Shown piece after piece: positions 1-64,000 of a stretch of 64,000 nt of DNA. Under the pieces are notes generated by a model, which did no database searches, was not told the origin of the DNA, and saw nothing but the letters and a program-made list of their open reading frames with translations. Position 1 is the stretch's first letter, and every line of letters starts with the position of its first letter. Both the position numbers and the translations under genes were made by a program. Location of the stretch: assembly GCA_000697665.1 (NCBI GenBank), contig KL197732.1:54189-118188 (forward strand), written 5' to 3'. This DNA is from Jaapia argillacea MUCL 33604. Lineage: Eukaryota > Basidiomycota > Agaricomycetes > Jaapiales > Jaapiaceae.

Positions 1-435
1 ACTATGGGAAGCGACCCCACGCCCTTTCGATATCTTTGGTGGTCATGGTTTTCCTCAATCGCCATTCTCTCTCAGGACGTTTGGAAGGTCGATCAACGGA
101 AGATTTGATAGATCTCTTGATGAGGAAGTGGAGGGACGGGATGGATTTGCATAGGACTTTTTCAATTGAGCATTTGCCCTCGAAAACAGGGCGCTGCTCG
201 ATGATGGCGAGCTTGATTGAGGTGCAGAAACAGTTTTGAGGACAACATGGTCGAATTCGATGACAACAGTGGGATTTGTCTGGTTTGTAGGTGCCAGGCG
301 TTCGCGGCGTTTGACCCACGCCCGATCAACCGCTTATTGTGAACACTTGTTCTCGTTGTTCTGTCTTTTGGCCACATCTATTGTTCAAGTTTTTGAGTGG
401 CGGCTTCATATTGTAACTCACTCTGGCACCAATCA

Positions 436-1848
436 ATGACCCCCAAAATGACCCGCTCTTTCTGCACCATGTTCTGGTCCTCTTGCTTCGCGTTCAGCCT
501 GATAGCGGCTTTCTGGTCTTTGTTTCCTCTACCAAGCTTCCTCGGAAGAGTCTTTGGGCGTGATAGCGTCTCGAGTGCGGCCATACAGGGCGGTTGTGTC
601 ACGGGCACGACGGGCTTGCCCTGTAACTTCGAGGCCAGCGTCGCACGATTTGTGGCTGAGCAAATATCTCACTGCTCCAATATCCTCTCACTCACGCAAG
701 AGTGGGGCGTTCCTACTATAGCTGTCTTCTTCCCACATCAGTGTGTACTCATTGAATCGTCCATTACTTAGGTTTTTCACGTTTTGTTAGAGCTAACTTT
801 CAGGATCTTGTCCGGGATCTCATGCTTTACAACAGTCCAGAGAGTGGCCTTTGCCCAAAAGCAGTACATTCTATGGGATTTGAAGCATTCATGATGACTC
901 AAACCTTGTATGTCCGTCAATTGCACATGGTAGCCGACCTGAGCAAGCCCTCAATAGCACTGGGAGCGGTAAGTGATCCTTCTTTTGAAATCTCCAGTTT
1001 TTTTGCTGGAAACTGATTATTTTACAATCCAGTTAAAATCCGCCGTCTCTCAGCTCAAGACTGTCCAAGAGTTCCGCCAATTGCTCGATCGAGACCCAGA
1101 TCACCGCGTCCCTTATCGTATTCGCTCCAACGCCGTCAAACGAATGAAACAGATCTTGTCCTCAGTGACCCAAGACCTCACTAACGATTTGAGAAATCAA
1201 TTCTTGAATCACATCCACCACCTCGGGACCGTCTTTGAAACCGCAGACTGCATAGCAAATCAAGCAGAGAGCCTTCTCTCTATCATGGATCAGGACATCA
1301 TATCAGTGGACCTGCTCCTCAAAACACGTCCGTGGCAAGATAGGTGGGCCATTTGCTGGCTGTACATCGGCCAAGTTTGTCGGGAGAGAAGACAGAGTAG
1401 GAAATATCAAGAAGCTCTGGTCACCAAAGGCCAACTCCTCAAGTACTATGCGGAGCACCTCTCTACCATAACTGAAAGCATCTTTTCTGCTAAAGCCTAC
1501 ACGGAATGGTATACCCAGTATATGGTCCGTGATGAATTACATTGCTAACGATCACGACGCTGACCGACCATGTGGACCTAGCAGCCTTCTTACGCAGAAA
1601 CACATCATCGAATACCGCGAAGCACGCCACTGGGCAGCGCTGACGAAGAAATCGCCGCTCTTGAGGGAGAATTGGAACTCTACATCTTCCGAGCTCAGGA
1701 GGCCTTCAAGTACGTGGATCTAAGCCCAATGGAGGAGCCGGATGATTGGTACAAGAAGGCACTCCCTCCTGGTCGGCGTCGTCCGTCGTCGACCGGCTTG
1801 CCTTTTACGCCATTCCAGGGAAACTACTCTGACCCTCTTGCTTCGTGA
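436..1848 (+). CDS. Unknown membrane-anchored protein, array copy 1 (412 aa, 4 exons)
   Basis: I do not recognise this family. Exons 436-740, 791-968, 1033-1524 and 1585-1848 join in frame (1239 nt) with GT-AG introns of 50, 64 and 60 nt. The same three introns sit at the same places in the two neighbouring copies, so the model is well supported. The start at 436 opens MTPKMTRSF; a second in-frame ATG is at 448. Residues about 10-35 are strongly hydrophobic (WSSCFAFSLIAAFWSLF), consistent with a signal anchor. A Gly/Cys motif (GGCVTGTTGLPCNF) follows, then a long, probably helical region with a conserved RPWQDRWAICWLY block. The tail is Glu-rich, then Arg/Pro-rich. It may be a single-pass type II membrane protein, but topology and function are inference. 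Confidence 0.82.
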
Positions 1849-2512
1849 TTCGTGTGAGTACCCTCATAGTTTATTATACGATATGCTAAGACATCGCGAC
1901 AGATACATAACTCCCGATATCGCACTGCGGTTGTTTCACCATATACGATCCAGAACTGCTTCGTAGCTGAGAGGCATGTTACTCCATACGCCCCGTATCG
2001 CAGTGGGCCCGAAGGACGGAAACCAGGCTCTCCAAGAAGCTAGTCCATTGGAGTATGATCCACGTTGACTATGGGAAGTGACTGCATGTCCTTCGATACC
2101 TTTGGTCGTGGTTTTCTGAAATCACGGTTCTCTCTCGGAGTCGGGACGTCTGGAAGTTCGATTAACGGAGGGATTGATATATGTCTTGATGAGGAAGTGG
2201 AGGGACAGGATGAATCTGCACTGTACTTTTTCAATCGACCCCGAATATCAGGGCGCTGCTCGATGATGGCTGAGTTGATGGAGGTGCAAAAATGGTCTCG
2301 AGTACGATATGGACGAATTTGATGATTTGTTGTGTTTGTGGGCGTCAGCCTTGGGCGTTTCGCGGCGTCTGGCCCACGCCCGTCAAGCGATTATTATGAA
2401 CGCTTGTTCCTGTTGTCTTTGCATCGCGTTTGTTCTGTCTTTCGGTCAGATCAATTGTTCGAGTGCTTGAGTGGCGGTTTATTCATGTCTAATTCACTCA
2501 CCGACCCCCAAC

Positions 2513-3910
2513 ATGACTCGCTCTTTCTACGACATTTTCTGGTCCTCTTGCTTGGCGTTCACCCTGTTAGCAGCTTTCTGGGCCCTTTTTCCTCCGCCAA
2601 GCTTCCCTAGAACCATCAGTAACGATGATGTCTCGAGTTCGGGGGTCCAGGGCGGTTGTGTCGCGGGCACAACGGGCTTACCCTGCAACTTCGAGGCTAG
2701 CGTTGCGAGATTTGTGTTCGAGCAAATATCCCACTGCTCCAATATACTCTCCCTCTCGCAGGAGTGGGGTGTTCCTGCTATAGCTGTCTTCTTCCCACAT
2801 CAGTGAGTACTCATTGAACCTTCCAGTGCTCAAATTGTTCATACGCGTGTTAGACCCGGCTTTCAAGATCTTCTCCGGGATCTCATCATTCACAACATTC
2901 CAGAGAGCGGGCTTCGCCCAGAACCAGTAAAATTGATGGGACGTGAAGCATACAATATGATGCGAAGCTTGTATCGCCTACAATCAGAAATGATATCAGA
3001 CCTAAGTGAACCTACGGGAGCGCTGGGTGCGGTGAGTGATCCTTCTTTTGAAATGTCGATTTTTCGCTGGCAGCTGATTATTTTACGATCCAGTTAAAAG
3101 CCGCTGTTTCTCAGCTCAAGACTGTCCAAGAGTTTCGCCAGTTGCTTGATCGGGACGCAGATCATCATGTCCCTTATCGTATCCGGTTCAACGCTATTCA
3201 ACAGATGAAAAAAATCTTGTCCTCATTGGCCCAAGATCTCACTGCGGATCTAAGGGACCGATTCCTGGATCACATCCCCCAACTTGGGACAACCTTCGAA
3301 CCTGCAGATCGCGCAGCAAATCAAGCAGAGAGCCTTGTCTCCATCATGGATCGGGACATTATATTAGTTGACCAGCTCCTCAAAACGCGTCCGTGGCAAG
3401 ATAGGTGGGCCATATGTTGGCTGTACGACGGCCAAGCGTGTCAAGAAGGAAGCCAGATCAGGAAATATCAAGATGCTCTAAACACGAGAGGCCAACTCCT
3501 TAAGTATTATGCGGAGCACCTCCCCAACATTCGTGAAAGTATCTTCTCCGCCAAAACCTATGAAGAGTGGTACACGCGGCATATGGTTCGTGGCTATCTA
3601 CTTTACTCGAGATGAATAGGCTGACTGACCATGTATTACTTGACAGCCTTCTTACGCAGAAAGACATCATCGAATGCCGCGAAGCACGCCATTGGGCAGC
3701 GCTGACGAAGAACTCGCCGCTCTTGAGGGGGAATTAGAGCTCTACATCTTCCGAGCTCAGGAGGCTTTCAAGTACGTGGATCTCAGCCCAATAGACGAGC
3801 CGGATGATTGGTACAAGAAGGCACTTCTTCCTGGTCGGCGCCGTCCACTGTCAACCGGCTTGCCGTTTGAGCCATTCCAGGGAAACCAATCTGACCCTCT
3901 TGCTTCGTGA
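2513..3910 (+). CDS. Unknown membrane-anchored protein, array copy 2 (407 aa, 4 exons)
   Basis: Second array copy. Exons 2513-2802, 2854-3031, 3094-3585 and 3647-3910 give 1224 nt in one frame. Exons 2, 3 and 4 are 178, 492 and 264 nt, identical in length to copies 1 and 3. The start is at 2513 (MTRSFYDIFWSSC) because the more upstream ATG of copies 1 and 3 is missing here. The first intron has a consensus GTGAGT donor, and reading through it would hit a TGA at once, which supports splicing. The N-terminal hydrophobic anchor, the GGCVAGTTGLPCNF motif and the RPWQDRWAICWLY block are retained. Function unknown. Confidence 0.82.
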
Positions 3911-4610
3911 CTCCCGTGAGTACCATCCTGCTTTTACCGGGTGTTACACTAAGATATAGATATAGACTACTATCTCGCGATACAGCACCCCCGTAGTTTC
4001 GCCGTATAGGTATCCTTCGGAACGTCTTCGAAGCTGCGACACTTATCGCTAGTACGTTCGGATTAACATCGTAGTTGGCGTGAAGGACGGAGCCCAGTCT
4101 CTCCAAGAAGCTGGTCTGGAGTATGATCCATGTTGCCAGTGACTACTATGGGAAGTGACTACGTGCCCTTTCGATATCTTTGGCGGTCATGGTTTTCCCC
4201 AATCACCGTCCTCTCTCAGGACGTTTGGAAGGTCGATCAACGGAAGGTTTGACATATCTCTTGATGAGGATGATGTGGAGGACTCAACGGGGTGACTCTG
4301 CGTAGTACCTTTCAATTGAGCATTGTGACCTCGAAAATCTGGCCGCTTCTCGATGGTTGAGCTTTATTGTGGTGTAAAAAAAACGGGATTGAGAATGATA
4401 TGGACGAACTCGATAACAACAGGGTTTGTGTCAATGGGCGTCAGTCGACGCGTCTGACCCACGCCCGTCAACCTCCGTCAACTGCTTATTGTGAACACTT
4501 GTCCACCCTGTTCCCGAGCCCTTTGTATCTGCAACTCGTTGTTTTGTCCTTCGGTCAGACCAACTGTTCTTGAGTGGCGGCTTGTTCATATATAACTCAC
4601 TCACCTCCCC

Positions 4611-6014
4611 ATGACCCCCAACATAAACCGCTTTTTCATTTTCTGGTCCTCTTGCCTAGCACTCTGCCTGATAGCGACTTTCTGGGCGTTGTTTCCTCCA
4701 CCAAGCTTCCTCGGAATAATCAGTAGTGAAAGTGTCTCCAGTTTGGCCACCGAGGGCGGTTGTATCACGGGCACAACGGGCTTGCCCTGTAACTTCGAGG
4801 CCAGCGTCGCACGATTTGTGACTGAGCAAATATCTCACTGCTCCAATATCCTCTCGCTCACGCAAGAGTGGGGCGTTCCTGCTATAGCTGTCTTCTTCCC
4901 ACATCAGTATGTACTACTCGTTGAGTCGTACATTGCTTAGAGTGTTCATCATGTGTTAGACGCAACTTTCAGAAACTGCTCTTGGCTCTCATGGTTGACA
5001 GCATTCCAGATAGTGCGCTTCGCCGAGAACCAGTAGACGCTATGGGACGCGAATCATACAAGATGATGCGAACCCTGTATGGCCGTCAATTAGATGTAAT
5101 AACCGACCTGAGCCAGCCTTCAAGAGCACTGGGTACGGTGAGTGATCCTGCTTTTGAGATCTCCATTTTTTCGCTGACACCTGATTGTTTACAATCCAGT
5201 TAAAAAAAGCTGTATCTCAGCTCAAAACTGTCCAAGAGTTTCGCCAATTGCTCGATCGGGACCCAGATCACCGTGTCCCGTATCGTATTCGCTCCAACGC
5301 CATCAACCGAATGAAACAGATCTTGTCCTCAGTGACTCAAGATCTCACCAGCGATTTGATTGGTCGATTCTTGGATCACGCCCCGCACCTCGGGACAATC
5401 TTTGAACCCGCAGATCGCACAGCAAATCAAGCAGAGAGCCTTCTGTCGATCATGGCTCAGGACGTTATACTAGTTGACCAGCTCCTCGAAACGCGTCCGT
5501 GGCAAGACAGGTGGGCCATCTGTTGGCTGTACGACGGCCATGCGTGTCGAGAAGGAAGACAGCTCAGGAAATATCAAGAAGCTCTGAACACCCAAGGCCA
5601 ACTCCTCAAGTACTACGCACAGCATCTCCCTACCATAAGTGAAAGTATTTTCTCCGCCAAAGCCTACATGGAATGGTACACTCAGTATATGGTCCGTGAC
5701 CAACCACCTGCGAACGATCGTCATGCTGATAGACCATGTGTATCTCATAGCCTTCCCATGCAGAAACGCATCATCGAACGCCGCGAAGCACACCACTGGG
5801 TACCGCTGACGAGGAACTCGCCGCTCTCGAGGGAGAATTGGAACTCTACATCTTCCGAGCTCAGGAGGCTTTCAAGTATGTGGATCTCAGTCCAATAGAC
5901 GAGCCGGATGATTGGTATAAGAAGGCACTTCTTCCTGGTCGGCGCCGTCCATTTTCAACCGGCTTGCCGTTTGAACCATTCCAGGGAAACCACTCTGACC
6001 GTCTTGCTCCATGA
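4611..6014 (+). CDS. Unknown membrane-anchored protein, array copy 3 (409 aa, 4 exons)
   Basis: Third array copy. Exons 4611-4906, 4960-5137, 5200-5691 and 5751-6014 give 1230 nt. Exon lengths 178/492/264 again match the other copies and all splice phases agree. The protein starts MTPNINRFFIFWSSC, keeps the hydrophobic anchor, the GGCITGTTGLPCNF motif, the RPWQDRWAICWLY block and the Glu-rich C-terminal segment (EELAALEGELELYIF). No stop or frameshift interrupts any copy although the introns have diverged, which argues that the family is under selection. No catalytic motif is recognisable. Confidence 0.82.
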
Positions 6015-6239
6015 TTCCTGTGAATACCCTCCTACTTTACTGTACGATATGCAACGACATCGTGACAGATACATATCTCCTGATATAGCACTGCGGTAGT
6101 TCCACCATATACGATCCTCCAGAACCGCTTCGTAGCTGCGAGGCCTGTTACTACATACGCCCCGATCAGTATCACAGTTGGCCCGAAGGACGGAAACCAA
6201 GCTCTTCAACAAGCTGTTCTATTGGAGTATGATCCACGT

Positions 6240-6570
6240 TGACTATGGGAAGTGACCGCATGTCCTTCGATATCTTGGGGGGTTATGGTTTCCTGAAATC
6301 ATCGTTCTCTCTCTCTCTCGCTCGATCAACGGAAGGTTTGATATATCTCTCGACGAGGAAGTGGAGGGACGGGATGAATCTGCATCGTAATTCTTCCATC
6401 GAGCATTTTGACCTCGAAAATCAGGGCACTGCTCGATGATGGCTGAGCTTGTTTGAGGTGCAAACACGGTTTTGAGTACGATATGGACGAACTCGATGAT
6501 AACAGGGCCGTCCTTGGAGGCAGGATTTGTCGGGTTTGTGAGCGTCAGGCGGCGTCTGACCCACGCCCGT
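6240..6570 (+). repeat. Truncated fourth array unit (upstream module only)
   Basis: The upstream module starts again at about 6241 (gactatgggaagtgaccgca) and runs to about the gtctgacccacgcccgtca motif near 6570. After that, similarity to the array stops and no gene copy follows. It contains a short TC microsatellite (ctctctctctctcgctcg near 6309). This marks the right edge of the array. Confidence 0.75.
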
Positions 6571-7750
6571 CACTGAGGATGCCCTCGAGCGCATGGTGTA
6601 ATTACTTTCCGTGCGTGAGCTTTGAAGGTGTTAATGAGGGGAGCAGAGGTCGGATGAAGGCATCTCTGAGATAAGGATAGGACTTCGGGAAAAGTATGAT
6701 TTGGTTGAATGAGATCGGCTTCATGACATTCCATTACGAGGTACACCACAAAATCCTACCAGAGTTGTGAAAACAACCGCGACCCGATACAGAATAAGTA
6801 TAAAGACAACACACCGAGAAGAAACCCAATGTCTAGAAGACGACTGGTGTATGAACGAGACGAACCAGTCCATCGACAGGCTCCGACTCGGACTCCGTAA
6901 CTTGTGAATGCACTGGCACCCAGGACGCTCCGCGCAAAAGACGCTGTCGACCTTGACTTCCTCAGCGAAAGGAGCATGACCATAATTCACCGGTGGTAGA
7001 TGGAAGAGTATGGGCAAAAAGCGAAAGCGACAATATACATAGTGCCCAGTACTAATAGTCACTTGGGAAGTTCAACTTGTTCAAGTCGGAGGCGACGGTG
7101 GCAGGAACAGAAATTCAGGTTTGGCCAAGTACGCATCAGAGACGACGACCGTCTGCAGTCACAGCTAAATTCAGAACGATAGACCGTTCGGATTTCTTTC
7201 ACTCTCAGAAGCCTCTCGGTTCAGTCACCGTTTGTGGCAAGTCGAACGCGCAGTGCCTTGACTCCACCCAGCGCCACAATTCGTGTTAGAATCCCGGAAA
7301 TCAATATAATTCCCCCCCTTTTCAACGGACGTGCCTGAGTCGAGTAAATTCGCTGTGGTCTATCGTTGTGAATTTAGCTGCAACGGAGAACACTAGCTCT
7401 ATTCTTGGCGTCAGCGAAGGAAGCAAGATTTATCAACTTTCCAGAGGCGTGGTGGCAGGAACTGAACAAGGGGCGTCGTGAGACAATTTCTCGAACTTAT
7501 GTACCCGTTCTGCCCGACGAGGGGGAAAGAAATTTCGAGATCCGAGGCTATACGCTAAATACCCTCATTGACATCAGGCAAGTACGACAATAAATCATTC
7601 TCCAACTCCAACAAGCCGAACGAGTTCACCAACGAGAAAGATAACTATTTATCAACACCAACCCCATCCTCCATCCTCAAAATTCATGGCGAACCAACAG
7701 CCCATTAAATCCAATCCCACATCCACATCCACCACCGCAAGACCTAACCA
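6571..7750. other. No supported gene
   Basis: Only short overlapping frames occur. The longest reading starting near 7405 (MASAKEARFINF) is 62 residues with no recognisable motif. I see no RNA gene or transposon end here. Confidence 0.5.
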
Positions 7751-10202
7751 TCATCTCTCCCTCAACGACATAACCAAAGGACCCTCCAACGGAATCGCCT
7801 TCCCATCCGGAGTCCAACTCCTCCAAGTCCCAACGAACGTCTGTCCAGCATGCACATACCCCCTAAATATAATCCTACCACCTTCAAGATCAGGTAAACC
7901 CGTCGCAGGACTAATCTATTATATGAGAAGGGTAGGTCAGTGGTGGAGGGTGGTAAGAGAGGGGAAGGGACGTACGGGAATTCGAACGATAGCGATGAGG
8001 CCGTCATATGGACGGACGCGGCCATAATATTGGAAGGCGTCCCAAGCTTCACCGTGTCGAGTATCGGTCTATACAAGAAAGAAGGTCAGCAACGAGGACT
8101 AGAGACGACGAAAACAAGACACTAACCTTGCCAGTGAAGACGATATCACCAACCCCATCACATAGTCTCCCATCATCCTCATCCTCACTCTCCACTTCAC
8201 TCTCAACCGAAACCTCACTCCCATAACTCCCACTTTCACTCTCCTCGTCCTCAGGCTCGGGAGACCCGATCCCATCCTCGTCCTCACACCCCATCTCAAC
8301 TTCATCACAACCCATCTCATCCTCAGGATCCTCCAAAGTCATCTCCTCGAAATCCTCTTCGAGATGTCGACGACTCTTCTCGTCTTTCAACCGACACTCC
8401 ATCTCTCGTTGCCTAATCCTTCTCAACATCCCCCTCTCCACCCGCTCCGCCCTTCGAATACAAACAACACACCTATCCGCCGAATGCGAACTCTTCTTCC
8501 CAGGTACGTATGTTTCATAAATATGTTTCGCTCCCTTCATACTGTACATCGTCAAACGTCCCTATCACACACATCAGCACCATAACCACAAAAGAGACGA
8601 AGTCGAAAGACGTACCTTGTTGCCTTCTTGGAGGGACCTCCAAGTAGGGAACCAAGCGTTGTTGATACCATGCTCGTCGGCGTTGGCGAAGGGATACGGA
8701 GTATTGGGCGAGATGCAATGATGTTCTTGGATACGCATATATACTGGCCTTCCGTTGACGAAAGGATCAGTTTGGGTGAATGCGGGTGGCATGTTGGCCG
8801 TCCGGACGAGGTCCATATAGATCGGTTCCGACGGGACCTAGGATATATGCGAGAAACCAATGATCAATAAAACTCGACAAAACGACGAAATGGGAGGGAA
8901 AGAAACATACGAGCATCCTACCATGCCACAACCCCGACAACATCCCGATCTCGTAAACTTGTCCTTTCCCCTCTGGTTGCCTCCACAATCCCCACTTCAT
9001 CATGCACCACCTCTCCCACTCCTGATCCCACCTCGCACTCGGTGGCTTCCTCTCCACCCTCGTATGACCTTCTTCACCCTCAGCACCCTCCCACCAATTC
9101 CACCTCGGAGTCTCCTCCAACTTCGCCTGCGGAAACGCATTAAACTCGTGTATATCATCTTTCGTCGGGCCCGTAGGGTACTCCAACGACCTCGAAGGTG
9201 GCAATATGTCAGGGATACGGATTGGTACGACTTCGCGGCGAGCGAAGTAGATTAGTTTGGCTGCAGTGGAGGTGAGAGGCGTTGTGAGACGGAGATGGTG
9301 GCCAAAATGGGGGATTTCTTTGTGGATTTTGGTTGGGGAGCGGTAGATTGGCCAGGGGCCGTGTGCGGTTCGAGATGAGTGGGGTTGGGTGGGGGAGAGG
9401 TCCGAGTGGACGAGGGGGAGTTCGTAGTGGATGTCGGGAGCGTAGAAGGTCGGGTACTGTAGATTATGTTAGTGAGGAGGCGAGACGAGAAGGAAAGGAA
9501 AACGTACACGGAACGCAAGATGGACGAAGGGGGTGACGAGACCAATCATCTGCCACCTATCCTGAGGTATCTCCTTGGCGAGTTTCTCTGCGCGACCAGG
9601 TGAGTATCGATAAACCGACGAGAACGAAATCAACTACCTTTCGTAGTGAAGAACCAGTGAAGCCACAACGCAAGGGAATTAATAGCGTTATCCGCAGGCC
9701 ACCCACGAAACCTTCCCCGATCCTCCCATAGCCTCGCTCTAATAAACCTATCCACAAACAAATCCACACCGACAGCTTCGAGCTGAATCTGATTCCTCCC
9801 ATCATTCTCCACCATCATCAATACGGCTTCCCAAAACCTCTCCTCCAAAGCCGGCGCGTGCAGAGTAGCGTGTTTGAAAAAGTGCAGCGTGTCGCAGTTC
9901 TTGCGCAACTGTTCGGCGAAGTGGACGGGGAGGATCTCGCTTTCGCGTGACCTGCGTTTGAAAGCGCTGCTATCGAAGCAGGCTTTGAAAACGCGACCGT
10001 AGAGGACTTGAGAATTGGGGTTGTCGAAAGCCAAGGTAAAATAGATTTGTTTGCATGTAGCGAGCAGAGCAGGAATGATTTTTGGAGGGCCGATCGGATC
10101 TAGCAGGACGGCTTCGACAGTGATGTTTTCGAGGATTTCTCGAGGCAGGTTACAGAGCGGGGACGACTGATGAGCCATCGAGGCGGAGATGAGGCTGGTC
10201 AT
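7751..10202 (-). CDS. F-box-type protein, 701 aa, 7 exons
   Basis: Exons on the minus strand are 10202-9638, 9587-9508, 9456-8911, 8837-8616, 8561-8127, 8068-7976 and 7915-7751. They sum to 2106 nt with all phases consistent and end in TGA. The N-terminus has an F-box-like segment (about residues 15-60, LCNLPREILENI then LLATCKQI). The middle holds a long conserved region (GPWPIYRSPTKIH, FPTWRSLQEGNKGRLTMYSMK, then CVVCIRR). An acidic low-complexity stretch lies at about 530-600. The C-terminus has DTRHGEAWDAFQYYGRVRPYDGLIAIVR and FRGYVHAGQTFVGTWR-type blocks that I recognise from a large Agaricomycete F-box family. The expected role is substrate selection for an SCF ubiquitin ligase; the substrate is unknown. 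The start at 10202 could instead be the ATG at 10178. Confidence 0.88.
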
Positions 10203-10278
10203 CGTCAGAGACAACGACGGGGATACGAACGTTGACGGCGAGTAGAGGAGGAAAAGGAAACGGCGAGGTGCAGGCAGG

Positions 10279-10286
10279 TATATAAA
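10279..10286 (-). promoter_or_regulatory. Possible TATA element of the F-box gene
   Basis: The minus strand reads TTTATATA about 77 nt upstream of the chosen ATG. The position suits a fungal core promoter, but no other evidence supports it. Confidence 0.3.
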
Positions 10287-10580
10287 GGGAAGCGGCGAGG
10301 AGCATGTCGGCACGCGTTTGGTGGCAAGATCTCCGGGATCGCGTAGGTTATTAGCAGAACAGTCACTAGTCTCTTTCTGCTCAAAGTCCCCGTTGATGAA
10401 TCCAAAATTGAACAGCTCACGCTTCGGCGGCGTTACCGGTCCACAAGCCTCATTATTTCCCATTTTTCCATTGTCCACACGTAACGCTTGCACAATGCTG
10501 GCGTAAACGTCCTGTAACGTCGGCGCCGCCTCGACGTCCTCCTTGTCTTCTTCTCGCTTTCGCCACCCTGCAAACCGCCA

Positions 10581-11710
10581 TTGTCGACCTGCATCATGTC
10601 CGCGGCAACCCCAGCATCGTCTTCTAGTCTAGGGGCCTGTCAGCAAAACACCGAGAAACCAGCTCAGCCCAAGTCTCTGCTTCCACGGCCGCCGGCTTTC
10701 TCTGGTTTTCCAGAGGACCAAGGACCGATAAAGTACGTATGTCACAAAGTCCGTGCCACTCACCCGTCCTCGTTTATCCACATGCAGCCGATACGGTGAC
10801 CATCTCAACATCCAATTCGGAACCAATCTATCAGTCTAATGACGACGCTCCTCGCCACGAGCACCATACTCAACTCCGCCGCATTTCAAAATCCCGTGTT
10901 GCCAACGAGCGTTTAGGTATTCTTTCGATGGCTTTTGCCTTTCTGTATGCCAATGAGATGAAGCGGACTTTCGTGGTTTGAACGTTGTCCAGCCTTCCCT
11001 GCATCTCGCGACCCACTGGACCTCGGCTTTTACCCAAAGAACCAGAAGGAAGCACTCTCGGTCGGGAAATGCCTCTACTCGTGCCTCTCGTCGACACACT
11101 CGCTTGGACTCTCCACTGGCATCCTCCGAATCTCCTGGCTCGTCTTGTGGTATCGACCTGATCCCATTCGCGATTCCCAAATACCAAGCTTTTTACGCCT
11201 CTCGCTGAGTTGGAACTTCAATCCTGCTGTCTCTTGGTCTCTCAGCGCTCCTCTACCCTGACCTCTACCATGCCATCATCTCGCTCTTCGGGCCACTCAA
11301 GTTCTCTCATTATCTCTCATTATACGGATCTACGTTCCGTCTTATGTTCGCGGGTAGGCATCCGAGACATCACTCTTCCCAAGAACCCGCTCCTAAACGC
11401 ACATACACCGAATGTCCGTTCCTCCGTCGAACCTAATTCCACATCAGGGAAGCCGTCACTCATTGTCCCAGCGTACCTACAATCCATCAAGCAGCGAAAA
11501 CACCTCAAAGGCTCAAGACTTCACCGTTACCAACCCCCATCACCTTCGTCCCAATCCATCAGGACCCTTGAACCGTTACCCAAGTATCAACGTCGTCAAA
11601 AGACACCGATTGGGTACATCTTTACCATACATGTCTCTCCGTCGTTCTGGACCACGTCTCTCTCCCATAATTCCGCAATCACCCATAAACTATACTTCTC
11701 CTATGTATAG
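10581..11710 (+). pseudogene. Possible decayed gene, divergent from the F-box gene
   Basis: A plausible first exon begins at 10596 (MSAATPASSSSLGACQQ, or 10581) and ends at a GTACGT donor near 10735. Downstream pieces look protein-like in different frames: RYGDHLNIQFGTNLS near 10790, a hydrophobic stretch near 11070-11140 (PLLVPLVDTLAWTLHW), and LYPDLYHAIISLFGPLKF near 11250. They cannot be joined without stops or shifts that I could resolve. I read this as a relic, perhaps of a membrane protein. The family is not recognised. Confidence 0.3.
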
Positions 11711-14200
11711 CACTCCACTTCAGGTACGCTCCAAACGCTTTATCCCCCCACTACGTGATGCGAAAATCCCGAAGTCTCGTCAGCTTTCTAATCCATCATT
11801 TCACGAAACCTCGGCGACCTTGGCTGATTGCATCGTCGCCGTGATTCGAGAACTACATCTCTTGCCGATCGTTCCTACCCCCCTTCCGCCGGCTCATACA
11901 ATACACGGGCCTTCCAAGACCTTTGTCAGGCAACGGCGTTTCCTTTCCTACGTGTCTTATTAGCTTTAGTTCTCCATGTCCCGTATCCTCTCGATACAGA
12001 ATCCATTGGCCTCCTCCCCACCCCACGCTTGCGAAACTGAATACTCAAGGGTCTACCCTGTCATTCCCATTTCTTAGGGCGGGGTTCTAGGCCCTCTCTG
12101 AGTACCCATTGGTGGCCGCACCTGCCAAACGGTGTCCCACGTCCATTTCCGTATTGAATGGGGGTGGATCCTCCATCGCGTAACCTATGCGGATCCTCCT
12201 TCGCTTAACGCCCCGCCAATGCAGACTAGGGGTTGTATCATAACCTAAACGCTGTCCATCCTAGATCGTGTTCTTGGTATTTGGGGGAGTGTTTATTGCT
12301 CGGTCATTAGTGAAGTTGATTGGATGGCGAAAGCTCTTACCCTTTCTCGTACCTATGGTCCACGACGATCTGACGTTTGATGTCAATTGGGGAAGGCCTC
12401 GCGATGGTATCGACGGTAAACATGAGGGTAAGCCGAGAACTATATACTAACCACTTGACCACGATGCTGGCTAGCTATATGCAGCACTCGAGATCAATGG
12501 GCTTTTACTTGCGGCGGAGGAGACAAAATGACCGTTAAGGTTGGAGGATTACGACACGGTTTGATGCTTATCCGCGAGCCTGCTTGATTTTAATGGGAGG
12601 GAGGCGCGGAAGGCCTAAAGTTAGAGGGGATGTGAATGAAGAGCTTGCTTGCCACCGTACTAGCAGAGAATTGTGGCGAATAATGGAAGGGGCGGAACAG
12701 AGTACCCATTATCAACGGCGAAGCAAAATCAATGACCTCACCTTGACCCCAGGTACGGCACGGCAGGTACACCAAGCACCCGCGCGTGCCCTTCACCAAA
12801 TTCAACCGATCGTACACACCATTCGATTGTGCTGGCGTTGCAACACTACCAGTCATTAGATGATCGAGTTACAGTGGCCTTGGAGTTCGAGAAAATGGGG
12901 GTGTTTCTCGATAGGCAGAAAGAGAAGCTCGATACGGATATACCGCGGTGTGTATTTCTCGAGGGGGACGATCTTGGGCGCGGCGAAAGTTCAAGCAGGG
13001 GGCGAGGATGGGAGTTTGAGGCGTTGGCGTTGTGAGAGAGGTCGGCTGTCGGCCCGTTCACCCGTGCGAAATCTCGGGTGCTTGAAGACGCCACCGCACT
13101 TAGTCCAGAACACAATTCTGACTCCTTTGGTTCAACGTGCAACGCTCCTGGATGCTACAACCTCCTGGCCCTACACCCGAATTTCCCTCCTCAAATCACT
13201 CGGCATACGTCCTGAAGGCCTGAAGACGGAATGATTTGATACCTAGGCGAGATATTATTGCTAATCGGGGTACAGAAAGCGACGAAAACTACGTGGATTT
13301 GATTCGTTCTACCCTTGACACTCGAGTGGTTTTCGATATCACACCACTTGGTAGCGTAGGGGGGTTGTTTGGTGCAGTGGAGGCTGCCCGTTCTCTGAGT
13401 GTATGGCTAGATCGCCTGCGATCGGTAGTTCATCTCTGTCTTGTCGTTCATCGCACTACTCTGTTGTCTCGCCCTCCTCGTGTCACCTTCAGCCTCGTCG
13501 CTCATCAAACTCATCTCCACATTTCAATGGGCATCATCCACCGTTTCCTTACCCACCAGGTGCACCATCCCTGATTCAGCCATCTGTCTAATAGACAGTC
13601 GACATGCGAGCGACGCCACGATATAATTAAACCTCTTCTGATTTTTGGACCCTGGGTATCGCTTTTCCACCCTGCACGATCCGCAACCTCTGGGAGTTGT
13701 AATCGAGTCTTACCTTGTTTTGATGTCGATATTGGTGTTCCACGGTTATCAAACCAACAATCGAACCATCCCTCTCTTTTGGCTACTTGGTGCTTTCGGG
13801 AAGCCGACGTTGCTAGCTCTTGCCGGTTGATTCTTCGCCATCGTCATCGCCATCGCCGGTACTTGCACTCAAAACACAAATCTGGCGCACCACTCATTCA
13901 TTTGGTGGCTATGGACATCACTAGAGTTGCTCGACAGCCTCTCGAACTCCTCGATGCAGTCATCTCGCTTGTACTTGTCCTGCCTCCCCCTTCATCCTTG
14001 AGGATTACTTTCTGTTTCTCGTAGTCAGCTTCGGTGCACCGTCGGTCAACCGTGGCTCCACAACCATTACCGGAGGCCTCCATCATCCCCCACCTGGTCC
14101 TGGAAATACCTCGGACTTGCCATCAAATTCCTCCCAACTTGAATCATTTCCGTCCATAGCCGTCCTATCATTAGCAAACTCCATCACCTGATCAATCGCA
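11711..14200. other. No supported gene
   Basis: Frames are short and low-complexity (Ser/Pro/His-rich). I find no consistent splice model, no transposon ends and no RNA gene. Confidence 0.45.
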
Positions 14201-14206
14201 ATCATC

Positions 14207-14212
14207 TATAAG
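14207..14212 (+). promoter_or_regulatory. TATA-like element of the aldo/keto reductase gene
   Basis: TATAAG lies about 60 nt upstream of the start codon in a CT-rich leader, a usual arrangement for fungal core promoters. Confidence 0.4.
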
Positions 14213-14270
14213 TCGGCTCGTTCTTCCTTGGCCATTTCCTTCTCATTTCTCTCGAGCTTGTTTTTGCACT

Positions 14271-15592
14271 ATGGCAGCCAATAACGGGATCAAGATGGCT
14301 GAGTATCGTCAGCTTGGAAAGTGTGGTTTACGGGTTTCCGTTCCTATCGTAAGTTATTACCTCATTTTTCGAATGGCTCGTTCACTCACTCTATGTCGTT
14401 TCATCCAGCTCGGAGCTATGAGTTTCGGTACAAAGAAATGGGCGGTAAGAATATGACTATGAAATAGCATAGATGATCGAGCTTATCACATCTTAATAGC
14501 CATGGGTCATCGAAGAGGACGAAGCTTTACCTCTCCTCAAGGCTGCTTGGGATCATGGGGTTACTACCATTGACACCGCGAACGTTTACTCTAACGGCGA
14601 GTCTGAAAAAATCATCGCCAAATTCATCGAAACGGTAGGTTCTCGTCTCCCTCGTATCTTCGCTTCATCCCTTCGAGCTCAAATTATGGCCCTCAGTACA
14701 ACATCCCCCGTAGCGAACTCATAATCGCCACCAAATGCATCGGACTCGTTTCTAGGGACCCCACAATCCGTACAGGTCTCCGTCCCGATCTTGCAAACCT
14801 TCGGGAATACGTGAACCAAGGTGGCCTTTCGCGCGGTGCGATCTTCAAACAAGTCGATGCGTCCCTTGAACGTCTCAGGACATCCTACATCGACCTTCTT
14901 CAGATTCACAGGTTTGATCCGAAAGTACCGGTCGAGGAGACGATGAAGGCGTTGCATGATGTGGTGGAGAGTGGGAAGGTTAGGTATATTGGGGCTAGTT
15001 CTATGCGGTGTTGGCAGTTTGCGTTGATGAATGAGGTTGCGGAGAAGAATGGGTGGACGAAATTTGTGAGCATGCAGGATGAATACTCGTTGCTGTATCG
15101 TGAGGATGTGAGTTTCTTTCCCCCTGCACTCCTCTCCATTTCGATGTTGAGGCATATTTTGTTTTTCAGGAACGAGAAATGCACGCATATTGTAACTACA
15201 ATGGGATCGGTATCATCCCTTGGGCACCCCTAGCAGCAGGAGCGCTCGCCCGACCTTTCGGCACCCAAACCACTCGCTCATCACTATCAGTAGCCCAGTA
15301 CAAAGATTCCGATAAACTGATCATCTCGCGCGTTGATGAGCTTGCAAAGAAGAAGGGTTGTACGATGGGCCAGATTGCGTTGGCTTGGACTCAAACGAAA
15401 GTGGCGAGTCCTATTGTTGGGTGTAGTTCTGCTGAGAGGTTGGAAGAGGCTATCGTGCAAGGCGTAGAGCTCACGAAGGAGGAGATTGTGTACCTTGAGG
15501 AACCGTGCGTTTGTCGATTTGGGTTGCGATGTCGATGCTGATTTCCCTTGACTCTCAGGTACGAACCCAAACCAATTCGTGGCCATGCATGA
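14271..15592 (+). CDS. Aldo/keto reductase (342 aa, 6 exons)
   Basis: Predicted NAD(P)H-dependent oxidoreductase of the aldo/keto reductase superfamily, which reduces aldehydes or ketones in the cytosol; the substrate cannot be told from sequence. Exons 14271-14348, 14409-14444, 14500-14634, 14697-15107, 15170-15504 and 15559-15592 join in frame (1029 nt). The catalytic tetrad is complete: Asp63 and Tyr68 in [13 protein letters not shown], Lys96 in IIATKC, His154 in LLQIHRFD. Other barrel landmarks are [37 protein letters not shown] and the cofactor-side [14 protein letters not shown]. The length fits the family, and the form resembles the fungal versiconal-reductase/YakC-like group. The gene appears intact. 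No biosynthetic cluster partner is visible nearby. Confidence 0.93.
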
Positions 15593-16206
15593 TCGGCCGA
15601 CCTCTTCGGTGATAGATATTAGATCGTTGCTGTAGCATAGAGGCGGCGTATCCATACGTTTTTCACTCATCTCCACTCCAGTTCGACGTTTATTGAGGAT
15701 TATTTCGGACCCGGTCATCCGGAGCGCGACGCCACCACGCTCAGCCTTGAAAGTGGGATTGAAATTCGACAGTTACATGTCTAATTCCACTCACCCTCGT
15801 CGAAATCAAGTCAATGACTAGTCTTCTCGCACCTCGTCAGGTCGTGACCGAAGATTTTTCTCGGGTTGTGATACCCAATATTCGGCTCGAGTTCCAGCAA
15901 GAGCTGCTCGACCTACTTTGCGGTGTCAGGTCCTACATCAGCAAACAAGACCGCCCAAAATCATAATCATCGTAAAGCTAGGTGTCTGTCCCATCCTGGC
16001 GACTGCTTTCGGGATTCGGAGCTTGGAAGGTGAAAAGCAGACGACGGACATTGCGGTTCAGAGGTCCGTATATCACCTAGTCGACGGAGAGGGAGCGGGG
16101 AACCGGACAGAAGAATCCTGGATTACACTAGGCGGTCAGTGGTCGGCCTCGGGCACTATTGATCACTAAGAATGACGGACCTCTTACGATGGACATGAGG
16201 CGAGTG
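15593..16206. other. No supported gene
   Basis: This is the 3' flank of the reductase gene and the left flank of the inverted-repeat element. Short frames only; no motif recognised. Confidence 0.5.
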
Positions 16207-16240
16207 CATCAGGAAAATCCCCAACTGAGAATTGTCGAAA
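16207..16240 (+). repeat. Left terminal inverted repeat
   Basis: Exact reverse complement of 18195-18228, opening CATCAGGAAAATCCCC. Confidence 0.85.
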
Positions 16241-18194
16241 TTTGTCGAAAATTAGTGACAATCGAGTGCTATTTCCTACCACCAGAGACAATCCTTGCCA
16301 ACCGATGACTCCAGACCATGATACATTCAATGACATTAGAATATGGCGACGAACGAAATTCAACGAGTGTGGGTCCTATATAATTAATATCTATGTAGAA
16401 AGTTCATAGTCGTGGCTTGTTTCAAAATGGCGTCGCATGTTCATTCATGGGGAGTAACAGGTGCGAATTCAGGGTGAAGTAATACACTACATGGAGATCG
16501 AAGAAAGGGACGGGACACAGACCTCATGCCATCACATTCGCAACAGATTGGGGGGTTTGGGGAGTAGCTTCTTACAGCACGACTCGTGTAATTGAAAGAC
16601 AACGCACATCCGAGCGACACGGTAACCTGGCCGAACAAAGGGACAAATTTCATCACTGGGGGTAATGAAATCATTGGAAGGACACTCATCCTCGATACCT
16701 GTGTCTCTCCCACCTTATCCCCCCCCAATTCACTAGCAGCATGTTGATACCCAATTCCTTCCCAAGTCGGATGCTCAAGGGTGGATAGCATTGCGGATGA
16801 AGATCTCGAGAGGATGAGTGTTGAAAGAGGGGGTTGTGAGGTGAGGTGTGATAGGATGAATCAGACTTCGAATGTAATTTAGCTGCCAGAGGGGTCCAAA
16901 TGCAGATGTGAGAACGGGAATGCTGGGTACAGTTGGTTCATGGTTTTGCGGTGGGGATCAACGAATCGCCGTGAGGTGTGGGGGATAGGATGAATTTGTA
17001 TTGTTCGAATGGAAGTCAGCTGCCAGACGACTAGCAGGAGAGTGGGAAAGCTGGGTACAGTCAACCTTGGTTGCGGGTGGGGCTCGAGGCTGCCAGGGTA
17101 AGACCAAGTGAGCGAGCGTCACGGCATGTGGGTTACAACCGATGTTCAGGCCAACTTCAAGACTGGAATTGGACTTGGGCGAATTTCGTCGTCAACGTCA
17201 CGTGCTTTAGGTTGAACTTCAAGTTTAAACTCAGCTCGCCTTTCACTAGCTTTCCTCCTCCCAATTTCTCCCCTCCACCCTCCTTCTCCGTCGTCGTCCT
17301 CGCCAGTATGTGTTGATCACCCTCCGTCAGTTTGGCTTCTGGCTGTGCGTTGACGTCTACTTACAACTGCATCACAAGCATGTGTTGGTTTGATTTCGAC
17401 AAGCCATGCTACGCGGCAGTCAACGCCCGAGTCGATCCCATGGTCAGACACGATTCCCGCACTGGGTTCGGACTATGTACGCCCTCTCCCCCTAGTCTAT
17501 CACCTTCGGTCTGGTTGATTTAGTGACACAGGTCCCCAACTGACAATTTCTTAGAGTACTCCCTGGTATGAGACCGACCCTTCCCTCCATATGCAGTATT
17601 CTCTCAGACACCACCTCTCGTCATCAAGGGATGGACTCCATTTCAGGGTATGTTCCACGTCCTGCCAGGAGCCTGTGGCCGAGTTAACCCATCAGCTCTG
17701 TAGTGACCCATAGACCCACCATCCCAAACCTTCCTGTATCGGAGGGTGTCAATCGCACCTTTTGCAACAGTCAGGTGGTGATTGGCTCCGAGTCTGGCAC
17801 CTCTCCCCCACTCCTTCCCCCTTGACCCATTGCTCACTTTCCACCTCATTTCCGGTGTTATTGTCAACGCCGATTCTTTGTCCTGTGATACCTCACCTGG
17901 TCGATGTAGATTCGGTGAAGGACAATTTTGAGGTGGTCGGCTCTTGTGTAGATTGGTAGCATATACATTCATTTGTAACCTATGTAGTTCACAATACATT
18001 TTTTTTGTAACGAACATCCTCCTGAAGAAATGTGATCCAAAAAACCAGTGAAAGAATGGATGCTAATTGAGAGAATATGGTGCCAATTGGCGAAAATTTG
18101 GCGACAATATGGCGACAAAGTTGACACTGTTTTCAACTTTGTACAATTGGCGAAAACGATGCCAATCTGCCAATTGTCGACAATTTTTGACAAT

Positions 18195-18228
18195 TTTCGA
18201 CAATTCTCAGTTGGGGATTTTCCTGATG
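18195..18228 (-). repeat. Right terminal inverted repeat
   Basis: Exact reverse complement of 16207-16240. A looser internal copy of the core (gtccccaactgacaattt) occurs near 17532. Confidence 0.85.
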
Positions 18229-18689
18229 TGTTCGATTGTAGAGATCTTAGCTGAATGTTTCGCGAGCGTTCGATCTATGCTCGTTCATTCGACTTAATTC
18301 GCCATTCGGGAGTTCATGTGCGACACTCGCTAATGAGACGAATTCTGTGTCAATGATCTATTGACCGAATGGATCAATTTCGTACGGAAAGCGAAGTGAA
18401 GTTGGTCAAAGTCCTGACTGACCTAATCCCGCAGACAAAGTCCATCACGCTCCAAGCAAGCTTCTCCTGCAAGCGTATGATAGCCTTACTCGCTCGACGG
18501 GAATATCATTAACCTGTTCCCAATCGTCCCACTGCGAAAATGGGATGACTGCCTGTGCAGTAGAGAATCCAGACCTCGTTCAAACCAGCAGTGTCCTTGG
18601 ATCTCATCAGTTCGAATCATTCCCATGTGAGATAATCTTGGGATTTAGTGAGCCGAAATCAGATCTGGTGGTTTAGTGACGTTGAACAT

Positions 18690-19945
18690 CTACTTTCGGG
18701 AAGTAAGCAGCGGAGGGCGAGCCGTGTGATTGGGTATTTTTTCGGACTCCCCTACCTCCTGGTCAGCCGATATTGGACGGATGGATACAACTGATGGAGA
18801 GTTGGGGTGGCGCTTTGGATCTCCTGCTGTTCCTCGGAATTGGAGGGAGATGGCGTATTGAATTGAAATTATTGGAGGGATGTTTTCGAAAGGGAGACGG
18901 AGAATTGTATTTGGACTAGGTCCAGATTGGCTATATCGTCTGCCATCAATCACGATCAATGGGTAGGTGAAGAGAATAAAGAGACGGACCTGGGACTGTA
19001 TGCTCTAATTTACCAGCACTCTGAGGTTGATCTCAAAGACTCGCATCCGTCGCGACGAACGTAGATCGCCAATGTTCCCAGGCCATTGAACTCGAGATGC
19101 TTGGTCAGGTTTAGCGAGGCTGCTGAGAGGTTTCAATTTTCATCCTGGGTAGTGTCGACGGCTCCATCTGTTGGAACGGGTGCTCGCGGGACCAACTGGA
19201 TATGCGAATTGTTGAGCGGGCTCAAAGGGCGAAAATGTTGATGTTTTTCTGAAATCAGTTCGTCGGTGGTTGGTTTCGAAGATAATGTCGAGATGGAGAC
19301 TCACCTACGTCGGATGCGACTGCTCTTTCTCAAATGTCGGTCACGAGTGCAACACATCAACTCTCGGTGATGACATGGACTTAGAAATCCAGTATATGGT
19401 ATTGTTTTCCACGGATAGCCAGCAGGAGGAACTGTCTCCTACATACCTGTGTATCCGAGTCACCACCTCGTCTTAAAAACGTAGTGCAAACCGAGGAGCT
19501 GGAGAGCGCGCCATTCGAGAGTCTCCTTCAAAGCCTTCGGACCCACCCCCATCCAAGGCCTTAAGCAAAACGGGCGAACCCCGCTTCTTCCTGTTTAAAC
19601 TCCCCAAACGAGTTCCAAACAGACGAACATCTTCATGGGGAAGTTTTGTTAATCCCAAGGGCATTGGTACATCTTGAGATGACCACAATTCTCGTCAACG
19701 CATCTTCAAGTTGTCCACATTTGAAAGTCGCAATAGAGGACGAGTGGTTTAATTGTAGACGGCAAGAGGAAGGGAGGGCCATTCGCAGAGTAAGCCCGTA
19801 CCCGCCAGTGATGAGTTCCAAGAAATGTAGGTAGGAGCAAGGTAGGAGAGAGCCCGTGTCCAACACGGGCAACACCAGTGAGGTTTCGGAGAAACAGACT
19901 CAAGTGGGGGACGTCCTTGAGCCGTAACGCCTTGATGCCGTCCAC
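18690..19945 (-). pseudogene. Degenerate F-box/LRR-like relic, copy D1
   Basis: Minus-strand pieces such as VDGIKALRLKDVPHLSLFLRNLTG (near 19940) and LPHEDVRLFGTRLGSLNRK (near 19635) look like leucine-rich F-box-associated sequence but lie in different frames. Nucleotide similarity to 23940-24160, 24660-24830 and 31340-31550 shows it is one of at least three diverged copies. The assignment to an F-box/LRR-like family is tentative. Confidence 0.35.
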
Positions 19946-20281
19946 AAAAACCCTTCCTCTTCACCTCCAAGCTCTGAAACGGTATTCTTGACATCATCTC
20001 AGCTGTATACTACACTCTGGCGTCATGGTGCTCCAAGATTCTTTACGAAAACTTGGAACTTCAAGTTGCCGTAGGCCGATTGATTTTCAGGTTAAGTTAC
20101 TAACTTCAGCGCTAGTAGTGTCAAGCAGCCTCAGGCTATAGACGAGCTATAGGCGCTGGGTCGCTGTGTTTGGCAGATCAATAGCAAAACTTTGATCTTC
20201 CGTGTGAGCGCCGTGCAGGCCGCCTCGTGTAGCATCTTGATCTCGCCCTTGACCTCGTTCTCCGACACAGTGCTGGTACTC

Positions 20282-21344
20282 ATGAGGGGTTCGGGCCTTT
20301 CATCCCAAATCGCCCTTGAGGAGTGCTCCTGGTAAGATCGTCAGTTGTGGACACTCATGTACCCCTTGAACACTCGTGTGCTTCCTGACACAGTATTCGT
20401 ATCTTGGTCATCGGAATGGTGACGGTTGTTTCATCCTTCTTCATGCGGTGTCTGATGCTTGAGCTCACAGACCGGAGTCGGGAAGTCGACCCTGATCAAT
20501 TGCGCCTTCAAAGCCAATATCGCAGTAAGATCTCCTGGTTCTTTCCATTGGTCCTACCAACCTAATGTGGTTCATTCACCATCAGAACGTATCTGATCGT
20601 CGAGCTAGTGTATCGAACATCGAAAATGAACTTATTCCTCCGGAAAACCCTCGGTTCATTCTCCACGATTCCCAAGGTCTCGAGACCGGTGAGGTTGACA
20701 ACTTGAACAAGATAAAGGATTTCGTCAAGCGTAGGATGGCCGAGCCTAAGGTTCAGGATAGGCTCCATGCCATCTGGTGAGTCCCTCTCCGGCATCCCAC
20801 GCCTTTCTTGATAGCTGTCTCGCAGGCTCTGCGTTGAGGTTCCCCGGGCGGGCGGGCGGTTATTCGAGGCTGGAACTGAGGAATCGCTCCGGCTCGGGGG
20901 GGATGAGTGTGAGTCACCATATCTGTTTGCTGCAGTGCCGTCGCTGATATATGCGTGCATCTCAGTGCCCGTTATTGTGGTGTTCACTAAGTGTGACCTG
21001 CTGCTCCTTCTGAAGCGTAACGAATTGAGGGGTAAACTTCCTGAGGTAGAGAGAACCCTTGCTGCAAAGAGACAGGCCGACGTATTTTTTGAAGAGCGTT
21101 GTAAAACACCTTTGATCCGGCTGGTACGAAACCCATCCTACGTGAGAGTTTCTTGTGCGTTTTGGTAGTCACGTCCACCTACTTCATCCCATTCGGCTGA
21201 TTTTTCTCTCGCATCTTAGATGACGATTATTCCTCGTTATCGCGGCTACTCGAAGTCACATCCAGCCTTGTGGTAAGTCGGCTTTGTTGAAGGGGACGTG
21301 TAGATTGTTTCATCCGATTGTTTCAGCCACTGCCCGACAAGTGA
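20282..21344 (+). pseudogene. Truncated GTPase-domain paralogue (about 220 aa remaining)
   Basis: Exons 20282-20331, 20394-20418, 20471-20524, 20586-20776, 20826-20908, 20966-21154, 21220-21272 and 21327-21344 reproduce, exon for exon, the GTPase part of the gene at 26497-29764; exons 2-5 have identical lengths. P-loop GMTGVGKST, switch motif DSQG and NKxD-type TKCD are kept. Beyond exon 7 the sequence decays. The spliced frame stops at PLPDK, and the homologous next segment (ATARQVSSSEAGA) has lost one base relative to the intact gene. No kinase domain follows. It is either a broken duplicate or a short GTPase-only protein. The promoter-proximal region (about 20010-20280) also resembles the region upstream of 29764, so the duplication included the control region. 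Confidence 0.65.
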
Positions 21345-22859
21345 GCTCCTCTGAAGCTGGAGCCATCTGTTGCGTGCGTGACCACTGCTGTATGGTGTTC
21401 TCCTTTGATCCTGACAGGTTCTTTGTAATCAGCGTTGGTATGACAAGTCCGGGATGACCTACGACGATATCGATATCCTGCCTCTTAAGATCCCGGGAGG
21501 ATCTTTGTCTATGAGTACCATCTAGTGACAGGCAATGCCAGACATGCCTCGACACTGTCCATCTCCTATATATCAACAACGCTCAACTTTCTCCTGTGTG
21601 GTGTCCCTTCTACGGTCAGGTCGGGGAGATCCAGTCTTGGTTCGTGCATCTTTGCTCCATATCCACTTGTACTTATCATCAACGGGGGCACCATCCTCAT
21701 CCTTACTCATTCCGATCATTCACCCTCTACAGAGACAGAGGTGGTTGTCCACACATCATGGACTATCTTTCAAATCATTGTCTTATTCGAGATCTCTCTA
21801 CGTCAACTGCGAGACTCCGTACTTTATATCACCACCCTACTCGATGCTCGATGATTCTGGATGCTTGAGTTGCATCGGGAACTGTATCGTTTTTCAGGCC
21901 GTTTGGATACAGGGGGGGGAGGTGCTACCGAGAGTGTACGTGCTGTTCGACGTCGAGAATTTCGATATTGGACTGGCCCTTGTAATTATCCGAATATTGT
22001 CTTGACATAATGTCCGTATATTGATTGTGTTGTTCCCTCCTGCTGTGAGATTGAAGCCGGGGTTCTCGAGCATATACCGTGTTCGCTAGACACTTTCAAG
22101 CCACGACACATTGTATTCGGATATCCAAACAACAGTTGTTTAATTCAGTTGGGATTTTAAGAGCTTAGGACAACGATGGTCGTGGCCGAACAATCATAGG
22201 TTATTTTAACGAACCTGAACCGTTCATGCAGCCCACCCACCACTGTCTTCGCAAACCTACAATGATGTCCTCCATAACTTGCTGGTGCTCGTCGTTAACC
22301 AAAGTCTTGTCCAAAGCGCCGAACTCGAGGGAAAGCTCTGTTAGTCATCGCTGATTCCAGAGACGACAAAATAGAGAACTTGAGCGCCGATGGATGCGGA
22401 ATTGGTCCGACTGGTTTGGACAGCTGGAAAAGGGTGAAGAATAGAGTTCGGCTTCGGAATACGATCCCGCCAACAGTAGTTTGGTAGGGGAGCGAGGAAG
22501 TGCCAACCAAACTTTGCATCCTATCCAGGGTAGATGGAGTGCTTCAATAGTGTTGGAATTCTTCGAATCGGCGGTCAGCAGTGAACGTCGCGTCGGCTTC
22601 ATTCTAGGTTCAGAGGTCAAAAGTTGAGAGGCCGACGGGGGATATTGGGGTTAAGAGATCTGTATATCCTCGACCAGCTTAACGTAGGAGGGAATGTATG
22701 GCGGGAGGGAAGTGTCCTAGATCACACACGATGGTCCACAGTTGACCTCGAGCGGTATTGGTCATGATAAGGATGACAGACCTGTTAAGACGGGTACGCA
22801 GGGTACACGCTCTCGTAGTTATTCCTCTACAACCTCGGCTACTCCGTCGTCGAAACCTA
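21345..22859. other. Decayed sequence, no supported gene
   Basis: The first part continues weak similarity to the GTPase-kinase gene. Around 22295-22620 there is weak similarity to the F-box/LRR-like relics. No frame can be assembled. Confidence 0.4.
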
Positions 22860-25440
22860 GTCAGGTGATTCGTGAACGACCGATTTACTCCCGTTCATTT
22901 GGTTCGATTCGCCGTCTGATCTGATGGTCCGGAATGACATGTATGGTGAAGTGCATTCCTCGTTGGTGCGTAGTAGTTGATGCGGAGCGGGCGAGGCCAA
23001 GTTTGACAAGGAGGTGAGTTCACAGCGAAAAGGAGAAGTAGGGGGATAAACTGACTTGATCCATTCCCACTCGTGAGAACAACCGCGTAACTCACTTGAG
23101 CCCCTCCAAGCTTCCTTCCACCGCGCTCAAGATTATGGGATGTTGAACGAGCTTTCCGGGAAGGACGGATATATGGTTGGCCTTGATGATGTTGTTGCTA
23201 AAACGCCCGTAATCGCACACTGCACCTGTGGACACTGCGATTCATCGATCCAAAACAAAAATGTCCCCGCCAAGAGACGGTGCAGAGGAAGCGAAGGTCA
23301 TCAAGGATCCATATTTAGGAGATCACCTCAACACAGTGCGAGATGAGAGTGATTGTACCTGGCATTCTGAAAATACAAGGGTTTGGAGGGTGGTGGGCTT
23401 CAGATGCGGCGCGGAGAAGGAGCTTTAGTTGTGCCTGAACGAGCAGACAGACGACGGCCGCACCGTTTTGGACCAGGTAGCCCCTGAGCGAAGGGGATGG
23501 GTAGGGGGAGGTTCGAGATAGGTGATCGCGCCATCACATTCCTCTGAGGATTCGATTCCCTGAATGGAGCCGAATGATCACGGAGAAATAGCTCCAGACG
23601 GAACCTAGTAGCCAGTCGATGGTGCAGCGCCGGAGGATATACTGCCCTTCGCCTCCACCGCAAGCAGGCGGCGATCATCTGTAGAAATATCTCTCCACAC
23701 ATTCTCGTATATCAATCCCGGCTCCCTCCTAAACCGACTCGTGTGGACCTCTCCATCCACCCAATCCTTATCCATCATGATCCCCGCCAAAACTTCCAAA
23801 TGTGCTTTCACACCCCCCCTCAAATGGTAGTTCCATCAACTGCCCTTCGCTTTCTGGGTTCGTTTCGTCAAAATTACTGCCGCGCACGATAATTGAGTGG
23901 ATTAGAGGGTCGGAATCAAGGGGGGCGGTCTGACGACGGTAGCGAAGGGTGAGATTCGCAGCCGGGTATATTGTTGGATTCCCCTACCACCTGGCCAGCC
24001 AATGTCAGATGCATATAACTGGCAGAGGTTTGGAAGACCGCGAGGCATCATCTGCTGTGCGTCGGAGTTGTATAGCATAACCACTGGGTGAAGGCGGCCA
24101 ATTGAGCAATGGGAAGGATGTGTTTGGGAGGGAGAGGAATTCGGTTCGGACCATGTTCCTGTTCGTAATTGAATCCACTCTACCCCACGAACTCATCTCA
24201 ATCTCGATTGATGGGTTTGGGGAGAGAGTAGAGAGACGGACCTATGACTATATGCTCTCCTAAAACTCTCAAGAGTAATTGCTAAGGGAGTTCATTCATC
24301 GGAATGAACGTTCCGAGAGCTTTGCAATCGAAACTTGGTCAGGTTGAGAAACGGTTCCGAGAGGTCGGATATTTGCCCTGTGTATCGATGACACTACCTT
24401 CTATCGGAATAGATGCGAGAAATGAACTTGAGAAGAGCCGCGGAGAAGGGTAAAACCCGGCGACCTTCTGTAGTCACGTTCGTGAGTGATTGGTTTCGAA
24501 GAGTAAACGGGAAACTCGCCTGCGTCGGGCGCGAAATTCTCGTTTCCAAAGATGGGTCACATAAGACCGCCGATTATGTGGACTTGAAGTGTTTCTATCC
24601 AAGATTTGATAACGAGTTTTGACGGATGGGTAGTGGGAGAGACTTTCTCCCAGAAACCTGAATATCCAACTTGATGTCAAGTGTGTGATGCCAAACAAGA
24701 GGCCAGAGAACGCACCGTTTCAAACTCTCCTCTATAATCCGCAAACCGCTCCCCAACCGATGCTTGGTAAAAGCAGGCTAACCTTACTGCTTCCCACTAA
24801 AACTGGCAAAATGCCAAACAGACGAGCATGCTTCGGCGAAGATACATGGATCCCAGGAGTGATGTTGACTTGTGACGGAGGGACCGAAAGACGCTACGGG
24901 CAGGTTTCATTGGGGACGGCGAGACGGAGGGAGGGCGACTGTGAGAGGACGCCGTAGTTGGAGGTAATTGCAGTCTCTTCTGAGAAGAAAGGCGGGTATG
25001 AGGAGTGTGTGTGTGATGGGAGGTTACTATTGATCGATGTCGGTGTAGGTTGGATGTCTGCGTAGCAGCGTAGTGTTGTTGGGTCGAGTTTGAATCCGTG
25101 GTCTGCGAGTATGGCTGGTGTTGTTCCATAGACGGTAGAGGGCTACGATTTCTCAATCAAGTCCATGGTAGAACGTACTAGTAGGATGCGTATGGCGACT
25201 GTAACATATCAGCATTGTGCGGTTGGAAGACAGACGGTGGGGTGCTCACTGTCTCCTCGATACGTGTTGAAGCCCATAATACCAGACTGTGCGTGGCGGT
25301 TCCGAAAGACATGAACGATTGTGATACGATTGGTGATATATGATTGATTTAGCCCGAGGCGTTGACAGTGCATTAGCCCGACAGGCGCATCCAGGTCAAG
25401 CAAGAACGACTTGGACAGCGACAAGATAATGGGGATTTGC
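22860..25440 (+). repeat. Segmental duplication, copy D2
   Basis: Aligns by eye, in the same orientation, with 30180-32780. Shared anchors include ctcaatccgctcgattcgccg-like sequence at the left, gatgttgaacgagc near 23139/30521, and gacagtgcattagcccga near 25365/32687. On the minus strand it contains broken F-box/LRR-like fragments (for example VRTEFLSLPNTSFPLLNWP near 24140). Many indels make it non-coding today. Confidence 0.6.
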
Positions 25441-25484
25441 CTGCACTTTGCCGCCTCCGAGTCCTTTTCCCCTTTCTCTTCCCT

Positions 25485-25867
25485 GCTCTGCGCCTTACCT
25501 CGAGAAATATTCGAAAACATCACCGTCAAAGCTTTCTTGCTTGATCTGATTGGCCCTCCAAAACTCATTGCTGCTCTACTTGGCGCCTGCAAATGAATCC
25601 ATTTCACTTTGGCTTTCAACAATCCCAAGTCTCAAGCTCTCTATAGTCAGGTACTCAAAGCCCGCTCCGCTCGCAGCGCTTGCAGACAGATGTCACGCGA
25701 GTCCTCCCTGTTCGTTTCGCCGGGCAGTTGCGCACGAACCACGACACACTGGATTTATTCAAAGCCAGTTCATTTTATGCTCCGACTTTGGAGGAGAGGT
25801 TCTGGGAAGCAATGTTGATGATGGTGGAGAATGCCCTCATGGCATCGCCAACCGACTCTCCCTAATG
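25485..25867 (+). pseudogene. F-box pseudogene fragment (5' part)
   Basis: CALPREIFENITVKAFLLDLIG and IHFTLAFNNPKSQALYSQVLKA match residues about 16-90 of the F-box protein at 7751-10202. An in-frame TGA follows LLGACK at 25594-25596. A frame change occurs near 25680, after which LEERFWEAMLMMVENA restores similarity. The remaining exons of the family are absent downstream. Confidence 0.75.
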
Positions 25868-26496
25868 ATCAACATCAGAAACATTGTCGCCAAGCATGCC
25901 AAGCCTTGCTTAGCTATTTACTCAGCCACGAAAGCATATACCCAGGTAAGCCATATATCTTCCCGTATGAACAGAGGCTCGACACGATGTTATCATTTTA
26001 TGTATTCAGTCACGTCCTTACCTGTCAAAAACCGAGGACCACACCCGAATCTCACGATCCAATATCACGAAGTACACGGCGTCTAGACTTTAGCCTCCGA
26101 AACCCCAGAATCATTCATCATCCCTTCACCCCAAACCATCGCGAAAACCATCGTCTGTTCTGTCGGTGCGTAATTTGCCTGTACATTCGTGAACGCAGAG
26201 CCGACGTCAATCTTGACGTTTTAGGCAGGAGGCGTGATTGCGCCATGCCGTCACTCGACTTGACGGAGTGAACCATGGCTTGCATACCTCATGGTTGGTT
26301 CGATAGAACGTTGGGGAAGACGATGAGTGATAGGCGGACGGATGTTCAAGGGAATGATGACTAGGTTTCCTTCGTACTTCTCGTTGTTGGCATCTTATCC
26401 TCTAATTGCTGGAGGTTTTTACTGAATATGACCGAGGATCCACATACGATACACATCTAGAAGTACACTGTTATGTCGATATTCAATCTGTGGTGT
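25868..26496. other. No supported gene
   Basis: 3' flank of the GTPase-kinase gene on the opposite strand. Short frames only. Confidence 0.5.
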
Positions 26497-29400
26497 TCAT
26501 CCCAACATTTGAACAATGACATCCATTGTCGGACGTGAGGATGGATCCGTCTCCACGCACTCCTCTACTAGCTCCCATAGATGGTCATCCAAGCCTGCAA
26601 CCACAAGAGCAGGGTCACTTGGTCGTGGGGGCTTTTCTTCACGTTGGATTTTGGCCATCATGAGTTGGAACTCACTCATTGTTGGGAATGGCAATTCACC
26701 TGTGAAAATCTGAAGCAGGGTTCAGTATGCATTATCCTAAAGGGTGAGAGCCGAGAAGCTTTACCTGGATGATGAGGCATCCAAATGCATAAACATCACT
26801 TTGGGTCGTAGGTCGAGTTTCGGATTTGAAGAGTTCAGGAGCGGCGAATTGGATCAGGCCGAGAGGTGGGATTCCGGATGAGGTCATCGAGAGGGACGAT
26901 AACCTTTCGAGATGTCGAGTCAAACCAAAATCGTTCAAGAGGGCATTGCCCTCTGCTGAGACCAGGACATTATCCTAGCAAGTGGTCAACGAGGGTAGGG
27001 TTCAGAATCTCTCGAAGGACTCACCCCTTTCAGATCCCCATGAACATATGGGTGACCAGCCTGTCCGGGATGAAGGTAATCTAAAGCTTGTGCAGTCTGC
27101 GATAGCTGTGAAAAAAGTAAATTAAAGTTTGGGCAAGCGTATGGTAAGCAAATGTACCAGTTTGACACGGTCAGCATTTGGGTTACATTTGAGATAACGC
27201 AAACAATCGCCGTTGTGGACCCAAGGAGAAATCATGTAGAAACATGACCCGTCAAGAAATGTAAAGCCCAAGAACCGTAGGATATTTGGGTGGTTCATTT
27301 GGGACCATATCTTGACTTCGCGGCGGAAGAGCTTGGTAACGGTATGAATTAGATCCAACAATATTAACATGACGAGAGAGGAGATACCTTGAGGACATTA
27401 GTCTTGCACTCGAGGTAAACTCGGAGTTTCTTCATTGCAACATCCACCTGTTGTCCTTGATGGTCCCAAATGCCACGGTAAACGTCTGAGAATCCACCTC
27501 CTCGAAGTGGGCCTTCTGTGATAACAACACTATTACCAAGGTCGAGGGAACCGCCATCATCACCTTTACCACTATCAATTGTCAAGACCTCACCAACAGA
27601 TCGGGAATCCTTGTTTTAAGTGTGAGCACCCATGTAAATGAAAGAATGGAATGGCTTACTAGAGCTGTCGTTCTTGTGAGCCCCGTCTCCGCCGCTGACG
27701 AAGAAACAGTCTTCGCAGGACGAGCAGTTTGCTGCAGCCTTTGCGCCGTTGGTTCACTTCCGCCAATCCTGGATGAATCCCAACTTGTTGTCAATAGTTC
27801 CGAGGGAAGCGTCATCCCAAGGAGTCGGACTAGACGAATTGTCTCCTTTTCCGCATCCCCTGAGTTGATAAGTTGGACGAGATCGGGTCGTGCAGTATAC
27901 TGACAGATGTCCTGATGGACAGCAGACAGGGACAGAGGCCTCCCGTATAACTCAACAGCAAGCTTAACATACTCCCATATGAGTTTCGAACGTTTGCTCA
28001 ACATAATGTGGAGCAGATATTGAAGGATGGCGGTGAGGTCGACAATATACCCCATCAAGCATCTCAGCGTTTCGGGACTGGGACACTTTCAGCACCGTAA
28101 GCATGAGCTGACCAGCATGACTTACGTCATTTCAGAGGTGTCGTTTAGCAACTTGATTAAGGTCGACGATAAACCTGCGATGTCTTCCATAGGTCCACCG
28201 GCAGTAGATATCGCCTGGAAGATGGCGGTAATCTTGGCCGTTGGCAAGTCGCTACGTGTTGACGAGTGAGTGTTGTCCATCGGGGGATGATACAAGCTGG
28301 CAACTTACGATGATGGGGTGGTGTCATTATTGGATGCCAGCCCCTCAATGAGGGTCAAGACCATTTCTTTGAATTCGCGGCTTGAAAGAAGCTATGTATA
28401 AACTTTATTATTGGATGCGACAGAGCGAGGGAAGACACAAACATTATCTGGATCGTTGAAGTTCCATACGGATACCATGTCGGTGTGGACTACATCGAGG
28501 GAGGCCTTGAAGCCTCTTCGACCAGATATCACATTCGCCCAGAGCCCTTGCCAATATCCTGTCGGAGGTAGTGTCGGTGGGTAAGCAGAAGGAAACGGCG
28601 ATGATCTTACGTTTCATCCCGACCCTGTGAAGAGCGGAGTCAGTCAGAAATAAACATACAAAGGATTGGGGTTAAACACGTACGCAACTGATGCCTCGAG
28701 CTTCAGGGGAACACTGACTCGTTGTACGATAGCCCAAAGGATCCAGACATCGCCTTCGACGTGGCGTATGACAACGTCGTAGGTGACATTAACTAACCAG
28801 AGCAACGAGGGAGCATCATTTTCTGAAATACGAGAACACCATAAGTCGAATCGGCGGAAACCAGTGGGCTGGGCTGCCAAAAACTCACGAGAGACTTTCA
28901 CGCAGCTCGTGTTGGGAGCAACACGAGCCAAGGGCTCTTTACAATGCTCTTCCAAAAAACGTTCAGCCGCTTTCTCAGCCAGAGAGGTTCTCTCTTCCTT
29001 GGGAAGTTGCCTCAGCTTGTTGCGCTCCCGAAGGAGGAGCATATCAAACTTCGTGAAAACAACAACAATTGGTACTGCAGCAAACTCAGATGTTAGCAGC
29101 GACACCAGTGTAACACGGAGTGTTTACAACTCACATGTATCCTGCCCGAGCCGTAGCAACTCCTCAGTGCCGGTCTCGAATAACCGCCCACCTGAACGGG
29201 GAACCTCGATACAGAGCCTGCAACAGAGTCATCAAGAAAGCTTTTGGACACCGGGGATGACTCACCAGATGGCATGGAGTCTATCCTTGATCTTCGGCTC
29301 AGCCATCCTGCGCTTGACAAAATCCTTTATCTTATTCAAGTTGTCGACCTCTCCGGGCTCGAGACCTTGAGAATCGTGGAGGACGAACAAAGGATTATCC

Positions 29401-29764
29401 TGAAATGTGATTTCGTCGTCGATGTTTGATCTACCAGCTCCGTGATTCGATACTTTCTGATTGTAGTTCGCGTGAGATTCGTGCAATTGATGTAAGGAAC
29501 CTGGATATCTTACTGCGAGATCGACATTGAAGGTGCGATTGATCAGGGTTGACTTCCCGACTCCGGTCTGTTGAGTTATGAGTCTCCACAGGAGCAAGTA
29601 CGAAAGAGCCCCTCACCGTTCCGATCACCAAGATGCGAAAGCTGTGATAGTAGTCATGGAATGTTCAGGAGGTACACAAGTGTCCGAGATTGAATAACTT
29701 ACCGGGAATACTCCTCGATGACTCGGATCTCAGTGGTTTTAGACGGAAGATCTGAACTGTTCAT
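26497..29764 (-). CDS. GTPase-helical linker-TKL kinase fusion protein (746 aa, 17 exons)
   Basis: Exons (minus): 29764-29703, 29641-29617, 29567-29514, 29456-29266, 29217-29135, 29074-28889, 28822-28684, 28624-28611, 28558-28443, 28391-28309, 28251-28126, 28062-27660, 27609-27388, 27331-27158, 27105-27025, 26974-26765, 26709-26497. They total 2241 nt with every phase consistent. Residues 28-35 (GTTGVGKS), 75-78 (DSQG) and 146-149 (TKFD) form a GTP-binding domain. A helical middle region (about 170-440) contains VWILWAIVQRVSVPLKLEAS and MGYIVDLTAILQYLLHIML. The C-terminal kinase has a Gly loop at 483-492, Lys507, Glu526, HGD at 601-603, DFG at 621-623 and APE at 651-653, so it looks active. 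The HRD arginine is replaced by Gly, common in fungal TKL kinases. A signalling role is likely; any role in cell death or self-recognition is inference. Confidence 0.85.
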
Positions 29765-30179
29765 GCTGGGTTGGTGGAGGAGGTCAAGGTCAAGGTGAGG
29801 ATCAAGATGGTACACGAGGCGGTTGCGTAGCGCTCACGAAGTTTGCTATCAATCTGCCAATCTAGCGCCCAGCGCCTACGAAAGCAACGATGATCTAGGA
29901 AGAAGGCACAGCTAACAGCGCAGTACCGCCAGTCAAAGTTCCAAGTTTTCACAAGTGGATCTCAGGCTGGGGACAAGATCATATCAACGGTTCAGATCCA
30001 AACCTAGGAGTGGTTATGCATATATACGGTTAACATAGTGCCAAGAATGCCATGGGGATCAACAGTGAAGACGAAGAAAACAGTTGGCGAAATCCACTCC
30101 AAGGTGCATTTGTCAGCTCGGGTACGCGGCGAACGCACTCTGATAATCACTCCCCGACAACATGGGCTATCCCATCGTA
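29765..30179. other. Upstream region of the GTPase-kinase gene
   Basis: Minus-strand sequence directly upstream of 29764 resembles the region upstream of the truncated GTPase copy (about 20010-20280), so it is probably the duplicated promoter and 5' leader. No clear TATA element was identified. Confidence 0.4.
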
Positions 30180-32780
30180 AATCTTGAGCGCCCAATTTGC
30201 TCCCGCTCAATCCGCTCGATTCGCCGCCTGCAAGGCCCAGAATAATATGTATCGTAAAATTTATTCAAGTAAACTTCGTTTGGAACAGAGGCGAGGTCGA
30301 ATTCGACAAGGCGGCGAGTACACGGCGAAAAGGAGGGGGAGGAAGGGGATGAACTCGCTTATTCACCTCGACTTATAATCTATAATCACAACACATCAGT
30401 CCCCGATCATTCGCATTCATCAGAACAACCGCACCACTCACCAGAGCCGCAAGCAAGAGCCCACGCAAAGCTTGACAAACCCTCGAAGCTTTCCTTCTAC
30501 CGCTCTCAAAATCATGCGATGTTGAACGAGCGTTCCGTGTAGCACGGAATTAAGGTTGGCTTTGATGACGTTGTGCTAAACGTCCGTAACCGCACCCGGC
30601 CACCGGTGGACACTGCCATTAATATTCATCAAAACCAACATGTCCCCTGCCAATCGATGGTGCTGAGGAATCGAAGATCCTCGAAGATCTACGTTTAGGA
30701 GACGACCTCGTCGCGGCGAGAGACGGGAGTGACTGTACCCGGCGTTCGAAATATTGAAGGATTTGGGCGTCGGACGCGGTGTGGAGGGGGAACTTTGGCC
30801 ATGCTTGAACGAGCGGAAAAGACTACAAGTACATTGTGTTGAACTGGGTAATTCCTGAGTGAGGGGATGGGCCTGGAGAGGCTCGAGACAGATGGTTGTG
30901 CCGTTATGCATTGCTGAGGATTCGATGGCCTGAATATATTTGAATCACCTGGGTAAGAGTTCCAGATAAAACTTAGTACCCAGTCGAAAGTGCAGTACCG
31001 CATGGACATACCAGTGCTCTTCGCCATTCCACGGCAAGCAGGCGACGATCATCTATCAGTAACCCTGTAACCGTTCTCCCATATCAATACTGGCACCTTA
31101 TAAACGAACTCGTATACACCTCGCCGTTCAACCAATCTTGATCCCTTGTCGACCTCTGCCAAAACTTCCAGGTTCGTCTTCATAACCCCCCTTCAGACGA
31201 TAGTTCCAGCAGTCGCCCTTGGAGCTCTTTGTTTCGTTCCGTCAAAATCGTTGCCGTGGACGATGATCTCTGGGATTAGTGGGTCGAAAGCAGGTTGAAC
31301 GGTCAGACGACGGAAGTGGAGGGTGAGGTGCACACTCGGGTATCTGTCAGGACTCTCCTACCTCCTGGTAAGACGATATCGGACAGAGCAGATGATGGGT
31401 TGGAGAACCGCGAGGGATCTTATGACGCTCATTGGAGTTAAATAAGATAACCAGTTGGTGAAACGGCGAATTGAGTGATTGGAGGGATGTCCTCGGGAGG
31501 GAGAGGCGTTCAGTTCGGACCACGTTGACGTTCGTGGGCTCCTCTACCATACGAACTCAACTCAATCTCGATTGGCAGGTAGGGGAAGAGGGTAGGGTGA
31601 CGAACCTATGGCTATATGCTCTAAGGTTAATCTCCAAGAAGGTTTATTCGGCGGAATGAGACGAGGTACCTGAAGGTTCCGAGAACTTTGTGCTCGAGAG
31701 ACTTGAGCATCTTTAGTGATGTTTCCGAGAGAGTTTCGATTTTCGTCCTATGTATCGATGACAACATGGTCTGGAGGCTTAGTCGTAAGCGATTCACGTG
31801 GAAACAGCCAGGCAAGCTTGTGGATGTCGACGATTTTCTGTGGTCACATTCGTCGGTGGTTGGTTTCGAAGAGGCGGAGATGGAGACCCACGCACAATGA
31901 ATGCGACACTCTTTCCCAGAGGTGGATCACCTCGCACGAGCCATCACTAAAGATATGGGCTTCGAGATATCCCTATCATAAACACCTGTATAATCTCAAG
32001 TACGTATCGCAAACTGAAGAACTGAAGAACATACCAGCTGAAAGCCTCATCGATAATCCCCTCCCCTCCCCTATCTAATTGCTCGATCCAAACCAACCAA
32101 TCAATTCTTTCCCACCCAAAATCCTCAACAGTCTTGTACCAGTCGACTCGGAACTTCACGTAACGACATATGAATCCCAGATGAGACATCGAGACTACGA
32201 TGGAGGGACCAAAGGACATTATGGGCTGGTTTTATTGGATACGATTGGGATCTGGACAGGGAGCCGTCGCCGTACGTGAGCGTATTCGTTTCCCGGATGA
32301 AAGGTGGGTAGGAGGAGAGAGGGTGTCGAAGAGGGTTACTGGTGAGCGTTGTCTCTGAAGGTTCGAGGTGTGGTCGATGTGTAATAGCGTTGGGTCGAGC
32401 TTGATGCTTGCGGATGTGGTGGCGAGCAAGCCTGGATCGTTCGTGAGGCAAAAGACAGCTACTGTTTCTCAACCAAGCTCATGGGGAGAACGTAGGATGC
32501 GTAAGACGACTGTTCTGGGTCAGCAACGATATCAGATGATTGGATGAAGACTGCGTTGAGTACTCACAGTCGCCTCGATACACGTCCAAGTCCATAATAC
32601 CAGACCCATCAGTATGTGGCGCTTCCGAATTTGAAGACTTGGACGAGGTGGACGATAGTGTGAGGTATTGACGGTGCCTGACAGTGCATTAGCCCAATAG
32701 GACCGTCTACAATATGAGGGTGAAGCAAGAACGACTCGGATGGCGACAGAGAACGGGGATTTCTCGGGGATACATTGTTC
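30180..32780 (+). repeat. Segmental duplication, copy D3
   Basis: Direct diverged copy of 22860-25440. Minus-strand relic peptides (VRTERLSLPRTSLQSLN near 31520, IKLDPTLLHIDHTSNLQ near 32400) correspond to those of D2. It has numerous indels and stops and no usable reading frame. Confidence 0.6.
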
Positions 32781-32869
32781 GACTTTGGCCAATCATCTCT
32801 GACCGGGCAGTTCGATTGGTTCTCCTTCGTCGGCCATGTCGTCGTCGTCTCGTCGAACCCGTCACCAGA

Positions 32870-33330
32870 ACAAGCACCACCCTCAGCCTCTGAAAACCAT
32901 CTGGTCGCAGATCTTCTCCACGTTCTCCTCGTCTCCTCGTCTCCATCAACCCTGCACTCCCTCTCTCTTGTCTCCCACCAATATCGCTTCATCGCCCAGC
33001 CGATCCTAATCCGCAACCTCATCTGGAACGATCCAGTAGCAGTCGCTCGTAATATCCCTTGCTGGCCCTCCCCATCGGAGACCCAACCCTCGTCCGTTCC
33101 CTAATCTTCTCCCTCTCCCCAAACCGTACCTCCCCTCCCCCAAATATACCTTCCCAAACGCCCAACACCCAAACGCAGCTCTAACACACGAAACCCCCAC
33201 TCGAACCTCTACTCCGCCGCTTTCAATCAATTGGCCAGGTTTGCCAACCTCGATACTTCTCCTACCTAAACCCCATTGAGCCACCCGATCAAGCTCTCGG
33301 ATTCACGAATTGCTTGGGATGAAGAGTTGT
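32870..33330 (+). pseudogene. F-box-like fragment
   Basis: The plus strand encodes LVADLLHVLLVSSSPSTLHS followed by LSLVSHQYRFIAQPILIRNLIW, the usual opening of basidiomycete F-box/LRR proteins. Similarity then continues in shifting frames to about 33330. No complete gene can be assembled. Confidence 0.45.
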
Positions 33331-35500
33331 TGGATGGGTATTTGGACATGTGTTGAGGACGTTGGAGATTGCTTGGGGTGTTGGGGAGGTTAAGGATGTG
33401 AGTTCGTGTTTTGTTTCTTACTTTTGAGCATTTATCGCTCATTCGTGATACCGGCATTTCGTTGTCGTTTTCGCCCATTGTTACCTTTGTCATTTCATTA
33501 TGTAATCGTCACCTCTGTCGTGTCCATCCCTCACCCCCCGGAGCTAACATACTTCTCTTTCGATATGGATATAGGACACCCTCGTAATGTTAGGAGCCGA
33601 ACACCTAACCCGTCTCCCATACCCCCAACCCACACAACTCTACCACGTCTCTTCTGGTCCACATAAACGCGAATCGGATAGACCTCCTCTGGGCCTTTTC
33701 TTGTCGGTTCCATGATTCCGACGACGATTCCGACGATGGAAACGGAGATGACAGACCTGGCAGGCATCAAGTAACGGACGACGAAACCATTTGCGAGACG
33801 TCCAACTATCTTAACCAAGTCGGAGATGGAGGTCATAGCACCTTACCCCACAGCTCTTGTGAGGAAGAAGAAGGATTGGGGATGCTCCTCCCATACCCAT
33901 TTCGTCACGATGACAGAGGGAGAGAAATCTTCGGGAAGAATTTAAAGTACTGATTGTACGTCTGAACCTCCCCGCAACCGATTTCTTACGATGACGGCCG
34001 ACTCATTTGTTCGATCCATAGCATCTTCACCGCACTAGTAGTAAAGCGAGTCCTAACCCTGATCCAAGACTTCAACACTTTCCTTCTCAGTATGCTACCG
34101 AATCAATTGGCATAGACGCTCAAGCCGTCCCATTCAATGCGGTGACCACACCCTCTGGCGCAACGGCACATTCGAGTAACCGTCCACTCGTCGCACTTGC
34201 TGCATGATCTCGCGTTCTTACTCTCGGCCCTGGCCACAGGCCCTCTATCCAAGCCCGTACCTTCCCCACCTTCGAACGTCCGATGGGCGCCACATGACCA
34301 TTGATTCGTACATCCAGGACAACGGCTCCATTCTCGTTTTCTTCATTATGTTGCAGGATTCATCCAACAGTCGCATTTGGCTTACGTCGTCCACGAGCAC
34401 TCGCACAAAGAGTGTGGGAAGTGGCATCAATGAACTTCGAAGGCGAAGCGGAAGAGAAAGTTACGAAGGAGATGGCGAGCATACCCGGGAAAGAACGGAT
34501 GGCGCCATAAACGGTGAGTTTTGACATGTTCTATATTTCTTCGACGATGTCGAGACATTCGTACTCCTTTACAGGAATCCCACGCCGCTGAACGAGAACG
34601 ATCCGGACCAGCAGGAATCATTGGCCTCGGAGATCACTTAAATGCAGCACATCAGATCCACCCATTTTAGCCGACCCCATTCCCAACAACATCGACGCCT
34701 TGAACCCTCAGTTACAGCGTATCCTCGACACCTAATTCCAAACTCGATCATCCGCGAACGCCACATCCCAATTGAGCTCTTCCTCGTTGAAGGGCTTCAC
34801 AAATCAAGGGAAACGTTCAACGGACTGCTCAAACTTCTCCTTCGGATTATTCGTAAATCTATCTTGGGAGAACGTTTGTAGGGAAACCCAGATGATGGGG
34901 TGTTCATCAGATCGGGGATGAACATGAAGAAGGAGGGTTTGGGAGAAGGGAAATTGATGCCTATACGATTGGAAGTGAAGCGCTCCCGGTCGATGAGCAT
35001 TCGTGACTGAATCGTGGAGGTAGTATGGCATGGAGTAACCCGACGACATCGTATAATAACCATGGTCCGGGCGAGAAGAGTTGTATCTGCGTGCTTCTCA
35101 CCTTATTGTACAAGAGTGCTTCTCACCTTAATATTAAGGGGAGCAACTAGATTCGATGACGGAAAAGGGGGGGAGGGAGGGAGAGGGTAACCAGAGATAA
35201 CCAAGGTGGTGAGAAGAGCTAGAAATTCTACGGGTGTGTTCGTAGGAATGAGGTTGGTGATTACTCGTCGGTTGGGGGAAGGGCCGGATTTTCCAATTGA
35301 TCGTTGGACCCACGTACGGACTTCAATTCATTGAGTGGATTGATAGTTGACTGGAGAGCAAGAATCAACCAGCAGACTGACGGAGGGGTCATTCTTGGTG
35401 GGGGTTGGCGAGAGGGACTCAAGAGGGACTTGGAGAAATTTTCGTTTGTGTTTCCTTTTCGGGTGTCCTGTCGATAGGGTAGCCTAGTATTAGCCAAAGT
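33331..35500. other. No supported gene
   Basis: Short frames only. One stretch (near 33570-33660) weakly resembles F-box/LRR sequence. At about 35095-35115 lies a 21-nt stretch (beginning ttctcaccttattgtac) repeated exactly at about 35795-35815. Confidence 0.4.
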
Positions 35501-35526
35501 GTACTTTCTAGTATGGACCGTATAGT

Positions 35527-35650
35527 GTAATGGAATGTGCTGTCTAAGCGATCAGGACGTGGTTGGATGTTCGAACCATGGCGCATGCACATTTTTGATC
35601 AATTGGAACATCCACTTGCATTTCGTTGGTTCAAGTTCGAATGACCAAGA
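35527..35650 (+). repeat. Possible tRNA-derived SINE head (A and B boxes)
   Basis: An A-box-like TAGTGTAATGG (near 35523-35533) is followed about 40 nt later by a B-box-like GTTCGAACC (near 35570-35579). A second B-box-like element (agttcgaatgacc) lies near 35634. The arms do not fold into a proper tRNA (the T stem has mismatches), so it is not a tRNA gene. A SINE or tRNA relic is the best reading. Confidence 0.3.
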
Positions 35651-36644
35651 CTCAAGTAACTAATCACCCTCAATCACCCTCTGGCAATCTCTCCGATACA
35701 CACTCTGGTACACTGGCACTCTGGCGGCTCTGGCACACTGGCGGCCAGCACTCCAGGGCTGTCAGTGCGTCAGAGATTTGTGAGAATGCTGATGTTCTCA
35801 CCTTATTGTACAAGAAGATCACCAATATCTATGTCGCTGGTTTGACCAGGTCCGACTTCTGTTCCACACAGAGTATCCAAACGACTTTCCATACAATTCG
35901 ATCATATTCTTAGTGGGTTCTACAGAAGTTTCGTATAGGTACAATACAACGCAGGGTAACGGAGGTAACTCATCGCTTCCCGATGGCGAGCTCAACTCCA
36001 TCAAACTTCACGGCCTTCCTCATCATCATCGGATCCTCGACGCCACCTCCAAACCCACAAACAACGAATTTAGCGCCCCCGTAAGTCTGACACTTCCCAT
36101 AGCCATAGACCTCTCCACCCATTCATACACCTTCGGGTATCCAACTCGGGGTAATCAGGATGTCGGGATCGTGACACGTTCGATGTAATATTGAATTCCG
36201 ACGGCCAGACGAGGTCGTAATCGAGTTGATAGATGGGTTTCGACAATGAGTAGGGACACAGAGTTGTATCATCCGTTGGGTCCATAGTCGTCCCTTTACG
36301 AGGCCGTAATCTAAGGATTGCCACGATCCTCCGGGAAAGAGTCGACACAGAGTCGAAACATAGAAATACTTCGACCGGACTTGACTTGGGTCGCAAGAGC
36401 AGAAGGTTCTCTCGGGGTTTCAGCACATGCGAGCCAGTAGTCCGCTTCGTCAAACAAAGTGGCTCCTTCATGAACACCTTCCATCAGCATTTCCACAATT
36501 TCCTGACAGTCTGGCAGCCACTGAGAGCCCTGGTAGTCTGGAGCTGCAGCACCGTCAATTTCGCCAGAGCGGCCAGTGTGTCTGAGCGTCAGAGTGACCA
36601 CAGTTGTAATAGATACCATTACTGATTTATTGTAGACTTGCGAA

Positions 36645-39600
36645 TCAAAATACAAACTGGTGCAGGTGGTGATCACCGTACTTATTGACATAGAATGCAC
36701 GAAACGCATCCAACGTATAAGAGAAATGAAAGTCGTCTGGGATGAAGGACGAACCATACGAACCGATAAGGTGAGCTCCGCGGGCAATACATTCGACGTG
36801 GATGACTGCCATGCTACGACGGCCATTCCCTTCGTACTCCGGTTTCACAACCCACATCCCAGTTACCTCATCTGGCTCATCATCCTCCCGTACCAACCAC
36901 TCTACGAGGGCACAGGGATAGCTTTTGCCGCTGTACGAGAAAGAGAAGAAAAGCTTCACCCTTCCGACAACCATCCCTCGCATCCCACTTTGATCCGGGT
37001 CAATCTCAACGAAGACTGTGTCGTATCGAGCGTACTCTCCGCGCCAATTGGGGTTTGAGCGGATGCGTTCTCGGTACATACCCCCGGCACCGCAAATGTC
37101 ACTCGGGGCGAAGAATCGAGCCACGGCAGAGTGATACACGTAGACACGGCCGGAGAACTCGGGGCATTGATCAATAGGTACGGCGGAGGACGGGATCGGG
37201 GATGTTGGATACAGTTGGTCAAAGAGGAAGCGGCGAACCAGCGGGAGGAGTCGCGGTTGGTTGATATGTGTTGCAAGTTCCGGAAGCTTCTTTGGATAGT
37301 TACGTTCTAGGCGTGGTTGTCAGCGACATCGATTGAAAATGAACAGAAACATACCATATGTTTGGGCTAACTTGACGAAATTCATCACCTTTGGTCCGTC
37401 GACGGGCCCGCTATCATCATCTTCGTCATCAACGGGGTCGGTCTCAACTGGTTCAGGCTCATCTCCGGCAAGCATGCGAGCCGTATACGATGATGTAGAT
37501 CCTTCCATCATCCCCTTCCGTTCAAATGCTTGTTGGGCAGCCGCCATCTTATCCAGCCGCTGATTTGTGCGCAACATCTGTCGTAAAGCCTTGTAACGAC
37601 TTGATCGACGCCAAGGTTCCCCCACGGCTCCGATATGCTTGGATTCGGTGATTGACGAACAAAGGCCGTTTGGAGAGCCGAAGAGGCGTATACCGCGGAT
37701 GTAGTGCATTAGGGAGTGCTGGCGAGGAAGAGAAATGTCGGTGTCACGGACGCCGGTCTCAACGAAGATTTGTCGGTGGTGGTGGAAACGTGTGAGGGTG
37801 CTCTTGAGCTCGTCCATAGCGTCGGTGTCAATCGAGTTTCTGCGCGCAATGTAACAGAAATCCAGGAAAGCGGCGAGACACTTGACCATGGAATCGGGGA
37901 CGTGACCAGTGATTGCAGGCAGATAGACCTCGATGAACACATCAGGCGGGGTGAAACGTGATTGAATATATTGGAATCTACCTTCATCAAAGCTTTTGAA
38001 TCGTCGCCGGTCCACTGGGTGAAGTCCCGTCCTTCTGGAAAACGACGGAGTCCGGGGAAAGCGGGAACAGCTGCGATGCTAAGCCAAGGCTGAGAAAATA
38101 GTTGAAAGGTGCCAACTTCAGACTCACCGTCGGTCAATGTCTTCGATGATCGCGAAGGCACGAGCTTCACCATGCTCTAAGATCAGGTACTCATTTACCC
38201 ATGCAACGATATGGTCCTTGAATGTTCCTTTGATGAGCTGATGGAGGAGGTCGGGCGTGATCAATTGGTGGATGTCGGCACGAGGAAACGTATGCGTGAA
38301 AGGCTGGAAAGTAATCAGACAGTGAAGACAACGTAAGATGTGAAATCGTACCGTAACGTCTGACCGAATTCCGTAGTCATCCCATAATATGCCAGGATCA
38401 AACACGCTGATATAATATTCAGTCTTGTGCTTGGTGCAACGGCGAGCACCCGGGTTATCGAGATCCTCAGGTCGGGCATCACATCTACCGTGAATTCATG
38501 AGGGTCAAAATCTGGTATAAGTGCCAGATCAGTGGAGTAGTCGCTCACTTGGGACACCAGCCTTGTACGACACCGGAAAGCCATACCTGCTCTGGATAGT
38601 CAGCAATATATGGACCCAAACCATAGATGGCATGTCGGAAATGACCATCGGCACATTGAACAACTTCTGGTGTGGTCATTCCCGCCTTCAATGGCTCAAA
38701 AACATGTGCCAGACATGCATGATACATCTGGCGGCAGAATTTTTGATATGCTGGCTTGCGACGATGCTTCTTTGAAGCTACAAGTAGCCAAGTTTATCTT
38801 GTGAGTAAAGCAAACGAAAAGTATAGCAGAAAGTCATACTTTTTGGGATTGGCAAAAATGCGACAGGAAGAATGCTGTTGCTATGACCACGTCGAGCAGT
38901 GTTGGTTAGGACTCCAGGAGACATATAGACCGGGTGGTATTCCTGATGTCCTGTTGCGACTGAGCAGGTAGTCTTGTCACTACCAGCCACAATCGGGACA
39001 TACATTGCGCCGTGCGTCGTGGGATCTTGGGCGATGATATCCTGTCAACAAAGATAGAAATTTGTTAGCCCGTACTTCAATACCGATCTTTACATGACGT
39101 ACCGCCTGATTCCAGGCAAAATCAGCAGACATGAGATTTGAGTAGACTTGCTTCCCGGCTTTGTTAAACTGACGATAAGGTCTCGTGTTTTGCTGACCCT
39201 TGAAGGCAGATGTTGCTAGTTGATTTTGGAGAACAAGGCGAGTGTTGCGGGTACATAGCTCGTATGTCTGAGTCATCCATTTCGGGGGTGTTCCAGCTGG
39301 CAAGGGTCCTTGATAGCGAACGGTATGGACTTTCCATGGTGCACTACCGTGCTGAATTTCATCAATGTTCGCATACAAATGAGAAGCATTTTTCCAGGGG
39401 ACAATACCGTGGTACTTCAGTACCGTCGCTGCCCAGATGTCAAGCGCTGTGTTGATCTCTGCCGCTGAGCTTTGCGCCGTAACAAAATGATAGTTTGCAA
39501 AGTCAAACTCGATTCTATCTTCGAACGGATGCCACGACTTTTCTGCGTTCTCTGCCGGTGCAACAAAAGGTGGTGGTGGGGTGTCCGGTGGGATGAAGTC

Positions 39601-39845
39601 ACCGTTACGGTTGCAACGCAATCCTTCTCAGAAGATTAGTTGGGGGAAACCTAAGGAATTTGAATGGACGTACCAGTTAATTTTGGGTGATATTGATATG
39701 TAAAGTGTTCTTCTGGTTCAACGTCGTTGTCAATCCCAGGGGCAGATTCACAATGGACGGCGTTGATATGTTGAGTCCGGCCACCACTGGATTTGCATAT
39801 AAGAGGACATTTCGGGCAGGGGTAGGACTGAGGCGGGGCCGGCAT
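36645..39845 (-). CDS. Plavaka-type transposase (922 aa, 9 exons)
   Basis: Exons (minus): 39845-39674, 39626-39103, 39041-38840, 38777-38549, 38484-38352, 38303-38128, 38078-37982, 37928-37355, 37306-36645. They sum to 2769 nt in frame and end in TGA. The N-terminus has a C2H2 finger (C10, C13, H26, H31) after MPAPPQSYPCPKCP, the usual opening of this family. Recognisable blocks are TSKKHRRKPAYQKFCRQMYH, KCDARPEDLDNPGARRC, LLHQLIKGTFKDHIVAWV, SITESKHI and the C-terminal YHSAVARFFAPSDICGAGGM and FVNKYGDHH-like blocks. I recognise these from basidiomycete Plavaka (KDZ-related) transposases. It should cut and paste its own element in the nucleus. No stop or shift was found, so it may still be functional. 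Terminal inverted repeats could not be fixed. Confidence 0.85.
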
Positions 39846-40099
39846 GGGGAGTACGAGGCTGATGTGTACAGGAGCAAGAGGGATGAAAAATGGGAGAATC
39901 GATACTGTGGCGTTGTGCAAACAATACCATACATGGACTTGGGCATATTTTTACAAGTCAACGCGAACGAGGATTGAGAGGATATCACTTGATGTCTCAG
40001 CCAACTCGCTGCTCGTCTACACGAAACAAAAAATTACCTGGATCAGATGTCAACGCAAAGGTTCTTCATTCTACCGCTCCTGGTCATCATGATATTATT

Positions 40100-41749
40100 A
40101 AACAGGATTGCAGAAAGTCACTTTAAAACTTACTATTCCGTCAGCTCCAAGTCTCCCAACTGGAGTCGAAGCCCCTGTAGGCAACTCAGTTGTAGCCCCT
40201 GTACCAGCACATCCAATCCCAAACCCCAGACGAAGAAACGGGGCCGGAATCCTAGTATCCCGTTACAAGATGCTCCTGTTGAAGCCAAGAAAACACCCCC
40301 AAAGCCGAAGAGGGCTCCAGCTACAAAATCAAAAAAGGATCAAGAAGATTCTTCTGAGGCAGGAACAAATAATGTGCTCACTGAAGATACTACAGCCACC
40401 AAGAAGCCACCAAAGACGAAGGTGAAACCTCCCCTTCCACCTCGATCACCGCTTCCTGCTTGACTCGCACGACCTGATGAACCTGGAGGACCTGACAAGA
40501 AACGTGCCAAGAGGTCATCGGAAGAAATACAGAGGTTGGTTGAGGAGAGGGAGTCAGTTCGGCGCCAGATGGAGGCGCTGAAGCAAAAGGACATCATGAT
40601 TGCTGCGGTAATGGAGGCTAACGATGCTGATGCAGAGGACGAGGAAGAGGCTGGGGCTGTTCACTGCCTTGCGGATATTGAGGAAGAGATGGATACGAGG
40701 GAGAAGATAGAGGAGGAGGCTATTGACGGTGATGTCGATGTTGAAATGCGTGAGATATTGGAAGGCAATGAGGAGGTTTCGCCGACGAAAGGAAAGGGAA
40801 AGTCAGCTGCCCAAGTAAGTTGCAGAAATTGTGTTCGATGTCGACGACTGTTCTGACTCGAGCCTCTTTCATAGAGAAAGACGAAGAAGATGGTGAAGGG
40901 GGAGCTCCATGGTGCAATCAATGAGGTAAAGACGAAACTAGCAGCTGCAAAAATCGCCGCTGGGAAGAAACCAGCCATGTGAGTTTCTGTTACCTCACTG
41001 CACGCCCACAAACCAGAGATGGATGTGGGAATCTGATCGCACCTTCTATGCTAGATCCAACAAGGTTTCCAGTGGGTTTGCACCAAACTGGAAAGCGAAG
41101 ATTGCTGCAGACGACCTCCAGCCCTCCACGAGTGCTAGCATAACTTTTGGTGGCCTTGAGGACGTGGACCTGGCGCAAGAATGGCTGTCGTTCGACAAAG
41201 GTGTCAAAGTTGTTCATCAAAATGAGGTTCGTCCTGATGATTTGTTTCACACACACCACACGTAACTTCATTCCATATGTAGCTGGTCACTATCAGTGAT
41301 GCCGACTCCAACTCCGAGGTGGAAGTTTTCACCCCCACTCCCAAGACGAAACCAAACTTGAAAGCACAGCTTGCCAAGCCCATGCCGATTCCGAGACTGA
41401 CACCTGCATTGATCAAATCAAAGCCTTTGGTCAAAGTGAACCTGCCCCACTCTGCCTCTATCAGAAAATCAGCGCCGTTGGCTCCCATCCCTGTCAAAGC
41501 CGAGGCGACATTGCCCAAGACCCCCGCTGACCACTCCCTTCCTGCGGGAGATGAGAAGCTCCCACTTTTCATTCGCGCGCGGTGGGATATATTCCTGGCC
41601 ACATCACATCCTACCCTGTCCTGTTTGATACCTTCGCCGTCTTGTCCGCCATCGGTCGAATGTGGTTTCGTTGGGCCTATTGTATTGCAGTGGTAGTCAA
41701 GTTCAACTACGAAATTCGATTGTTAGGCTATTACATGATCCTCAAATGA
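40100..41749 (+). pseudogene. Broken, divergently transcribed companion gene of the Plavaka element
   Basis: Pro/Lys-rich protein beginning upstream of KKRGRNPSIPLQDAPVEAKK (about 40220). An in-frame TGA at 40461-40463 interrupts it (LPA-stop-LARPDEPGG). The same frame then continues with a coiled-coil-like acidic region (QRLVEERESVRRQMEALKQK) to about 40815. Introns near 40816-40874, 40981-41018 and 41226-41280 join SAAQ, RKTKKMVKGELHGAINE, SNKVSSGFAPNWKAKIA and LVTISDADSNSEVEVF. Near 41600 the better-looking C-terminus (FDTFAVLSAIGRMWFRWAYC) is in another frame, ending at 41749. Such a gene placed opposite the transposase may belong to the same element. Function unknown. Confidence 0.5.
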
Positions 41750-41949
41750 TTACCAATAAATCTATTCGATACATATTCTCTCATCACTGGGGCTCTGGCA
41801 GCACTGGTGGACTGGCAAGCAACTTTAATGGTTTTCGAAAATTTGTACTGGCGAAAAATCGGACCTGGCTGGCGGCTGGCAACCGTCAGCACTGGAGTGG
41901 ACTGATTGGCTCTGACAGGCCTGGAACAGATCCCCCAGAGGTTTGTGGG

Positions 41950-42482
41950 AATGCTGATGTCCTCCTTGTGCTCAATCTCTCCATTCCTGTACTGATCTGC
42001 TCCTATTTAAAAATCATCGTGCAGATCATAATCATCTTTGTCAGTGGTGCTGCCTTCCAAGTGTCGTAGTTGGGCCCGGATTCCATCCGCCCAAACCACT
42101 CATTCTGGGAACTCGGACTCGCTTGCCTTATCGTTTTGTCTGTGGCTGAAACCCACATCTACACTCCTTACTATTCAGTTGCTATCTCTCGTCCCTCGTA
42201 CCTTACGGGACTCCGACACTCCTTACATTCCGTACTCTTGTGTATAAAGCCTACCTCGTTTGTACTCCGAGTTCCTCAGTCCAACTTGAATTCAGAGAGC
42301 ACTTACACCTGTTCTCTAATCGTGGGAAGACTTTCTCCTACTAGTCTCGTGTCGTTGCCCGGAACTCTCCCTGCACCGACATATTTTGAACACCTACTGA
42401 ACTCTCTGTTTATTTGATACCTGCCTCTTGCTCTACGCGTCTCTGGAATAGCCAACTGGTCTGATCAACCTCGGCGACCAAC
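41950..42482 (+). other. Leader / probable LTR region of retroelement C
   Basis: CT-rich, non-coding sequence directly upstream of the gag frame, with a TATA-like gtataaagcc near 42241. It probably holds the 5' LTR and leader of the element that owns the gag at 42483. LTR ends could not be fixed because no second LTR is present. Confidence 0.4.
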
Positions 42483-44635
42483 ATGCCCAAGAGCACTCGA
42501 ACTCAGCCACGTGCCACCCGTTCTGCCACTCGCTCAACAGCCCCTATCTCGCTCGCCGCTCGAGGCAGAGTGAATAGGACTCGTAGTAAGTCCCTTACTT
42601 CTGTTGTGGACAGCAACCGGGCGCCTACACCTGTGGCAGGTCCTCGGGACCGCATTTCACCCACTGTGAGCCCTTTGCGATCCTTCGCGGAGGTAGTAAC
42701 AATGGGTTTAACTGTGCCTGCTTTGAGCAGGCCGGTTAGTCCTACTATTGGCATTGTCGTCAATGGTGGTAGTAATGCCCCGAAAGATAATAATAATAAA
42801 TTTGAATTATCTACTGTTGTGGAGGGGTCGATTGGCACTGATCCAGTCTCCCCCGTTGAAGACCCCCGTGATAATCGCGGGTGGATCCCCATTGTCCAAA
42901 AGGCAAGGAAGGCCAAGTCACTGGATTCCTTGGGGAAGTCCAGCAAACAGAAGCTGGCCCAAGACAGTGGAAATTCCACTGATAACGAGGATTTGAAATT
43001 CTCTACTACGCCCAGGAATAACCAATTCCACACCCAGGCTGATACCAAGGCTAGTGCAGAAGTGTTTGAGGATCGCTGTAAGGCCTCGACGACCCATTCA
43101 ACTGAACACCGAGAAGTTTTGGACACCTCCAAGGGGGAAGGTCCATCTCGGAAGGGCAAAGGTCCTGACCCTCGCAACTGGGGTGGGGCTGAACTCACGG
43201 ATGAGGAATTAGACATCGACGTGCAACGAGTGGCGATGGCCTCATGGAAACTAGCGAAAGAAATAGGAGAGGGGGTTGTACCCGATCCTAATGAGTTTAC
43301 TTCAGATGATGACAACGGAGGGGGTGCCCCCTCCATGGGAGGGAATCATGCCCAGGGCATTTGGTTTGACCCATTGTCAATTGAGTTGCAGCGAGAACTT
43401 GCGGAATCTAAGGTGAGGAGTGCGAGGCTGGCCGAGTTGTTGTGGAACCACCACACACAAGGCAAAGTGTTCAATCACAATTGGAAGCTGTTTGGAATTG
43501 GAAACTCAGCTGTTGTTGATACAGCAGTTCCTGCATCCATTCCTTCAGGTGTTCACGTGAGCGGACCTTGCTTTCCCCCACCTACTATTTCAGAGCGGAA
43601 ATCCTCGGTAGTTACGAGGGTTAGCAACCAAGGATCTGATCATGGGGGACACTCCACTGATCATGATCCTCCCAAGAAGAAACCTAGGTCAGGTTCTCCT
43701 ATCCCTCAGGATAGGAAGCGCCGAAAATCTCGGCACAAATCAGTAATGGAAACTCTCTTTGAGAAGAGAGATCGACAATTTAAGTCGAGTCCACCACCTT
43801 CATCCCCCTCTGAACCTTCGTCAAGTGATTCAGAGGGAGATAGTAGTGTGTCTACCTCTGAGGAATACTCAGATCCCCCTGGTAGAGGACGGCCCAAGCA
43901 TCGTAAGAAACACACTAGTGTTAAAGCTTGGATTAAGCCTCAGGAACCAGCCACTTATGACGGGGTGGCGGACGCTAACATGTTTGTCAAATTTGTGCAA
44001 GATTCTAATGACTATGTGTTGGATGGGGGGGTCGCACGCCAAAAGCATGTATGATATGTGTCTCATTTCTTATCAGGCCAGGCACTGGTATTCTACAACA
44101 TTACTGTTGCTCATAACAATGAGGCCTGGAGCCTCAAACGGTTCTTCACAGAATTGTTTGATTATTGCTTTCCAAAGGACTTCAAGCATCAGCAACATGC
44201 CGAGTTGCAGCGATGCTTCCAAGGGCAGCTCACTGTTCGAGAATTCTCGCACAAGTTGATTGTCTACTTCGAGATCATTGGGGGTATCCCCAATCGGGAA
44301 AAGGTAGACAAATTATGGAATGGTCTATGAAAGGACATTCAATCTCAGCTGTGGAAAGCTTACCTCGACCCTGAGACCTCATCTTGGAAGAAGGTGCTTG
44401 ACACAGCCGAGGTAGTCGAGTGAGCTGCTGCCGTAGACAAGTCCGGAAAGCCCTATGGCTCTGGACCCAGTAGTAACCCTAAGCCACGAGGTCCTGGGGG
44501 TGGCAGAGGAGGCAGTTCATCCTTCAAACCAAAGGGAAGTTACTCCTCTGGGAATGGCAGCCAGCCTGCCTCTTTGAGCAACACACGTCATTCATTCCAG
44601 AATAGTGGCAACTCGTCCAAAGGCAATGGTGCTGG
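42483..44635 (+). pseudogene. Gag of LTR retroelement C, truncated and with three nonsense codons
   Basis: One continuous frame from MPKSTRTQPRATRS reads a Ser/Pro-rich N-terminus, then a retrotransposon gag-like core (PATYDGVADANMFVKFVQDS, FLSGQALVFYNI, WSLKRFFTELFDYCFP, FQGQLTVREFSHKL). The tail is Gly/Ser-rich (GPGGGRGGSSSFKP). Three in-frame TGA codons lie at 44052, 44328 and 44421, consistent with CGA to TGA changes; no frameshift is needed. The frame runs into the LTR of element A at 44636, so the pol part is missing. The flanking 5 nt GCTGG at 44631-44635 may be one side of element A's target duplication. Confidence 0.75.
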
Positions 44636-44843
44636 TGTTAAAGTTGCTACTTCAACGAAGTACCAAAGTCAAATCTTGTACTTCTCTGATGGTACTTAGG
44701 TTGCAACGCAGAGTGAGGCAGTATGAGGATGACAAGAGAGAGGAAACCAGATGAAGACCAAGTCGGACTTTGTGGGAATGCAAGTAGAGACTTGTATTGA
44801 CAAAGTGAACAAGATGGGAGATATTAGCGAATACAGGCAAGTA
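44636..44843 (-). repeat. 3' LTR of chromovirus A, distal part
   Basis: On the minus strand the LTR ends ...TTTAACA at 44636, mirroring the TGTTA start at 51198. It matches the plus-strand LTR at about 58055-58267 (shared cctaagtaccatcagagaag and acttcgttgaagta). It is separated from its proximal part (51005-51198) by the Helitron. Confidence 0.88.
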
Positions 44844-44929
44844 TCCTACTATTGACCAGAGGAAGCGCATGCAAAAAAGTCTTATTAGATAATACTGACT
44901 AAGCTTCTCCACGCACGCGCATGGCAGCA

Positions 44930-44996
44930 CAAGCGACAATCCGAGCATCAGAACATTGGAACATCGAAATCAGAACATCGGAATCAGAACATGCTG
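44930..44996 (+). repeat. Short tandem motif in Helitron 5' region
   Basis: The motif atcagaacat and variants recur four times (agcatcagaacattggaac onward). Confidence 0.6.
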
Positions 44997-45202
44997 ATTC
45001 GTGGTCTCCTGGGTCCACAAGCCACGCGATGCCTTTGACAACCCAAGATTCAGGATTTTGGGCTTTTGCAGCTCCCTCTCCACTCTCCTCTCTGTTTGCC
45101 TGGTGTTTTTGGTGAAGGGCATTGAATCCTGCCTTTATATTACCCTAAAAAGTGGAAATCAGGTCAATTGAATCGATTTTTGGAGCATTTGGTTACTGAT
45201 AA

Positions 45203-45238
45203 GGCTTTGATCTTCATTGATCTTCATTGATCTTCATC
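45203..45238 (+). repeat. Decanucleotide tandem repeat
   Basis: Three tandem copies of gatcttcatt in the leader of the Helitron gene. Confidence 0.8.
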
Positions 45239-45335
45239 TGATCAGTTTGGAGCCTTCTACAATTCCCATTCCTCCACCACCTGAACAAGGATTGTTGTGG
45301 TTCAGATTATAACTTCACATCCAATCTCTCTCAGA

Positions 45336-48300
45336 ATGTGAGTTTCCATGGCTTTTCCTTGATTTCTTCATCTTAATAGGATATGGAGGTCAAATCCACC
45401 TTCTGACTCCCCACCCAACACCCCAAGTCGTGCCCGTGATGCTGCTCGACAGGCTGAACGTGATCAATGTGAGATGCTGAGCCCAGAGCAGTGCAGAGTA
45501 CCCAGTCAAAATCGTGATGGTCCAATTCCTTTCAATTTACCCCCAGCTCCTGCACCACCTGCTGCAAGAGGTGGAGATGTGTTTGGTGGAGCACCTAGGG
45601 TTGCTGGCTGACATGTATTTCCACAGGTATGTTTATATATGTATTTACAGAATTGATGAATGACCAAACCACACCAGTATGACTTTTTTCATTTACCTCC
45701 TAATATACGTCAACAGATGGATAATTTGCTTCCACTTCAACCTGTTTGGGGAAGGTGAGGCCATGCTGTGTGTACTATATTTTTTTCATGCTGTACATGC
45801 CCATTTTTCTTATGCAGTTTCTAATAGACTGTGCCTCCAGCAATAGTAGCCCAGCCAATGCCTCCATCACTAACTCCAACAGGCCAAGTAAGGAACTTGG
45901 GAGCCCAGCTGGCCAGCTTGCCTCCCTTAGTGCCATTACAAAGGCAGTGGAGTAGTCGAAATCAACCTCCACCAATGCCTGCTTTGATAGCTCCAAATCC
46001 TCCCCAACTTAGGATGGGACATGGAGTTTTTCAGCATCCTCATCAGCAGAATCAGGATTTAGATATGCACAGCCCTCCCAGATCACCTCCAAGAGGATTT
46101 GTTGGTCGCCAAGCTCAATCACCACCAGCATCACCAACACATCGAAGGAATATGCCACCTCCCTCTATTCATAGGATTCATGCAGCTCCTGATGATCCTT
46201 CTGATTCTTCTTCTTCCTCTGACTCTTCATATATTCCCAGTCCTCATTCTTCTGATGGCTCTTCCTCTTCCTCTGATATTGAGATGAATTCCTCTGATCC
46301 AGAGGCACCATATAACCCTCCCTCTCCAGGCCGACCTGCTGGAGTAGCTTCTCTTGCTACACGTCAGCCAAATACATGGACCAATGTTATCCCTCATTAT
46401 CTGGGAGCTATGGATGTAACATGTAAACGTTGTGGTGCTTTGCACTGGATTGAGGAATGAGTGAAAAAATATGGTATCATAAACCCCAGATTTGGGATGT
46501 GTTGCAATCATGGAAAATGGGTGGTTTCACAGCTCACCCCCTTACCTCCTGAGTTGCTAAAGCTTTACTCTGTAAATACTGCCAATCCTGTTGATCGTGC
46601 CCATGCGAAAGAATTCCAGAACAACATCTGTATGTATAATTCTGCATTGGCAATGACTTCACTTGGTGTCAACATAGATTGTAGTTTGAATCAAGAAGGT
46701 GGCCCATATGTATTTAAGATTCAGGGTGCATTATACCACAGGATGGGGAGTCTGCTTCCCAGCAATGATAATCAACAGAAGCGATATGCAGAACTGTACT
46801 TTTCAGACTCTCATAATGCCCTGGATCAAAGAATGAATAACAATCAGGGGGCCAATAGAGTAGTCATGCAGACTCTTCAGGACATGTTGTATCACACCAA
46901 TCCATTTGTGAATCAGTTCAAGGCAGCTTTTGAGAGAGTATGTGAGACACCCAATGTCCAAAATTTGACAGTTAGGCTTTTGGTAGATCCAAAGTCAGAT
47001 CAGTGTAGATATAATGCCCCCACAGCAGATGAAGTTGTAGCTATTGTTCCAGGAGAAAGTGCTGAAACAACAGGTACCAGGGATGTTATTTGTCAGTTGC
47101 GTGGAGGGGCTTTTCAAAGAATATCTGAGGGACATCCCTCCTATCAGCCATTGCACTATGTTTTACTATTTCCCAGGGGAGAACAAGGCTAGCATTTTAG
47201 AATGCCTTTCAACTCAGTTGAGAATCCCCCTGTCAACAATGCTAATGCTGATAATGAATATGATGATCCATTTGATGAAAATCCTAATGATAAAAGGCAA
47301 AAAACACTCAGCCAGCGTGAATACTATGCCTATCGCCTTCATCCACGCCAGCGTCAAAGTGTTCCTGGGGCAGTAAATTTAGTTCTTTTACCTGTTGATG
47401 CAGAACCACCAAACATTTTCTTTGGAGGAAAGCTTTTTCAGCAATATATGGTGGATGCATGGGCAGTGACAGATCAAGCTAAGCTGCGGTGGTTTAGAAA
47501 CAATCAAACAAAGATTATGGCTGATGTGTATCAAGGATTGGTGGATGCTGTAGCACGAGATGCAAACTTGAATGATATTGGAAAAAGGACAATTCTGCCC
47601 TCATCATACATTGCAGGAACACGATGCATGAGAGGTTGGTACCAAGACTCTATGGCAATAGTTAGGACAGTGAGCAATGCAGACTTCTTTTTGACAATGA
47701 CAACCAATACAAACTGGAAAGAGATTCAGGATGAACTTTTACCTGGCCAGACAGCATCTGACAGACCTGATATTGTGGCCAGAGTGTTCAAGCTCAAAGC
47801 TAAGGCTCTATTGGAGGATATCCGAACAAATGGTATCTTGGGTAAAGTAGTAGCTCACATTCACACAATTGAGTTTCAAAAGCAGGGTCTTCCACACATG
47901 CATCTAATCATATTCCTCCATTGTGATCACAAACCTCGCACACCTGCAGAGGTTGATTGTATTATTTCAGCCCAGCTTCCTGATGAAGCAACTGAGAAGA
48001 TACTTTATGACAAAGTGGTAAGATATATGATGCATGGACTTTGTGGAGCTGAAAATCCTAAGGCACCATGTATGGAGAATGGAAAGTGTACCAAAAAGTT
48101 TCCAAAAGCATTTCAAGAAGAAACTACAATGACTGACAATGCCTATGCAACTTTTGCCCGTCCAAATAATGGGAGAACCTATACAACAAAAGTGGGAGGA
48201 AGAGAGGTGAAGCTGGACAACCGGTCTGTAGTGCCCTACTGCCCCTATCTGGCAATAAAGTATGACTGTCATATCAATCTTGAGTGTGTTTTCTCCCTGA

Positions 48301-50765
48301 GATCAGTCAAGTATCTTCACAAGTACGTTTACAAAGGTCATGATCACACTTCAATGGGATTTGGGACAGCTCAAGATGAAATTCAGCTTTTTCTTGATGC
48401 CCGATATGTTTCTGCATGTGAGGCAGCCTGGTGTCTTTTTGGGTTCCGCATGCACCATGAGTTTCCTACAGTAGTTTGGTTATCAGTTCACTTGGAAAAT
48501 GAGCAGTGGGTAACTTTCTCTGAACAAGATGAGCCTGAAGAGGGAGCAGAAGATGATCCTGAAGCTCAAGCTGAAGCCCAGGCTGCACGAACTGCACTTC
48601 AGAATAGAGTGTTAGCAGAAGCAGGAAAAGACACAACTCTTATGGCTTACTTTAAAGCCAATGAAAAGTATCATGAAGCAAGAACTTTGCTTTACCAAGA
48701 TATGCCCCGACTATTTGCCTGGAATCCAAAACCAAGGACTTGGACCCTTAGAGCTGATCCTGGCGCCACAGGAGCACTTGGGCGTATGTACTTTGTCCAT
48801 CCTGCATCTGGAGAAACATATTTTTTAAGGCTGCTGCTAACAGTCATTAGAGGAGCACGAAGCTTTCAAGACCTGCGTACTTTCCATGGCACAGTGTATG
48901 CCACATATAAAGAGGCATGTTTTGCCAGAGGACTTTTGGAGGATGATAATGAATGGAAGCAATGCTTGACTGAAGCTGCTGGAATGGCTACAGGCCGTCA
49001 GTTGCATGCATTATTTGTTAGTATCTTGAAAGAGTGCAACCCTCTGGATCCCAACAGTCTATGGGAGGAGTTCCAACATCATATCTGTGATGACTTAGCT
49101 GTTCAGTTGGAGAAATTGAATATTCATAACCCTTCTGAGGAACAAATATATGATTATGGCCTGTTTTTGATTGAAAAATTGCTCTGAGAACAAGGAAGAT
49201 CTCTGCAGGCATTTAACATGCCAATGGCTCAAATGCACTGGGCAGACATTCAAGGCAATCCTCTCATTGCTGAGCAGCGAGACTACCAGTGGGATTTGGA
49301 AGGTGCCAGTGCTGCTGAGATGTATGAAAAGCTTAACATTGAGCAGGTTTCTGCTGTAGAAAGGATTTGAATCTCTGTTGAACAGACACTTGGAAAGATT
49401 TTCTTTCTTCATGGTCCTGCTGGGACAGGAAAGACGTTTCTCTATATATATTTATGTCACCTATTTAGAAGCCAAGAAAAAATTGTTCTTTGTGTGGCTT
49501 CTTCTGGAATTGCTGCTTTGCTTCTTCCAGGTGGACGTACAGTCCATTCTCGATTCAAGGTTCCAATTGCAATTGATGAATCATCAACTTGCGCAATTGG
49601 TAAAGACTCAATGGAGGCTGAACTTATTTGGGCTGCTGATTTGATCATCTGGGATGAAGCACCAATGCAGCACCATCATATTGCTGAGGCTGTGGATAGA
49701 ACCTTTCAAGACATATGTGGGAGTGATAAAAAGTTTGGTGGGAAAACAATTGTATTTGGTGGAGACTTTAAGCAGATCTTACCTGTCGTTATCCGTGGGT
49801 CAAGAGCCTAAATTACTGGAGCTTGCCTCAGATCTTCACCTCTTTGGAATCATATAGAAGTTTTACACCTAAGACAAAATATGCAACTTGGTCAGAATGA
49901 GGATGAGCGTGAATTTGCAAAGTGGCTTCAAGAAATGGGAAAAGGGATGCACACTGATCCTGTTGATAATACCATTACTCTTCCTCCTCATATGAGATGT
50001 GGAGAAAATAAGCTTCAGGCATTGATTGATGAGATCTATGGAGAGGTAGATCCTCAAAACCCTGCTCCAAATGATGAATACTTCTCCAGTCGAACAATAC
50101 TCTCTTCTTGAAATGATGATGTAGATGAGATTAATGCTGAGATGCTAAAAAGGTTCCCTGGAAATGAAGTTGTTTTCAACAGTGCAGACTCTACTTATGC
50201 AGAGGGGCAAAATCTACAGGGTCAAGCAGGAGCAGGAAACAATCAACAAGGAAATGATGGCCTCTATCCAGTAGAGTATTTGAATGCTATGAATCCTTCT
50301 GGGTTTCCATTGGCCAGATTACGTCTAAAGGTTGGATGTCCAATCATGATTCTGCGCAATCTGGACCCCCAAAATGGTGTATGTAATGGCACACGTGCCA
50401 TTCTTACCCGTTGCACAAATCGTGTTTTAGAAGCAAGAATTTTGGGTGGAGACCATGCAGGAAAAACCATCTTCATTCAAAGGCTTACGCTCACAACAAC
50501 GGAAAATGAATGAGAAATTCCATTTGAGTTTTGCTGGAGACAGTTTCCAATCCGCCTTGCATTTGCCATGACAATCAATAAGGCTCAGGGACAATCAGTC
50601 AAGAATGTGGGCTTAGATCTTAGAACCCCTGTTTTCACTCATGGACAGCTCTATGTGGCCCTGTCACATGTTACATCAGTTCATCGGATCAAGGTTCTTT
50701 TTCCAGAGGGGTCTACAACAACAAAAACAGTGGATATAGTATATCCTGAGGTTCTTCTGGAGTAA
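45336..50765 (+). pseudogene. Helitron Rep/helicase, inactivated by in-frame stops
   Basis: A single frame runs from about 45831 to 50765. Earlier short exons (about 45386-45630 and 45678-45756, possible split start codon at 45336) supply the N-terminus. Rep landmarks are the HUH motif (PHMH, 47895-47903) within HTIEFQKQGLPHMHLIIFL and the catalytic-tyrosine region KYVYKG (near 48321). Helicase landmarks are Walker A GPAGTGKT (49413-49436), Walker B IIWDEAP (near 49650), GGDFKQILPVV and TINKAQGQS (near 50570). Stops interrupt at 46458 (TGA), 47190 (TAG), 49185, about 49368 (TGA), 49809 (TAA), 50109 and 50511 (TGA), plus one near 45609. There are no frameshifts. The stops fit CGA to TGA, CAA to TAA or TGG to TAG. 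The copy is dead but its protein family is unambiguous. Confidence 0.9.
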
Positions 50766-51004
50766 GTGCTTCCTTTTCTCTCTTGAATTAAATCTCACAG
50801 ACAAATTTCTATGAAGGTGATAGCAGAATTTGAATAGTTTACTTTCTACTACATGTACCTGGCTTCTTAACTAATAAAACTGAGCTATATAATGAGCTTT
50901 TGAGTTTGAAGTGTGATGTTAAACATCTAACAATTGCAACACCCCACACCTTACGGGATAAGCATTGCGTCCCCTCCTGTGGCTTCCATGGGTGCCTACT
51001 CTAG

Positions 51005-51198
51005 TATATACTGGATAGAAGCGTAGTCCGTAGTAATGATGAGTAAGTCTGTAGTAATGATGAGTAAGTAAGGAGTCAAGGTGAGTCAAAGAAAAATAGG
51101 AGTCCGTAGTCCGCAGTCCGTAGTCTGTAGTCTGATGATGAAGTGAAGCAAAGTAAGATAAAAGTGAAAATAGTCCTGATGAAGCGTGGTTTGTAACA
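51005..51198 (-). repeat. 3' LTR of chromovirus A, proximal part
   Basis: On the minus strand it starts TGTTACAAACC at 51198, directly after the polypurine tract. It contains short tandem repeats of a ctacggact-type motif and a duplicated 19-20 nt unit (gtagtaatgatgagtaagt near 51031 and 51052 on the plus strand). Confidence 0.88.
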
Positions 51199-51209
51199 CT
51201 ATCCCCCCT

Positions 51210-52352
51210 TTAAGCCCAGTATTTCTCCTGAAATGCGAGTTTCTGGGATCTGGTAAATCTGTTCCATTCATCCCAAGACGGTCCTGGAAATTCTGCAAGT
51301 TTGGTTACCCCATTGATGCTAGGTTTAGCGCTAGTAGATGGGAGTGGTCCATTGAAATCAATAGTTTGAGGAATATAGAGGTCTTGGTTTGGTGGGGGAG
51401 GAGCTCGACGAAAGACAAGGGCAATTTGTGGCCAATCTCGGTTGGCGCTTGTATTGACATGTTATTCCTGTCGTCTCACCCAAGACATCCATAATTCAAG
51501 TGCCACTTGGACCCCTTGATGAGCCTGAGTTTCTTGTTGATCAAGGAATGCCAAATGTTTAGTATAGGCATTTGCCAATGTCATATTGGGGCCCTTGGCG
51601 GTGTATTTTGTCAAAGGGAGAGGTGGCCATGTGAAAGTGGGGCCAATCTCTGGTTTGACATAGGCTGGGACGACGGCTGGGGGCGTCCAGGGGCGAGGTG
51701 GGGGTGTTGGGACGTGAATGGGGGATCGAGCTGGAGTGGGAGCTGGCGGGAGTGGTTGTGGGTTTCAAATATAGTCGGGAGTTTCAGGATGATAGGAGGG
51801 ACTGGGAGGAGGTGGCATGGTAGGGAAGCAGGGTTTCTTGGCAGTTCGTCACTGATAGGGATGAGATTTGGGGGCGCGAGGACGGGGGCAATCTTTTTTC
51901 TCGTGCCCAAACTGGTTGCAATTCCAGCATTTGACTGATGGGATTCGACCAGATCGGCGAATTGGTGGGGGAGGCAGTGACGGCGATTTATGATTATTAA
52001 CAGTGTTTCCCCATATATTATATGAGGCATGAAAGTTGGCGCCGAGCCAAAGGTTGTCGGGAGTCGGTGGCTCAGTGAGGGGTGTGGAAGGTGATGTGGT
52101 GACTGGGGATTCTGTCCTGCAAGTCACTTTGTTGGCGACAGGAGGAGGGAGGGGAGTCGGGATACGAGGAGAGAGTGGTTCTCTTTTAACTTCTACCGGG
52201 GGGTCATAATAAATACTGTCGAAGGCATCGTTGTCTTCCTTTCGGGAGGATCCATAGGTGGGGAGTGAGGTCGTGATCGAAGCGAGGGATGGGAGTGATG
52301 AGACGAGGGGAGACTCGCTGTTGTAGCCATTGTCGGAGTAGGTAGAAGACAT
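51210..52352 (-). pseudogene. Post-pol ORF3 of element A with CCHC knuckle
   Basis: A separate 381-codon frame downstream of pol starts MSSTYSDNGYNSESPLV. It has a Pro/Ser/Thr-rich N-terminal half, then a retroviral-type zinc knuckle CWNCNQFGHEKKDCP. A Pro-rich linker follows, then a conserved C-terminal part (KYTAKGPNMTLANAYTKHLA, RRAPPPPNQDLYIP, FPGPSWDEWNRFTRS). In-frame TGA codons occur after HPYQ (51849-51851) and in PETPDYI-stop-NPQ; element B has Trp at the latter. The frame closes at TAA 51210-51212 just before the polypurine tract. It is distinct from gag. Possible nucleic-acid chaperone or packaging role, by inference. Confidence 0.72.
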
Positions 52353-52446
52353 ATTTAGAGTGGATTGACGAACTGGAGAGGTCAAGAGTGCAAATGTTTC
52401 AATGGTACAGTGGAATGCTGTTGAATGAAGCTTAGAAGTTGGATTC

Positions 52447-55400
52447 TTATACTCCTAGGATTGGGTTTTTGTGGTAAAATTCTGGGGATGTAGGAAAGCG
52501 TTGCCTTGCAGTGCGGTTTGCTTCCATGTCAATCCACATGCGAGTCCATTGTTCTTCCGGTACTTTCAATGCAGCAAGTAGAATGGAGGCTGGATGAGGC
52601 GATGTGGGGTTCTTCTTGTGGAATTCTTCAATGTACTCTGAGGTGCGGCGTAGATTTCCAATTGGTTCCCAAGTATTGTCGGATTCTGGATATCCTTTCC
52701 ATTTGACCAAATATTTGACGTTCTTTTTGGTTTTCTGATTCATGTATTTCGAGTTAACGATTTCTTTGACTTCAAATTCTTCTTCTCCTTCGATTGGATC
52801 TGGGAGCGGCTTGGTGAAGTTGGGTCCATGCACATTAGTTTTGATATATGGAGTGAGAAGTCCTGCATGGAATACTGGGTGGATTCTCCATTTCTTTGGT
52901 AGTTTCCATTGATATGTTCCAGGGGCTATGACATTTTCGATTTCGAAAGGTCCATGGCATTTGGGCGAGAGTTTGGCAGAAGGGTATTCGGTTTGAACAT
53001 TTGTTCCTTCCAGCCTAACATAATCCCCTTTCAAGAATTGGGGTCCTTTTTCTCCATACTTGTCGTGCTGTTTCTTCATAGCTTCAGCGGCTATGACGAA
53101 GCATGCTTCGGCCTCTTTCCTTGCTTCTCGGAGTTGTTCTAATCACAAGTCTGCTTGGGGAACGTCTGGTGCCGGTTTCAGAGATGGGGCGATGTTCGGT
53201 GCAAAACCATGCATTAATTCAAATGGGGTTTTCTTGGTGACTGAATGCACCTGTGTGTTATGAGCGAGTTCTGCAATTGGTAGAAGCAATGGCCAGTTGT
53301 TCTGGTTCCAATTACAGAAGGTTCAAAGATAAACTTCTGTTTCTTGATTGACCTTTTCTGTGGCTCCATTGGTCTGTGGATGGAAGGCTGTACTGAGTGC
53401 TGATTGTACTCCAAATCGATCAAGAAGAGTTTTGAGTACTGCCAATGTGAATTGGGGCCCTCTATTGGATATTAATTTGTCTGGAAATCCATAACGCCGG
53501 AAGGCGTTGTTATAGAGAATTTCTGCAGTGCCTTCGGAATCTACCGTTTTGTGGCAGGGTGTGATGGTCGTGGTTTTGGTGGAGGTATCCATGGCTATGT
53601 GGATAGCATCATATCCATCGGCTTCTGGTAATCCAGTGAGGAAATCATTTGTGACAGTTCCGAAAGGTTGTTCTGGAACTTCGGTCGGATGGAGTGGTTC
53701 ATTGGTTGGATGCATTTTGGGTTTCATCGATTGGCAAATAGTGCATCCTTCGACATATTCTTTGATGAAGATCGACATTCCAGGCCACCAATAGTCTCTT
53801 TGCACAATCTCCAGGGTTTTATATCGTCCTAGATGTCCTCTGATTGGTGGGTTGTGACATGATCGAATGATTTTTCTTCGTAGGTCATGATTTTTTGGAA
53901 CATAGATCTTTCCTCAGTAGAGGATTAATCCATCTTCCAAATTCCATTCCTCTAATCCTTTACTTAAGGATCGAGGTCCCTGTTTTTTGATGACTTGGAT
54001 CGCTGTTGACACTTTGTCATCCAGTTCCATACTTTTCTGCATTTCTACTTTTAACTCCTGATCTCCAGTGAGCGTTATATGAGTCATTGCTTGTCGAATG
54101 TTGATCCAAATTTGTCAAGTAACAGATGGGTTTTCGGTTGTGGCATTTCCTCGTCCCACAGGAGAGGTGCAAAACAAGGATTTTGCATTGAGTGATTTTG
54201 AGAAAAGTTGGGGTCCTAAAAGTATGTGATTTTTGTTGTTGGTTTCTACCCCCTCCTTATGGTCAATACGTCTCGAGAGACCATCTGACTTGTTCGTTTT
54301 CCCAGGCTTGTGGATCAACATGAAATTGAATCGTGTCAAAAACTGGGCCCATCTAGCCTGTCGTTCGCTGAGTTTCTGAGCAGTAGTGAAGTACTCCAGG
54401 TTTCGATGGTCTGTATAGACCTCGATGATATGCTTGCATCCTTCCAGGTAGTGACGCCATGCATCCATGGCACAAATAATTGTGAGAAGTTCCTTGTCGT
54501 AGATGTCATAGTTTCGTTCTGCGTCGGATAGCAATTTTGATAAGTAGGCCACAGGATGGTATTTCTTATCCGATTCCAGCTGTGTTAGAACGGCTCCTGT
54601 AGTGTAGTCCAATGCATTGCATTCAATACGGAATGGTTTGTCAGGGTTGGGCATGACCAGGGTGGGGGAAGAGGTGAATGATGTTTTTAGTTGTTGGAAT
54701 GCATCTTCGCATTTGTTTGTCCATTCCCAAGAGTGATCTTTCTTTGTGAGTTCGAACAATGGTTGTGCAATTTTTGAGAAATCTTTGATGAATCGATGAT
54801 AAAAATTGCAGAATCCAATGAAGGATTGAACCTCTTTGACTGCCTTTGGTGTGGGCCAGTCAAGGATTCCCAAGACCTTGACTGGATCCATCTCCACAAG
54901 GTTGTGAGAGACAATCACCCCAAGGTACTTGACTTTTGATGTTTCAAAGGTGCATTTTTCCAGTTTGAGGAAAAGGTTGTTCTCTTCTAGAATGCGAAGG
55001 ACTTCGTGCATTATTTTCCTATGCTCTTCTAATGTGTCTGTGAAAATAAGGATGTTGTCCAGGTAGACAATGACGACCTGTCGATCAATAAGGTCCTTGA
55101 ATAGTTCGTTCATCATAGTTTGAAAGGTAGCTGGTGAATTGGTGAGACCGAAGAACATGACCATTGGTTCGAATAGCCCACGATTCGTTTTAAATGCTGC
55201 TTTCCATTGATCCCCGTCCTTGATTCAAACATTGTTGTATCCCCAGCGCAGATCCAGTTTTGAATAAACTTTAGCATTTTTGAGTTTATTGATTAACTCG
55301 GATATAAGGGGAATAGGATAATCATTTTTGATGGTTTGTGAGTTAAGATAACAATAATCTTGTGTTGGATGAAGTTTCCCATCTTTCTTGTCGACAAAGA

Positions 55401-56650
55401 AGAAGGGTGAGGAAAGCAGGGATTTTGAGGGACGAATATATCCTTTTTGTAGTTGTTCCTCTAGGAACGCATCGAGTTCTTTCTGTTCGGCAGGGGATAG
55501 CGAGTAAGCTTTGCAGTTGTGAGGTTTCCAATCCTCTTTGAGTTCTATCCCATGATCCCAAATCCTTTCTTTTGGGAATCGTTCCGAAGCCTTTTTCTCA
55601 AAGACTTTTCTGTATCTTCGATATTCTGGTGGAACCATTTCTTCAAAGGTTTTCTCCCCTCTTTTTTGGGCATCTTTTAATGCTAATTCGATCGATTTGT
55701 TTCCGTGGGCTCAAACTCTTATCCCTGCAACGTACTTTGCAGGGATTGGAGTTTTGTGTTGTTCTGATAGGGGAATGTAGTTGGGGATGAATGGTTCTAT
55801 TGGATCTGGGTGACCCGTGACAATTCAATAAGTTCTGATTCCTTCATGTGACCATTCGTTGGTTATTTGGTCGAGTGGGTCTGGTGGTTCCAAATGTTCT
55901 ATAGACCATGAAGATGGAATAGCATTTTTAGATGCTTTTTGTGATGCTCGTCCTTTTTTCTTCATGATTTGTTGCGATACGCAAGATGTATCATGGACCA
56001 ATCTTGGAGTATACTCCTGGTCTGCAACGACGTAAGACGTCCCCTGTTTTGCTGTGTATAACACATGCACAGGTTCGGTTTCGCGAAGGGTAGTGGTGGG
56101 TTGATCAGATGGTTTTGCATGAACAGTGCATAGGCCTTGTATGCGGCAGGTATTAGGGCAACGTATGAACTTTACATTGAAGTTTTGCCATTCAATTTCT
56201 GGATTATGCTTGTGTAACCAATCAGTTCCTAGGATGATGTTTTCTTGTCCTAGATCAGTGACGTAGAATCGATTTGTTTCCATGTGGCAGGTATTTTTGG
56301 ATCCTTTGATCCTCATGTCGAGTTCCACAAAATACTTGATTTTTCCATCGCGATTTTCCATGTCATCGATGTTGTAAACTGGAATAGGTCATTCCAATTT
56401 CTGAATGTTCATGCGATGTTTTTTGGTGAATTGGGTATTGATTAAATTTCCAGTGGCTCCACTATCAAGTAGAGTTTTCGTTACAGCGCTTCGGTTCTTT
56501 CCAATGAGTTCCACTTCGAATCATAAGGAAGGAATTCCATTTTTCTTCAGAGTGGATACACAAATTGAGTTGGGAATGTCCATTTGTAATATAGTGTATC
56601 TATTGTTTGATGAAAGAACCTTAGTCCGTGCCTTCACATCTGCTGTCGAT
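52447..56650 (-). pseudogene. Pol polyprotein of chromovirus A (decayed)
   Basis: One minus-strand frame with only nonsense interruptions. Aspartic protease: LLDSGATG near 56470 and IILGTDWLHKHN. Reverse transcriptase: [27 protein letters not shown], but the catalytic YLDD reads YLDN (55054-55056). RNase H: IECNALDYTTGAVL. Integrase: CTICQSMK zinc part, TNDFLTGLPE, SNRGPQF where the catalytic Asp is Asn (53464-53466), and ATEKVNQE. The end carries FHAGLLTPY and a chromodomain (FEVKEIVNSKY to LVKWKGYPESDNTWEP), so it belongs to the chromoviruses. Stops include NNV-stop-IKDGD near 55222 and SVT-stop-QIW near 54115. The element cannot be autonomous. Confidence 0.88.
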
Positions 56651-56660
56651 GCTAGGCACT

Positions 56661-57936
56661 TTAAAAACCCGATTTGGAGAACTCATCTTTCATGGCCATG
56701 AAAAGTTCTCCTTGGTTGTTTTCTGGGATCTGAGTGACCAGCTCTTTGATCTGATCAATGATAGAACTGGACTGTGCATTTTCTTCATTTGCATCAGTCA
56801 TTCGGGCTCGAATGGATTTGCCCTTTTTCAAGGGGCACTGTCTGGAGAAGTGACCAGGTTTGCGACAAAAGAAATATGCTCCTTTCTTTTGAAGTTCGAG
56901 TTGTTCCTCAGGAGTTAGTTTCTTGAATCGCTTTTTGGTTTTGGCCGCATCAACATCCATAGGGACCCCCTGACTATAGTCCCTAGATGGAGCCTGCCAA
57001 TTGGTCTGGAAGGCCAAAGGATAGATTGGTCCTTTTCCTTTTCCTTTGTGCCAGGTTTTCTCCGCTGCCACTGCTTCTCCTAGTAGTTCAAATTTGGCAG
57101 CCATATCTTGCAAGGAGGCTAGGTTTTCTGGTGGTTCTGGTAATTTAACGATTTGTTCGAGGATTTCCTATTTGAGTCCTCGTTTATAGGCTTCCATAAG
57201 GCCTATATCGTTAAATCTGGTGTGCCTTGCTAGCTCGTTGAAGGCATCGGTGAAAGAGTCGACTGAGAATCTTCCTTGTTTGAGGTTCTGGATTTGTGTG
57301 TGAGCAGATCGTCCCTTGTCGATTTCTGCAAAGTCTTTTCAAGAGTTTTGTAGAAATCTTTGACATTTAGGATTGCTTCTGTATCTGGATCGTATTTGTT
57401 GACCCAATTCATTGCCCAAGATCCTGTGGGTCCTTCTTTCATGTAGGATAGGATAAGAGCAATTTTTGAGAACTCGGTAGGAAAATCCTTCGGTTTGGCT
57501 GTGATGAATAATTTGGTTTCCGAGATGAATTTGGCCATCTTCTTCCTATCTCCGGTGAAGGGAGTAGGAGGAGCTAGCTGTGGTCCTTTCGAATCTCCTG
57601 CCATATCGTCATCTGAATCCTCAGGTTGATTATCTGGGTTGGGGTCGGGAGATCCTATAGGTGGATCAGGAGGTGGGGATTGAGCTGGTGAAGGGTTGTA
57701 TGATTCGAAGTGTTGAGGGATAGGTGTGTCAATGGGTCCACCAGTTGGATACTGAGGATTAGTTTCCTGGATTTGTGGAGCGAACACAGCGAATGCTTGC
57801 AGTACTACTGGTGTCAGAGATCCTCCAAACGTGATAGGAGAGGGTGATGAAGTTTGTGGTACTTCGAGAGGAAGTGGGGTGTTGACTTGTGACGTGCAGG
57901 AGGATTCGCTGATTCCTCTCCTTTTCTTTTCTTTGG
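56661..57936 (-). pseudogene. Gag of chromovirus A
   Basis: The N-terminal part includes MFAPQIQETNPQYP and a Pro/Asp-rich stretch (PPDPPIGSPDPNPDN). The core has FTGDRKKMAKFISETKLFI. A frame change near 57340 and a TAG near 57170 break the frame. The second part carries a zinc knuckle region FFCRKPGHFSRQCP in which the first Cys of the CCHC appears replaced by Tyr. The extreme N-terminus is cut off at the junction with the inverted LTR at 57937. Confidence 0.75.
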
Positions 57937-58267
57937 CGACTCTACGGACTACGGACTATGGACTCCTATTTTCTTTGACTCACCTTGACTCTTTACTTAC
58001 TCATCATTACTACGGACTTACTCATCGTTACTACAGACTATACTTCTATCCAGTATATATACCTGCCTGTATTTGCTAATATTCCCCATCTTGTTCACTT
58101 TGTCAATACAAGTCTTTACTTGCATTCCTCCAAAGTCTGACTTGATCCCTGTCTGGTTTCCTCTCTTTATCATCCTTATACTGCCTCACTCTGCATTGCA
58201 ACCTAAGTACCATCAGAGAAGTACATTGTCTTGACTTTGGTACTTCGTTGAAGTAATGACTTTAACA
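57937..58267 (+). repeat. 5' LTR of chromovirus B, 5'-truncated
   Basis: 331 nt in plus orientation, ending ...CTTTAACA at 58267. About 71 nt at its start are missing compared with the 402-nt LTR of element A. It contains tandem ctacggact units, a TATA-like tatccagtatatata (near 58032) and the uninterrupted site into which the Helitron inserted in the other LTR. Confidence 0.85.
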
Positions 58268-58640
58268 CTTGAACAAGATCTCACTTCTACTTACCTTGCA
58301 ACTTACTCTAGCCTCATTATCTAACGAAGGCTATAGAGAAGTTAGACGATTACCACCACGCCGTCCAATACCACGATCCATCCAGTCTTTGCCAGTCTCC
58401 TCATCATCATCATCAACTTCATTGTCGATTTATTGTTTTGGACCACCATCCAAAAAATCGGATTATCCCTGGTTAAAAACGACATATTCACCCTCCCCTT
58501 TATACATTTCATCAATCTCAATATTGCCATCTATTTTTGCATCACCCTTAGCAAAATAGTACGACAATTAGAAGAAGAATATGTCGTCCAGAACCTATAA
58601 AAATCAGTTATCTCTATCAAGATAACCTCTATATGTCACC
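58268..58640 (+). other. Leader of element B
   Basis: Non-coding leader between LTR and gag start. No standard tRNA primer-binding site (TGG opening) was seen next to the LTR end. Confidence 0.5.
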
Positions 58641-59036
58641 ATGGAAGACCTACCACCATCTAGAAGATTCCTTACCCTCCCCAACCTCTGGACACTTCCC
58701 TCTCTCACCAAAGTCCTCCAAGTTAGTCAATTAGCAAAACCAGGTCCTTCAGTTCCACGAGTTGCCAAAGAAAAGAAAAGAAGAGGGATCAGTGAATCCT
58801 CCTGCACATCACGAGTTAACACCCCACTCCCTCTTGAAGTACCACCAACTTTGTCACCCTCTCCTGTCACATTCAGAGGAAATCCATTTGAGCCAGAACA
58901 GCTGATGCAAATGAAGAAAATGCACAGCCCAGCTCTATCATTGATCAAATCAAAGAATTGGTCACTCAGATCCCAGAAAACGACCAAGGAGAACTTTTCA
59001 TGGCTATGAAAGATGAGTTCTCCAAATCGGGTTTTT
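58641..59036 (+). pseudogene. Gag remnant of element B
   Basis: It starts MEDLPPSRRFLTLPNL. The N-terminal gag region (KEKKRRGISESSCTSR, NTPLPLEVPPTLSPSP) is joined directly to the region just after the zinc knuckle (RGNPFEPEQLMQMKKM, corresponding to A's KGKSIRARMTDANEE). The central capsid part and the knuckle are lost. Confidence 0.7.
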
Positions 59037-59061
59037 AAAGTGCCTAGCATCGACAGCAGAT

Positions 59062-62000
59062 GTGAAGGCACGGACTAAGGTTCTTTCATCAAACAATAGA
59101 TATGCTATATTACAAATGGACATTCCCGACTCAATTTGTGTATCCACTCTGAAGAAAAATGGAATTCCTTCCTTACAATTCGAAGTGGAACTTATTGGAA
59201 AAAACCGAAGCGCTGTAACAAAAACTCTACTCGATAGTGGAGCCACTGGAAACTTAATCAATACTCAATTTGCTAAAAAACATCACATGAACATCCAGAA
59301 ATTGGAATGACCTATTCCAGTTTACAACATTGACGATATGGAAAATCATGATGGAAAATTTGAGTATTTTGTGGAACTTGACATGAGGATCAAAGGATCC
59401 AAAAATACCTGCCACATGGAAACAAATCGATTCTACATCACCGATCTAGGACAAGAAAACATCGTCCTAGGAACTGATTGGTTACACGAGCATAATCTGG
59501 AGGTCGAGTGGCAAAACTTCAATTTGAAGTTTACATGTTGCCCTAATATCTGCCGCATACAAGGCTTATGCACTGTTCACGCAAAGCCATCCAATTGACC
59601 TGCCACCACCCTCCGCAAAACCAAACCTGTACATGTGTTATACACAGCAAAACAGGGGACATCTTACGTCATTGCAGACCAGGAGTATACTCCAAAAGTG
59701 GTCCATGATACATCTTACGTATCACAATAAACCATGAAGAAAAAGGGACGAGCATCACGAAAAGCATCCAAGACAATCATCCCATCTTCATGGTCAACAG
59801 AACAATTGGAACCACTAAATCCAATTGACCAGACATTCAATGAATGGCAACACAAAGGAATTCAAACATATCGAATCATCACAAGCCATTCAGACCCAAT
59901 GGAACCAGTTATTCCCAACTGTACTCCTCTATCAGAACGACACAAAACTCCAGTTCCTGCTAGACACATTGCAGGGATACAAATTTGAGCACACAGAAAC
60001 AAATCAATTGAATTAGCATTAAAAGATGCCCAAAAAAGAGGAGAGAAAACATTTGAAGAAATGGTTCCACCAGAATATCGGAGGTACCAGAAGGTCTTTG
60101 AGAAAAAGGCTTCAGAATGATTTCCAAAGGAAAGAATTTGGGATCATGGGATAGAACTCAAGGAGGATTGGAAACCTCACAACTGCAAAACTTATTTGCT
60201 ATCCCCACAGAACAAAAAGAACTTGATGCATTCCTAGAAGAACAACTACGAAAAGGATACATTTGCCCATCAAAATCCCCACTCTCCTCACCATTTTTCT
60301 TTGTCGACAAGAAAGATGGAAAACTTTGTCCTACCCAGGATTATCGTTATCTGAACTCGCAAACCATCAAAAACGATTATCCTATCCCTCTTATATCTGA
60401 ATTAATCACCAAACTCAAAAACGCTAAAGTCTATTCGAAATTGGATTTATGATGGGGATACAACAACGTTTGGATCAAAGAGGGGGATCAATGGAAAGCA
60501 GCATTTAAAACGAATCACAGACTATTCGAGCCTATGGTCATGTTCTTTGGTCTCACCAATTTGCCAGCTACTTTCCAAACTATGATGAATGAACTGTTCA
60601 AAGACCTTATCGACCGAGGAGTTGTCATCATCTATCTGGACGACATCCTCATTTTCACTGACACGCTGGAGGAACATAGGAAAATAATGCATGAAGTCCT
60701 CCACATTTTGGAGGAAAACGATCTTTTCCTCAAACCAGAGAAATGCACTTTTGAAACATCAAAAGTTGAATACCTTGGGGTAATCGTCTCTCACAACCTT
60801 GTGGAGATGGACCCTGTCAAGGTCTCCGGAATGCTTGACTGGCTGACACCAAAAACGGTCAAGGAAGTTCAATCCTTCGTTGGATTCTGTAACTTTTATT
60901 GCCGATTTATCAAAGATTTTTCAAAAATCGCATGACCGTTATTTGAACTCACAAAAAAGGATCACTCTTGGGGATGGATGGACAAATGCAATGCTGCATT
61001 CCACCAATTAAAAACTTCATTTACCTCCTCTCCAACCTTGGTCATGCCTGATCCCGACAAACTGTTTCGTATTGAATGCGACGCATCCGACTATGCTACA
61101 GGAGCTGTTCTAAAACAACTCAAATCTGACAACAAATACCATCCAGTGGCTTACTTATCAAAATCACTATCTGATGCTGAACGAAACTACAATATTTATG
61201 ATAAGGAACTCCTCGCTATTATACAAGCCATGGATGCATGGCATCACTACCTAGAAGGATGCAAGCACATCATTGAGGTCTACACAGACCATCAGAATCT
61301 GGAATATTTTACAACCGCCCAAAAGCTCAGCAGATGACAGGCTAGATGGGCCCAGTTTTTGACACAATTCAATTTCGTGTTGATCCACAAGCCTGGGAAA
61401 ACAAACAAGTCAGATGGTCTCTCGAGAGGTATTGACCACAAGGAGGGGGTAGAAACCAACAACAAAAATCACATACTTTTCGGACCCCAACTTTTCTCAA
61501 AATCACTCGATGCAAAATCCTTGTTTTGCACCTCTCCTGTGGGACAAGGAAACGCCACAACCAAAAACCCATCTGTTACTTGACAAATTTGGATCAACAT
61601 TCGACAAGCAATGACTCATATAATGCTCACTGCCGCCGAAGCTATGAAAAAACAACATGACAAGTATGGAGAAAAGGGACCCCAATTCTCGAAAGGAGAC
61701 TATGTTTGGCTAGAAGGAACAAATGTTTGAACTGAATACCCTTCTGCCAAACTCTCACCCAAACACCATGGACCCTTTGAAATCGAAACCGTCATAGCCC
61801 CCAGAACGTATCAATTGAAACTACTGAAGAAATGGAGAATCCACCCAGTGTTTCATGCAGGACTTCTCACTCCATACATCGAAACTGATGCACATGGACC
61901 TAACTTCACCAAGCCACTCCCAGATCTAATTGAAGGAGAAGAAGAATTCGAAGTTGAAGAAATCGTCAACTCAAAATACACAAATCAAAAGACCAAAAAG

Positions 62001-62284
62001 AACGTCAAATATTTGGTCAAATGGAAAGGCTATCCAGAATCCGACAATACTTGGGAACCAATTGGGAATCTATGCCATGCCTCAGAATATATTGAAGAAT
62101 TTCACAAAAAAAACCCCAAATCACCTCGTCCAGCCTCCATTCTACTCACAGCATTGAAAGTACTGGAAGAACAGTGGACTTGCGCATGGATCGATATGGA
62201 AGCAAACTGTGCCGCAAGGCAATGCTTCCCTACATCCCCAGAATTTTTACCACAAAAACCCGATCCTAAAAGTATAAGAACTTG
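59062..62284 (+). pseudogene. Pol polyprotein of element B, lacking the integrase core
   Basis: Protease LLDSGATG (near 59230) and IVLGTDWLHEHN. Reverse transcriptase keeps an intact YLDD (near 60636-60644). RNase H IECDASDYATGAVL is also better preserved than in A. A one-base deletion near 60205 shifts the frame, and stops lie near 59308, 60450, 60933, 61335 and 61581. After AMTHI (61620) the sequence jumps to AAEAMKKQHDKYGEKGP, so the integrase zinc and DDE parts are deleted. The tail keeps FHAGLLTPY and the chromodomain (YLVKWKGYPESDNTWEP). Confidence 0.85.
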
Positions 62285-62368
62285 ATTCCTGAACTTCATT
62301 CAACAGCATTCCACCGTCCCATTAAAATATCTGTATTCTCGACCTCTCCAATTTGCCTGTCCAACAAC

Positions 62369-63512
62369 ATGTCTTCCACCTACTCTGATAATGGCTGTAA
62401 TGGTGAGTCTCCCGTCGTCTTGTCACTCCCATCCCTCCTCTCGATTACAAACTCACTCCCAACCTACGGATCTTCTCACAGAGAAGATAACATTGCCTTT
62501 GATAGCATCTATTACAATCCCCCAGTGGAAGTAAAGAAAGAACCACTCTCTCCTCGTATCCCGACTCTTCTCCCTCCTCCTGTCACCAATAAAGTGACTT
62601 GTAGGACAGAATCTCCGGTCACCACATCACTGTCCACACCCCTCACCAAACCACCGACTCCTGATAACTTATGGCTTGGTGCCAAATTTTGTGCCTCATA
62701 CAATGTATGGGGAAATACCATAAATAATCACAAATTGCCATCACCCTCTCCCCCACCTATTCGTCGATCAGGACAAAACTCCATCAGTCAAATGCTGGAA
62801 TTGTAACAGATTTGGGCACGAGAAAAAAGATTGCCCCCGTCCTTGTGCCCCCAGAACCCATCCTTACCAATGATGCACTGCCAAAAAACCCTGTTTCCCC
62901 ATCACTCCACCTCCTCCTAGTCCCTCCTATCACCCTGAAACCCCTGACTACATCTGGAACCCACAGCTACTTCCTCCTGCCCCCACTCCGGCTCGATCCC
63001 CCATTCATGTCCCGACGCCCCCACCTCGCCCTTGGATGCCTCCAGCTGTTGTCCCAGCCTACGTCAAGCCAGAAGTTGGCCCAGCCTTTACATGGCCACC
63101 TCCTCCCTTGACAAAATACACCGCAAAGGGTCCCAATATGATGTTAGCAAATGCCTACACCAAACATTTGGCATTCCTTGATCAACAAGAGACTCAGGCT
63201 CGTCAAGGAGTTCAAGCAGCACTAGAACTATGGATGTCTTGGGCAAGACAATGGGAGCAACACCTCAACACGAGTGCTGGACAAGATTGGCCACAAGTTG
63301 CTCTCATTTATAGACGAGCTCCTCCCCCACTGAACCAAGATCTCTATATTCCTCGAACCGTTGATTTTAATGGCCCACTTCCAACTAATAACGCCAAACC
63401 CAAAACCAACACAGTGGCCAAACTCATGGAATTTCCAGGACCTTCTTAGGACGACTGGAACAAATTCACCAGATCCCAACAACTCGCATTTCAGGAGAAA
63501 TATTGGGCTTAG
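62369..63512 (+). pseudogene. Post-pol ORF3 of element B
   Basis: Same reading as A's ORF3 from MSSTYSDNGCNGESPVV. A one-base insertion near 62775 shifts the frame just before the zinc knuckle (KCWNCNRFGHEKKDC in the other frame). The TGA after HPYQ is shared with A, and Trp is kept at PETPDYIW. Another stop follows EFPGPS near 63447. The frame ends at TAG 63510-63512 by the polypurine tract. Confidence 0.7.
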
Positions 63513-63520
63513 AAAGGGGG

Positions 63521-64000
63521 GAGAAGGAGGAGGAGGGGAATCAGAGGGCGGAGGGGGGGGAAGGAAAATTGGAGGAGGAGGAGAAACGGTGTGGGGAACC
63601 CAATCCGCCTACTAACAGAATCATGCCATTATACCGTTTCGACTGTAACTCCATCGAATCAAGTATACGACATCCCCTCTCTTCGGATCGAGTTGAACTC
63701 ACCAGTTTCATACGATTTCGGACCCGACATCCCATTCCCTCACTCCTGACAACCACACAGCACTCAGTCCCATCTCAAACAAAACTCGACTCTCAGTAAT
63801 TCGCTCCCTCATCATTCCGAACTCGGAAATATCCAAACATCCGAACGCACGCCCAATTCTCCTAACGATTCGATCGTATTCCGGATGACGTCGGAATTTC
63901 CTATCCGCTCCAACTCCAAGATTCCTCCCGAGACCAGATGTCCACCATTTCGCCTCCACGTTGCTCAGTATCGGGATTTCCGATGTTCTACAATTAGGAC
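63521..64000. other. Purine-rich microsatellite and unassigned sequence
   Basis: A GGA/GGGA-rich purine tract (about 63521-63600) follows the truncated element B. The rest shows no recognised gene or element. Confidence 0.5.

What the first reader, a model, noticed from the sequence alone, without database searches (positions are those of the whole stretch)
26497..29764. Single-gene fusion of a GTPase, a helical linker and a TKL kinase
Seventeen exons join with perfect phase into 746 codons. They link a GTP-binding domain (GTTGVGKS, DSQG, TKFD) to a kinase with an apparently complete catalytic set. The layout recalls Roc-COR-kinase proteins, but the GTPase and the middle region do not look like Roc-COR. 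The middle helical region could be an adaptor or death-fold-like bundle. I do not know of a characterised protein of this design.
Basis: partly seen in the sequence, partly recalled or inferred. Interest (0 to 1): 0.75.

Follow-up and report, generated by a model that had tools for sequence, protein, structure and literature searches.

The report
Mushroom GTPase fused to protein kinase
In the wood fungus Jaapia argillacea one gene welds a molecular on/off switch (a GTPase shaped like animal immunity GTPases) to a signalling kinase, and a separate mushroom lineage seems to have made the same weld on its own, which suggests that the two parts work together.

Summary
Seventeen exons on the minus strand (29764-26497) join in frame into 798 codons (not 746): a GTPase, its helical domain, a Ser/Thr/Leu/Gly-rich linker and a TKL-type kinase. 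The genome is Jaapia argillacea. A second copy on another contig has the same order, no stop and 16 introns. The gene is a visible chimera: introns 1-11 are those of GTPase-only genes, introns 12-16 those of a kinase gene, and the seam lies inside exon 12. The public model of this gene lacks the P-loop and exons 7-8; what it leaves out is under purifying selection.

Most likely the GTPase module clusters or switches the kinase: a Roco-like design in a kingdom reported to lack Roco genes. Coupling is inferred, not shown.

The parts
26497..29764 (-). whole fusion gene, 17 exons, 798 codons plus stop
   Evidence: gene model; spliced alignment; paralogue
28764..29641 (-). G domain (about residues 21-220; exon 2 to part of exon 7): P-loop, DSQG, TKFD, last helix
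   Evidence: domain ends transferred by eye from the P0003 model
27822..28763 (-). helical domain of the GTPase module (about residues 221-445; part of exon 7 to 5' part of exon 12), immunity-related-GTPase-like fold
   Evidence: on homolog P0003
28611..28822 (-). exons 7 and 8 (139 and 14 nt; residues 201-251), left out by public models P0001 and P0002 but conserved: dN/dS 0.21 against the C60 copy, 0.03 against C24_424k
27660..28077 (-). chimeric exon 12: its first 254-257 nt match exon 12 of GTPase-only genes (E 1.6e-55 and 5.4e-49); nt 318-383 match the exon before the kinase in gene C60_112k (E 1.8e-4; for the C60 copy nt 300-427, E 1.3e-12)
   Evidence: blastn
27529..27821 (-). Ser/Thr/Leu/Gly-rich linker, about residues 446-526 (exons 12 and 13), weakly constrained (dN/dS 0.85)
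26500..27528 (-). TKL-type kinase domain, about residues 527-798 (exons 13-17)
26497..26499 (-). stop codon
20282..21281 (+). broken copy of the GTPase-only gene: exons 1-6 and part of 7 readable at the same intron positions, then stops

Best explanation
One chimeric gene encodes a GTPase (G domain plus its own helical domain, an immunity-related-GTPase-like fold) joined by a probably flexible linker to a TKL-type protein kinase. SHOWN by sequence: the fusion, its two parent gene families in the same genome, its duplication, selection on both halves, and the same design in Amanita, where it does not share one clade with the Jaapia fusions in either half. INFERRED: the GTPase module is a nucleotide-dependent switch or oligomerisation device that changes the position or local concentration of the C-terminal kinase, which is the output. 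In design it works like a Roco protein, and like other fungal proteins in which kinases of this class sit beside NACHT-type, WD40 or ankyrin modules, but it is built from unrelated parts.
For: 798-codon open frame. Paralogue with 0 stops, 0 frameshifts and 16 introns. Introns 1-11 shared by GTPase-only genes C24_417k and C24_424k (11 of 11 each; C24_428k and C24_494k share 10 of 11), introns 12-16 shared by kinase gene C60_112k (5 of 5; C60_118k 4 of 5), seam within exon 12. dN/dS window against C60 copy: G domain 0.15, kinase 0.26, helical 0.44, linker 0.85. GTP and kinase motifs intact in both copies. Recurrence: in the GTPase tree the Jaapia fusions lie in a Jaapia-only clade of 6 and the Amanita fusions in an Amanita-only clade of 9; in the kinase tree in a Jaapia-only clade of 7 (0.95) and an Amanita-only clade of 19 rows (0.73) of which 10 are unfused. 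One clade of Jaapia plus Amanita fusions is rejected: p-AU 3.7e-72 for the GTPase half (71 of 126 rows) and 1.9e-35 for the kinase half (91 of 262 rows). Helical domain immunity-related-GTPase-like. Amanita full-length model P0029 is confident as a whole (pLDDT 85.3, pTM 0.84). Pfam columns show related kinases with NACHT-type, WD40, ankyrin, SH3, C2 and RasGEF domains (domain names of the accessions mostly recalled).
Confidence: 0.5

Rival explanations
1. The coupling runs the other way: the kinase phosphorylates the GTPase half, for example its switch region, and turns the GTPase off, as the parasite kinase ROP18 does to mouse immunity-related GTPases in trans.
For: Immunity-related-GTPase-like fold; ROP18 phosphorylates two switch-I threonines of Irga6, a loop implicated in its GTP-dependent dimer (PMC3006384, passages).
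Against: No phosphosite evidence. Related kinases are attached to many unrelated modules (Pfam columns), which fits an output better than a dedicated regulator of one GTPase.
Confidence: 0.25
2. A shuffled chimera without functional coupling: domain shuffling in expanding, transposon-rich gene families made it, and the halves keep working separately.
For: Plavaka, Helitron and retroelement genes lie about 9-28 kb away; both parent families are multi-copy; the linker is weakly constrained (dN/dS 0.85).
Against: Both halves are conserved in both copies, and the same order exists in Amanita outside the Jaapia clade.
Confidence: 0.17
3. The main product is a shorter, P-loop-less kinase such as the public 598-aa model, from an internal start or from skipping of exons 7-8.
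For: Public models P0001 and P0002 both leave out the 51 codons of exons 7-8 in frame, and P0001 starts at residue 150.
Against: The left-out segments are conserved: dN/dS against the C60 copy 0.12 (95% 0.06-0.23) for exons 1-5 and 0.21 (0.08-0.51) for exons 7-8. Exon 8 is a 14-nt microexon, which gene callers easily miss (inference). P0003, a GTPase-only model, includes the segment.
Confidence: 0.06
4. Two adjacent genes wrongly joined.
For: None found beyond the lack of RNA data.
Against: Fused paralogue elsewhere with the same introns; the seam is inside one exon; between residues 385 and 558 the two copies share no Met position (448 in the window copy; 436, which is window position 440, in the C60 copy); public model P0001 also joins the helical region to the kinase.
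Confidence: 0.02

Closest known systems
Roco proteins (Roc-COR-kinase, such as LRRK2)
   Same: GTPase, then a helical or scaffolding region, then a TKL-type kinase in one chain; plausibly a nucleotide-dependent assembly device driving a kinase
   Different: Roc below cut-off and no COR; GTPase fold nearest to immunity-related GTPases; [quoted passage not shown]
Immunity-related GTPases (Irga6/IIGP1, Irgb6, Irgb10; GM4951 counted with them from memory)
   Different: 10-16% identity in those rows; Pfam IIGP found in 5 of 54 members, best E 0.015; as I recall them they carry no kinase
Agaricomycete stand-alone 'G domain-containing' proteins (P0003, P0004 and many others)
   Same: Same G plus helical module, 32-76% identity in the aligned part; parent family
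   Different: No kinase
Amanita G-helical-kinase proteins (P0027, P0029, P0245, P0253 and less complete models)
   Same: Same order and same two domain families
   Different: Outside the Jaapia clades in both halves; helical instead of Ser/Thr/Leu/Gly-rich linker
Rhizopogon kinase-GTPase proteins (P0005, P0032)
   Same: Same two domain families in one predicted protein
   Different: Reversed order, kinase first; kinase in another clade; gene models not checked here

Membership tests
Roco (Roc-COR) | Roc GTPase domain above the Pfam cut-off | tested here: not met
   E 0.037, 14.7 bits against a cut-off of 27; in the family 37 of 54 members hit Roc at E up to 1, best 0.0011
Roco (Roc-COR) | COR domain after Roc | tested here: not met
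   No COR family among the 16 Pfam families at E up to 1
Immunity-related GTPases | G domain plus helical domain of the IRG fold | tested here: met
   the rows that align over both domains (17 of 50, 277-297 residues) are IRG chains and fill ranks 1-8; 16 of the best 20 rows (12 GM4951, 4 Irga6/Irgb10), the other 4 septins. Caveats: EngB ties on Z (15.6), the helical part was not searched alone, and the model is of homolog P0003
Immunity-related GTPases | Sequence membership (Pfam IIGP) | tested here: not met
   5 of 54 members at E up to 1, best E 0.015; no IIGP row for the window protein; none among the 60 of 239 PDB rows shown
Immunity-related GTPases | Inducible, membrane-targeted defence function | not testable with these tools
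   Needs expression and localisation data
TKL-type protein kinase | PK_Tyr_Ser-Thr domain with Lys, helix-C Glu, catalytic Asp, DFG and APE | tested here: met
   E 4.1e-40; motifs; the HRD Arg is Gly
TKL-type protein kinase | Grouping with reference TKL kinases in a kinome tree | not tested
   No reference kinome was used; TKL is inferred from the Pfam match and fungal relatives
TKL-type protein kinase | Ser/Thr rather than Tyr specificity | not tested
   HGDLKGDN resembles the Ser/Thr pattern (rule recalled); no assay
Agaricomycete G-domain protein family | Conserved G plus helical module | tested here: met
   303 proteins at E up to 1e-10 among 7995 scored candidates, 120 listed, most of these covering about 46-61% of the query, that is the G plus helical part; invariant residues

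The most novel reading that the evidence does not exclude
Mushroom-forming fungi, reported to lack Roco genes, have at least twice rebuilt a Roco-like GTPase-kinase from an immunity-related-GTPase-like module and a TKL kinase; the chimera is a fungal non-self or stress sensor in which a dynamin-like GTPase assembles on a target and clusters the kinase, and the many stand-alone GTPases and kinases of these genomes act as its unlinked partners.
Probability: 0.25. Interest if true: 0.85.

Novelty: new variant of a known kind. Interest (0 to 1): 0.6.

Why it matters
Repeated fusion of the same two families is a classic sign that two proteins act in one pathway. It gives a direct hypothesis for two large, little-studied families of mushroom-forming fungi: the G-domain proteins feed TKL kinases. 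If coupling is shown, it would be an independent comparison for how GTPase modules control kinases, the open question around LRRK2, and it would extend the immunity-related-GTPase-like fold to fungal signalling.

Tried and rejected
Death-fold or adaptor reading of the middle region: rejected, it is the GTPase's own helical domain. MLKL N-terminal similarity: 4 of 54 members, best E 0.062, too weak to use. Sequence proof of kinship with immunity-related GTPases: the profile search of PDB sequences showed 60 of 239 rows (septin, EngB, EngA/Der, Rab, ABC-transporter and a few other chains) and no IRG chain, so only the fold supports it. Mycena floridula P0209 (kinase plus another GTPase by its Pfam column): not matched by my GTPase queries, left out. 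Fold searches of the full Amanita model showed 50 kinase rows each, so they do not test the GTPase half or a LRRK2-like arrangement. I first read the helical dN/dS of 0.44 as unusual for the fused copies; GTPase-only pairs give 0.22 and 0.45, so it is not.

Literature on this design, judged from titles and starts of abstracts: searches (0 papers; 87 papers, 20 listed; 0; 5; 1; 3; 13; 4; 7) was for the organism and (15, 8 listed) for ROP18. Papers were seen as found passages only, never whole: PMC3937382, PMC12881547, PMC9815663, PMC2838846, PMC3006384, PMC4104024.

Rows dropped: trees used domains covering at least 75% of a kinase query or 60% of a GTPase query (so P0005, P0032, P0176 and P0252 are missing from the GTPase tree, P0244 and P0272 from the kinase tree, and the broken window copy from the GTPase tree); P0274 (22.7-bit GTPase match) was not counted as a fusion; one search used 71 of 126 rows and one search used 91 of 262; the AU test held 11 rows (2 Jaapia, 9 Amanita rows from 8 proteins) and left the 2 Rhizopogon rows out of the held group. 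Of the eight Amanita fusions in the GTPase tree, P0250 and P0254 are models without the P-loop part, and P0244 and P0272 have cut kinase domains; P0027, P0029, P0245 and P0253 are complete in both halves. The trees are FastTree or quick IQ-TREE without bootstraps; one search warns that the Amanita clade joins a long branch, P0047. The fusion group was named for the tests after one search was seen.

Full report
WHAT IS THERE. Reading the minus strand from ATG 29764, 17 exons separated by 16 GT-AG introns of 48-66 nt join in one frame into 798 codons and a stop ending at 26497. Pfam finds an MMR_HSR1 GTPase at residues 23-147 and a PK_Tyr_Ser-Thr kinase at 534-797. The named motifs are there; in the catalytic set the departure I saw is HGD in place of HRD.

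IS IT ONE GENE. The database search names the genome: record P0001 of Jaapia argillacea MUCL 33604 is identical to the window protein apart from lacking residues 1-149 and 201-251. The contig of P0002 has the length of C60 here (139476) and that of P0130 the length of C26 (523788), while P0001's contig is 546150 long against 520012 for C24, so the assemblies may differ in part. P0002 has GTPase and kinase in one public model. A spliced aligner written here re-found the 16 introns of the window gene, then read the P0002 locus as 794 codons with 16 introns, no stop and no frameshift, including 51 codons (exons 7-8) that its public model skips too. Fifteen introns sit at the identical residue and phase, the other one residue away beside an alignment gap. 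Between the two copies dN/dS is 0.12 for exons 1-5, 0.19 for exon 6, 0.21 for exons 7-8, 0.50 for exons 9-11 and for the 5' part of exon 12, 0.74 (95% 0.40-1.50) for its 3' part, and 0.29 for exons 13-17. The segments left out by the public model are therefore under selection as protein. Two adjacent genes are nearly excluded.

HOW IT AROSE. The genome holds GTPase-only relatives on the same contig and kinase relatives without this GTPase on contig C60. Two GTPase-only genes (C24_417k, C24_424k) share introns 1-11 exactly, two more share 10 of these 11, and the kinase gene C60_112k shares introns 12-16 exactly. Exon 12 is the seam: its first 254-257 nt match exon 12 of the GTPase-only genes, while its 3' part (nt 300-427 in the C60 copy, E 1.3e-12; nt 318-383 in the window copy, E 1.8e-4) matches the exon before the C60_112k kinase, which itself follows another kinase-like stretch. 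The two fused copies pair with each other in the GTPase tree (0.95) and more weakly in the kinase tree (0.64), so one fusion followed by duplication is the simplest history.

ELSEWHERE. Of 317 protein rows gathered from my three homology searches and this genome, 15 have matches to both a GTPase and a kinase query: the two Jaapia genes, two Rhizopogon proteins with the kinase first, and eleven from Amanita (A. rubescens, A. brunnescens, A. phalloides), of which one (P0274) has only a 22.7-bit GTPase match and is not counted. Four Amanita proteins are complete in both halves. In the GTPase tree the Jaapia fusions lie inside a clade of six Jaapia genes, four of them unfused (support 1.0), and the Amanita ones in an Amanita-only clade of nine (1.0; the ninth, P0278, is a model cut in the kinase). 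In the kinase tree the Jaapia fusions lie inside a clade of seven Jaapia kinases (0.95) and the nine Amanita rows inside an Amanita-only clade of 19, ten of them unfused (0.73). Holding Jaapia and Amanita fusions together is rejected for the GTPase (p-AU 3.7e-72) and for the kinase (1.9e-35). One ancient fusion with many later losses is not formally excluded, but separate fusions are simpler, and the Jaapia seam is visible. The linkers differ: rich in Ser, Thr, Leu and Gly in Jaapia, helical in the Amanita model, which is confident over most of its 835 residues (pLDDT 85.3, pTM 0.84). These lists are lower bounds: one search scored 7995 candidates and showed 120 of 303, one search showed 120 of 254, one search gave 84.

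MECHANISM. Shown: two enzymatic halves with intact motifs, both under purifying selection, in one chain, in two copies, and the same design in another lineage. Inferred: the GTPase module is the sensor or switch and the kinase the output. Reasons: related kinases are attached to NACHT-type, WD40, ankyrin and other modules in other fungi (Pfam columns; names of accessions mostly recalled), as expected of an output; Irga6, a GTPase of the likened fold, is activated through a GTP-dependent dimer (PMC3006384, passages); and a probably flexible linker suits proximity rather than rigid allostery. HGD marks a non-RD kinase, a kind that as I recall often does not need activation-loop phosphorylation, so clustering or release from inhibition may be enough. 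The reverse, the kinase switching off the GTPase as ROP18 does to Irga6 in trans, remains a serious rival.

AGAINST THE KNOWN. [quoted passage not shown] It works like one only in design. A 2010 survey noted an exceptional number of TKL kinases in Laccaria bicolor (PMC2838846, passages), and a 2014 study a fungal kinase lineage, FslK, in which 16 of 241 members carried an extra domain (PMC3937382, passages); the passages I saw mention no GTPase fusion, and I did not test whether this kinase belongs to FslK. I rate it a new variant of a known kind.

Noticed in passing
window 20282-21281 (+): Broken copy of the GTPase-only gene, exons 1-6 at the same intron positions as the fusion gene, then stops in exon 7; it lies about 5 kb from the fusion gene on the other strand.
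   Followed up: partly
window 973-1545, 3052-3612, 5185-5895 (+): Three neighbouring open frames of near-identical wording (TIQLK.AVSQLKTVQEFRQLLDRD), apparently a tandem family; the one scanned (5185-5895) has no Pfam match at E up to 0.01.
   Followed up: no
window 47193-49184 (+): Helitron helicase-like N-terminal domain, E 8.9e-53; Helitrons are known to carry and join gene pieces (recalled).
   Followed up: no
window 53326-55224 (-) and 61731-62282 (+): Retroelement frames: reverse transcriptase, RNase H and integrase zinc-binding in the first stretch (gypsy-type is recalled); the second shares wording (TEYPSAKLSP) with the frame at 52450-53142 and was not scanned.
   Followed up: no
window 38983-39627 (-): Plavaka transposase match, E 9.2e-25.
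   Followed up: no
L047 (contig C60:110400-120399), gene C60_112k: A kinase that is the close relative of the fused kinase and seems to follow another kinase domain, about 25-36% identical to other fungal kinases: perhaps a tandem-kinase gene.
   Followed up: partly
public records P0184 and P0228: Fungal kinases whose Pfam column lists PF22215 beside the kinase families; one search names PF22215 as MLKL_N, so this may be an MLKL-like layout.
   Followed up: no
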